Assembly (NCBI GenBank): GCA_914767715.1
Contig: OU612065.1
Location: 31,310,001-31,374,000 of the forward strand
Reading direction: 5' to 3'
Origin: Membranipora membranacea
Taxonomy: Eukaryota > Bryozoa > Gymnolaemata > Cheilostomatida > Membraniporidae
Length of the DNA stretch: 64,000 bases
This document shows positions 1-64,000 of this stretch, piece after piece. The position numbers were made by a program, and so were the translations under genes. The stretch's first letter is position 1. Every line of letters starts with the position of its first letter. Below the pieces are notes generated by a model. It searched no databases, was not told where the DNA came from, and saw only the letters and a program-made list of their open reading frames with translations.

Positions 1-624
1 GTTCAGTTCCAGCTACTGAGGATGATTTGTGATAACATGGGGTACAGGTAGCCTGTGGAAAAGCGATTGGAGGTGAAAAAGTTTGCTGCTTTCTTTTATC
101 GTCTATAGATTTTTGAGCAATATCTTTGTATAACTTTTCATTTCACACTATTAGATGACTTGCAAGTGATTTCTTTAACAGTCAGGGGACAAAAATAATT
201 TGTGTTATCCCCTTGAAACACTAAAAATCTCAACCGCCAACACATCATCAGGATAAAATCCGAATTACCTGGCTGGCCGGTTTTTGCCCCTACCACTTGC
301 CTGCCAGTTTAACTGTGTCCTTTCTCTCTAACTAAAATGTTACACACAAGGTGATTTCATTTTATCAGTCCAGTATTGTAACTTCATATAATACAATGCG
401 TATAAGTAACCCGTGGTTCAAAAATGTTGAGCTTAAAGATCTCGGGTTTTGGTTTGGCTATGTCATTTAACGCTCTAAATTCCTTCTCCGGGTAGCCACT
501 CGTGTTTGTATTGAAACTATTCAGGCCAACACAGCAGGTTAAATCAATAAATACATAAATATATACTCTTCTGCTGAGTCGCTGAATATCAAGAGAACGT
601 CAAATGGAAAACTCAAGATTCATA
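1..624. mobile_element. Inner part of a DNA element, split by the LTR element
   Basis: This stretch matches 49200-49823 almost base for base. That second copy lies inside a 1,564-bp element with terminal inverted repeats (48635-50198). The match stops where the LTR element begins and the element's continuation resumes at 12397, so this is the left part of a copy whose left end lies outside the window. No coding potential is seen. Confidence 0.8.
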
Positions 625-628
625 CTTG
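625..628. repeat. Target site duplication of LTR element (left)
   Basis: CTTG precedes the left LTR and recurs right after the right LTR at 12393-12396. A 5-bp reading (CTTGT) is possible if the LTR starts one base later. Confidence 0.75.
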
Positions 629-1197
629 TATCAGCATGGAATTTTTGATTTGTTATGGTGAATGAATTTTGTGTTTGATTAATCGGACTGTAATTTGGAG
701 TTGTTCACTCCTTGTCTCAAATCCCAAATAATAAAATATCCTCCAATTTTCTGTTTTAGAATCCGCGATATGTATGGTTCAAGTAGTGCAAATGCAATGG
801 TAGCAGATCTGGACTTATAATTGCTGACAATTCGGTTATTAAAGAGAGACTTCAAAAACACAACTGAACTGTTGATCAACAATACCTCAGCGGTAAGTAG
901 AGCTACTATCGTACAATGTGCGCTAGCCTCAACTACTGAGCACTGGTTTAGATTTGAGTTTGGTGCAATTCTCGGTGGAATTGCTCAAGGATTTATTTTA
1001 AACAATAATAACAAAATATAAATATGGTTCTATTCGTCAGGCAATAAATCAATCAATAATTTTACAATAATATCTTAGCATTTATCATTTAGTCATAAAA
1101 ATACATAAACATTCAAAATCTTTATAATAAGATCTTACCCTTGGTGCAGATGACCTCGAATTCAGTGTGATATTCAGTGTGATATCTCTGTGTATTG

Positions 1198-1612
1198 AAA
1201 CTATGTTAGACTGGGTTCCTCGCTGTGAGTCACGGTATATGTATCTCTTTATATCTAAGCTATGTTAGACTAAGTTCCTCGCTGTGAATCGCGGTATTTG
1301 TATCTAAGCTATGTTAGACTGATTTCCTCGCTGTGAATCGCGGTATTTGCATCTAAGCTATGTTAGACTGATTTCCTCGCTGTGAATCGCGGTATTTGTA
1401 TCTAGGCTATGTTAGACTAGGTTCCTCGCTGTGAATCGCGGTATTTGCATCTAAGCTATGTTAGACTGATTTCCTCGCTGTGAATCGCGGTATTTGTATC
1501 TAGGCTATGTTAGACTAAGTTCCTCGCTGTGAATCGCGGTATATGTATCTCTTTTATCTAAGCTATGTTAGACTAGGTTCCTCGCTGTGAATCGCGGTAT
1601 TTGTATCTCTGT
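1198..1612. repeat. LTR minisatellite, ~50-58-bp unit, 8 copies
   Basis: Eight degenerate copies of a unit containing CTATGTTAGACT followed by TTCCTCGCTGTGAATCGCGG. Unit spacing varies from about 49 to 60 bp because of spacer length differences. The same array recurs at 10080-10494. Confidence 0.9.
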
Positions 1613-1679
1613 ATATCTTGCCAAAAGCTCTGTTGGCTGAATGTGTCTAAAGTTTTTAGACAATTTTCCTCCCTGTAGA

Positions 1680-2000
1680 TGTGCCTCCTTGGGCTGACTG
1701 AATCAGATAATTCTCTGATTAAATCTGTAATGCTGTACGTCGTTAACCCGCTCTCTGGCGCTGACTGAATTTGTTATCTTCTTGTTGAAGAATAGGCCTC
1801 CTTGGGCTGAGTGAATCAGATAGTTATCTGATTAGATGTGTAACACAGTATGTCGTGAACCCGCCTCCTGGCGCTGACTGAATTTGTTATCTTCTTGTTG
1901 AAGAATAGGCCTCCTTGGGCTGAGTGAATCAGATAGTTATCTGATTAGATGTGTAACACAGTATGTCGTGAACCCGCCTCCTGGCGCTGACTGATTTTTA
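1680..2000. repeat. LTR tandem repeat, ~116-bp unit, about 2.7 copies
   Basis: The units contain CCTCCTTGGGCTGA, GAATCAGATA and CCTGGCGCTGACTGA. The last two units are nearly identical and the first is more diverged. The block recurs at about 10562-10882 in the other LTR. Confidence 0.85.
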
Positions 2001-3510
2001 CAAGTGTCCATCAGGCTTTTATAGTGCTGGTTTGCTGTCCTGTTATTGTGCAACGTTTGCATTTACAGGTGTAAAGGTGTTTACCTTGTTGTTGGTTTTA
2101 GTCTCAATTTCGTCATTACTCTCTTTTGATTTGCGTGTTTTGTCAGTTTTAATTATCTAGCTGTCAAAACATGGTTAGTCTGTCCTTTGCTTGACCTTAC
2201 CTCATTTTTGTTTTGGTTATTTTTAGGTAATTTATGGTGTCAAGTGCACCTGTTTATCCATGGTGTAATCTGTTGGTTTTCCTGATTTTGCAATCTTTCC
2301 AGGGTTGTTTTGAAGATCTTTAGTGACTTCTATTGCTCGTTATTTTCAAAATAGCTTATGGTGTCAACTGCACTTGTTATGTGCAATATATTGGATTTCT
2401 AATTTCGCAATCTTTCCAGGGTTGATTCACGTGCCCAAAGATCTCGTGACTCTGTGGTTATTTTGAAGATGTTTTGTGACTTCTGTTGTTTTCCCGTTGT
2501 TTGATTCTCCACGGGTTGTTGCACGTGCCCAGATTTCTCATGGCTATGTGATTATGTTTTGTTATATTTCAATACTCCCTCAGTGTATTATTCCCTCTAT
2601 TTACTACAATATTACTATTTTCCATTACCATCTAGCCTGTGTCTAGATAAATCTCAATAATGATAACCTATGATGTTTAAGCCTTAACCTAAACTACCCG
2701 TCACCATGCACTGAATGCCTAAGTATGTATCCGTTGGGTCTCAGTTTAAGCTCTTAGTAATAATTGAATTTAAACTAACTTTACTTTGTTTTGTTTTACA
2801 GATTATGTGGGTTAATGGTGATCTCCTGTCTTCACAGTACAGTGTGCAAGTTTAAATATCTAAAGAATACTCTACCATACTACTGTCAGAACTCATCTCA
2901 TATCTATAACTTTGAAGTCTTTGGTTCTCATATCATCAATTCGAAGCCAGCGAACAAGCAGCAAAGCTCTCACAACAAGCAGGTCAAGCCTATAATAATC
3001 ACGCCGAAACAGATCACCATAGCTATTCAAATTGACAACATGTGGATGACAATGGAACTTATGAGAAAAAAAATATAATCAGAAACCAGTGCAATTTGTG
3101 TTATAATGTCTGGTGACCTAGAGTTCACCCTTAGTCTTAGCTTTTGACTTTTGCACGCTCATTGTTTTTCTCCGCTTTTGACAGGTGTCATATTTTATGG
3201 GAGTTCTAATCCAGCTTATGAGTGGTTATCAATTTTTATGGTTGCGGTCCAGGGTCTGGTTTATGAAATGTGTTGGTTGAATATTAACACGTTATTCACT
3301 ACACTGTGTCTTTATATGATATGTGATTGACCTTTAGTTTTGTACTGTCCCACTTAATAATAAATCATTTGAGAATAAGGATACTTCAATACCATGCTGT
3401 GTGAGTGATCGTTGCACATTCGGAAGAAAATATGGTTGCTCTTATACACTAAGGTAATTATAAAACATGATGTCCTTCATGATGATTACATAAGAAAATG
3501 TCATCTGACA

Positions 3511-4101
3511 TATTGCACATTCGGAAGAAAATGATTGACCTCAATCATTTAAGGTCACTCCACTAATAAGGGACATTTTTTTGCCATGCCCATCAATATA
3601 AATAAATCTGAAGCATAAATTATTTAACCCATTGTTTGTGTCAGATAATTTCAGTAACGAGTGAGGTTCATACATCCTCATAAAATATAATGTGTTAGAA
3701 ATACAGCAAGCGACTGCTTGTTGCCAAAAGTAAAAGAAAAACGAGGCAACTTGTTTCAATTTGATAAGTAAGATTTTGTTTACCTGAAATCTCACTGCTA
3801 TGTGACATGACTGCAATCATTTCCATTTGTTGCCGAAAAAAAAAAAAGGAACAAACAAGGCAACTACTTCAGCTGATAACTGTGATTCTGCTTAATTGAA
3901 AATGAGTGTATCAAAATAAATCTGTGATATACTAGAATGATTCTAAAAAAAAATAGCTACTATTGATATATATATATTTTTTACTTTTTTATAGCTTGGT
4001 TGTTGAATTATTTTTTTTATTGCTTATTTGTTTTAGCCGTATGATAATTGTGGTTATTCAATAAGTTTATATGCATTTTATGTTATTATATGTACTGCCA
4101 C
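3511..4101. other. 3' non-coding part of LTR element interior
   Basis: AT-rich sequence between the gag frame stop and the downstream LTR. It opens with a short copy of an LTR-internal motif (TGCACATTCGGAAGAAAAT, also at about 3414-3432). It has poly-A and poly-T runs but no convincing polypurine tract or gene. Confidence 0.6.
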
Positions 4102-6369
4102 TTAATGGTGTAGATATTGAATGTTTGTGGTAGAGACCGATTCTTTGTCAGGTTTTAATGGTTTTGGATCAGTCTGACTCGTATGGTGCACATGCATTCT
4201 CCTACAATAACTGTCACTAAGTGTCAGAACAAGTCCTTTGAATGGCCAATAGATATCATATGGCTTACCTTGTACTTTTGCAGCCTCCAAATATGTTTTG
4301 TCTTGCATAAGAAGTGGTATTGTGTCATAGAGTATGATATTTGAGACCAATAGTGGGATTAGGTGAGGCTTTGATCTATAGTAGTTGTTGGGTCCAGTGT
4401 TGCATATTATTGGATAGTCTGGACGTCCTCTAGCTCCGTTCATCAGACCACTGACTACTGCTACTATTAGTGCAATAGCGATAATGTTTCCTACTGATCC
4501 TAGTCCTCTCTTAGACTTGGTTGTTACTGGCGGTACGTCTTCTTTTTCTGCTTTGTTGAAACTGTAATATGTTTCCCTTAGTAACTCCTGGTCCTGGTCA
4601 CATGTTTGCATTTCCTTGCTCTTCTTACATCCCCTCTGTTTGCGTTGTCTGTGTTTTCTGTTAGGATATCTCTGAGGTTTATGATTCTCATGATCAGTTT
4701 CCCCCGTCTGCAGGTGTTGTTTACAAGTCACACTTGTTACTATTAGGTCTCCATACCTTTTGTTGACCATTTTTAGCCCCCTTTTCTGCTGCCTTTTTCT
4801 TTTTGCCTGTGCGTCCCTCTCGAACATCGGAGTTATCAGTTCGGTCTTTTGCATATTGATAGGGTCTATCTCTTGCCAATTATCCTCCTCTATCCATTGT
4901 ACAAACTTAGTGTGCACAACTTCCTCTAGGCAATCTTGTGGGTATGTAGTTCCTGTTTCCACATTGGTCATTTCTGTAATGCTTTCAATTCTACAAGTTT
5001 GATTATCAGCTCTCTCTTGATTTCGTTTTGCACCATTTACCTCGTTTATCTTCTCTGCTGTAAATAGGTATTTTATATCTTCGAGACCTGGGTAAGCTTT
5101 GATGGCTAAGTTTTCTAATCTCTGTAGCTCTGCCGTCAACTGATTTCCTTCTAGCCATGGCTCTTCTTTTGGTAACTCCTCCTCACTGAACCATGTATCG
5201 TCATATCTTATTTCAGATGGAAACTGTTCAATCCATTCGTCCAGTTTCATATCATCTTTACCCGTAATATTTGTGCTCTGTTCGCATAATTCTCCTTCAC
5301 TGATCCATTCGTTTATGAATCTCTGTATACATTCTTTGTCAACATCAGGAGTTGTCTGGCCCTCTGAGTCAGTGGAGACAACTTCTTCTATCCTTTTAGT
5401 ATATTGAGCGCTTGCCTTTTGCTCCTCTTTTATTGGTCTATTTTCTGAATAACATGTGTTTGTCAAGGTTTTAGTAATCTTGACATTTTGTATTATCGGT
5501 TCACAGTCAGCTTCTTCTATAAACCGTACATAATTGGTGTGTCTTTTCTGATTCTCTCTTCTTTGATACACTCCATGATTATTATCTGTTTGTGGTGGGA
5601 GATGTGCATATTCCCTAGCTTCCTGAAATCTATTCCATGTGTTTCTGTCATTGTGTCGTCTGTCATCATAATAATTGCCACTTCTCTCATTGTTTTCTTG
5701 CTCTCTCCTCACATTGTCGTAATAGTTTCTGTGTGATCTATTCTGCTCATTTTGGAAAGGTTGCCTATTTTTCCATCTCCTGTATGCATTTTTATTTTCG
5801 ATACGAAAGTTTCCTTGGAATTGTCTTCTGTTGTAACCTCCATCTTTGTAGTTATTCCAAGGGTTATATTTTATATTAGGTACTCTCATGTTTCTCTCCC
5901 AGTCTGCTTCGTTGACAAGTCTGTCCTCTTTTTCAGCTCGCTCTCTCTCCTTTGCTTGCAGTTCATTGATACTTTTCCTTAGACATTCTATCTCTTCGTC
6001 CTTTTTAATTTGATCGCTTAGTTGATTAACCATAGCTGCCGCTGGTTGCGCTACACTAGATGTTCCTTCCTTGAGAAGCATTTCATTTGTCCTCTCATAT
6101 CTTTGAGCCAGTTTAAATGCTTCTTCTGCTGTGGTTAGATTTTTATTTAGTAACCCACGCTTGAATGATATTGGCAAGCCTGCCAAAAATGTACCTAATA
6201 TTACCTTATCTCTGGCTGTGTATTCCATATCAGGATAAGTTCTTTTTGCCATTGAAGTTATCACTGCATAAAACTTTCCTATTGATTCAGTTGGAAGCTT
6301 TTGTCTGCTATACAGATCAATTGAAGATGATGTGCCTGCACTCTGGAATTCCTTGTTCAATTCTTGCAT
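4102..6369 (-). pseudogene. Gag-like polyprotein, C-terminal part, with env-like tail
   Basis: A 755-codon open frame. The first ~110 residues look like the C-terminal half of a retrotransposon capsid (Retrotrans_gag type), with LGTFLAGLP and an AFKLAQRYER helix. The middle is highly charged and low in complexity, rich in N, R, Q, E and Y. No zinc knuckle is seen. Near residue ~610 a basic KSKRG stretch is followed by a hydrophobic segment (IIAIALIVAVVSGLMNGARG) and a Cys-containing tail, recalling a signal or anchor of an envelope-like protein; this last reading is tentative. The coding frame is open upstream to about 6424, where the nested transposon begins, and the same frame resumes at 8084. 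No pol domain lies between the gag and tail parts. Confidence 0.7.
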
Positions 6370-6917
6370 TAGTGGCTCATAATCATCCTTCAGTTGTGGT
6401 TGTCTTTCGACTGTATTTTTATATATGTGGCATGCTCTGTCTAATTCGTCAATAATGAGGGGAAGGAATATTTTGAGTTATTGTAACCACTTGATAGAGA
6501 ATTTTCTACAGATTCCAAATATATCTTTATTTTATTCCTAGCACAGAAATTGGTCTTTTTAAAGCCGAAATAGTGCACCGGATTCGCGGCGCGGCATGAA
6601 ACAGCATTTTGAACAATGGCCGCCCAAAGTTCACGATCACGGCAAAATTTGATGCAGTTTTGCGTACGTATTGTACTTCCTAGCAACGGAGGTGTAATTA
6701 TACGACAGATATCTAAAAAACATGTTTCTAGGACAAAAAACCATGCTGATTTGAATGGTGATATTCTTTTATTGGTCAGACTGCTTGAAAAAATGTTAGC
6801 AAATGCCAAGCTTTCAATTTCTTGAGGTGTATACCAAGCACCATTCACTTCAACAGTTGCATTGTCATATTCTTGATAATCTGTTATTATAGTCTGATTT
6901 AATCCATTATTCCACTG

Positions 6918-7250
6918 TTATTTTGGTCTAGCTTTCTTAGTAGCAGGCTGTGTTTCCTCTGGTGGTTCTGGGCACACTAGGTCTCTAGTGCCTGGTGTAC
7001 AAAACTCCCGTATCTCTCTAAACAGATACTTTCTGCGGGCTTCATCTAGACCTGATGGTACGATCTCTTTAGGATGACCTGTTGGACGTTGATGGAGAAC
7101 AGTGTCTGTTCTCCCTGTCTTCTCTTTGCAAAAGAGCCTGGATATCACTTTACCTGTAATAAAAGAATTGAATCCCAATGTGATAACATAAGTAGGCTCC
7201 ACAATCAATACAGTCAACAGAAAACTTACAACTTTTGTTATGCCTATCAT
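6918..7250 (-). pseudogene. Transposon-encoded fragment, unknown family
   Basis: A 110-codon frame inside the nested transposon. The N-terminal half is hydrophobic and may be intronic. The C-terminal half (HPKEIVPSGLDEARRKYLFR, then FCTPG and a KKARPK tail) looks coding, with a basic possible nuclear signal at the end. It could be the last exon of the transposon protein whose upstream part is at 7390-7887. I do not recognise a domain. Confidence 0.4.
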
Positions 7251-7389
7251 AGTCTATTGGCTTCTTCAGTATCCCACACAGTCCCACAATTGCCTACCTT
7301 GCATACTTTGAGAGAATGAGAACTGCTGTCTCTCTTTGATTCCTTGGGTCCTAGATCATTACATCTCTCTCTGATGTAGTAGGGCTTTC

Positions 7390-7887
7390 TTAGAAGACCA
7401 TCTGATCCAGCAGACTGGAGATGTCAAAATTAGTGAGGCAGTTTGTAGCACATTTGCATCGGAAAGTTGACAGCACATTCTGCCTTTTAGAGATGGTCTC
7501 ATCTCCAGTGTCACCTGAAGGACTTGAAGGTCCATCCCCACTGGATGTTGGAATAGATTGTTGGGTAGGCCTGGTAGGCTTCTTTTTGGTAACCAACACC
7601 CTTGAATCACTACTTTTATCCCCCTGCTTTGTTTTAGTTTTGCCTTTTTGAGTTTGACTTGTGCTAGGCTTATCAGCTTCTATTTTCATTAAAACATCTT
7701 CATCCAGCTGTTCTATACCTTCTGGGTGGCCTAACTGTTCATGTTCCTCATCACTATCTACATCTCTGCTCGCAATATCAAAGAATTCAGCATCTACTTG
7801 ACTCAGAAGTTCATTCAAATCAACTAATCTTCCAGTGTCAGCCATCTTTGTGTCCTTCCGGTGTGGCCTTAGTAACCACTTTGACAC
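7390..7887 (-). pseudogene. Transposon-encoded acidic protein with Cys motif
   Basis: A 165-codon frame inside the nested transposon. Residues ~15-60 are acidic, the middle is rich in S, T, P and K, and the end carries a CxCxxxC motif (RCKCATNCLTNF) just before the stop. Such Cys motifs occur in proteins of several eukaryotic DNA transposons. There is no catalytic triad, so the frame is either the 5' exon of a spliced transposase or a decayed copy. Confidence 0.45.
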
Positions 7888-8083
7888 CTGATTGGACCAC
7901 TTAACTTGCTAGTAGCCAATTAAAAATGTGATATTCTGAATCAGAAGATGTTGATTGGTCAGAATCAAGCAAAATATAAAAATGTAAACATTGTTCATAA
8001 AATCACATGCCCAGCTTTAGATGCTTATTACTAACAATAGTCAATGCCGCGTTATTGACAAATTAGACAGAGCATGCCACATA

Positions 8084-9389
8084 TGACTAATGCTCCATCG
8101 TTAAGATATAATGGGATTAGTTTGCTCCATGTTGATATAGGTACTGATAATGCTCTACATTGTAGCTCATAGTTTTCCTTGAATTCCATCCATGTGATAG
8201 CATCGTTTGGAGAGTTTGTCCATTTTTCCATCTCCGGTAGTTTCATAGCTACATTTATTATCCCATTATTCATATTTTGATTGGCTTGTGCAGGTTGTTG
8301 CCCTCTATTATCTTGTGAAGCATTTTGGAGGCGTGGCCTATCTCTCTCAAATTCTCTTCTGCGTGCCATGTTATCATTGTACTCCTGGTCTGCGTCATAA
8401 TAACTGTCATAGTCATTAAACCTCAGTCGTTGTCTGAATGCAGGTCTATAACGCTCTTCATACCTATTATCTGGATAAGCTTCACGCCTATGGATAATAT
8501 GATCCTGAGATCTTTTCTCGTCTTGGATTGGGGTATGTTTTATGGTTGTGACTTTGCTCCTCTCTTCTCCATCAAGTTCTGTACTTCTGTATGCTCCCAT
8601 CCGTTCCTGGCTAATATCTCCCTGTCTGGTCTCACTTCTGTGGCTGTCTTTTTCTTTACTGGCTATCTCTGGATCTCCTTCCTTCCTGATATCAATAGTT
8701 TCAGTTGGTGTTCGGCTTCCCCTTCTTCGGAAGGTAACATGATCAAAACTTCTTGGAATAGGTGTTCTGATATCCTCTCCTTGGTCTGCAGCTGTCTGTC
8801 TTAATTTCAGCATTTCTTTTCTTCTAAATTCTTCAAATTGTCTCTCCCTGTCTTCCAGCTCCATAACCTTTTGTCTGAAATGGTCAATCTCTCTGTCCTG
8901 TGTGGCTGCTCTTTCTCTAAGATGTTCAAAATCACGCTCATAAGATATAGCTCTGCACCTCAAATCTTCATTATCCTGTTCATATATTCTTGATTTCTGT
9001 CTGTATTGGTCTAAATCTTCTTCAAGTCCTCTTGCTCTATACATAATATGATCAATTTCTTGTTCTTGTGACTTGAGTCTCTGTGTGAGGAAATTTTCTC
9101 TCTCTTCCCATTCCTCATCTCTTTTTGACGTCTCTTCACGATTCCATTCACTTGTGACTAAATAGTCATTTAAATCACGCTCATGTGCCTTCACTCTGAT
9201 TTCACTTCTCCCCAAATCCGCATCCATATTGCTGGCTCCCTGTGATGCACTTGCTGGGTCATCTTGGTCTTTCTGCGTGTCATGTTGGTCCTCTGTGTGA
9301 CGTTCTGAATCTGCCATCTTTTCTGACTTTTTCTGTTTCTGAACGCCTAGTACTGACCACTTTAATGCTGATTTAGCACCTTTAATCAT
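8084..9389 (-). pseudogene. Gag-like protein, N-terminal part, coiled coil
   Basis: The frame opens at 9389, about 100 bases inside the upstream LTR, as expected for gag. After an acidic and Gln-rich start it has a long heptad-like stretch (residues ~60-200, many E, R, Q and L), then a charged linker, then the start of a capsid-like domain with a WTNSP..ITWMEFKENY segment. The last nine codons of the open frame (8055-8081) belong to the nested transposon. Before that insertion this frame continued into 4102-6423. Confidence 0.75.
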
Positions 9390-9487
9390 AACACCTAAAC
9401 AAAATGATATGGGTTAACAATACAGATAGTAACAATTATTACCGCTAAATTGTCTATTGAGGTGTGATCAACAGTTCTTTGAGTTCA

Positions 9488-9507
9488 GTCTCGGTAGGGC
9501 GCCTCCA
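9488..9507 (-). promoter_or_regulatory. Primer binding site
   Basis: Three bases after the upstream LTR the minus strand reads TGGAGGCGCCCTACCGAGAC and continues TGAACTC. TGG pairs with a tRNA CCA end, and ACCGAGA..TGAACTC resembles the complement of a T-arm (Gln-type tRNAs have a similar one). This fixes the element's orientation. The exact tRNA is not identified. Confidence 0.7.
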
Positions 9508-9510
9508 ATT

Positions 9511-12392
9511 TATCAGCATGGAATTTTTGATTTGTTATGGTGAATGAATTTTGTGTTTGATTAATCGGACTGTAATTTGGAGTTGTTCACTCCTTGTCTC
9601 AAATCCCAAATAATAAAATATCCTCCAATTTTCTGTTTTAGAATCCGCGATATGTATGGTTCAAGTAGTGCAAATGCAATGGTAGCAGATCTGGACTTAT
9701 AATTGCTGACAATTCGGTTATTAAAGAGAGACTTCAAAAACACAACTGAACTGTTGATCAACAATACCTCAGCGGTAAGTAGAGCTACTATCGTACAATG
9801 TGCGCTAGCCTCAACTACTGAGCACTGGTTTAGATTTGAGTTTGGTGCAATTCTCGGTGGAATTGCTCAAGGATTTATTTTAAACAATAATAACAAAATA
9901 TAAATATGGTTCTATTCGTCAGGCAATAAATCAATCAATAATTTTACAATAATATCTTAGCATTTATCATTTAGTCATAAAAATACATAAACATTCAAAA
10001 TCTTTATAATAAGATCTTACCCTTGGTGCAGATGACCTCGAATTCAGTGTGATATTCAGTGTGATATCTCTGTGTATTGAAACTATGTTAGACTGGGTTC
10101 CTCGCTGTGAGTCACGGTATATGTATCTCTTTATATCTAAGCTATGTTAGACTAAGTTCCTCGCTGTGAATCGCGGTATTTGTATCTAAGCTATGTTAGA
10201 CTGATTTCCTCGCTGTGAATCGCGGTATTTGCATCTAAGCTATGTTAGACTGATTTCCTCGCTGTGAATCGCGGTATTTGTATCTAGGCTATGTTAGACT
10301 AGGTTCCTCGCTGTGAATCGCGGTATTTGCATCTAAGCTATGTTAGACTGATTTCCTCGCTGTGAATCGCGGTATTTGTATCTAGGCTATGTTAGACTAA
10401 GTTCCTCGCTGTGAATCGCGGTATATGTATCTCTTTTATCTAAGCTATGTTAGACTAGGTTCCTCGCTGTGAATCGCGGTATTTGTATCTCTGTATATCT
10501 TGCCAAAAGCTCTGTTGGCTGAATGTGTCTAAAGTTTTTAGACAATTTTCCTCCCTGTAGATGTGCCTCCTTGGGCTGACTGAATCAGATAATTCTCTGA
10601 TTAAATCTGTAATGCTGTACGTCGTTAACCCGCTCTCTGGCGCTGACTGAATTTGTTATCTTCTTGTTGAAGAATAGGCCTCCTTGGGCTGAGTGAATCA
10701 GATAGTTATCTGATTAGATGTGTAACACAGTATGTCGTGAACCCGCCTCCTGGCGCTGACTGAATTTGTTATCTTCTTGTTGAAGAATAGGCCTCCTTGG
10801 GCTGAGTGAATCAGATAGTTATCTGATTAGATGTGTAACACAGTATGTCGTGAACCCGCCTCCTGGCGCTGACTGATTTTTACAAGTGTCCATCAGGCTT
10901 TTATAGTGCTGGTTTGCTGTCCTGTTATTGTGCAACGTTTGCATTTACAGGTGTAAAGGTGTTTACCTTGTTGTTGGTTTTAGTCTCAATTTCGTCATTA
11001 CTCTCTTTTGATTTGCGTGTTTTGTCAGTTTTAATTATCTAGCTGTCAAAACATGGTTAGTCTGTCCTTTGCTTGACCTTACCTCATTTTTGTTTTGGTT
11101 ATTTTTAGGTAATTTATGGTGTCAAGTGCACCTGTTTATCCATGGTGTAATCTGTTGGTTTTCCTGATTTTGCAATCTTTCCAGGGTTGTTTTGAAGATC
11201 TTTAGTGACTTCTATTGCTCGTTATTTTCAAAATAGCTTATGGTGTCAACTGCACTTGTTATGTGCAATATATTGGATTTCTAATTTCGCAATCTTTCCA
11301 GGGTTGATTCACGTGCCCAAAGATCTCGTGACTCTGTGGTTATTTTGAAGATGTTTTGTGACTTCTGTTGTTTTCCCGTTGTTTGATTCTCCACGGGTTG
11401 TTGCACGTGCCCAGATTTCTCATGGCTATGTGATTATGTTTTGTTATATTTCAATACTCCCTCAGTGTATTATTCCCTCTATTTACTACAATATTACTAT
11501 TTTCCATTACCATCTAGCCTGTGTCTAGATAAATCTCAATAATGATAACCTATGATGTTTAAGCCTTAACCTAAACTACCCGTCACCATGCACTGAATGC
11601 CTAAGTATGTATCCGTTGGGTCTCAGTTTAAGCTCTTAGTAATAATTGAATTTAAACTAACTTTACTTTGTTTTGTTTTACAGATTATGTGGGTTAATGG
11701 TGATCTCCTGTCTTCACAGTACAGTGTGCAAGTTTAAATATCTAAAGAATACTCTACCATACTACTGTCAGAACTCATCTCATATCTATAACTTTGAAGT
11801 CTTTGGTTCTCATATCATCAATTCGAAGCCAGCGAACAAGCAGCAAAGCTCTCACAACAAGCAGGTCAAGCCTATAATAATCACGCCGAAACAGATCACC
11901 ATAGCTATTCAAATTGACAACATGTGGATGACAATGGAACTTATGAGAAAAAAAATATAATCAGAAACCAGTGCAATTTGTGTTATAATGTCTGGTGACC
12001 TAGAGTTCACCCTTAGTCTTAGCTTTTGACTTTTGCACGCTCATTGTTTTTCTCCGCTTTTGACAGGTGTCATATTTTATGGGAGTTCTAATCCAGCTTA
12101 TGAGTGGTTATCAATTTTTATGGTTGCGGTCCAGGGTCTGGTTTATGAAATGTGTTGGTTGAATATTAACACGTTATTCACTACACTGTGTCTTTATATG
12201 ATATGTGATTGACCTTTAGTTTTGTACTGTCCCACTTAATAATAAATCATTTGAGAATAAGGATACTTCAATACCATGCTGTGTGAGTGATCGTTGCACA
12301 TTCGGAAGAAAATATGGTTGCTCTTATACACTAAGGTAATTATAAAACATGATGTCCTTCATGATGATTACATAAGAAAATGTCATCTGACA
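9511..12392 (-). repeat. LTR (5' LTR in element orientation)
   Basis: Partner of 629-3510 with the same length. Both contain the minisatellites, here at about 10080-10494 and 10562-10882. Confidence 0.93.
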
Positions 12393-12396
12393 CTTG
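12393..12396. repeat. Target site duplication of LTR element (right)
   Basis: CTTG following the right LTR, matching 625-628. Confidence 0.75.
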
Positions 12397-12654
12397 TCCA
12401 GATTAACTCTAGATTTTCTTAAATTCCCTAACTCAGTCTGGAAAATTGTATGAAAATTGCAGTAAGTTATCAGTTACAACACATCATGTAGAAAACACCA
12501 TAATATTGCGTCTTTGCAACTCCAATCTTCAGTTGAGAAGAGTACAGAGGGCGTAATGTGAGACTTTAATAATTTATTTGTCACATAAAAATCTTTCCAA
12601 AAAAATTGGTATAAGCAATCTAAAAATCTCAATTTCCATACCCAATACGTATAT
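12397..12654. mobile_element. Right part of the split DNA element
   Basis: From about 12430 this matches 49825-50050, which is the same element next to gene C. The match ends at about 12654, so the right terminal repeat is missing here. Confidence 0.75.
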
Positions 12655-13208
12655 TCCATGATATTGCTGATTATAAATCACAAAACAAATAGCTATGCAT
12701 AGTAAAACAAGTATAGAACCTGATGTGGCGTACACAGGAACGCTACACGATCTATTCAATTAGTCCAGAAGCCACCCAAAGCTATCCTTCAGTTTCAAAA
12801 TATCCCTTTCTGGCTACAATTCGGTTGTTTAGGGTACATGGCTCAGCTTAGCAGTGTTCAAAACCACAAAATATTAATATAACTACAACCAATTGGCACC
12901 ATATAATAATCTATAGCCTTAGCCCTCCACTCATAGCGCTAATCTATCAATCATCTGCTCTAGCACGCTATTATATTATGATTTAAGGCTGTCATTAGTA
13001 CACCTCAATAATGTCTATACTTATTATTTAGACTAAGGTTGCTACTTAGTGCTACTGGGAAATCCCATTTTTATCGATGAGTCATGGATTACATCATTTT
13101 AGTAATCAAAGCCAGTTAGTCTACGTAGTTCATTGTTAGTATAACTGTGGCATAGTCAAGTACTACAAATCCTCACTGACTCTCAAGTGAAACTGTTCAT
13201 CAGTTATA
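12655..13208 (+). promoter_or_regulatory. 5' flank of ANK-caspase gene A
   Basis: Strongly similar to the sequence just upstream of genes B (24775-25714) and C (50503-51045), so it probably contains the family promoter and 5' UTR. It includes one copy of a ~98-bp unit that is expanded five-fold at gene B. No TATA box stands out. Confidence 0.5.
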
Positions 13209-14067
13209 ATGGCAGAAGCAGCAGATTCCACCCAGTATCCTGTCTGGTTAGGAGAAGATAATAAACTCTGCTATGATCAGACTGGACTAGAGTATCACCT
13301 CCTACATGTACTCAACTATAACCAGGATGATGTACTAAGAGTTATACAGCAGATAGCTCAGCTTCTGAATTGCTCAGAATTCTGGTTCAGCGCAGCCAGT
13401 TTTACCTCAGCTGAGACCCTCAATGCTATATTTAAGTCTATGAGACATGATCAGTTAATAACACTGTTCAGATCTGAGAATAATTATGTTTGGACAGCAC
13501 TGTATTGTTGTGGAAGAAGTGACATAGTGAAGCTGATATTAGACTGTGTAAATGAAGAGGAATGTTACCAGCTTCTCAGTAACAAAAATCATAAAAATCT
13601 GACACCTCCTCTCCATCTGGCATGCATGCTTGGTGTCACAGAGTCAGTGAGGCTGATAATGGACAGTGTTAATCAGGATATGAGATACTCTCTACTACAG
13701 ATGACAGATTGTGATGATTATAATCCACTACACCATGCAGCAGTGAGAGGTCCTACTGATATCCTGAAGATAATGAATAACTCTGTAACAGAGCAGCAGT
13801 GGATTAATCTTCTACAGATGAAGGACATTGAAGGATATACAGTTCTACACACAGCAGCGTTATCGGGTAATAATCAAATAATGATAACAATAAGAGATAC
13901 TGTAACTAATGATGTGTGGCTGCAGTTACTCTCTACTCCTCTACCAGAGTATGATCCTTATTATGATGGTGATGATGAAGACGACTACCGACAGGCCACC
14001 AGGTGGATGGATGATTTCAGAGCCACTGCAAAGATCGACAAGGCTCTCACTGAAACTGACCAACAAG
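13209..14067 (+). CDS. ANK-caspase A, exon 1 (ankyrin-like module)
   Basis: Starts at ATG 13209 and encodes residues 1-286, ending in a phase-1 donor (CAACAAG|GTAAAT). Residues 1-90 form a conserved family N-terminus with PVWLGEDNKL and helical segments and no known domain. Residues ~95-230 hold about four ankyrin-like repeats of 37-40 residues (TPPLHLAC, NPLHHAA and TVLHTAALSGN mark the first helices), each with an extra helix ending in LL. An acidic stretch and a basic helix close the exon. Ankyrin repeats bind proteins, so this part probably senses or recruits a partner (inference). Spliced with 16040-16464 and 16721-17092 it gives about 551 residues. Confidence 0.88.
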
Positions 14068-14657
14068 GTAAATTTTGTTATATAATATATTATTTCTAGG
14101 ATACACAGCAGGAATTCGTTGGTGCTGGCAATGTACTGAATATTATAGATTACTATTAGATATGCAAATAATCTCTGCCTCGTATTTATTTGATGCAAAA
14201 CCGACATTTTTTCCCCTTATTATAAATAGGACTGGTATCTATATTTTGACAAAAATTCATCTATAGGCTGTTTAGCTGCAGCCAGGGCCAAGTAATTTGG
14301 AATGAGTTAAAGATCGTTATTAGTTTATTCACTGTTGTAAAACTGAAAGTGAAAACGTAACAGTTTATTAGAAAGTGGGAAAACACTGATTTGAATGACG
14401 AGAAATACATGGGAATGAACAGCAAATAACAATCCAAGCGATATTTACCTCATTGGATCCTTTACATAAATGTGGTTACAGCTATGTATTAGGTGAAAAC
14501 CATTAATTTGCATATATAAATGGTGAGCTGCCACATACAACTGACTGTAATTAGTCATTGTGGAGAAAATAGAGAAATATAATCACATTCAAAGAATAGC
14601 TGAAAGCTAAATAGCCTTCGTGGTTGTTGATATTGATTTTAGACCTGCAGCTAAACT

Positions 14658-14686
14658 CCCCCCCCCCCCTCCCCCCCCCCCCCCCC
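14658..14686. repeat. Poly-C tract
   Basis: A 29-base C run broken by a single T. The complementary strand is G-rich and could fold into a quadruplex. Confidence 0.9.
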
Positions 14687-14791
14687 GCAATGATGCGTCA
14701 TTCCAAACAAAACATAACATTAAATAATATAATACAGATTTCTAAGCCATTGAAGTTTTCGTTCGGATGAAGTGTCAACATCATACAGTCT

Positions 14792-15304
14792 TTACATACA
14801 ATGCTGAGAGATACCTGGATCAAAAACTAAGCGCTGTGTCATTAGTGGGACTGAATGTTGGCCGAGCGGTAATGAAAGACACCAACACCAAGACAGATAG
14901 CGATAACTCAGTTTTGTAACAGTGTCCTTGTATACAAGAATAAGTTGAGTAGGTTTCTTGGCTGCATGTATATTTTCTGAACTTGTATTAAGTTCAGCAA
15001 AGAGTAAGTCACAAAGAGATGCAGCTTTGATTTCGTTGTCCATAGACTGGTAAAATATATTTGAGTCTGAAGTATGCCCAATAACATCAGCTCCAATAGA
15101 TGAGGCAGTATTGACAGCCTGGCGCACATGAATGATCAAAGCAGTCTCTGAACTTAATGTATCGGATCCCAGTATTAAATTTATCATTAGTACCATCAAG
15201 TTATTATACGGGTATAACATAAACATAACTATTGCCGACCACTCATGGGGGACAATGGTTCTTTTTGCCTTACGTATCCTCACCCCATCACTACCAATCT
15301 CCAC
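14792..15304 (-). other. Open frame of unknown nature in caspase intron
   Basis: A 170-codon frame on the strand opposite gene A. It has a mixed composition without low complexity, with an ALIIHVRQAVNTASSIGADV segment. I recognise no domain. It is absent from the shorter introns of genes B and C, so it may belong to an inserted element or be chance. Confidence 0.2.
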
Positions 15305-16039
15305 TTATTAATATCCATTGATTTCCCAGAACATTGGCCTTTCAATCGGAAGTGTAATAAGAGCTGACTGTAAAGTGAAACTTACATAATGTAAACTGAC
15401 CATATAAACTTGTTAGTGGTTGCTACTAAAAAGGTCAGATCTCAAACCTATCATCGGTGAATCTTTCGATAGCTCCCTGGAAATATGAACACAAAACATT
15501 AATTTCAGGTTTATATACAATTGTAAATCTTCATTACGTGTAAAATTAGGAGTGTAGTTTGTCGTAGGTATGATCATGTTTGGTGTTTCCTCTAGCAGAG
15601 GCTTTTGGTTCGAAATTTGTTATAAAATGTTATGGGATCCTCAATGAAAGATAATTATTTTGTGAAATGTGTACAGGTAGAGAATGATCCAATCACCAAA
15701 ATGGGTTTTTTGTAGAGGAAAGCTGAGTCCTGGCAGCGCTGGCAACATAATAGGGCACTAAAATACAGTTAAAAACCATAAATAAAAGATGTCTAAAACA
15801 TTAATTTCAATGCTTTTCAGACTGCTAACTTTCTGCAACTGGATGCATTTTATAATTCAAATCGGGTCACAAAGTACCTGGGACTTGGGGTCCTGTAACA
15901 TTTCTATATACTGCACTGAGAATGAGTAGTTAGTACAAGCAACAGCATGGCTGTGTCTTCATAAATCAAATGAAACCAACTTTCTAATAGTTTTTTTTTT
16001 AAATACGTGGTTATCTATTATTGATGGTTACTTTTACAG

Positions 16040-16464
16040 ATCTGCTGATTCAGAGACAGAATATCACAGAGACAGAGTCTCTAACTGTAGATCAGATACA
16101 GGTGTTGTCTCCTCTCAGCACACAATACATAATCCCATACAAGCAGGAGAAGAGTAAGAGATACGGTCTGATACTGTTCAGCTCTGAGAACAGGTCCGGA
16201 GCAGCTGCAGAAGCAGATGATCTGGAACAGGCTCTGGAGGCAGCGGGTTGTGAGGTGATGAAGATGGAGTGGTATGAGGCCAGAGAACTTCAGGGTATGA
16301 TCGACAGTGCTATGGATAGGATTGTAGGCGACTGCTCACTGCTGATTGTGTGTTTGATGTCTCATGGCTCTAGAGGTGTACTGAAGGGACAAGGAGGAGA
16401 AGAGATTGCAGTTTATGACATTCTACACCAGTTCACCTACACTCTGCCTGAATCAGTACCACTA
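16040..16464 (+). CDS. ANK-caspase A, exon 2 (p20, catalytic His)
   Basis: Acceptor CTTTTACAG and donor CTA|GTAAGA give a 425-base exon covering residues 287-428, in frame with exon 1. It begins the caspase p20 fold: RYGLILFSSEN is the first beta strand, then a DDLEQALEAAGCEV helix, then LLIVCLMSHGSRG, where His395 is the expected catalytic histidine. The exon length is the same in genes B and C. Caspases are cysteine proteases cutting after Asp in cell-death and immune signalling. The substrate here is unknown. Confidence 0.9.
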
Positions 16465-16720
16465 GTAAGATAATCTTACCATTAACACTAACACTCCCTG
16501 GCTATTTGTACACCTATGTTTTATTCCCACAATTTCTCAAGCTGGAGCAATAAATATGTTTTTCAACTTTTAATTGGTTATTATTGAACGTAACCATGTA
16601 GCCCACAATGCAATTTTCTGGAATTCCCAGGCAAGGCCAAGAATAATATACATGTGATAGGCATGATGTCACTTATAACCAGGTCAAGGTTTTACATGGT
16701 GGGATTATCTCTTATTGCAG

Positions 16721-17092
16721 ATAATGGTTATCCAGGCTTGTCAGGTGTTCTCTACACATGGTATGCTGCCACCTGCAGATGACAGTGAGTCAGATGCACC
16801 GACACCCAGCAGTGTACTCGACCCTCATCTGAACAAACACATAGTTCTACGGAGACGCCATACAGCACTTCTCATGGCCACAGTAACGGGTGGTCTGGCC
16901 TACAGAGGGGCATTTACAGGAGCCATAGCTAATGAGTTCAGAGAGGCTGATGGTAAGAAGGATATCTGTAGTATGTATATACATGCTGTAGCAGATCCAG
17001 CCTGCAGAGAACAATGTCCTGAATTCAGAATGACTCTAGATAAAACTCTGATACTTCCACCTGCTGTCAATCATTCTGCTACACAAGGCTGA
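16721..17092 (+). CDS. ANK-caspase A, exon 3 (catalytic Cys and p10)
   Basis: Follows acceptor TTATTGCAG in phase 0 and ends at TGA. IMVIQACQV carries the expected catalytic Cys435. The family motif is QACxG, and here the last position is Val. An Asp- and Ser-rich linker (residues ~447-463) is a plausible self-cleavage region between large and small subunits. Residues 478-530 match the p10 pattern, with ATVTGGLAYRG, where Arg490 may take the role of the substrate-pocket arginine. The C-terminus is short, with no extra domain. The gene reads as intact and functional. Confidence 0.88.
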   Translation: MMVIQACQVFSTHGMLPPADDSESDAPTPSSVLDPHLNKHIVLRRRHTALLMATVTGGLAYRGAFTGAIANEFREADGKKDICSMYIHAVADPACREQCPEFRMTLDKTLILPPAVNHSATQG

Positions 17093-17869
17093 CGCTGCCA
17101 GATAACATGACATAGATTTTGTTGTTATTTGCTTTGTTTTACACTTAGAGCGTCATGATAATTTTTTATTTTCAGCCTCGCATACTTTACAACCTTATCT
17201 GAACTAGCTAAATCGTTTATGTAGGCATTTTGCTAATATTTACCATAAAAATTCGATGTAAAGCTAATAATCAATAATCAGTTGTATCAGAACTTTGTGT
17301 TAACAAACGAAGCCTGAATCAGAAAATGGGACAGAATTCTAATTGTTTTGGCATCCCTGAGTAAATGTTAATTCTGTATTTTCCTTCAATTATGACTGTG
17401 TTTATTGAATATCTAAGAATATCTTTGCCTCAGTGACATGTTCCATTCAATAAAAAGGTGACGGTTATCATGTTAAAAGTTTTAATGCACCAACGCTCAA
17501 TTTCCCTGTTTGGGTGTCATGTTCAGAAGTCTAAGTTATTTTATTTGAATACAAATGACGCACTGTAACAAGATCTTAATATCAGATTACATTTTGTCCT
17601 CTTCATTTGAACGCAGTGTGGAACAGAAAGTCAAAAAACCTATTAGTTGATTTGCAGTTTTATACAATTAGTATATATCCTTCCTTCATCACAACTCTGA
17701 TCTGATCACAGGCTTGCCATAACTCAAATAATATATATATATATATATATATGTATACCTGTGATGTGTATACAATGCCTTTCTTGTGTCATTTCCAATT
17801 GTCATTTGGTAGATGAATGATCATTGTGATGGTTAGAAAGGTATGACAGGCTACAACTGGAAAGTTGTA
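17093..17869. other. 3' flank of gene A, nothing coding seen
   Basis: AT-rich DNA with a (TA)n run at about 17731-17752 and several AATAAA-like motifs (for example near 17450). No gene is supported. Confidence 0.6.
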
Positions 17870-19258
17870 TAAGGTAATGTCAAAGACCGATCCGAATATC
17901 AATATATCATATACCGTTGGAAAGCTGCCGAGCTACTGAAAATGAATAGCTGAACAAAAACTTGATTCGATGACGTTGTGTCATTTGAGGGAGGAAATGA
18001 GACAGAAAACGCTCTTTTTTGTCAATGCAGATTGAGCAGTCAAATTAATAATTGCAAGAAATTTCAAAACATGTGGAATGTATACTTAGAGATTGCGTTC
18101 ATCATAAAATTTGATTTTCTCTGATATACGACTAGTCTAAATTGACTTTTTACGTCACGCCATACAACGCATTTATTTTGTGAAGCCGTGAAAATATGTG
18201 AAATTTCAACATTAATTCACAACAGATCATAGGCTTGAATCAAAATTAATTATGATTTTCTCTTAGAGTTCTCTTCAAATGTCATACACATTGACTTTCA
18301 AAAAGATAGCTTGCATATTGCAATGACAGTAGACTCTCGAATACGGCTAATATTTTCACCACCTTTGCATAACGCCAAACATGCTGTCCAAATAACCATT
18401 ATTGTGGCCAAACCAAGTTTTTTTGAAGCTTCTCACATACGAAGCCGCTTTCATTAACCATGGTGCACACAGGAAATGCCAAGACAATTTTTCATTGCAT
18501 CTTCATTTTTTTTTAATTTAGCGCAAAAGAATGCCAAAAAACAGCTATTTTTAGGGACTTTTGAGGTCTTTTTAGGGACTTTTGAGGTGTTTTTTGGCAT
18601 TCTTTTGCGTTAAATTAAAAAAAAATGAAGATGCAATGAAAAATTATCATGGCATTTCTTATGTGCACCGTGGTTAATGAAAGTGGCTTCGTATGTGAGA
18701 ACTTTCAAAAAATCTTTGTTTGGCCACAATAATGGTTATTTGGACAGCATGTTTGGCGTTATGCAAAGGCGGCGAAAATATTAGCCGTATTCGAGAGTCT
18801 ACTGTCATTGCAATATGCAAGCTATCTTTTTGAAAGTCAATGTGTATGACATATGAATAGTACTCTAAGAGAAAATCATAATCAATTTTGATTCGAGCCT
18901 ATGATATGTTGGGAATTCATGATTGAAATTTCACATATTTTCACGGCTTCAAAAAATAAATGCGTTGTATGGCGTGACGTAAAAAGTCAATTTAGACTAG
19001 TCATATATCAGAGAAAATCAAATTTTATGATGAACGCAATCTCTAAGTATACATTCCACATGTTTTGAAATTTCTTGCAATTAATTTGACTCCTCCATCT
19101 GCATTGACAAAGACAGCGTTTTTTGCCTCATTTCCTGCCTAAAATGACACAGCGTCATCAAATCAAGTTTTTGTTCAGGTATTCATTTTCAGTAGCTCGG
19201 CAGCTTTCCAACGGTATATGATATGTTGATATTCGGATCGGTCTTTGACATTACCTTA
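17870..19258. mobile_element. Foldback element with ~650-bp inverted arms
   Basis: From 17872 (AGGTAATGTCAAAGACCG) to 19256 the sequence is a near-complete palindrome, with arms of roughly 650 bp meeting near 18560. TA flanks both ends (17870-17871 and 19257-19258). The centre has a direct duplication of TTTTTAGGGACTTTTGAGGT. There is no protein coding. It is a non-autonomous TIR element with TA preference. A transcript through it would fold into a very long hairpin. Confidence 0.9.
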
Positions 19259-20719
19259 ATGACAGAAACAAAATTGATCAATCAACTTATGTATAGCTTA
19301 ATTATAATAATTAAAATTATTGATATGTATGAGCCTCGTTACACTGAGAGACATTGTATCTAATCACACAAACTGGTAGATGGACTCTTTGCGACATCAG
19401 CCTGTAAATATACTATATATTATGGTTAGTACAGAGCAGGCTGTGGATTAACAAGTTATCCATAACTATAATCAGGTGATAAATATAATCCACTAAAAAA
19501 GATTAACTGTTTATTAAAAGTAGCAGTTGCTCCTTACTGTGAAAGAAAAGGAAATATCCCTCATTTTATAAATATTTACTTCAATAGATCGTGATAACAG
19601 GTCATCCATTTTCTGATTAGAATACAGATACAATCCCCATGACCATATTCATACCCTTCTATGTCATTAGGGACTTGATTATGTATCCAGGTGTCTCTAC
19701 GAGAACCTTATTAGCAAACCCAGATTCAATGGTTAGGGTGGGGCGGGTTTCAACGTGTGCCCTTTGCAAAATATGCTCAGACCGATAATTTCATCACTAA
19801 GCTGGCAATGCATTGCTCCTGGTTTTTTCAGATAATTGTTATTGAATGAATATCCACTACTAAGCTGTATAAAGAATCAATCAATTTTGTTTTGCTGTTG
19901 TCGGGTTTTCAGGCGGTAGATAAATATAAATGGTTTTCTAGTCTTTTTTATGATGTTATCTTTGCCTATGAATGAGGCAGCCATCCACTGTAGCACTGGC
20001 AAAGCATCACATAATCGATAATAAATTTGTAATATAGGTTAATGATCCTGTGTATGCGATGCCTTGCCATTTTATTTGCTCTGTTAATATTGTCAATATT
20101 GAAAAGTGTTAAATATCCTCTTCCACCTTTGAGTAAAGATAGTGTTAAAATTTCTTCCATAGAGAATTTGGCAGCTGACAGTTGACTGCACCAGGCGTTC
20201 ACAGCTGTTCAATGCTACCATATTGATGTGTTAATAAATTCCTTTTCTAAGAACGCACATTCAAAAATGAAAAAATAAACAAGATCAATTAAGCCTGCTA
20301 AGACTTATTAAAAGATGGTCGTTTACCATTGTCGCTGTTAACTTAGTAATGTTGGCGCATTGTTTTTTCGTTATGAGACAAAATCATTGGCGAGCAGAAA
20401 TCATATCCATATAACCTCAGCGTAAAGCTATTTAATCTCCATGTCAGAACATTTTGGAACTGACAGCCTTTAATATTTTCTAGGATGACATGGAATCTGA
20501 GCGAAGATAAGCTCAATTAGCTACAATTTAATATATACAACTTTTTTTCAAAATAATAAGATATGCTTCATATAAAACTAGATATTGTGTGAAAGCGCAA
20601 GAATAATTCACTTAAGAAAGATTTCCTTTAGACTCATACCGATATATCGATGAAAAACTTGATCTACAAATCAGCTAGTGCCTTGTCTCATTAAAACAAT
20701 ATCCAAGATTAAAGACTTA
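19259..20719. other. Intergenic, nothing recognised
   Basis: AT-rich sequence. A 78-codon minus-strand frame at 19966-20202 has no recognisable domain and is not counted as a gene. Confidence 0.5.
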
Positions 20720-20995
20720 GTTTGAGGCTGCTCTTTTGTAGCACATCTTATTCTCCATATTTTATTCTATCATGTGAGCGATTTTCAGCTTTAGAATCCA
20801 AATATTGAGGAAGTTATGGTCTCTCAAACTTCCAGGTTGATTGCCTTCAATCGGCATTGGGAATAAGCGGATGTTTCCCCTGGGGTACGTCACAACCATA
20901 GACATGTGTTTTGTCTATGGTCATACTTATTATGAGTTATTAGTTAATACATTAATAATCACACAGATAAGATGAGATGATGATCAAAATTCAGT

Positions 20996-21062
20996 CCTGG
21001 GTGGGAATCGAACCCGGGTCCCCATACCTATAGGCAACCATCACGCCACTTGGACCAACTTG
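20996..21062 (-). ncRNA. tRNA-like SINE head (minus strand)
   Basis: The minus strand reads TGGTCCAAGTGGCGTGATGG, an A-box-like stretch, then GGGTTCGATTCCC, a canonical B box. This is the pol III promoter head of the left SINE, not a functional tRNA, since the acceptor ends do not pair. Confidence 0.6.
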
Positions 21063-21077
21063 GTTAGACTGTAGATA

Positions 21078-21142
21078 ATATAGCTCAGTGTTAGCGGCGT
21101 TGCCTGCAAAGCCATTTGGTCCTGGGTTCGACACCGTTACAG
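21078..21142 (+). ncRNA. tRNA-like SINE head (plus strand)
   Basis: TAGCTCAGTGTTAGCGG (A box), TGCCTGCAAAGCC (an anticodon-arm-like stretch with GCA) and GGGTTCGACACC (B box). It is the head of the right SINE. The acceptor stem is not formed, so it is not a working tRNA gene. Confidence 0.6.
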
Positions 21143-21478
21143 ACCTGAACATTTTGATCATCAACATATTTATTAGTGTATCGTAATAAGTATGATGGTT
21201 GTGACGTACCCTAGGGATTGCCGGCTGGTTCTGACTGCCAATAAATTGCCGTCACCTTGGAAGTTTGAGAGGCCATAACTTCCTCAATATTTGGATTCTA
21301 AAGCTGAAAATTGCTCACATGATGGAATAAAATATGGAGAATAAGATGTGATACAAAAGAGCAGCCTCAAACAAAGTTTTTAAGGTAGATTGCAAATACA
21401 CTACATTATTGATGGATGTGTGTTAGAATCGGTCAAGGGTCAGTAACATACCAACACTTCAGGTTATGATTAGGACAC

Positions 21479-21656
21479 CTAGAAAACATCAGGATCTTGG
21501 TCTGGTGAATTAATAAATGAGGTGATTAAATCTAGTAATGGGCTGCTTCCTGTAGGACCATCTTGTCGTGCGGGTCCCTGACTCCCGTCATCTCCATCTT
21601 GTTGAAATGCGCCTGGTACCCCAGGATGTCCTTTATTACCATTTGAGCCAGAATCA
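21479..21656 (-). pseudogene. Collagen-like Gly-X-Y fragment
   Basis: The minus strand encodes about twelve Gly-X-Y-like triplets (GSN GNK GHP GVP GAF, then further GDD, GSQ, GPA, GPT) with Gly replaced by Gln and Arg at two positions. A short tail (PLLDLITSF) and a TAG follow at 21479-21481. It looks like a broken exon of a collagen-domain protein. No flanking exons are recognised, so it may have been carried in by an element or left by a lost gene. Confidence 0.5.
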
Positions 21657-21933
21657 CATCATATCAGAACTGGATAGTATGTTTGATGGTGAGTTGAACC
21701 TTAGTTTTATATATCGTTCGTAGTATTCATGTTTGAAACGGATTTCAAAAAGTTGTGTCCATCTTTGTTAGAATCGACCCAATAGACTTATCTTGGGACA
21801 TATCAGCAAAGGTAGATGAGACTAAGAAGCAAATAATAATGAGACGAGGCCTTGTTAACTGGGACATTTAGGAAGAACGCTACCTTTATCCTACCTCAAT
21901 TTATCTTTAGGATCATGCGGAGCAGCAATTAAG

Positions 21934-22380
21934 GTGCTCTACTTGGTGCCTTCTGAGGTATGTAAGCCTGCAGCTATGGAAGACTTTAGTGAGGTTATAA
22001 ATTTGTATCGTGATGACTTGCCGTCACCAGAGGTATTTAAACAGGAATACAAACGTTGGCAGGCCATGTGCAGGAAACTTGAGGAATTGCCTTCAACTCT
22101 TGCATCAGCTATCAAATTATGTGACTCTGACATTTATCCGAATATTTATATCATGCTATCTATCGCCTGCACGTGGCCTGTGACCAGCTTTGAGTGTGAG
22201 CGATCGTTCAGTGGACTCAGGAGGCTTAACACTTACCTTCGTGCTGCACAGAGCTCCGAGAGACTAGACGCTCTCGCCATGATGAGCATCCATCGAAGCA
22301 TGGAAATAGATGTTGAACACATTGTAAATCTATTTGCTCAGCTCCACCCACGGCGAATGGAGTTAAATATTTTGAGCTAA
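21934..22380 (+). pseudogene. hAT transposase, C-terminal remnant
   Basis: Encodes about 148 residues ending at TAA. The segment SIACTWPVTSFECERSFSGL followed by RRLNTYLRAAQSS..LDALAMMSIHR is the hAT C-terminal dimerisation region. The catalytic domain and BED finger are missing upstream, so it is a 5'-truncated or decayed copy. A GC-rich stretch at about 22590-22640 may be part of the element's 3' end. No clear terminal repeat or 8-bp duplication was found. Confidence 0.8.
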
Positions 22381-22925
22381 CTAACATGTTAATAATATAA
22401 TAATAATATAGTAAAACTTACATCCCGATTCAAGGTCACTACTAAAAATTACCACTGATTGGGCCAGCCTGGGCCATTTATTTCATTTTGACTTTAAAAG
22501 TTATAAAAAATACCTCTTATTTTACTGTTACATTTCTATGATTTATACAGCTGAAATCGATTCTGGTGATATGTTAGCTATCCAAAAGCTTCGGCGGCCG
22601 GGGCCCGGACCCCACTGGGGGGCTTACAGCGCACCCCCAGACCCCCAGCTGTATTACTCCGGCACTACGTGCCGTCAGCTCAGGCTCTTCTCGCCTGAGT
22701 GAGATAACATCCCACTTAAAAGAACACCCTCAATGATGACCCAGCTTTGGCACAGTTTTATCAGCAGACCACATCACCCAGTACTCACAGTGACAGTCAG
22801 AGTCACACTTGTGATGTGAGTTGTCCGGAGGAATTACCAGAGACTTGGATTGGATTTTATGTTTTGGAGATTTTGGTTGGGTTGGGTTTTGGTTTGGGGT
22901 GGGATGGGTGGTGGGTGGGAGGTTG
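22381..22925. other. Transposon 3' debris
   Basis: Contains a GC-rich patch (22590-22640, CCGGGGCCCGGACCCC) that contrasts with the AT-rich surroundings, and a G/T-rich simple stretch near 22870-22920. No gene is supported. Confidence 0.5.
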
Positions 22926-23828
22926 GAGCTCGACCTTGATTTTAGTCAGACTCATTAATCCCTGTATGAGATAGAAGGTGGGTTTTTTTTTCAGGCCTAT
23001 AGGTTTGATACTATTGAAGCCAGTGGCGCGCAGTTGGCGAATGTCCCTTTTTGACTCATGCCATGCATGACGATGCGGGCTTTTGGCCAATCGTCACTTA
23101 GACGGAGCAGCGTTGCGTTGAGGCAGCCTCATGGAGACGGACGCAACGCAGCGCTCGTATCACGTGTCGAAGCCACTGCCTGGCAGGCCTGCACTCGGCG
23201 CAAGTGGAACCTCCGAGAATGCAAATGTTATGAAGGCGGCTGCACAATACGACACGCCCACACTCGCCTGATCGTCGATCGGGAGGAGCAGCCGAGGGCT
23301 GTGTTGAAGAGGGCTTGCCAACACAGATTGCCCCTCAGAACGAAACGGTTGGGACATTTTGACTAGCGTTATTTATGGCAAAGTTATCAACAAATTAGTC
23401 GAAGAGAATTGACCTGATGTTTGACACAGTGATAACAATTACTGCCTTCAGTTGACAGTAAGTGCAGGAAAAGGCCTGATAGTAGTTAGTTACAGCTACC
23501 TGGTATATTTCAACCTTCATCTAAAACAAGATTTATGCTCTGTTGTCGCTGCTGTATCAAACTAACATCGCCTCCAATCACAAAAAGGATTTTCGAATCA
23601 TGGGTTAAACAGACTTTATCATCCGAATCTCTTCTCAGCTAGCAGGATAAAGATAACTCAGTAAAAGTCAATAATTGAACAGTAGTTGCTGTAGGAGTTG
23701 TCCTGTTCTACATAAGAAGGGGACAACTCAAGTTATGAATAAAAGTAAAGGCTCTGAGCGTTTCTTTGAGCTGATATTTGAGCATTATCATATTTTCATG
23801 CGACAGAGATTATAAGCTACGTCTCTTG

Positions 23829-23906
23829 CTGTAGGCCACTGCTCACTACTGATTGTGTGACTGATATCTCATGGCTCTAGAGGTGTGCTGAAGGGACAAG
23901 GAGGAA
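23829..23906 (+). pseudogene. Caspase p20 exon relic (set 1)
   Basis: Matches the part of gene A exon 2 around the catalytic His (16325-16400), including GGCTCTAGAGGTGT and AAGGGACAAGGAGG. An in-frame TGA replaces a coding triplet just before the ATCTCATGG segment. Only this short piece of the exon survives. Confidence 0.8.
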
Positions 23907-24581
23907 GTACTACTTGCAACACTATCTCTCCAATAATACCACATAATATATTTGGACACTTATACTCTCAGGCACAAGAAACGAGCAGTTCTTTAAAACA
24001 TGATTATTAGGGTTTATGTGAATGTAACTGTATATTCCACAATGCAAACTTCTAGATTTTCCAGTAATTCCAACTGATAAGAATCATTGTTTGACACGAT
24101 GTCCTGACATGATGAGGTTGAGTTTTTATATTGCTGGAATATAATAAGTCCTACTACACACTGTGGACTATACTAGTTTTGCTCTGTCAGTCACATTCTT
24201 ATATATTTTCAGCTATCAGGTGCCTAAGTGGTCTTTCTGCTGTCTCGAATTGCCATCAGACTGGTGGTATTCTGGTTTCATTTTAAGTTCATTTTAATAA
24301 TCCCCAATGCCTGGTTGATGGACAAAACCTGTCACTTGAGTCATAGCTATTTAAATTAAAAAATAAAGCCAAAATGCAAAGCTTTCTGCAAGAATAGCTG
24401 TCTGCAATATTCCAAAATAAAACTGACCATCCCAAAACTGCCTTTCTATATATATGATACCCATAATGCAATTTGACTACAATCAGTGTGCTCTAAAAAC
24501 TGAGAGGATATTCTGAGCATAAAAGTCTGAATAGTCATGGGACCCTTTTTCTCCAGCAGCTACCCATGATTGCATCCTATT

Positions 24582-24702
24582 GCATATAATGGTTATCAAG
24601 GCTTGTCAGTTGTTATCTACACATGGTGTGCTGCCACCTGCAGATGACAGTGAGTCAGATGCACCGACACCCAGCAGTGTACACGACCCTCATCTGAACA
24701 AA
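24582..24702 (+). pseudogene. Caspase Cys-exon relic (set 1)
   Basis: Matches the start of gene A exon 3, including ATAATGGTTATC and CTACACATGGT, then breaks off just after CATCTGAACAAA. The acceptor AG is lost (GCAT instead of GCAG) and the p10 part is missing. It is a relic of an ANK-caspase gene that stood upstream of gene B. Confidence 0.8.
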
Positions 24703-25023
24703 TATTCATCTACCTTACCAACAGTATTTGCATTCCTTTTGTGTCAAGTTCAAACACACCAGCAAACCTAGGAGATATTGCTGATTATAAATCACAAAAC
24801 AAATAGCTATGCGTAGTAAAACAAGTATAGAACCTGATGTGGCGTACACAGGAACGCTACACGATCAATTCAATTAGTCCAGAAGCCAACCAAAGCTATC
24901 TTTCAGTTCCAAAATATCTCTTTCTGGCTACAATTCGGTTGTTTAGGGTACATGGATCAGCTTAGCAGTGTTCAAAACCACAAAATATTAATATAACTAC
25001 GACCAATTGGCACCGTATAATAA

Positions 25024-25505
25024 TATATAGCCTTAGCCCTCCACTCATAGCGCTTATCTATCAATCACCTGCTCTAGCACACTATTATATTATGATTTAA
25101 GTCTGTCATTAGTATAATAATCTATAGCCTTAGCCCTCCACTCATATGGGCTTATCTATCAATCACCTGCTCTAGCACGCTATTATATTATGATTTAAGG
25201 CTGTCATTAGTATAATAATCTATAGCCTTAGCCCTCCACTCATATGGGCTTATCTATCAATCACCTGCTCTAGCACGCTATTATATTATGATTTAAGGCT
25301 GTCATTAGTATAATAAAATATAGCCTTAGCCCTCCACTCATATGGGCTTATCTATCAATCACCTGCTCTAGCACGCTATTATATTATGATTTACGGCTGT
25401 CATTAGTATAATAATCTATAGCCTTAGCCCTCCACTCATATGGGCTTATATATCAATCACCTGCTCTAGCACGCTATTATATTATGATTTAAGGCTGTCA
25501 TTAGT
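25024..25505. repeat. ~98-bp tandem repeat upstream of gene B, five copies
   Basis: Five copies of a unit running from TATAGCCTTAGCCCTCCACT to TAAGGCTGTCATTAGTATAA. Genes A (about 12913) and C (about 50748) have a single copy at the same place, so the expansion is specific to gene B. It ends about 200 bp before the start codon. Confidence 0.9.
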
Positions 25506-25714
25506 ACACCTCAATAATTTCTATACTTATTATATAGACTAAGGTTGCTACTTAATGCTACTGGGAAATCCCATTTTTATCGATGAGTCATGGATTACAT
25601 CATTTTAGTAATCAAAGCCAGTTAATCTACGTAGTTCATTTTTAGTATAACTGTGGCATAGTCAAGTACTACAAATCCTCACTGACTCTCAAGTGAAACT
25701 ATTCCTCAGTTATA

Positions 25715-26606
25715 ATGGCAGAAGCAGCAGCAGCAGCAGATACCACCCAGTATCCTGTCTGGTTAGGAGAAGATAATCTACTCTACTATGATCAGACTGG
25801 ACTAGAGTATCACCTGATACATGTACTCAACTATGACCATGATGATGTACTAAGAGTAACACAGGAGATAGCTGAGCTTCTGAAGGACCAGCCAGAATTC
25901 TGGTTCAGTGCAGCCAGTATTACCTCAGCTGAGACCCTCAATGTTATCTTTATGTGTATGAGACATGATCAGTTAATGACACTGTTAAGTTCTACAGATA
26001 ATATGAAAGGGTGGACAGCACTGCATAACTGTGTACGCTTTGAAAGAAATCATATAGTGAAGCTGATATTAGACTGTGTAAATGAAGAGGAGCGTTACCA
26101 GCTTCTCAGTATCAAGGATGATACCATGAACGATTGGACACCTCTCCATTTATCATGCTCCTATGGTGACACAGAATCAGTGAGGCTGATAATGGACAGT
26201 GTTAATCAGGATATGAGATACTCTCTACTACAGATGACAGATTGGGCTGATTATAATCCACTACACTGTGCAGCAATTGAAGGTCCTACTGATATGCTGA
26301 AGATAATAAATAACTCTGTAACAGAGCAGCAGTGGATTAATCTTCTACAGATGAAGGACAATGGAGGATATACAGTTCTACACAGAGCAGCATTATTGGG
26401 TAATAATCAAATAATGATAACAATAAGAGATACTGTAACTAATGATGAGTTGCTGCAGTTACTCTCTACTCCTCTACCAGAGTTTGATCCTGAATATGAT
26501 TGTGATGATGAAGTTGAAGATGACTACCGACAAACTGCCAGATGGCTCGATGATTTGAAAACCACCGCAAAGATACACAAGGCTCTAAGTGAAACTGACC
26601 AACAAG
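25715..26606 (+). CDS. ANK-caspase B, exon 1 (ankyrin-like module)
   Basis: Encodes residues 1-297 from ATG 25715 to a phase-1 donor. It has the same arrangement as gene A: a conserved N-terminus with PVWLGEDNLLYYDQTGLEYH, then about four ankyrin-like repeats (WTALHNC, WTPLHLSCSYGDT, NPLHCAAIEGPT, TVLHRAALLGN), then an acidic linker. It differs from A by a run of alanine codons (GCAGCAGCAGCAGCA) after the start and by several repeat-surface residues. Spliced with 27239-27663 and 28026-28409 it gives about 566 residues with no stop or frameshift. Confidence 0.9.
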
Positions 26607-27238
26607 GTAAATTTTGACTCTTATTTATTTCTAGGATACACAGCGATTTGTTGATACTGTCAAGGTACTGACTACAATTGATTACTATAAGGTATGCAAA
26701 CAATTTTCTAGATGAAGGCAGACATTATTTTATTGTTTATGTGGCTGGTATAGGCCAATTTTGACCGAAACACTGAGATGCCAAATTAAATTTATAATCG
26801 ATGTCAAACCTATTTGGAATAAGAAAGTTTGAGTCAAAGCCAGTCTAATTGTAACTCCTTGGTTGAGTAAGTACTAAAATTATACCTTAGAGATTTTATA
26901 AGGTGGAAACCTAAACATTGTTTTCAACCTATTCTAACCAAATTGCATTTAGCTTAACCTTTTTTCATTACAACACTAAAGCGTAACACTTGTTAGAATT
27001 GAGCAAATTATAGTTATCTAACATAAGAAAAAAAAATTTGTCGAGAGCTACAGCTACATTGGTGCTGCCTATGCTGCCAGCAGCAGGCTTTCAGGGTCCC
27101 CTAGATCGATCCAGCCCGCAAGGTGATGCACAACCAGATTTAGAGTCCAGCCATTTTTCCATGTGAGCATAATAGTTTTGTTCACTACCTTGAATACGCA
27201 AGCGATATATTTTTTCCTGTTTCAATTACTCATTACAG

Positions 27239-27663
27239 GTAAACAAATTCTGATAAAAGAGCTTGTAAAAAATGTACCACTCACAGTTACTCAGATATTG
27301 AAGTTGTCTCCTCACAGCTCAAACTACATCATACCACACAGACAGGAGAACTGTAAGAGATATGGTCTGATTCTCTACAGCACACTCCACAGACCAGGAG
27401 CAGAAGAAGAAGCTGCAAATCTGGAGCAGTCTCTGCAGACAGCTGGCTGTGACGTCTCTAAGCTTGAGTGGTACGATGCTGGTGAGCTCCACAACATGAT
27501 TGAGAGTGTGTTGACTAGTATGATCGCTGACTGCTCACTGCTGATTGTATGTCTGATGGCACATGGTAGCAGAGGGGCTATAAAAGGAGGTTCTGGAAAA
27601 GGGATACCAGTCAATGATGTCCTTCATCAACTAAGCTTCACTCTTCCTAAAGACTTACCACTG
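27239..27663 (+). CDS. ANK-caspase B, exon 2 (p20, catalytic His)
   Basis: A 425-base exon after acceptor CATTACAG, ending CTG|GTGAGA (phase 0). RYGLILYSTLH starts the p20 fold and LLIVCLMAHGSRG carries the expected catalytic His406. Gene A has SHG at this place, the form usual in caspases, and B has AHG. The exon and its flanking introns are nearly identical to those of gene C (55071-55495), which reflects the recent duplication. Confidence 0.9.
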
Positions 27664-28025
27664 GTGAGAGATTGATAAAATAATCAGACTCAATCTTGCT
27701 ACAAACCTTGAGTATCAGCAAATGGGGCAATTCAATCTTCTTGAATTTATCTGAATATTTCTTCGACTTTTTAGGATAAATTGCATTATGGGAACTTTCC
27801 TACGCGCCCTACTTGGTGTAAATACTATTAAGAAAGCAACACACCTTTCTATAGTTCAGAGAATTGTCACTGCCTAGTTGGCTATGTTTCTTCTTATGTT
27901 AGGGATGCTATCTGCCATATCTTTAAAGATTTCCACATTGGTGATTGAGACAATTATTGTTGATTGTTCAGTAACCCTGATCGCATTTGAGTTTATAGAT
28001 ATGTACTATCATTAATATTATCCAG

Positions 28026-28409
28026 GTTGTGCTGCTTCAGGCATGCCAAGTAGCAGATGGGCCGTCTTCAATGAATTCTTCAGTCACTCCATCAGATCCA
28101 GCACCAACACAGCTGTCAGATCCTCAGAAGGATCAGCATATAACACTCACCAGACCACACACAGTGCTACTTCTAGCTTCAGTAAGAGGAGGCCTGGCTT
28201 ATAGGGGAGTGTTCACTGGTGCCATTGCTGATGAGTTCAGAACAGCCGATGGTAAAAAAGACATCTACATGATGTTTAACGCAGCCGTCGCTTCAATGGA
28301 GATCGCGTATCCAGAATGCACTACACAGAAACCTGAACTACGGAGTGTCACAACGAAGATGCTTGTTTTCCCTCCAGCTCCCCCGACTGCTAGCCAGCCA
28401 AGTATATAG
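28026..28409 (+). CDS. ANK-caspase B, exon 3 (catalytic Cys and p10)
   Basis: Starts in phase 0 after TATCCAG and ends at TAG. VVLLQACQV places the expected catalytic Cys446; as in gene A the motif ends in Val rather than Gly. The linker (SVTPSDPAPTQLSDPQKDQH) has Asp residues that could be processing sites. The p10-like part contains LLLASVRGGLAYRG and IADEFRTADGKKDIYMMF. The product ends in a short Pro- and Ser-rich tail. Confidence 0.88.
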   Translation, partial: VVLLQACQVADGPSSMNSSVTPSDPAPTQLSDPQKDQHITLTRPHTVLLLASVRGGLAYRGVFTGAIADEFRTADGKKDIYMMFNAAVASMEIAYPECTTQKPELRSVTTKMLVFPPAPPTASQPSI

Positions 28410-29135
28410 TTAGATAAGCAAGAGCTTGTGAATGGTTTGAGTTGCCTTCTACTGATACGTGAAAGGTTTGACTTTGTTGGTCAGCATTGACATCAACATG
28501 ATTCGACAGTAGAAGAGACACCATCTCCTACAATAAACTGCCCGGACAAATAGAAGTTCCACAGTCCTTGTACTATAGCTGAAGGACTAAAGTTTTTCAG
28601 ATCGAATCCATAACTTTACTGTCTCTTATTTACAGACACTTTCACCTGATCAGATAAAAATACACAACGTAAACAATCAAGAGAGTGGTATCAGGATAGT
28701 ATATTATGTTCATTTCTTTCGATAATTACTCAGCAGGTTAGTTGTTATCTTTCATATCTTATTACTAACAGTCTATGGCTTCCATTTGTCTTCTTTAATT
28801 GTATTTCAATTTTTTTGCTTGCTCTGGCACATTTGGAAGAACATCATTTCAATGATGAATAATGTTGTAAATAAAGGTTAAAATTACTCTCATTTAATTG
28901 GAGATAACATTATCCATTTCAATGTTTTGTATGAAAGATAACTTGGTGATCAACGTTTAATTGAAACCATAATACTAAATAAATACAGGTAATAATACAT
29001 ACAATATTGTATTATATATTACAACTGTTGCTAGGATAATGAGAAGATATTGATATGCGATGAATTGACCATTTACAGAAACATATTTGTACTACCAGCT
29101 CAAGTCCCCAATCAGCTTTGAATAAACAGTCACAT
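28410..29135. other. 3' flank of gene B
   Basis: AT-rich sequence collinear with 56242-56966. AATAAA-like signals occur near 28875 and 28979. No gene is seen. Confidence 0.6.
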
Positions 29136-29268
29136 AACCACGTTGAAATTAAATCACACTAGGGCCTGCTGAAAGTCGAGAAACTTTGTACGAAACATTA
29201 ATTTCGTGTTTCGTACAAAGTTTCTTGACTTTCAGCAGGCCCTAGTGTTATTTAATTTCAACGTGGTT
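29136..29268. repeat. Hairpin with ~60-bp arms
   Basis: The arms run from AACCACGTTGAAATTAAAT to its complement around a short loop near 29200. Copy 2 of the duplication (about 56970-57034) keeps only the left arm, so an arm was gained here or lost there. No protein coding. Confidence 0.88.
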
Positions 29269-29343
29269 GATTTTCCAAGCATGTCAGAAGACATTTTAAT
29301 GATGAAGCAAATGAGCGATTGCCCTTTATTGACCGTGCAGAAT

Positions 29344-29735
29344 AACCCCCCCATCCCCCACATGCAGCACCATAGCACTTGATCTAAGATCAGACTCAGC
29401 CTAAATTTGTTCACAGATGGTATTGTGGCCAACAAAAGATCAAAGTACAGCCAGTCTTCATGTTTGTCACTATGTTATGTTTTGAATTCCGTGAACAGGA
29501 AGTGCTAGAAATGACCTGAGAATGGTTGATTTAACTATACCCCCCCATCCCCCACATGCAGCACCTTAGCACTTGATCTAAGATCAGACTCAGCCTAAAT
29601 TTGTTCACAGATGATATTGTGGCCAACAAAGTATCAAAGTACAGTCAGTCTTCATGTTTGTCACTATGTTATGTTTTGCATTCCAGAACAAGAAGTACAA
29701 GAAATGACCTGAGAATGGTTGATTTAATCTACCTG
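29344..29735. repeat. ~193-bp direct repeat, two copies
   Basis: Both units start at CCCCCCATCCCCCACATGCAG and run to CCTGAGAATGGTTGATTTAA. Copy 2 of the duplication (about 57100-57215) has only one shortened unit. Confidence 0.85.
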
Positions 29736-30572
29736 CTACATCTGTGGAACTGATGTCCAATACATACTGTAGCTTCCGTTATGAAAAAATGACTTCTCTG
29801 TGATAAACACTATCTGGATAGACTGTAGATTATGTACAAAAGAAAGTATTCTTGTTCTTGCCCCTGGCCCTAACTATGAATACGGCATACAAGTACCGAT
29901 GGAGCCAATAATTGGAGCTTGTGTTTACAATTTCACCATTAGGCCTACACTTGAGCCTGCTATCTGAATCATTATTGCAATGCGATGCTCCAAAATAAAA
30001 AAATGGATTATGGTACATTTAAATCTATTGTGATTATGCAAATGTTTTAACGTGTGCCAAAAAATAAGCAAAAAAAATGTCTGAAGAACCCAAAGCGAAG
30101 AAAATGAAAGTTGAGGAAGATCTTGTCGCAGTAGAAGTTGGCGCCAAAGATGTTGAAACCTTAGAACGAGATCTGATAAAGAAAAATTTCATGGATATGC
30201 CACAGGATTTCTATGACTTCTGGGACAAGATACATGAAATCAATCCTGAAAATCCATCAGATGTGCTCAAGCCCTTTGAATTGTGGTAAGCAGAACATGT
30301 TGTCTTGTACTACATTTCATCCTAGTGCAGGGTTCCGATCTTAGCTTGTCTGGACAAGCTATGATCGGTTGGGGGGGGGGACTCAGCTTGTCAAGACAGG
30401 CTAGGTTCCGTTATAAGTGTTTTATCAAAAGTCCTAGAAAATATTACGGCATAGGCATAAATAATCTGTTCTGATCCATTTAATTTGTTGCATCGATTTA
30501 TCTGTTAAAGAGGCAGTCCCTTACACTTGCCTACTGACATATTTAGACCCAGGTGTGACAGTAGACCAGAGG

Positions 30573-30655
30573 TATAATGTAGATTTGCTACATGACTTGT
30601 ATGATTTCTGGAATATGTCGCATGACCTGAATATTAATGATGGGCCAATCTGGGG
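30573..30655 (+). pseudogene. HPF1 exon-1-like duplicate piece
   Basis: Encodes NVDLLHDLYDFWNMSHDLNI, which parallels the exon-1 block DMPQDFYDFWDKIHEINPEN (YDFW, then H, then N at matching spacings). It lies in intron 1 and is shared by both copies (second at about 58037-58120). Likely an old internal exon duplication. A chance resemblance is not excluded. Confidence 0.4.
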
Positions 30656-31935
30656 GAGAATATCCTATTGATTTGAATTATCAATTGCCAACAGAAGCAT
30701 ACCCCTTGGTAAATCAGTCCTAAGCATAGTTAACAGTTTTCTGAGATCAATTCTTGATAAGAAAGCAATTGATGCAACTCATCAGGGCAAATTATCATTA
30801 GGTACCAAGTACTGAAAACCTCAAAACTTTCAGGGATCATTTAAGAGAAAACTTCAGCTGTGTCCTGATAACCATGACAGAAAGAAAAGTTGATAATATT
30901 CGAAGCTGAACCTGGAGTAAGTCTCATCGCATCTTCCAAATTATCCTTTCTTCCATGGTCCATTTATTAGTCAGTTTATGTTTTGGGAGTGGTAACAAAG
31001 AAAAGGTTGACTCACACCGTGGTTGTTATTTTTTACTCTTTGCTGCAAAATAATCTTTAACCATCGATCAATTTCTCTCTCTCAATTCAGGTACACAGAA
31101 AATCTCAAAGTACCACATAGGATATTATAGAGACTCACCCTCCTGTATTTTTCACTGGTAATGATGGCACAGAGTGTAAGCTGACTGTCATCAGTGATAA
31201 TATCCTTGCTGCTGTATTCCATAATCTTCAACACCATCGGCACAAGAATAAAGGGAAAAATGTGGGTTTACTGGTCAAATACTTGATCAACTTAGCTTGC
31301 AATGATAGTGTTAAACTAAGTTATGCAAGGAAAGTTAGTGGTTTCATTTCTCATTGAGCGATGTAAGACAACTTCTATCCTTTGTTGATTTTGCCACAGA
31401 TGAGAAAATCAACCAACACTGTCAATTTTAACTGTAGATAGATTTTCAGACAGGCAGAGATTTTTGAAAGAATGTGGGGTTTATTCCAACTTGCCATATG
31501 AGTATATCTTGCCGTTGCTATATCATTGTAACACATTTGTATAATGTAAAATGAGCAGAGTCCCATCCATATTACAAATTATAATCCATCATTCCATTTC
31601 AACCAGTTGAGAGAAAAACTAGAAGCCGTAATGAAAGAGAAGGGATACAAATCTGGAAGAAACACAAAAGAAATGAAAGTCAGATCAAAGATTTAAGATT
31701 GTCAGTAGAGGTTGTCACAGCGCAGGTAAACAAAATCCTTAGAGTCTGTGATAGTTGGTAACTCACCTCCACATGTGAATTTGACTTTCACAATTCTGCT
31801 CACCGTAAAACCTTGTATTATAGTCACAAGACTTATATAAGTGAAGGTGACTTATAAAGTGATACATCTAGACGCGACTTATGTCTGAATTATATTTTCC
31901 TTTTTGTTGGCCATATAAAGTGGCTTGTAACCTTA

Positions 31936-32868
31936 ATGATTGTTCACAGTGGTTATTGTCTCATCACAAACAAACTTCTTCACAAATTACAATGCGGATT
32001 TAGAGAAGGTTATTCCTGTGTTGATTCCCTACACAAACTCATTTCTGACTGTTTGTCAGCAAGATCAGATGGTCACTTTGTTGCTATGATGTTTTTGGAT
32101 TTCAAAAAATCTTTTGACTGCATCGACCATAAAATTCTTCTGAAGAAATTGACAATGTACGGTATAACGGGCAAACTGCACTCTCTCATAAAATCTTTCC
32201 TAACAGATAGGACACAATTCGTAGCTATACAACAAGGTGCAAAAAGTTCAAAAATTCTTCCACTAGACATTGGTGTCCCCCAAGGCTCAATTCTGGCACC
32301 AAGGTTATTCCTCATATACGTCAATGATCTTTTATCCTACACATTGCATTCCAAGGCATTCGCCTACGCTGATGATACAGTTTTCGTATCAAAATCTGAC
32401 CACTTTGATACACTTAATGATTTATGTGATACTGATCTACACTTGATAGAATGTTGGTGTAGGAATAATAGGATGTTGTTAAACATAAAAAAATTTCACT
32501 ATATGCTTGTACAACCCTCTCATAGAGCCACATCTTTAGATTTAGATCTAAAAATTAACCATAAAAGATTAAACAGAAATGCTAATACCAAACTCCTTGG
32601 TTTTACTTTGAATGACTCATTGACATGGGACGATCATGTAGACCAGATTTGCACCAAAATAAACAAAAGTTTGGCATTATTCCAGAAATGCAGGTCATTC
32701 CTAGATAGTAAATCATCTCGTAACTTTTATTTCCAGTATGTCTTTTGTCATATGATATATGGCATCCGCATATATGGCAACCTATCACCACAATATATTC
32801 TTGAAAGAATATACTTGCTCCAAAAGAGGGCTTTCCGCCTAATAGCAAATGTCAACCACCTATCATAA
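31936..32868 (+). pseudogene. LINE reverse transcriptase fragment
   Basis: The longest surviving frame of the truncated LINE, about 300 residues. It has RT motifs in order, with AFAYADD at about residue 143 and a thumb-like C-terminal region (KLLGFTLNDSLTWDDHVDQI). No start codon of its own is expected because the 5' part is missing. Confidence 0.85.
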
Positions 32869-33312
32869 CCATATCATCTAATACATACAAGAGATTTACA
32901 TACATCTCTTGGTCTGATTCCTGTTCCTCTCCTTGCTGGTCATTTCACCTGTATTTTTGGTTTTCAAATTTTGCATTTGATTGCACCTGACTTTCTTTTG
33001 GAAGGCTTTATTCCAGCTAGCTCTAAGACCTTTTTTAGAGACAAATACCTATTACATTATCACACTGATCGATTAAGACAAAAAATCACTACAACTTTTA
33101 ACTCTTTACCAATTCAGATACGCTCAGCAACCAAACTTACTCATTTTAAAACAACAACTATTAAAGCACTTTATATCCTATTAATTCTTGTTACTTGAGT
33201 ATATTTTCTTTTTCTTTCCGCTTAAGTTTTTTTTTTTTTGTTCTGTCACTGCATGAAAAACATTCCTAAAGATGATGTAGAATGACAATAAAAGTATATA
33301 TAAAGTATATAT
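31958..33312 (+). mobile_element. 5'-truncated LINE (reverse transcriptase)
   Basis: Absent from the matching site in copy 2 (near 59736), so it inserted after the duplication or was lost there. It encodes the RT palm and thumb: LQCGFREGYS, FLDFKKSFDCIDHKILLKKL, GVPQGSILAPRLF and AYADDTVF (catalytic YADD). The main frame ends at 32868 and the rest of the C-terminus continues in another frame to about 33198, so it is inactive. The endonuclease is missing. The 3' end is a short AT-rich repeat. The motifs fit the CR1/Jockey-like group. Confidence 0.88.
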
Positions 33313-34451
33313 ATGTCTTTGAAATGGTTTATAAGCAGTTTTAAGTGTGTGGTGACATATAGGTGTGTCATGACTTTATAGTGAGGTTGTACGTTTGTCT
33401 TGTCAATGGTTGCAACCAGTAACCTTGCTTAAAAACTTTTCATCTTGATCTAACTTAATTGTTGAAAATAACGCTGGGCATGATCGAATGGATTGGACGA
33501 TAACAAAAAAATCCTTCCATCCCTGTTTATATTATTGTGCTCAACAATAATACGATTTTTTGCTTAGACTTCATATTATTTATGATTATTCACAGGAATC
33601 GTTGTGCCTGTGGATGAGAATGAGGTTGGGTGGAGAGAAGTTCCACAAATGATAGGCGAGCTAAAGAAAATGATCAAATCCATAGTCAGTAAAGACGGTA
33701 ACAGCTCAAAAGCAGCGGATGACCTGCAAGAGATTATCACGTAAGATATGCAGTTGTTAAAAATTTCACAATTTTTCAGACTGCAAGAATCCTATGTTGA
33801 ACTCCAAAAAGTTTGATATTTTCAGTAGTCTTCAGGAAGCAAAGATTGCACTAAGACGAGTGATAGAGATCCTTTTGCTTTCAGGAGCTTACTGTCCCTT
33901 TCTTTCAGTATATATCAAACAATTTCCAACAAAACAGTATTCGGACAGTTGTCCTCTCATTTTACAAGGTTAGACAACTCACTTCATATTTATTTCGCTC
34001 GTTGATTTTTCAAATTACATACTAGCCCAAAAATCTTTACTTATGGACGATCATGGATCGTCATTATCATATCATCATGATAGAATACGTCCCCTTTCCG
34101 CAAAATGTTGTTCTACAGAGGTAGCTTATTCCCAAATCATGCGGTCTTGGTTTTAACAGGATTGTATGTGATAATAACTTCTATGGCTAATAATTCATCT
34201 TGCCTATTTCAGTTAAGTATCTCTTTATTTATTCTTGTAGTTACGTGAAGTTCGCCAATGATGAGGGTGATTACGGACAAGGTCTCGAGCTCGGTAACGA
34301 TTTATTTTGCTATGGTGAGAATTCACTTCACGGTTATGTTAAATCTCTCATGCCGATGGCTTATATGCTGCTTGGGTACTCAGCATTTGAACAGATCATC
34401 TTGGCTCATTTAAACAAGCGAAGTAAAGACTCTGTAAGCTACCTTACCTGA

Positions 34452-35075
34452 TGATAATAGTTATCTGGTAGACCTTTCTCTGCCAATTCCCACACTTGCG
34501 GTCATCTTAAGAGTCCTGCACCTTTCTTGTATATATAAGACTTGAGTGGGTTTTCTTCTATACCCGTTTTTTAGAGGTTTCGTTTGCATTTGTTAGACAG
34601 TTATTTCATGATATTACACGATTTCAATAGATTTTTTATACATATCTGGTCTTACTTTTTTTTTAAATGTAACAGTCATACAGAAAAAGATATAAGCGTT
34701 TATAATTAAGCATTTTGTAGTGAAATAGATGTGCTAAGTACTAGTAATAGCTGGTGAAAATCATAATGGCTGGTAAAAATCTGTCCTGGCATATCAAGCA
34801 GGATTTACCACATTATCATACTCACAATATTCATAAAGATGATTGTAAAATACTCCCCCCCCCCATATCTATTTGCATGGGGTAAAATAGAAAATAGTAA
34901 ATAAGACATGTAAATACACACATAAGCATGCAAAACTTGGCCTTCATACGGAAAGTTTTCTAGAATGCAGATCATTTGGAAAATATTGATTATTATTATT
35001 ATTAGAATGCTAATCAGGTACTAATAACACTGCTATTTTCATGAGTATTTTCAGATCTTTTGGTTGAAATGTCGC
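34452..35075. other. Spacer between HPF1 copy 1 and M4 last exon
   Basis: AT-rich, with a short C run near 34855-34863 and an ATT repeat near 34988-35004. In copy 2 the ATT repeat is interrupted by about 430 bp of extra DNA. No gene seen. Confidence 0.6.
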
Positions 35076-35240
35076 TTAGATTTTCTTACAAGAAGGACAT
35101 GAGATGCCCACCACATCAAAGGCACTTTGCACATCCTTGGCATTTAGCTTGAGATCTTCAGCTGCACTCTCTACCCTGCAGGCACCACAGTGCATTGAGG
35201 TAGTAGGATTCCAAAACATCAGATTAGCAGTGTTGAACAC
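35076..35240 (-). pseudogene. M4 metalloprotease, orphan last exon
   Basis: Nearly identical to 62810-62974. It encodes VFNTANLMFWNPTTSMHCGA, then a Cys- and helix-rich tail ending CPSCKK plus one residue and a stop. This matches the C-terminal domain of the M4 family (W...A, then helices ending in a VG motif). No catalytic exons stand directly upstream on the minus strand before 37835, which already has its own last exon. It is therefore a remnant left at the end of duplication copy 1. Confidence 0.75.
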
Positions 35241-35349
35241 CTGACATAGAAAAAGTTTCAGGGTTTTATTTGTGATTTGATTATAGATTTCACAGTCAAC
35301 ACCCCGCTTGTTGTGAACTTCTGTACACTAGATAGTTGAGATGATTTGT

Positions 35350-37834
35350 GCACAGCAAATTAGTAAACTTCTTCGTATGGACCAATGTGACACTTTACTG
35401 AAATGTTTGTGGTTATAGAATGTCACAAATGTGACTTTAGTCCCTGATCCTGGTGTATTTAATAATGTAATTGCACCGAATCTGCTGGTCCAAGTTTTAT
35501 CAGTCGTTAGGCAAGGCTTAATCCTTGTTTTACCAAAATGTATTTTGCAATGTTGTGATTACATTGCGCGATCGTTATCAAATGAATCAAAAAGACTTTC
35601 TGTAAACAGAAAACTGGACTATGAGATAGTGATTATTATGTCGATATGATTATTACCTGTATTTTACCTTTAACACTAGTGTACATAAGTATATATTTCT
35701 TCGCCTTTGTCTGCAAACTTTTCGCTAACAAGCAGATGAGAAGCAGAGGTCTTTATCACTATGTTTCCATATGTCGACGTGACATCGGTTTTAGGCCCAA
35801 TTGATACATGGGCTTAGCATTTTGATTAACATGCGAACGAACGCATTTGTATCCTTCTTTCATTCGGAGGCAGGAATCGTTTTGATTCGCAACGAATATA
35901 TAAGGTGGCGTAAAGATCAATGGATAGCGCGCATAGAACGATATATTCTATGCGGGAGGACAATGTGTTTTCATCATGGAAATTGTTAGCATTCATCATG
36001 CGACATGGTTGTGGACCACTTAATCGAAGCGTTGAACTATAGTGAATCTCAACCCATGTTGGTAGCCAATATTAGCCCGCGTTGCCATAGGAAGTTGTGC
36101 AGAAATTTCAAGAGAAATGCACAAGAATAATGTTCCGGTATTTATTTCAGCAATTCCTAGGAATGACTAGGAGTTGTTTTTTATTGCATTTATATTGTTC
36201 CAACATCTTAAGCCAATATGCCGTACTATTATATAAAAAATGCAGCATGCTGCACTACCAAAAGTTGGAATTTCGGTTAACGCATCAACATCTCACATTT
36301 TCAACAAAAGTCGATTTTGCGACAGACATACTGCATAGATCTAGACAGCTTGGTTTGAAGGGATCTTGCTTTTATTTGAGACCATTGGAGATCGTAAACA
36401 CTGGATAACAACAACAAATAGAAGATTAGCAAATGAATGAAAATTGTGTGTATGTGTTCAATACGATACAATCAAACAATAATGCCAATCTTATTAATAT
36501 AAATATAAAACATAAACAAAAATACACATTTCTTATTACATTGTAAATTAATTAATAAGACATAATATCAAAACCATACCTTAGGTGCTTGGACCTGAGT
36601 ATGTTTGTCGAATGTTAGGATATATTACGTTCTATCAAAAATTGATAGAGACAAGCTGGAGCTTGAGCTGTCTCAAGTTTGAGTTGTGTGTATAACAGCT
36701 ACAACACAATTACATCATTTAGCTTACGGCAGCATATATTGGCAGCAAATTTAGCACGTCATAACTTTGGTGCCTAGCAATAAACCATGGTTTCCCCTAC
36801 AATCACCATTATGCTCCCTACAAAAGTTGCATGCTTGCCTAGAAATATAAAGGCCTTATTAATAACATACCATACCATACCTGGAACCACCCTTGGTTTT
36901 CATCACCATGGTTGCAAAACCTCCAGTTAATTTATAGTTAATTGTCAGGCCATACAACTGATGAGCTCAATCTTCATTAATCCAATTTAGCTTATTGCTT
37001 ACACTTATCTTCTGCCATTAACTTCATTGTTGGCTAACCAAGAACAACATTACATTGGAAAATAAATCTAAAGATACGCCTGCCTTCGTAAAGTAAGGTC
37101 CAAAACAAGGTATTTACATGATATAACACTTCTTCTGTTTCCCAGGAATTACTGGTCCCACATCAAACTTTTTAATTAATTTGATAACTGCTATCCAATA
37201 TCAACATAACAGTGGATAAAAACCCAGCACAGATCACTGAATTATCATACTTGTAACCTACATATCAACTGGAAATGCATTATAATAATTCTATAATCTC
37301 CCTAGATGATTAAAAATATATCTTTATTTTATTAGCTAGGAATTATTTTGTTTAGCTATTTGGCTTCACTGATGTTACCTAGCAACAAATTTCACTGGCT
37401 GAGGTAGATGTCAATGATAAATAATAGGTTTAGTAGATGTAAGTTAGCCATAAGCTTCCCTAATTCAAGACTATAGGCCAACAGTTCCCCCTGACAACAC
37501 TACACTCCTGTGAGAAAATCATTTCACATGTACAGCCAATATCGCAAAACCAGATTTGCACTTTAAGAGGAAAGAACGTCTCTCCGCATAGCCCTATGGA
37601 AGCTGGAAATGAAGTCAAAAAACTGAAAATATGAAACAGCAAAACAAAAATTTATTAAAACTGAAAAAAATCTGGACTATCTTTATATCTAAAGCCTGAG
37701 TTGTAAATTTGGCAAGGAAATGACAGGCATGGCGTTCAATGCATAACACAATGATAATTGATTAGAATAGCAAACAGAAGTGCCACATAGTGAACCTGGT
37801 ACATAGCACCAGATTGGATATGAGAGAGTTTCAC
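35350..37834. other. Intergenic, nothing recognised
   Basis: Unique AT-rich DNA between the duplication edge and the M4 gene. Frames at 35431-35649 and 36097-36408 have no recognisable domain. Confidence 0.5.
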
Positions 37835-39787
37835 TTATACACAAGATGCACAGGACACTCCGACAGCTATGAATGCCTCTGTGACAGCTGTCTTACTGTA
37901 TCCTCTGCTCTCTGCCGCTGTCTCTACTCCACAAGCACCACAGTGCATAGTCACCATCGGTGCCCAGTATAACAAGTTAGCATCAGTAAATACCTAAATA
38001 ATGATGGAAGAGTAGATGGAACAAATGATATAGGTGTGATTTGTGCGAGCAACAACCTAATTCCTAAAACAGATATGTTGATAATGTAACTATGGTTATC
38101 TCACATATTTTACAAATGTATGTATTTATGTATGTATGTACCTTTATTATATCACTACTGATAAATAAAATTGCTGGAATGCTGATAAAACTGTAAAATG
38201 AGCTCATAAAATGCAGGTATAAATAGAAAAAATCGATTCAAGTCGTGTTTTATAACATACTGCAAGCAAAACAAATTGATGAGATAGGTGGGAAGAGTTT
38301 TTCTCAAATTTTGGAGAGAAACCCTGTTACCTCCCTGATATAATTAATGCCCATACAATTAAATATGATAACAGGAAAAATGCAGCAATATTCTTGAAAG
38401 CAAACAGTATACATCCGGATCAAGTTACCAATTAAATACAATACAGCATATTTAGCCATACCTCAAATGACATTATATAGTTCCAGCCAGCTGTGTTTTT
38501 CAGTAGACACCAAGTTTTGTTGTACACTCATGATGAGTTATGCACGTCTAAGTTATCTGTGTACTGACTGTAATGGTCTATAGCACCTGTGAAATAATAT
38601 AAATAGTTGGCATATCATATATTCTAGTGAACAATAATTATGCATTACATTATCTGTGCTGACAACAATGGTCTCAAATAATAAATTGTCACCAATCACA
38701 TAATTCACATTTATAGCTAAGTTTAATTTGCACGAACAAGACCATTTCTACGGATAGAACAATTGGATTGATTTCAAGATTACACTATTTGCAATTGTAT
38801 CTCTGATCAAAAGGGGCAGTTTAGTCTAAGTTTATAACTTGTACCTGCCCACTATTATGGATTTTGACCTAAGATGGTCTTCTGAAAAAACAGGGGGGGG
38901 GGTGAGAGGGGGTGCAAGAGAATGGGGGGCTCAGACTATTATAGGGTTACACATATCTGTTAACATAATATGTACCTAATCGTTTCGGATTACACATATC
39001 TCTCATGGAGTCTATAGACATATTTCCTGGTTTGACTATGTCTTCCCCTAGTAGAGTGTTCGTCTTCTGTTTGAAATGTATATCACATGTCTCCCCTGCA
39101 ATCAATATTTGCAAAACCATGTACATAAGAATTGTATGTCACAGAAATATGTTGGATTTTCACTACCTTTGGCAGTTAGATACAAAGATTAGTCGAATCA
39201 AATTCTTCAAAAAACAGCATTTTACAGCAGTAGACGCATTGTATGCCCATGCCATTATTATTACGAACCAGGCAAAAAGCGGACCTATGATCTAACCATC
39301 ATTTCTGAGTTGCCAGAGTCATTACTGAGTCCTAGAGACCTGGATACAGGGAATATCACATAATTTTGTAGGACTCTTGTTGAAGGCAAACAGTTTAGTT
39401 GAAACTTGTCCTTGGAATTGATGAGAGATCAGTTTTATTTAGTCGTTTCTATGTTTACAGCATCACCTAATGTGTGTTATTCTCTGTGGTTGTTGGGAAG
39501 AGATAACTCCAAATTGAAGCAGTTAATATAAAATGCAATATACAAATTCAAGCAAGGGGTGGAATCCCTTGGAGTTAGCCTTGGTATGAAATTCTGTTAT
39601 GGAGAAGTTAATGGCAAACCAAAAGGGATTCAAACACAAAATACTCAACGAGAGGAGAGGAGAGTGAAGGAAATTGTTGTTTGTTTTTACAGACCAAGAA
39701 AAGAACAAAAAATACCAGTACTTCAGGTTCTTTAGTCCAGGATTGCCTTGTATGTATCTATAATGAAGCTACAATAAGGTATCTTAC

Positions 39788-39927
39788 CTAAGATATCTGA
39801 GTAAGCTTCGTTTATTGCTCCAGGCTCCATCCAGTATTCCATGAATCCTCCATGCCACTCGGTTATGGCGTGTGCTATCTCATGACAAACGATATCCAAC
39901 GCTGTCAACGGATATGTCAGATCCTTG
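39788..39927 (-). CDS. M4 gene 1 zinc-site exon
   Basis: Acceptor TTGTAG, donor GTAAGA. It encodes LDIVCHEIAHAITEWHGG (zinc-binding His-Glu-x-x-His, Glu being catalytic) followed by EPGAINEAYSDILG, whose Glu is the third zinc ligand. All key residues are present. The reading phase matches the exons on either side. Confidence 0.9.
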
Positions 39928-40649
39928 CTACAATATAAAGATGTATACAGCAGAGGGTACTGGGGGCTGGAACAATCAACCTTGAAAGCTCTCCCAGTGG
40001 GACCCGGACCCACAACTCCTGCGGTACCTATCACCTAACAGTGAATACCAACCATCTCACCATCCCCACCGTTAATAAGTGGTATTAGGCAGTAATAGGT
40101 TTTAGGCATTTGATAATATAAACAATTTGAGACTTTCTTGTGTCTACATAAGATGGGATTTATCATGCCGTTTCTTGATCTAAGCATTGTAATTTAAATT
40201 CCGGAGGTCGATTTCCACACATTGTAATATACTATGGATTGTGGGTAAAAACTGAGATTATTAGCAGTTTTCTTTGTTCCCGCAAAGTATATAAATTTCC
40301 TTGGTTATTTATGCATTAACAACGCTATCCATAAATCTTGTTTACAAAAACCATTACAAAGATTGGGTTGAAAAGACATATATTCTCTAATCTAACATCA
40401 ACTTACTTTTCCTTCAATTATTTATTAAGTTATTCTGAATATGTTGTGTACTAACCCATCACCGAAGACAAAAGAATGTCCGTTGAAGAATGCATTCTGA
40501 TACTGGTAGCCATAATGTGTGTACAGCAACAGTTTGGAATCGTTTGTTCCTGGAAATTCAATCGGTGATTGTTGAAAGATGAGGTTGGCTTCAATTTCAT
40601 TTTCAAAAATCTCTGACAGGTTCAACCGCCAGCAGAGGAGCCTAGTCTA

Positions 40650-40762
40650 TTTCAGTGCAGTTAGCCAATGTGTTTGCTTTGATGTGATTGGCCGCTGGTA
40701 GGAAAGTCCTATCGACCTACCAGCCAGTCAAAGTCCGCACATTGGCTATTGTGTACTCTAAT
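40650..40762. mobile_element. Small inverted-repeat element in M4 intron
   Basis: The arms start TTAGCCAATGTG and end CACATTGGCTA, with further pairing around GGCCGCTGGTAGG and CCTACCAGCC. About 110 bp, lying in the intron after exon 40837-41032. MITE-like. Target duplication not resolved. Confidence 0.5.
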
Positions 40763-43257
40763 CAAACTTTCTAGACACATCACCAATTCTAAAAAATAAG
40801 GCTGGTGGCCATGCGGAATTTTACTGTTTTACTCACTGTAAGGCTGGATATCGTTCCCCATGATCTCTCTCCACAAATCCACAAAGTGACCTCCGTACAG
40901 ATGTGCCTCATTTCTCGGGCTATATCCCCCTGTCCAGTCTACAAGATCCCAGTCCTCATTCTCAGCACGAGGGCAGACAAATTTAGATCTAGTGTAATTT
41001 GATAGGTATCTCTTGTTCCAAATGTCAAACACCTGACGAAGGAAGAGACATGTAAAACTGACAATGTGAGGAGCATAATGAACTAAATCAATTAAATCGG
41101 TACTATATAGTTACAATTCGCTGATTTATTCATTTCAGAAACTTTGAGTTGTCAAGACTGAATTTTTAAAAAGATTATTATTTACATTATAGAGAAAAAT
41201 TTGAATTAATGTTAACGTTTGATATCAAGATATACTATCTCTGAAATGAGCCAAAATGTCAGGGACCTTACAACGCTCACTTGGCCCTCAGCACAAGGCC
41301 ATGCAACTCTAAAAGATGGCAAGCTTGGATCAGACCTATTCAAACACAAAGTCGACTTATGTTGGGTGTGGAATATCTGACCCACCTCTACTCTCCTGTT
41401 GTTGTCCTGATGCCAGCAGTACCATCCTTCTCTCTCTACTGTTATATCATGGTACCCCTTCCCTATTTTCTTGTTACCCACTATGGCCCGGACTGTAGTC
41501 GTTCGAGTCGTCTTTGGCTCTATGTACTGGAGGCCATTCCAGGTTCTCTCTACTAGTCTCGTGTGAGCGTTAACCAATCCTGAAAAAAATTTGTACAATT
41601 TTGGAGTAAAAAATGCATAATGTTTAGCAAAAATTTGGAAGTAATTCAGCATGTGTGTAAGCCGATAGAGTTAGAGTTAGATTCATTGTACTGCCTGCAT
41701 ACCAGGTTGTTTTCAAGAACAACTGCATTGGATGCTTTCTATTTACCACAATTGGTAGTTCAGTGGAGCAACTCTATTGAATCTATCTATGATGTATGCT
41801 GGTACAGGACCAAATCCTCTCCCTGGTCTCACACCATCCTTCCAGTCGACATAGTAGGACAACTTCCAGACCAACTTATCAAAACCATTGTTCTATAATA
41901 TCAATTCATTATGATAGAGGTTTAGAAACAGTATATAACTGGAGAAAAGTAATATCATTGATTTAGTGTACAGGCTATAAATTTAGAGTTTTAATTGCAA
42001 AGACAAGGAAATTTACGCAATTTGATATTTTGAATATTACATTCTCAGATAGACCCCCGGAGGTATTGTAACAATATTCAACTTTTGTTGGTTCCAGAGG
42101 AAACAATCCACATCCTCTCAAATGTTTTTTAGGATCCTATACTGACTCAATTTACCGTGGGCAGTTAAGTGACATCGATACGAAATGTCTAAGCAGATTT
42201 GGCTTAAGACTTATGTCCCTTTTTCTGTCTCCCATCATATGTTTAAATTACAATACTGAGCAGAGCCACCCACCGAGGGAAGTATCTGAAGTTGGGCTTT
42301 GTCGATTCTCCAGTCTACGTCTCTAAGCCTGTCATGATTCCATTGTTGCTTCAGCGCTGACATGGTGTCTGCTGCCGAGAACTTTGGTCTTGTATCTAAC
42401 AGGCTGTTCTTGCTGCCCAAAAATCCTTGGATCTTGTTTATTCTTCCTGTGAAATAGGAGATGACATTTTGCATTATTAAATGGTCGATATTTTAGCATA
42501 TAGATGTACAGTCTTCTAAGAAAAATGAAAATCATATTGTTTTTTATTTCATACAGTCTATTAAAATCATGAACATAAAAATAAATATAAAAAACAAACA
42601 AACTAATAGAAATAATAATTAACGCAATAAAAAAAGCTATTGGAATGCTTATGATTGGCACTTACCAAATTTGTCACTATTTGTAGTAATCACAGAGCCA
42701 TAAACACGGATACCATCTATTGTTTGTGACCATTTGGACACTCGACCTATTTGTTTGATTTTGTTGAATGATGTCTGACTTTATTGCCCCTTTCCTCTTC
42801 CACTCATAAATCCCCTACGACTACTGAGTGATTGGAGCGAAGATAGTTCTCGCTGCAAGAGTTGATCAGGTGTTGTGAACATGGGTGACACATTCCTTGC
42901 CTGAATGACTTTTGGTCTGCACGCATTACCTGATAGAAAATAAACCATGAATAATTTATAGTCACATTTTATAATCACATTTTGTATTATGCTCAAATAA
43001 AATACAAAGAAACAAAAAATAATTCGTTTTTATGGATAAGCAATGCATTTTTGACTTGCTAGTGGGGAGACAACCACTCTGCTCACAAAGTGGTCAGTCA
43101 AGTAAAATATTTTTGGGTGTAAATGTTGACCTGGTTGTTCCTCCTAAGAAAGACCTGAGAACGGCATTTTGGGTTTAATATGTCAAACAAATTTTATGGC
43201 ATACTTACACATTACTAGCAGGGTCCAAAGAACCAGCAGAGATAGCTCCAGACGCAT

Positions 43258-45901
43258 GGTGCGGATACCTGATCTCTGATCTCAGTGCAAGTCACACTTG
43301 AACAAAATCAAAAATCCCATCTGTAGTCAATAGCAGTCATTTGTTAGTTTTATACCTTGATGTATCCATGGTGATATGGCAGTGTTTTAAAAAAAAATAC
43401 CAGTCAAAGTGTATAACACTAATTATCACCCTGTAATCATCAATTGGAATATTAATTATGGTCAGTAAATTTGCAGCATGGTGACTATGCCAGTAACACT
43501 CTGTTCCTCAAAATCGTCAGTTTATGATTATTGAATTCACAGCTGTACGATGATTATTTTATGTCCACCATGGTAGAATTAGATGACCATTTGGTGTAAC
43601 CCTCTTTTCCTCAATTTAATCTTTTGTTTTGTGACATATCTGCAGATGTAAAGAAACATTAATTACCTTTATCCCTTTATAAAATATTTATAGGAAATAA
43701 ATCTAGTCAAAGGGGTTTTATCTCCAAAACACCATTAAACATCAGATCAAGCGTAGATATGCAACTGCCTAGACTTAGGACTAATCCCTCTTCCTTGTTT
43801 GAGTTTAAATGTCAGATGTGAGGGGAAGGGCTTACTGTCTCCAAAAAACATAAAAATTGTTTACAATGCAAATGTCTAATGGTCTAAACACACTTGAGAG
43901 GTTGCAACCTCAGCGGATCCTCAATGAGTTTTCATATACACATCAATCCTCTGAGGCTCAGCTGAGGCTTATCTGTTAGTAATGCAACGTCATGCAAACC
44001 GCTCTGCACTCTGAGGTTGCAACCGCTGGTCAACTTCCAAATGTGTTTTGACCATAAGAGTTATATAAACTGGCTGTTTATGACAATTAAAGAAAACATG
44101 ATCTGGCTTTAAAAAACCATTGGAATATTGGATCATAATATACTATTTACTACTATTTTTACTCATAACCTCTGGGCTAATTGATCAATCACCTTCTTAC
44201 TTACACATTAAATCCATCAATGTCACCAATAACATATTGTAGAGTTTCAAGGATGGATGCCCATAAATTCCGAAGCTATAGCTGGATAAAAAACACTCCT
44301 CTCCATTATGTTTAATTGCTTTTTTTGATTGCTCCCTGCATGTCACAATAGTCATGACTTGTCACACATAACATTATTTCAGACTAGTGAAAGTATTGGC
44401 TGTTGTGATAAATGCTTTGATGGTAGCGCTAGAGATAGCTTAGGAAATTTATCTTGAGCTACTCTACAAACTTAAAGTTAAACTGCCAGTGAAATTAACA
44501 GTGTAACTTTACCAGTATTTGCTTCTCGATTCGAAGCTGTTTATTTGTTACTGTGACTTTATTTTATAGAAATTATTTTAGTGCACTGGTTCAAGGATAA
44601 ACCGAAGTCAAAGAGCCGAAAGGAAAGTTTGACCCAAATTACAAGTTGAAAACATTTTATGGTAGCAAAGACAAAAAGTGGACAAAAGTAAAAATCTATG
44701 ATATAAGTACTCTCCCAATCAAATTTCTCCATCAATAACAAAATTTGACAAGAAGAGTTAAAAGCCACTTGTGATCAGATTTGTAAATGATTCACAGACA
44801 GCACTGCATTTGACAGTATTATACTCAAGCCGATTTATCCATCTATAAATGTTTATTGTTTGAACATAGATTCGGGCACAAGTTATATGGGAACATAAAA
44901 TACACAAGAGAAAAACACGGCTGTACCTGATCAGGCCGAGATGTCACCTCTAAACTCATAGCTGATGAATCAGTGGAGATTAGAATAACGTTAGGGTATA
45001 ATCTCTGTGGTGAAAAAAAGTTTTTTTAAAAGTGGTATAATCTTTCACTTTGAAAATAAAACTTCTGGTAATATCCCATAAATAGTTAATTATGGTACGT
45101 TACTCCTTTGGTACTATATTAATCAGTGATATGGTTTTCATGGTTATGTGCTTTCATATTTAATCTTTGATGGATTAATTGATAATTGACCAGGTTGATA
45201 TTTGATCAAATGTAGCACAAGCTTACTCCAACTGGTATAGAAGGATGATTCAATCATTCAAAATGCTGCAGTGATTCAGATACATCGTTTTAATCTTTTC
45301 AATTATTATTTTTTTATTGTTTTTGTGTCTATTGTTGACTTCTGAGATCCTTGTTAGAACAAGCCCACTATAGCTATTCACATCCATGAGAAATTTTGCC
45401 AAAGAATTATCGATTTACGACCAGGTGTATCTCATTTCATTGTCCTGGTCCCATCCTCACCACAACCGCAATAAGCCAAAAGCACTGAAAATAAGGTGCA
45501 TGAACTGACAATAATATGCTACATTACAATTAATTTTTGAAGCTTTATTCCATCTGAGCGGAAAAGAAAACATCACATATTTATTTTATGCTTTACAATT
45601 TAAATGGATATTAGATTTGCCTGTCCTTGCAAGCATTAGAGAGACACTGCAAATACTACCACAAACTAGTTTTCTGTCCATGCATTCTGAGAAACTTATT
45701 TGATAAGTTATGTCTGGAATTGTTTTGATAGAAGTACTCTGCGCGTTCTAAGCCCAAGTTTTCATTACAATGACAGTTTTCACCTCTAGAGTACAGATGC
45801 TTGGTCCATGGTACTCAAGCTGCACTCTATATCCTTGCCCGCCAGAATTATGGCTATATTGACGAGACAGAGGGATCTTTTACAGCAAGGTGTAAACTTA
45901 C
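43258..45901. other. Upstream of M4 gene 1, mostly nothing recognised
   Basis: It would hold the M4 promoter. It contains a MITE-like palindrome at 43879-44055. No other gene is supported. Confidence 0.5.
43879..44055. mobile_element. MITE-like palindrome
   Basis: The ends ATGGTCTAAACACACTTGAG and the complement of AAATGTGTTTTGACCAT pair, and an inner GAGGTTGCAACC is matched by GGTTGCAACC on the other arm. About 177 bp with no coding. Confidence 0.6.
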
Positions 45902-46248
45902 AGTGGACCTCCAGTATTTTTAGTCCTAGGTTAGGGTAAATGGTTGTCAGTAGATCAATAAGGACTGCCGGCGCCATGAATATAACTTGTACGTCAGAGA
46001 TCGCAAGAGGATTCTTTTCTTATCTTTCTTGAAAGAACAGGCAACAAGAGTGTATTTTTCTATTTGAAGAACTCACTGTTCTTATCTTGAGCTAGCAATT
46101 CTGTGATTGTCATTATTATTTTGTGATGGAAGTCTACTGTATGATAATATGTTGTTTTGTTCAAAAGTTCCATGTCAGTGTTTGCCCTCCCCTCGCATAA
46201 TGTATCACCTAAGTAGCCAGGATATGTTGAATTTGGCATTGAGAACAC
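45902..46248 (-). CDS. Two exons of an unidentified spliced gene
   Basis: Exon 46077-46248 has an AAG acceptor and an A|GTGAGT donor. Exon 45902-45964 has a GGCAG acceptor and a T|GTAAGT donor. The phases match (0 in, 1 out, 1 out). The first encodes VFSMPNSTYPGYLGDTLCEG then NTDMELLNKTTYYHTVDFHH; the second gives ILIDLLTTIYPNLGLKILEV. There are two N-glycosylation-like sites (NST, NKT), so an extracellular protein is possible. I do not recognise the family, and neither the first nor the last exon was found. Matched splice phases are the main support. Confidence 0.5.
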
Positions 46249-47869
46249 CTTAATTTTTATTGCTATAAAGACTAACTTTGCAAATGACTAAGCCGCCCAT
46301 TTATAATGTCACTGCAATAAATACAAGCCACAGCAAGCACATTTCTCTATTAACAATAAAAAAGGCTTATTGCCAGCTTGCCAATATCAGCTAGTTCTGA
46401 TATTTTTTGCAGCTGGTTTTATGAATTATATTGTCATGGTAACTGTGTCTGAAAGTTTCCTATATAAGCTAGAGTTCTGCAGCTAAAAGTCACAAAACTG
46501 TTTACACTGGTTGGAGACCACACTTGACTAGGTTATACTTCGGTTTTGATTTTTGGAAGCTATGCAGTCCTCATACTGTATCTCAGCTCCAGTTTTAAGT
46601 GAACCTTGTGAAATTTGGAATTATCAGTTATTTTGTTCTATTCATTTTCTAACACACTTGCCTAAGAAAGTCAAACTACAAAAAAATTTGTTACACCTTG
46701 TTCAGTGTAATATCAAATGATAGTATCAATTTCTTATTTTAAAGATAACCTTTTGAATAGTGTAGATTCTAACATACAATAAAATGTATTTCTAAACTAG
46801 CACACAAATCCTTGAGCCGCCATTTTCATTCCATTTTCCTTTCGCTCTATCGCATGGTGACGCCCTGCAACTGTGCTTCACATCAGCCTGTCTTGTCAGC
46901 TCAGGCTAAAATCACATCTACTTTGTGTATATCACTTGCTATCAGAGCTCGACATTGATTTTAGTCAGACTCATTAATCCCTGTGTGAGATAGAGAGTGG
47001 GTTTTTTTCGGGCCTATAGGTTTGATACTATGGAAGCCAGTGGCGCACAGTTGGCGAATGTCCCATTTTGACTCATGCCATGCATGACGATGCGGGCTTT
47101 TGGCCAATCGTCGCTTAGAGGGAGTAGCGTTGCGTTGAGGCAGCCTCATGGAGACGGACGTAATGCAGCGCTCGTATCACGTATCGAAGCCTCATCCTGG
47201 CAGGACTGCACTCCGCGCAAGTGGAACCTGCGAAAATGCGAATTTTATGAAGGAGGCTGCACAATACGACACGCTCACACTGCCTGATCGTCGATCGGGA
47301 GGAGCAGCGGAGGGCTGCGTTGAAGAGGGCTCGCCAACACAGATTGCCCCTCAGAACGGCAATGGTTGGGACATTTTGACTAGCGTCATTTATGGCAAAG
47401 TTATCAACAAATTAGCCGAAGAGAATTGACCTGATGTTTGACAAAAGTGATAACAATTACTGCCTTCAGTTGACAGTAAGTGCAGGAAAAGGCCTGATAG
47501 TAGTTAGTTACCGCTACCTGGTATATTTCCACCTCCATCTAAAACAAGATTTATGCTCTGTTGTCGGTGCTGTATCAAACTAACATCGCCTTCAATCACA
47601 AAAAGGCATTTTGAATCATGGGTTAAACAGACTTTATCATCCGAGTCTCTTCTCAGCAAGATAAAGATAATTAAGTAAAAGTCAATAATTGAATAGTAGT
47701 TGCTGTAGGAGTTGTCCTGTTCTACATAAGAAGGGGACAACTCAAGTTATGATTAAAAGTAAAGGCTCTGAGCATTTCTTTGAGCTGATATGTTCCTTAG
47801 GCTCATCTAGGAATCACCCATAAAGCATTATCATATTTTCATGCGACAGAGATTATAAGCTAAGTCTCT

Positions 47870-47948
47870 TGCTGTAGGCCACTGCTCACTACTGATTGTG
47901 TGACTGATATCTCATGGCTCTAGAGGTGTGCTGAAGGGACAAGAAGGA
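47870..47948 (+). pseudogene. Caspase p20 exon relic (set 2)
   Basis: Partner of 23829-23906 with the same in-frame TGA before the ATCTCATGG segment, so the damage predates the duplication. Confidence 0.8.
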
Positions 47949-48634
47949 AGTACTACTTGCAAGACTATCTATCCAATAATACCACATAACATATTTGGAC
48001 ACTTTTAATCTCAAGCACAAGAAACGAGCAGTTGTTTAAAACATAATTATTAGGGTTTATGTGAATGTAGCTGTATATCCCACAATGCAAACTTCTAGAT
48101 TTTCCAGTAAGTCCAACTGATAAGAATCATGTGTTTGACACGATGTCCTGACATGATGAGGTTGAGTTTTTATATTGCTGGAATATAATAAGTCCTACTA
48201 CACGCTGTGGACTATACTCATTTTGCTCTGTCAGTCACATTCTTATATATTTTAAGCTATCAGGTGCCTAAGTGGTCTTTCTGCTGTGTCGAATTGCCAT
48301 CAGACTGGTGGTGTTCTGGTTTCATTTTAAATTAATTTTAATAATCCTCAATGCCTGGTTGATGGACAAATCCTGTCACTTGAGTCATAGCTATTTAAAG
48401 TACAATATGAAAGCCAAAATGCAAAGCTTTCTGCCAGAATGGCTGTCTGCAATAGCTATAATTACAATAATTATGCACATACTGACAAATAATACTGATT
48501 ATATTATAAAAAAACTGGTCCTTCAAATTTCTCATTGCATGAAAAAAATATTCCAAAATAAAAATTACCATCCCAAAACTGCCTTTCTATATATGTGATA
48601 CCCATAATGCATTTTGACTACACTCAGTGTGCTC

Positions 48635-50198
48635 CATAGAGTCATTATATACTCTAGAGTGGACAATGCAGTGCTAAAAACGTCCTACTTAATTATTGCG
48701 AAATCCATGACACACCGCAATCTGGTTGTGCATGGCTAGCGCCTGTATCATATAACTTATCATTGAGAATATACGTATTGGGCATGGCAATTTAGATTTT
48801 CAGAGCTCTTATAGCCATTTTTTGTGGAACATTTTTTTTATGACAGCAAGGTAGTTACAGCAGGTACTTTCTCTTTCTATTCCATGAAGCAACAAAATCT
48901 GGTTGTGCGTGGATAGTGCATGAATCATTGACTTTTTCATTTGAAGTATTAGACTTAGACATTCAAATTTAGTTTATGGAGCACTTATAGCCATTTTTTT
49001 GGATAATTTCACATGTAACACCATTGACATCACCTGCAGGTATTTCATCTTCCAGTCAGTATAAAAATTTTCTTATTCGCCCATTAAAATGTATATATAT
49101 CAACCGCAAACACATGAGCTTAAATCGCAATGACAGGGCTTTGACTGTGTCCTGTCGCTCTAACTAATATGTCGCACACTCAGTCGGTTTATTTTATCTG
49201 TTCAGTTCCAGCTAATGAGGATGATTTGTGATAACATGGGGTACAGGTAGCCTGTGGAAAAGCGATTGGAGGTGAAAAAGTTTGCTGCTTTCTTTTATCG
49301 TCTATAGATTTTTTAGCAATATCTTTGTATAACTTTTCATTTCACACTATTAGATGACTTGCAAGTGAGTTCTTTAACAGTCAGGGGACAAAAATGATTT
49401 GTGTTATCCCCTTAAAACACTAAAAATCTCAACCGCCAACACATCATCAGGATAAAATCCGAATTACCTGGCTAGCCGGTTTTTGCCCCTACTAATTGCC
49501 TGCCAGTTTAACTGTGTCCTTTCTCTCTAACTAAAATGTTACACACAAGGTGATTTCATTTTATCTGTCCAGTATTGTAACTTCATATAATACAATGCGT
49601 ATAAGTAACCCGTGGTTCAAAAATGTTGAGCTTAAAGATCTCGGGTTTTGGTTTGGCGATGTCATTTAACGCTCTAAATTCCTTCTGCGGGGTAGCCACT
49701 CGTGTTTGTATTGAAACTATTCAAGCCAACACAGCAGGTTAAATCAATAAATACCTAAATACATACTCTTCTGCTGAGTCGCTGAATATCAAGAGAACGT
49801 CAAATGGAAAACTCAAGATTCATTCCCTAACTCAGTCTGGAAAATTGTATGAAAATTGCAGTAAGTTATCAGTTACAACACATCATGTAGAAAACACCAT
49901 AATATTGCGTCTTTGCAACTCCCATCTTCAGTTGAGAAGAGTACAGAGGGCGTAATGGGAGACTTTAATAATTTATTTGTCACATAAAAATCTTTCCAAA
50001 AAAATGGGTATAAGCAATCTAAAAATCTCAATTTCCATACCCATTACGTATATTCTCAATGATAAGTTATATGATGCAGGCACTAGCCATGCACAACCAG
50101 ATTGCGTTGTGTTATGGATTTCGCAATAATTAAGTAGGACAAAAACTGATGCTATTTTTGTACACATTGTCCACTCTAGAGTATATAATAACTCTATG
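48635..50198. mobile_element. DNA element with inverted ends and 8-bp target duplication
   Basis: Begins CATAGAGTCATTATATACTC and ends with its near-complement. GTGTGCTC flanks both sides (48627-48634 and 50199-50206), and the empty site survives in copy 1 at about 24490 (CAGTGTGCTCTAAAAA). An 8-bp duplication is typical of hAT elements. The arms pair imperfectly over about 170 bp. No transposase is encoded, so it is non-autonomous. Its interior (49200-49823) matches window positions 1-624. Confidence 0.88.
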
Positions 50199-50298
50199 GT
50201 GTGCTCTAAAAACTGAGAGGATATTCTGAGCATAAAAGTCTGAATAGTCATGGGACCCTTTTTCTCCAGCAGCTACCCATGATTGTGTCTTATTGCAG

Positions 50299-50416
50299 AT
50301 AATGGTTATCAAGGCTTGTCAGTTGTTCTCTACACATGGTATGCTGCCACCTGCAGGTGTCAGTGAGTCAGATGCACCAACACCCAGCAGTGTACTCGAC
50401 CATCATCTGAACAAAT
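50299..50416 (+). pseudogene. Caspase Cys-exon relic (set 2)
   Basis: Partner of 24582-24702. The acceptor TATTGCAG is intact here, but the coding part stops at the same place after CATCTGAACAAA. The p10 part is missing. Confidence 0.8.
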
Positions 50417-50502
50417 ATTCATCTACCTTACCAACAGGCAACAGTATGTGCATTCCTTTTGTGTCAAGTTCAAACTCACACCAGCAAACCTAGGAGATAT
50501 TG

Positions 50503-51045
50503 CTGATTATAAATCACAAAACAAATAGCTATGCATAGTAAAACAAGTATAGAACCTGATGTGGCGTACACAGGAACGCTACACGATCTATTCAATTAGT
50601 CCAGAAGCCACCCAAAGCTATCTTTCAGTTTCAAAATATCTCTTTCTGGCTACAATTCGGTTGTTTAGGGTACATGGCTCAGCTTAGCAGTGTTCAAAAC
50701 CACAAAATATTAATATAACTACGACCAATTGGCACCGTATAATAATCTATAGCCTTAGCCCTCCACTCATATGGGCTTATCTATCAAGCACCTGCTCTAG
50801 CACGCTATTATATTATGATTTAAGGCTGTCATTAGTACACCTCAATAATGTCTATACTTATTATTTAGACTACGGTTGCTACTTAGTGCTACTGGGAAAT
50901 CCCATTTTCATCGATGAGTCATGGATTACATCATTTTAGTAATCAAAGCCAGTTAATCTACGTAGTTCAGTTTTAGTATAACTGTGGCATAGTCAAGTAC
51001 TACAAATCCTCACTGACTCTCAAACGGAACTGTTCCTCATTTATA
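50503..51045 (+). promoter_or_regulatory. 5' flank of ANK-caspase gene C
   Basis: Matches the flanks of genes A and B, with one copy of the ~98-bp unit (about 50740-50835). Confidence 0.5.
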
Positions 51046-52330
51046 ATGGCAGCAGCAGCAGCAGCAGCAGCAGATACCACACAGTATCCTGTCTGGTTAG
51101 GAGAAGATAATAAACTCTACTATGATCAGACTGGACTAGAGTATCACCTGATACATGTACTCAACTATAACCAGGATGATGTACTAAGAGTTATATAGCA
51201 GATAGCTCAGCTTCTGAATGACCAGCCAGTATTCTGGTTCAGTGCAGCCAGTGTTACCCAGCTGAGACCCTCAATGTTATCTTTATGTGTATGAGACATG
51301 ATCAGTTAATAACACTGTTAAGTTCTACGGATAATAGGAATGGTTGGACAGCACTGCATAACTGTGTATTGTGAGGAACGGAAATTGTTGTCCTATCCTA
51401 TACTAAAGTATATGTTCCGTCCTACTTATAAATTGGTTCTAACTATGTTTGTAGTTATGGTTTTAAATCTTGCACTCCGGACCCTTCAAAATGTCACTTT
51501 ATTGTGTAATTTATTTGTAGTTCTAATTTGGAGTTACCTCCTCTTTCATGCACTGAAGAAAGACAAGATCGCTCAAATCTATTAAAACGTGGTTCCAATT
51601 GGTAATGCTAGCACTCTGGTGAGTACGAGGTATTTAACTTATTAATTTCTAGTGACGAACAGCTGGTTCCCACTACTCCACAAAGCAATTTACTACGGGG
51701 TTGTTATTGAGCCTGACCTCTTCTTAGCTTCACTAGAAGTTGCCTTCAAGTTGTTTAAGAAAGGTTCCTGCCGATAACCTGCTAAGACCCCTGTCTTGTT
51801 CTAACAGTAAAACTCTTGATGAGTTTCGAGACAATGCTCTTACACCACAAAGTCAATATAATCCTTAGATGTTAATATGACACAATCACTATTTATGAAT
51901 GTGTTCAGGTACGTTTGATATTTTTGTTATTCAACTTAGGTGACTGATTTTAATTATGAGCACCTACTTGATCTCTGTATAGTGCCTGGAAGCCCAATCA
52001 GGTAATCAAGGCGGTGTATCAGTATCACAGGCCTCTTAGCCAAGTTAAATTAGCTAAAGACTCCAACCCAATTTCTAGTGAAGGAAAGAGGTATCAGTCT
52101 GTGGTCACTCTAAAATTAATGTTCAATTTCTATATTCAATGTTGAATTAATGTTTCACAGATTAGAGGTATCTTATCTTAAATCGGTAGCGTCCTACTTC
52201 TTTTAAACACAAGAATCTAATCCTAAACTATTATTCCGAAGCTTAATCTATTTAGCCCCCAAGCAAATATGAATACTAATTAATACTGTTCTGCTTTGAC
52301 AATAGTTCCCAATGATACTTCTAAAAATGA

Positions 52331-52694
52331 TTTCCGACTTGATATGAGCACCTTACGCGAATTACATGCGTTTCTGGTGGGTCACAATGAATTCCGACTT
52401 GATATGAGCACCTTACGCGAATTACATGCGTTTATGGTGGATCACAATGATTTCCGACTTGATATGAGCACCTTACGCGAATTACATGCGTTTTTGGTGG
52501 GTCACAATGAATTCCGACTTGATATGAGCACCTTACGCGAATTACATGCGTTTATGGTGGATCACAATGATTTCCGACTTGATATGAGCACCTTACGCGA
52601 ATTACATGCGTTTTTGGTGGGTCACAATGATTTCCGACTTTGATATGAGCACCTTACGCGAATTACATGCGTTTAAGGTGGGTCACAATGATTA
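52331..52694. repeat. 60-bp tandem repeat in solo LTR, six copies
   Basis: Six units of TTCCGACTTGATATGAGCAC and following bases at an almost exact 60-bp period. Units alternate between a GTGGGTCAC and a GTGGATCAC form, giving a 120-bp higher-order pattern. The last unit has a one-base gain. A 115-codon frame across the array exists only because the period is divisible by three. Confidence 0.93.
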
Positions 52695-53205
52695 AACCTC
52701 CTAAAGTTAATTTTGAATCCTGTTTCAGAGTGTTGTTATAGTAACAATTAACAACGACTTACTTTAGTTGATTGCAAAATTGCCTTATAAACTCTTAGTG
52801 AATATGACCTAACGTCTGAGTACCTGACGAACTGTCCCTAATTACTTTGCAAATTACTATATGCATAGAAATCAATTACAACAGTATATTCACTAAAGTT
52901 ATTGTTTATTGTCTTGATACTTATAAAAAAAATGATAATGTAATTCAAATGATACTCACAGTATATATTGGTCCTTAGACTCCACTTTAGTGTTAGCGTT
53001 CCAACAAAGATCTTTGATTTAAAACTAGTATTTATTAAATCAAAATATAATGTCTTTTACTAGCTATGTAAAAAGTTGACTGTGCTGCTCAAAGAATTAA
53101 ACTGTACTAATTTACTGTTCAAAATTTCGGCCTTTATATAGGTGCCGATTTTTGTGCTGACTCTGCTTGTTGTCGTTTGATTAGCTGTCGGCGGATTAAT
53201 GGATT

Positions 53206-53690
53206 AGTGTCTCTTGTGGCTTTGTTATATGAAACCGTTCTGTGGTCACGTCACGTGGTATATGGCTGTTGTTCCTCAGTCTACCTTCTGGAATTTATTG
53301 TTCTATTTTTGGGCTGACTTTGTTGTTGTTACTCCATGATTAATTACTTCTGTGTCATCCTGAAGATTACTTGGTACTTGGTGCTATGACGTTTTGGAAA
53401 ACCAAATTCCTGAAGATTAATTGGTTCTTGGTACTAGGATTAGTGTCTCTTGTGGCTTAGTCATATGAATCCGTTCTGTGGTCACATCACGTGGTATATT
53501 GCTGCTGTTCCTCAGTCTACCCTCTGGAATTTGTTGTTCTATTTTCGGGCTGACTTTGTTGTTGTTACTTCCTGGTTAATTACTTCTGTGTCACCCTGGA
53601 GATTACTTGGTACTTGGTACTATGACGTGTTGGAAAACCAAATTACTGCGCCACTGGAATTCCTATTTTCTGACCGGATTAGCCTGCTGC
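53206..53690. repeat. ~238-bp direct repeat in solo LTR, two copies
   Basis: Both units run from GTGTCTCTTGTGGCTT through ACGTGGTATAT to a TTACTTGGTACTTGGT segment, with several mismatches. Confidence 0.8.
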
Positions 53691-55070
53691 GGTTATCTTC
53701 GCTACATCTTTGATGGATTACTTCTGCGTCTCTCTGCTCGTTGTGTATGCTTGTGACTACAAAATACCATGGCGGTTACTGGGTGCATTTGTATACATCT
53801 CTATCTGTACCCTCTAACTTCTGCGGCTGGCTGAATATAACTACATATCTCAAGTGCCCATTTTTGGTACTGACAGTATGCCTTGAAAGAAGTCATATAG
53901 TGAAGCTGATATTAGACTGTGTCAATGAAGAGGAGCGTTACCAGCTTCTCAGTATCAAGGATTATATCATGAACGAATGGACACCTCTCCATGTGGCATG
54001 CTTCCATGGTGACACAGAGTCAGTGAGGCTGATAATGGACAGTGTTAATCAGGATATGAGATACTCTCTACTACAGATGACAGATTGGGGTGATGATAAT
54101 CCACTACACTGTGCAGCAATTAAAGGTCTTACTGATATGCTGAAGATAATAAATAACTGTGTAACAGAGCAGCAGTGGATTAATCTTCTACAGATGAAGG
54201 ACATTGGAAGATATACAGTTCTACACACAGCAGCATATTGGGGTAATAATCAAATAATGATAACAATAAGAGATACTGTTACTAATGATGTGTGGCTGCA
54301 GTTACTCTCTACTCCTCTACCAGCGGTTAATCCTGTCAGAGGTTATGAAGATAAATACCGACAAGCTGCCAGATGGATCGATGATTGAAAACCACCGCAA
54401 AGATAGACAAGGTTCTAAGTGAAACTGACCAACAAGGTAAATTTTGACCTCTTATTTATTTCTAGGATACACAGCGATTTGTTGATACTGTCAAGGTACT
54501 GACTACAATTGATTACTATAAGGTGTGCAAACAATTTTCTAGATGAAGGCAGACATTATTTTATTGTTTATGTGGCTGGTATAGGCCAATTTTGACCGAA
54601 ACACTGAAGATGCCAAATTAAATTTATAATCGACGTCAAACCTATTTGGAATAAGAAAGTTTGAGGCAAAGCCAGTCTAATTGTAACTCCTTGGTTGAGT
54701 AAAGACTAAAATTATACCTTAGAGATTTTATAAGGTGGAAACCTAAACATTGTTTTCAACCTATTCTAACCAAATTGCATTTAGCTTAACCTTTTTTCAT
54801 TACAACACTAAAGCGTAACACTTGTTAGAATTGAGCAAATTATAGTTATCTAACATAAGAAAAAAAAATTTGTCGAGAGCTACAGCTACATTGGTGCTGC
54901 CTATGCTGCCAGCGGCAGGCTTTCAGGGTCCCCTAGATCGATCCAGCCCGCAAGGTGATGCACAACCAGATTTAGAGTCCAGCCATTTTTCCATGTGAGC
55001 ATAATAGTTTTGTTCACTACCTTGAATACGCAAGCGATATATTTTTTCCTGTTTCAATTACTCATTACAG

Positions 55071-55495
55071 GTAAACAAATTCTGATAAAAGAGCTTGTAA
55101 AAAATGTACCACTCACAGTTACTCAGATATTGAAGTTGTCTCCTCACAGCTCAAACTACATCATACCACACAGACAGGAGAACTGTAAGAGGTATGGTCT
55201 GATTCTCTACAGCACACTCCACAGACCAGGAGCAGAAGAAGAAGCTGCAAATCTGGAGCAGTCTCTGCAGACAGCTGGCTGTGACGTCTCTAAGCTTGAG
55301 TGGTACGATGCTGGTGAGCTCCACAACATGATTGAGAGTGTGTTGACTAGTATGATCGCTGACTGCTCACTGCTGATTGTATGTCTGATGGCACATGGTA
55401 GCAGAGGGGCTATAAAAGGAGGTTCTGGAAAAGGGATACCAGTCAATGATGTCCTTCATCAACTAAGCTTCACTCTTCCTAAAGACTTACCACTG
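55071..55495 (+). CDS. ANK-caspase C, exon 2 (p20, catalytic His)
   Basis: Nearly identical to gene B exon 2, with the same acceptor, length (425 bases) and donor (CTG|GTGAGA). It keeps the AHG catalytic His motif. It is open, but its upstream exon is destroyed, so it could act only through another start or a new first exon. Confidence 0.8.
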
Positions 55496-55857
55496 GTGAG
55501 AGATTGATAAAATAATCAGACTCAATCTTGCTACAAACCTTGAGTATCAGCAAATGGGGCAATTCAATCTTCTTGAATTTATCTGAATATTTCTTTGTCT
55601 TTTTAGGATAAATTGCATTATGGGAACTTTCCTACGCGCCCTACTTGGTGTAAATACTATTAAGAAAGCAACACACCTTTCTATAGTTCAGAGAATTGTC
55701 ACTGCCTAGTTGGCTATGTTTCTTCTTATGTTAGGGATGCTATCTGCCATATCTTTAAAGATTTCCACATTGGTGACTGAGACAATTATTGTTGATTGTT
55801 CAGTAACCCTGATCGCATTTGAGTTTATAGATATGTACTATCATTAATATTATCCAG

Positions 55858-56241
55858 GTTGTGCTGCTTCAGGCATGCCAAGTAGCAGATGGGCCGTCTT
55901 CAATGAATTCTTCAGTCACTCCATCAGATCCAACACCAACACAGCTGTCAGATCCTCAGAAGGATCAGCATATAACACTCACCAGACCACACACAGTGCT
56001 ACTTCTAGCTTCAGTAAGAGGAGGCCTGGCTTATAGGGGAGTGTTCACTGGTGCCATTGCTGATGAGTTCAGAACAGCCGATGGTAAAAAAGACATCTAC
56101 ATGATGTTTAACGCAGCCGTCGCTTCAATGGAGATCGCGTATCCAGAATGCACTACACAGAAACCTGAACTACGAAGTGTCACAACGAAGATGCTTGTTT
56201 TCCCTCCAGCTCCCCCGACTGCTAGCCAGCCAAGTATATAG
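55858..56241 (+). CDS. ANK-caspase C, exon 3 (catalytic Cys and p10)
   Basis: Nearly identical to gene B exon 3, with one visible amino-acid change (Ala to Thr in the linker). The QACQV motif and p10-like part are intact and end at TAG. Lack of decay compared with exon 1 may reflect youth rather than selection. Confidence 0.8.
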   Translation, partial: VVLLQACQVADGPSSMNSSVTPSDPTPTQLSDPQKDQHITLTRPHTVLLLASVRGGLAYRGVFTGAIADEFRTADGKKDIYMMFNAAVASMEIAYPECTTQKPELRSVTTKMLVFPPAPPTASQPSI

Positions 56242-57561
56242 TTAGATAAGCAAGAGCTTGTGAATGGTTTGAGTTGCCTTCTACTGATACGTAAAAGGTT
56301 TGACTTTGTTGGTCAGCATTGACATCAACATGATTCGACAGTAGAAGAGACACCATCTCCTACAATAAACTGACCGGACAAATAGAAGTTCCACAGTCCT
56401 TGTACTATAGCTGAAGGACTAAAGTTTTTCAGATCGAATCCATAACTTTACTGTCTCTTATTTACAGACACTTTCACCTGATCAGATAAAAATACACAAC
56501 GTAAACAATCAAGAGAGTGGTATCAGGATAGTATATTATGTTCATTTCTTTCGATAATTACTCAGCAGGTTAGTTGTTATCTTTCATATCTTATTACTAA
56601 CCGTCTATAGCTTCCATTTGTCTTCCTTAATTGTATTTCAATTTTTTTGCTTGCTCTGGCATATTTGGAAGAACATCATTTCAATGATCAATAATGTTGT
56701 AAATAAAGGTTAAAATTACTCTCATTTAATTGGAGATAACATTATCCATCTCAATGTTTTCTATGAAAGATAACTTGGTGATCAACGTTTAATTGAAACC
56801 ATAATACTAAATAAATACAGGTAATAATACATACGATATTGTATTATATATTACAACCGTTGCTAGGATAATGAGAAGATATTGATATGGGATGAATTGA
56901 CCATTTACAGAAACATATTTGTACTACCGGCTCAAGTCCCCAATCAGCTTTGAATAAACAGTCACATAACCACGTTGAAATTAAATAACACTCTGGCCTG
57001 CTGAAAGTCGAGAAACTTTGTACGAAACACGAAATTGATTTTCCAAGCATGTCAGAAGACATTTTAATGAGCGATTGCCTTTTATTAACCGTGCAAAATA
57101 AGCCCCCCCCCTCCCCCACATGCAGCACCTTAGCACTTTATCTAAGATCAGTGAACATTTTGCAATCCGTGAACAGGAAGTACTAGAAATGACCTGAGAA
57201 TTGTTGATTTTATCTACCTGCTACATCTGTGGAACTGACGTCCAACACATACTGTGGCACCCATTATGAAAAAATGACTTCTCTGTGATAAACACTCTCC
57301 GGATAGACTGTAGATTATGTACAAAAGAAAGTATTCTTGTTCTTGCCCCTGGCCGTAACTATGAATACGGCATACAAGTACCGATGGGGCCAATAATTGA
57401 AGCTTGTGTTTACAATAATGCCATTAGGCCTAGACTTGAGCCTACTATCTGAATCATTATTGCAATGCGGTGCTTCGAAATAAAAAAACGGATTATGGTA
57501 GATTTAAATCTATTGTGATTATGTATATGCTTTAATGTGTGCAAAAAAATAAGCAAACAAA
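56242..57561. other. 3' flank of gene C
   Basis: Collinear with 28410-30076 but shorter: it has one hairpin arm and one shortened unit of the ~193-bp repeat. No gene seen. Confidence 0.6.
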
Positions 57562-58121
57562 ATGTCTGAAGAACCAAAAGCGAAGAAAAAGAAAGTTGAG
57601 GAAGATCTTGTCGCAATAGAAGTTGGCGCCAAAGATGTTGATACGTCAGAGCGATATGCCACAACATTTCTTTGACCTCTGGGACAAAACACATGAAATC
57701 AACCCTGAAAATCCAGCAGATGTGCTCAAGCCCTTTGAATTGTGGTAAGCAGAATATGTTGTCTTGTACTACATTTCATCCTAGTGCAGGGTTCCGTTTA
57801 GCTTGTCTGGACAAGCTATGATCGGTTGGGGGGGGGGGGGACTCAGCTTGTCAAGACAGGCTAGGTTCCGTTATAAGTGTTTTATCAATAGTCCTAGAAA
57901 ATATTACGGCATAGGCATAAATACTCTGTTCTGATCAATTTAATTTGTTGCATCGATTTATCTGTTAAAGAGGCGGTCCCTTACACTTGCCTACTGACAT
58001 ATTTAGACCCAGGTGTGACAGTAGACCAGAGGAATAATGTAGATTTGCTACATTACCTGTATGATTTCTGGAACATGTCGCATGACCTGAATATTAATGA
58101 TGGGCCAATCTGGAGGAGAAT

Positions 58122-58545
58122 ATCCTTTTTTCTCGGTCCCATACTACCATTTCACAATAGGAGTAAATGCTCATCTAAAGGATTGTACTAATTTATTGTC
58201 GTTTGCGCTGATCAAATGTTTCAAGCTTTTAGGTTTTTTTTTTAACTTTCAAGCCTTGGTGGTCCCTATGATGTTCTACTGGGGAAATCATCGACTGATG
58301 ACAAAGATTATCTACTGCACCAAAGATTTTCTATGGTCTCCTAGAATTCCAAACAGTACTGCTCAGTAAGTCATGAACATGTCACATTCCCTCATCGTAC
58401 TTGTTTGTTAACCCTATTTATCAGGGCTGTTATAACAAGACCATGTCAACTCAACTCAAGTTATCTGCCCTTTGAACATGAGAGGATAACACACTATTAC
58501 CACCACTTGAAGCCTACACTCCCTGCTGCTACCCACTTACAAAAA
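58122..58545. other. Copy-2-specific sequence in HPF1 intron
   Basis: About 420 bp absent from copy 1 near 30667. A 90-codon frame (58097-58369) has no recognised domain. It could be an insertion here or a deletion in copy 1. No clear target duplication. Confidence 0.5.
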
Positions 58546-60159
58546 ATTTGATTATCAATTGCCAACAGAAGCATACTCCTATGTAAATCAGTCCTAAGCA
58601 TAGTTAACAGTATTCTGGGATCATTTCTTGAAAGGAAAGCAATTGATGCAACTCATCAGGGCAAATTATCATTAGGTACCAAGTACTGAAAACCTCAAAA
58701 CTTTCAGGGATCATTTAAGAGAAAACTTCGGCTGTGTCCTGATAACCATGACAGAAAAAAAAAGCTGATAAGATTCGAAGCTGAACCTGGAGTAAGCCTC
58801 ATCGCATCTTCCGAATTATCCTTTCTTCCATGGTCCATTTATTGGTCAGTATTCGTTTTGGGAGTGGTAACAAAGAAAAGATTGACTCACACCATGGTTG
58901 TTATTTTTTACTCTTCGCTGCAAAATAATCTTTTACCATCGATCAATTTCTCTCTCTCAATTCAGGTACACAGAAAAACTCAAAGTACCACCTCGGATAT
59001 TATAGAGACTCACCCTCTGAAGGTCCTGTATTTCTCGCTGGTAATGATGGCACAGAGTGTAAGCTGACTGTCATCAGCAATGTTAGTGTTAAACTAAGTT
59101 ATGAAAGGAATGTTAGTGGTTTCATTTCTCATTGAGCGATGTAAGACAACTTCTATCCTTCGTTGATTTTGCCACAGATGAGAAAATCAACCAAAACTGT
59201 CAATTTTAACTGTAGATAGATTTTCAGACAGGCAGAGATTTCTGAAAGAATGTGGGGTTTTTTCAAACTCGCCATATGAGTATATCCTGCCGTTGCTATA
59301 TCATTGTAACGCATTTGCATAATGTAAAATGAGCAGAGTCCCATCCATATTTTACAAATTATAATCCATTATTCCATTTCAACCAGTTGAGAGAAAAACT
59401 AGAAGCTGTAATGAAAGACAAGGGTTACAAATCTGGAAGAAACACAAAAAAAATAAAAGTCAGATCAAAGACTTAAGATTGTCAGTAGAGGTTTTCACAG
59501 CGCAGGTAAACAACATCCTTAGAATCTGTGATAGCTGGTAACTCAACTCCACATGTGAACTTGACTTTCACAATTCTGCTCACTGTAAAACCTTGTATTA
59601 TAGTCACAAGACTTATATAAGTGAAGGTGACTTATAAAGTGATACATGTAGACGCGACTTAAGTCTGAATTAAATATTTCTTTTTGTTGGCCATATAAAG
59701 TGGCTTATAACCTTAACGATTGTTCACAGTGGTTATGTCTTTGTACTGGTTTATAAGCAGTTTTAAGTGTGTGGTGACATATAGGTGTGTTGTGACTTTA
59801 TAGTGAGGTTGTACATTAGTCTTGTCAATGATTGCAACCAGTAACCTTGCTTAAAAACTTTTCATCTTGAGCTAACTTAATTGTTGAAAATAACGCTGAG
59901 CATGATAGAATGGATTGGACGATAACAAAAAGTTCCTTCCATCCCTGTTTATATTATCGTGCTCAACAATAATACGATTTTTTGCTTAGACTTCATATTA
60001 TTTACGATTATTCACAGGAATTGTTGTGCCTGTGGATGAGAATGAGGTTGGGTGGAGAGAAGATCCACAAACTATAGGGGAACTGAAGAAAATGATTAAA
60101 TCCATAGTCAGTAAAGACGGTAACAGCTCAAAATCAGCGGATGACCTGCAAGAGATTAT

Positions 60160-60949
60160 GAAGTGAAGTGAATTTATTTTGGTAATTGTGTTAGAAACAC
60201 ATTGCAATTTAGGTGTGAACCATATCTCTCTCAGTTATTTAAAAGACGAATACTAAAAGGCACAAAGCTGCACAAAAATCTTGATGTTCTAGTTTTTGGC
60301 ATGATAAAATATTTACGATGACTTTTATAACAATTGCGTAAAATGTGTCTATCATCAGCGATAAAAAGTTGAGCTAAATTAAAAATACTCATGTCAACAA
60401 AACAGGCAGCGTCAAAAATGTAGCTGTTTTTTAAAAACGGACTTAAAAGCATATTCTTTTGTCTTTTTGTAGCACCAGTGTACCAGAGTTCAATATTATA
60501 GGTAAAAATGGGTTGGATCAGTGATTGGATAAAATTATGTTGTTGATACTGGTTAGGTTTAAAATGTTTGAATCTAGAAAAAGCGTAAAATCTTTTCTTT
60601 AGTTTACTATAGACATATTCAGTGTTTGAGCACCATTTAAGACCACAGTCGAAAAATGTACCTAGGTATTTAAAACTATCTACCTTCTCTATTGGATTAC
60701 CATTTATAAAAACATAGTCGTATAAGGCACAAGATTTGCTAAAATTCACAACCACAAGTTTCAACAAAACCATCTATTTTATCAGATGGTTTTGTTGAAA
60801 CTTGTGTAATCAACCACCCAGACTCGGCCATAATAATTGTTGGCGATTTTAAAAAGGCAAAACTTAAGTCCCGACTGTTCCAACACGTCACAATAAATAC
60901 CAGAGAGGATCGTCCATTGGACTTGTGCTACTCAAATTTAAAATATGCA
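60160..60949. mobile_element. LINE insertion with 5' inversion
   Basis: Inserted in the fourth recognised HPF1 exon of copy 2, between ATTAT and TATCACG, with TAT shared. The left part (60160 to about 60775) is the 3' half in minus orientation. The right part (about 60777-60949) is an upstream piece in plus orientation, encoding an endonuclease segment (AIIIVGDFKK, LDLCYSNLKYAY). The junction has a palindrome (GATGGTTTTGTTGAAACTTG and its complement around CTATTTTATCAG). This is the classic outcome of twin priming. The 3' end shows a short CACTT repeat. Confidence 0.85.
60231..60773 (-). pseudogene. LINE RT C-terminal fragment
   Basis: About 180 residues of the region after the RT catalytic core, with DSFKYLGTFFDCGLKWCSNT, then KLKKRFYAFSRFKHF and a basic C-terminus. 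No catalytic motif is present in this truncated piece. The frame is open and ends at TAA. Confidence 0.75.
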
Positions 60950-61665
60950 TATCACGCAAGATATGCAGTTCTTAAAAATTTCCCAATTTTTCAGACTGCA
61001 AGAATCCTTTGTTGAACACCAAAAAGTTTGATATTTTCAGTAGTCTTCAGGAAGCAAAGATTGCACTAAGACGAGTGATAGAGATCCTTGTGCTTTCAGG
61101 GGCTTTCTGTCCCTTTCTTTCAGTATATATCAAACAATTTCCAACAAAACAGTATTGGGACAGTTGTCCTCTCATTTTACAAGGTTAGACAACTCACTTC
61201 ATATTTATTTCGCTCGTTGATTTTTCAAATAACATATTGGCCCAAAAATCTTTACTTATGGACCATCATGGATCATCATTATCATATCATCATCATAGAA
61301 TACATCCCCTTTCCGCAACTGTTGTTCTGCAGAGGCGGCTTATTCCCAAATCATGCGGTCTTGGTTTTAACAGGATTGTATATGATAATAACTTCTATGG
61401 CTAATAATTCATCTTGCCTATTTCAGTTAAGTATCTCTTTATTTATTCTTGTAGTTACGTGCAGTTCGCCAATGATGAGGGTGATTACAGACAAGGTCTC
61501 TAGCTCGGTAACGAGTGTTCTGCTATGGTGAGAATTCACTTCACGGTCATGCTAAATCTCTCATGCCGATGGCTTATATGCTGCTTGGGTACTCAGCATT
61601 TGAACAGATCATCTTGGCTCATTTAGACAAGCGAAGTAAAGACTCTGTAAGCTACCTTAGCTGAT

Positions 61666-62809
61666 TTTAATAGTTATCTGGAAGACCTTTCTCTGCCAAT
61701 TCCTACATTTGCGGCCATCTTAAGAGTCCTGCACCTTTCTTGTATATATAAGACTTGAGTGGGTTTTCTTCTATACCTGTTTTTTAGAGGTTTTGTTTGC
61801 ATTTGTTAGACAGTTATTTCATGATATTACATGCTTTCAATAGATTTTTTATATATATCTGGTCTTACTTTTTTTTAAATATAACCGCCATACAGAAAAA
61901 GATATAAGCGTTTATATTTAAGCATTTTGTAGTGAAATAGATGTGCTAAGTACTAGTAATAGCTGGTGAAAATCATAATGGCTGGTAAAAATCTGTCCTG
62001 CATGGCATATCAAACAGGATTTACCACATTATCATACTCACAATATTTATAAAGATGATTGTAAAATACTTTCCCCCCCCCCATACTTCCCCCCCCCCCC
62101 ATATCTGTTTGCATGGGGTAAAATAGAAAATAGTAAATGATACAATCACAACTATTTATTAGCTGGCTGTAATGCTTGTCTGACAATCAAATTGACAAAT
62201 AAGCCATGGAAATACACACATAAGCATGCAAGACTTGGCCTTCATACGGAAAGTTTTCTAGAATGCAGATCATTTGGAAAATGATGATTATTATTATTAT
62301 TATATACCGTGTAATAAATTCATCCTGTTAATATTGCACATACCATCATAATATTTTTTACAAATCAGAAACTATTCTTGCTATCAATTCACAGTCTATG
62401 ACCAATAAGAAACTTGTATTTTCTTGCCAATATGTTTTGGAACACTGCATTCACCGTGTTATTACTGCTAATTCGACAATTTTTCTTTAGGGGTCCTTTT
62501 TTCCTGTAAATACTGCAGGAGCAATCAATTTCACTTTTTCAAGAAAATATTCTTGGTATTCAGCCGTAGCCTTTAACCAAAACAATTTATCTTCTTTCCA
62601 CAGAACTTCCAAAATTTCATCCTGTGTTTACCAGTGATTCACCATGATAACTCAACAATTTGCCTGCAAACAAAGGTACTTTTTTTTCCCATGTTTTAAT
62701 TTAAATAAAATAGAATACTACTACTACTATTATTATTAGAATGCTAATCAGGTACTTATAACACTGCCATTTTCATGAGTAGTTTCAGATCTTTTGGTTG
62801 AAATGTCGC
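61666..62809. other. Spacer between HPF1 copy 2 and M4 gene 2
   Basis: Collinear with 34452-35075, with two C runs (about 62072-62100) and about 430 bp of extra DNA (62305-62735) set inside an ATT/ACT simple repeat. No gene seen. Confidence 0.55.
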
Positions 62810-64000
62810 TTAGAGTTTCTTACAAGAAGGACATGAGATGCCCACCACATCAAAGGCACTTTGCACATCCTTGGCATTTAGCTTGAGATCCTCAGCTGCA
62901 CTCTCTACCCTGCAGGCACCACAGTGCATTGAGGTAGTAGGATTCCAAAACATCAGATTAGCAGTGTTGAACACCTGACATAGAAAAAGTTTCAGGGTTT
63001 TATTTGTGATTTGATTATAGATTTCACAGTCAACACCCCGCTTGTTGTGAACTTCTACACACTAGATAGTTGAGATGATTTGCGTTTCAGTTAAGTTCAG
63101 CTAATTAATGTACCTGAATGAAAGCATACACCAATTTTCACCAGTTTAGGTATATAATGTATTGGGTTTGTGTAAATGTTGGCCAGTTGTAAATTTCACT
63201 ATTACAATGGAAATTTACCTACTGCAAATACTCTACTCGCCCAGGGTAGTCATTACCTGAAAAGCTTTTATGTAGTCCCAGTATTTAGTTTTAGACAGTA
63301 CAGAAAGCTGTAGTGTACATCAAAACCAGGTTCATAATCTTTGTAATGATCCAAACCACCTAACATAAGAAAACAATGTTGTTATTTTATGTCTTTCCAA
63401 GGTTTTGAGCAGGCAAGAAAGTTGAGATATTTTTTGAATTTATGTTAGCAAACAACAGAAGGAAGTTAATAAAAGTAAGAAGATTACGTAAAACTTAACT
63501 TGCCATTAGTTGTGCGGTTTTAAGTATATTTCGCCCCGTTCCTCTATCCCTTACCGAATCGTTTAGGGTTACACATGTCTCTCAAAGCTTCATCCTTCCC
63601 TGGTCTCATAATATCAGCACCAATCAGGAAGTCACTCCTCTCCTTATAGTACAAAAATAACACACACAAATCATTACTTCCCAATATTGTTTCTTTCCAG
63701 GTTATTCTTTATGGTTTGTCTCGCTATTACTAAGGTTGGATGTATCAACAAGTATCTTCATACACACATTGTGATAATTTCATAGCTGCTGTGATGAAAC
63801 AGGAACTAAAATGTGAAGTGAGGTCTGTCTTACCTAAAATATCGGAATAAGCTTCGTTTATACCACCCATCTCTCCGTAGTACTCCATATCACCTCCGTG
63901 CCACTCTGTTATAGCATGGCCAATCTCGTGGCAGATAATATCCAGGGACGACTGAGGGTAGAAATCCTTGTTTTTGAAATTCACAATTTAATTCATTTTT
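62810..64000 (-). pseudogene. M4 metalloprotease, gene 2, 3' part, frame-disrupted
   Basis: Minus-strand exons: 63834 to about 63970 (LDIICHEIGHAITEWHGG, then MGGINEAYSD; zinc ligands all present), about 63645-63555 (FLIGADIMRPGKDEALRDMC), 63257-63359 (DHYKDYEPGFDVHY) and 62810-62974 (C-terminal domain ending CPSCKKL). The third exon is 103 bases against 125 in gene 1, which breaks the frame just after the second catalytic His. The 5' exons lie beyond the window. It is a paralogue of 37835-43257 and the source of the orphan exon at 35076-35240. It may be inactive, unless splicing differs. Confidence 0.75.

Follow-up and report, generated by a model that had tools for sequence, protein, structure and literature searches.

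Ankyrin-caspase genes with a divergent ankyrin exon form a mosaic family in Membranipora membranacea

The window analysed here, a stretch of 64,000 nt, contains several genes or gene remnants in which an exon for ankyrin repeats precedes two exons for a caspase. Gene A is composed as follows:

13209..14067, + strand: exon 1 of gene A, encoding a cap at the N-terminus, four repeats of ankyrin type (~39 aa, each with a third helix) and a helix at the C-terminus
14068..16039, + strand: gene A intron 1, phase 1, GT-AG, 42 of 1952 bases different from gene D
16040..16464, + strand: gene A exon 2, caspase p20, with the Arg in NRSG and the His in SHG
16465..16720, + strand: gene A intron 2, phase 0, GT-AG, 3 of 256 bases different from gene D
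16721..17092, + strand: gene A exon 3, catalytic Cys in QACQ, linker, p10 with the AYR Arg, stop; a Peptidase_C14 match spans the exon, which was aligned to caspase-8

The splice sites are AAG/GTAAAT ... TTTTACAG for intron 1 and CTA/GTAAGA ... TTGCAG for intron 2, and alternative in-frame AG/GT choices lie close to the junctions. Spliced gene A is an open frame of 551 aa with the ankyrin repeats at the N-terminus and the caspase after them. An earlier note on this DNA had described an ankyrin-like exon joined in phase 1 to a p20 exon with SHG, and a third exon carrying QAC and a p10 half; GT-AG junctions that keep the frame and the in-frame exon at 16721-17092 agree with this layout, and as read from the sequence gene A appears complete and open through its three exons, as was claimed. 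Rfam and tRNA scans of the window gave no matches. The remaining members and relics of the window are:

23830..24705, + strand: A-type protease relic before gene B, p20 piece 23830-23905 with 88% and p10 piece 24586-24705 with 85% aa identity to A
25715..26606, + strand: gene B exon 1, ankyrin, 77% aa identity to A exon 1, Ank_2 E 4.1e-16
27239..27663, + strand: gene B exon 2, p20 with AHG, Peptidase_C14 E 3.4e-6, 54% aa identity to A
28026..28409, + strand: gene B exon 3, QACQ and p10, Peptidase_C14 E 1.1e-4, 53% aa identity to A
47873..50418, + strand: A-type protease relic before gene C, p20 piece 47873-47948 with 84% and p10 piece 50299-50418 with 85% aa identity to A
51046..54436, + strand: gene C exon 1, broken by stops, frame breaks and a 2.5-kb insertion at ~51369-53875
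55071..55495, + strand: gene C exon 2, p20, open, Peptidase_C14, one synonymous difference from B
55858..56241, + strand: gene C exon 3, p10, open, differing from B by one synonymous and one replacement change

Gene B (25715-28409) is open, and gene C (51046-56241) sits in a duplicate of the B region, 24-28 kb apart. Gene D, a close copy of gene A, is located 25 kb beyond the window and is also preceded by an A-type protease relic.

In the same genome, 23 loci have an ankyrin exon followed by p20 and then by p10 on the same strand; they are spread over contigs C1, C2, C8, C9, C10, and C11 and comprise genes A, B, C, D, and E, one more on C2, five on C8, four on C9, three on C10, and five on C11. 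Since the order recurs at 23 loci, the layout of gene A is more than chance. The loci were counted in stretches around the best exon-1 matches of the 339-Mb assembly with its 18 contigs, which contains at least 194 exon-1 matches, many of them in other ankyrin proteins, e.g., long ORFs on contig C7. The count leaves out L041, an ankyrin and a p10 piece without p20 match, and L025, L028, L029, and L030 have ankyrin repeats without a caspase inside 1.5-kb flanks. Seven of the 23 loci are broken or partial (C, E, C9_14.13, C8_14.55, C11_20.02, C11_19.96, and one of the two C9_9.55 copies), and C9_12.21, among the 16 others, gave a partial match only. In ten genes the splice dinucleotides were found at the expected place for 7 exon-1 donors, 9 p20 acceptors, 10 p20 donors, and 10 p10 acceptors; at the misses the compared segment ends short of the exon edge. 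Public protein data contain 16 relatives of exon 1, 18 of p20, and 106 of p10, each about one exon long, and no confirmed relatives were found among IMG/VR viral contigs and GTDB genome contigs. Thus, of the "unusual sensor-protease fusion" proposed for this locus, the fusion of ankyrin repeats and caspase is real, but gene A is not a lone gene, as it belongs to a mosaic multigene family of 23 loci.

The ankyrin and caspase assignments are confirmed by profile searches on the spliced gene A protein, which matched both Ank_2 (E 2.5e-11) and Peptidase_C14 (E 3.2e-13, residues 335-538, 50.4 bits at a cut-off of 21.4), although single p10 exons may score below this cut-off (15.3 bits for the p10 of D, no match for that of C2). 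By sequence, the best caspase match in the PDB is caspase-8 (E 3.9e-9). Modelled separately with AlphaFold2, exon 1 is predicted to adopt an ankyrin fold (pLDDT 89, pTM 0.84; structural matches to ankyrin structures, among them FEM1B, ASB7, and IkB) and exon 2 a caspase p20 fold (pLDDT 74, pTM 0.66; structural matches to caspase p20, among them the DARPin-caspase entries 2p2c, 2y1l, 2xzd, and 4lsz). According to the alignment to caspase-8, gene A has the catalytic His and Cys as well as the Arg-Gln-Arg Asp pocket. Among the family pieces that cover the respective site, the p20 Arg is present in 22 of 22, the His in 21 of 22, the Cys in 19 of 20, and the p10 Arg in 19 of 20; gene E has a K in place of the pocket Q, and in C11_5.17 both catalytic residues are lost. 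Both parts, caspase and ankyrin, are ordinary members of their families. The linker between the catalytic Cys and p10 carries Asp residues, which would suit self-cleavage. At E values up to 1, a Pfam search of gene A detected no CARD, DED, PYD, or death domain, though an over-divergent death fold in residues 1-60 could escape it, and the region where a prodomain is expected is modelled as ankyrin. TRADD-N is not among the Pfam matches of gene A either, and the published detection of TRADD-N used transitive profile searches.

The protease exons are under constraint and the ankyrin exon is divergent. Between A and D, exon 1 differs at 100 of 847 nt (12% of nucleotides, 23% of residues; dN 0.138, dS 0.127) vs. 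42 of 1952 in intron 1 (Fisher 4e-24). The flanks differ at 15 of 294 (5') and 10 of 500 (3') positions, and the protease has 4 replacement changes in 608 sites (1.5% of residues differ), with 6 synonymous and 2 replacement differences in p20 (98.6% aa identity) and 1 synonymous and 2 replacement differences in p10. Counted in 200-base windows, exon 1 diverges by 11, 19, 14, and 7%; divergence drops to 0% at 14000-14199 and ranges over 0.5-6% further on, the 6% value falling on a C-rich tract. On another contig, the pair C8_14.914/14.919 differs at 94 of 1029 positions in exon 1 vs. 6 of 427 in intron 1 (Fisher 4e-9), at 4 of 319 in the second intron, by 0 synonymous and 2 replacement changes in p20 (98.6% aa identity), and by 13% in p10; its 400-base flanks are not alignable (57% mismatch), so that this pair is without a flank control. 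In these two close pairs exon 1 thus diverges about six times faster than the adjoining intron, a pattern which the remaining close pairs repeat less clearly or not. Among the 14 close pairs with a p20 dS below 0.7, the exon-1 dS is higher than the p20 dS in 8 (two of them marginally), equal in 1, and lower in 5, and in two pairs exon 1 is nearly identical. The exon-1 dN/dS exceeds the p20 dN/dS in 12 of the 12 pairs for which it could be computed, pairs that are non-independent. It lies near 1 in A-B (0.78), A-D (1.09), and the C8 pair (1.07), and a whole-exon dN/dS clearly above 1 was found neither in these three nor in B-D (dN 0.136, dS 0.108). Since synonymous change is raised along with dN, as in A-D with an exon-1 dS of 0.127 vs. 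2.2% in intron 1, selection on the protein alone does not produce this pattern.

Mapped onto the predicted structure of gene A exon 1, the changes concentrate on the fingers and helix A of the repeats, the surface through which binding by ankyrin proteins usually occurs and which DARPin designers randomise. Differing residues amount to 16 of 34 in fingers, 14 of 37 in helix A, and 6 of 83 in helices B and C for A-D, to 16, 12, and 7 at the same positions for A-B, and to 13, 10, and 9 for B-D (fingers and helix A vs. helices B and C, one-sided Fisher: A-D 2e-7, A-B 4e-6, B-D 9e-4). Fourteen positions have three states among A, B, and D, and all 11 that lie inside repeats are in fingers or helix A (p 1.3e-4). 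In any ankyrin protein, variation is usually higher in the loops. Of the proposal that the ankyrin module recruits a ligand and triggers the protease, this distribution supports the recognition part, as close copies differ mainly on the fingers and helix A. Synonymous change between A and B is also raised there (11.5/45.8 vs. 3/51.7 in the rest of the repeats), and therefore selection is likely to be joined by an import of divergent tracts or by local hypermutation. The raised synonymous change suggests tract import within exon 1, for which runs tests for block-wise exchange were non-significant (p 0.08 and 0.12).

Moreover, trees show that the three exon types (ankyrin, p20, p10) have been shuffled among the genes. 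The dS between A and B is 0.17 in exon 1, 1.22 in p20, and saturated in p10, and their similarity stops 105 bases inside intron 1. In trees with public relatives (14 of the 18 for p20, 16 of the 106 for p10), grouping of A and B was rejected by AU tests for p20 (1.1e-5) and p10 (1.4e-6), whereas A, B, and the 3' part of C group at 100/99 in the exon-1 tree. Genome trees were made with 14 of the 23 loci, leaving out C, E, C8_14.55, the two C9_9.55 copies, C11_5.17, C9_12.21, and the two C11_0.18 loci. Here, A, B, and D form an exon-1 clade (95/96) that is rejected for p20 (AU 0.002) and p10 (2e-6), whereas A, D, C10_12.18, and C9_14.13 form a clade for p20 (95/94) and p10 (100/100) that is rejected by exon 1 (AU 0.009); A and D alone as an exon-1 clade are not rejected (AU 0.12). 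On C8, the gene at 14.886 matches 14.858 in exon 1 (99.4%) and p20 (100% aa), but in p10 it matches 14.914 (97.5%), and a p10 grouping of 14.858 with 14.886 has an AU value of 8e-4 against it. Among A, B, C, and D, 300 protease sites separate AD from BC with 0 conflicting, whereas exon 1 has 28 such sites (12 of them from 13994 on), 10 conflicting sites, and 111 single-copy changes. Because exon 1 of these four genes is thereby near star-like, donor and direction are not assignable. A recent copying of a B-type sensor onto another caspase, considered for A vs. B, was rejected once gene D had revealed this near star-like relation of the four exon-1 copies.

On balance, it is somewhat more probable than not that these genes encode a diversifying recognition module on a conserved caspase that is activated by ligand-induced clustering. 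Each gene would give rise to one protein with an ankyrin-repeat recognition module and a caspase zymogen. The ankyrin face may bind a variable partner, be it a pathogen, danger or self/non-self molecule, which would cluster the protein and let two caspase domains meet; the two would then dimerise and cut after Asp residues of the p20-p10 linker, and the activated caspase could start signalling for death or immunity with no need of a CARD or DED adaptor. Initiator caspases are established to be activated by induced proximity, a mode for which an ankyrin-caspase would require no adaptor. Duplication and exon exchange or gene conversion, together with selection, would supply new ankyrin surfaces to few proteases. 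A sensor-effector fusion is the simplest reading of a variable face, a fixed protease, an intact catalytic set, and a linker with Asp residues. Against it count the exon-1 dN/dS near 1, the raised synonymous change, the five of 14 close pairs whose dS is lower in exon 1 than in p20, the two pairs with a nearly identical exon 1, and the general variability of ankyrin loops; in addition, seven of the 23 loci are broken or partial and at least one copy, C11_5.17, lacks its catalytic residues.

An ankyrin module directly preceding the protease could also act as an intramolecular lock that blocks its own caspase until a ligand or a cut removes it, and engineered ankyrin proteins indeed bind and inhibit caspases, as in the DARPin-caspase structures named above. 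Such a lock would have to keep fitting a near-constant protease (98.6% in the p20 of A and D), yet it is the presumed binding face that changes, which makes this explanation improbable. Hardly better placed is the assumption that the module serves as an exosite or address tag and brings the protease to substrates or a cell structure without any sensing: ankyrin repeats are general binding modules, as the matches to FEM1B, ASB7, and IkB illustrate, but if substrate or address were fixed, the face should be conserved, whereas no other part varies as much among A, B, and D.

It is likewise rather unlikely that no recognition is involved at all and that the 5' half (flank and exon 1) is older or separate through unequal crossing-over and conversion, with exon 1 drifting under weak constraint. 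The conflicting exon genealogies, the exon-1 dN/dS near 1 with raised synonymous change, and the fact that ankyrin loops drift fastest in any ankyrin would fit this, as would the 5' flank of A-D (15/294), which is more divergent than intron 1, and the B-C differences of 13/309 in the 5' flank, 43/561 in exon 1, and 6/632 in intron 1. However, the divergence of exon 1 exceeds that of the adjacent 5' flank 2- to 3-fold (A-B 106/859 vs. 11/307; A-D 100/847 vs. 15/294), helices B and C of the same repeats hold at 6-9 differences in 83, and open frames are kept in A, B, and D. That exon 1 and exons 2-3 are separate genes, due to misassembly or separate transcripts, could be suspected from the mosaic nature of A relative to B, but is very improbable, as order, strand, and splice sites recur at many loci and the exon-1 protein P0007 and the p10 protein P0093 each come from a 4987-base contig, by eye presumably the same one.

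Beyond the single protein, the diversifying recognition module on a caspase may extend to an innate or allorecognition repertoire, which we consider about evenly balanced: exchangeable, fast-diversifying ankyrin exons on several chromosomes would be combined with few conserved p20/p10 exons as a directly coupled death protease, sensor and executioner would reside in one protein, and exchange of exons or conversion of tracts would generate new specificities. Initiator caspases of animals are, on current understanding, switched on through death-fold adaptors. If the reading holds true, a caspase equipped with a variable recognition domain of its own would unite sensor and executioner in a single protein and stand next to adaptor platforms and inflammasomes. 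How diverse recognition is built in an animal without antibodies would thereby become testable, because the variable positions and close gene pairs are already defined.

With initiator caspases of the caspase-8 type, gene A shares the protease domain, the catalytic and Asp-pocket residues, and the p20/p10 halves; it differs in having an ankyrin module in the place of the prodomain, with no CARD or DED found, and in belonging to an expanded and mosaic family. RNase L has a similar layout, as its N-terminal ankyrin repeats, upon ligand binding, activate a C-terminal effector through dimerisation, but this effector is an RNase unrelated to the caspase, with a pseudokinase in between, and RNase L is a single conserved gene. 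Repeat domains that vary on their ligand face are also known from engineered DARPins and from fungal NLR-like receptors with variable repeats; the former are artificial, and the latter rely on an NTPase switch and have other effectors. Searches of an open-access library, which lacks most subscription papers, gave no account of a gene family of ankyrin-caspases and no precedent for the direct fusion, the expansion, and the variation pattern. The nearest published material found there are the TRADD-N expansions (PMC8195603) and the placozoan CARD-caspases (PMC6321704). The former are lineage-specific TRADD-N/Death-fold expansions in Amphimedon and other marine animals, proposed as sensors and effectors, in which an N-terminal unit of death-fold and TRADD-N is followed by variable C-termini with ankyrin repeats or a caspase as alternatives (PMC8195603); neither N-terminal domain is among the Pfam matches of gene A. 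The placozoan proteins resemble the ankyrin-caspases in carrying an N-terminal interaction module on a caspase-like domain in an early animal, and differ in that this module is a CARD and not an ankyrin domain (PMC6321704).

Among the ankyrin-caspase loci of the 339-Mb assembly G000, a copy on contig C11 at about 5.17 Mb (L042:4207-6808, numbered within the stretch fetched from there) is free of stops and carries SCG in place of the catalytic His motif SHG in p20 as well as QETQ in place of the catalytic Cys motif QACQ in p10, and Pfam no longer detects a caspase in its p20 piece. Judged from its sequence, this copy is possibly an ankyrin pseudoprotease. On contig C8 at about 14.857 Mb, a first p20-p10 pair is followed by a second one (L043:624-1696), and no ankyrin match was found in the interval separating both pairs. 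The second pair can be either a sensor-less gene or a set of alternative protease exons serving one sensor. The p20 exon of gene B has a relative in the public protein data, P0017, which is located on a contig of 1145 bases and is 99% identical to it, and therefore a public sequence set includes either this species or one very closely related to it.

Directly downstream of gene A, the window contains a large imperfect palindrome (17870-19258) with nested arms of 346, 161, and 150 bases and a complementarity of 92-99%, which looks like a foldback element. Directly upstream of gene B lie 98-base tandem repeats (25052-25541), one copy of which is common to the regions before genes A and C. The insertion that interrupts exon 1 of gene C harbors a 60-base tandem repeat in six copies (52326-52693), which has an open frame and would encode a repeated peptide. 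Moreover, Pfam identified a C-terminal piece of a hAT transposase at 21859-22380 and a reverse-transcriptase ORF at 31858-32868. Near the window start, two direct repeats (629-1998 and 9511-10880) are spaced 8882 bases apart, identical in the compared stretches and contain 49-base tandem repeats, with minus-strand ORFs in the interval between them. The longest ORF of this unit had no significant match in a Pfam search (Retrotrans_gag, E 0.49). The whole repeat-flanked unit looks like a recent LTR-type element.
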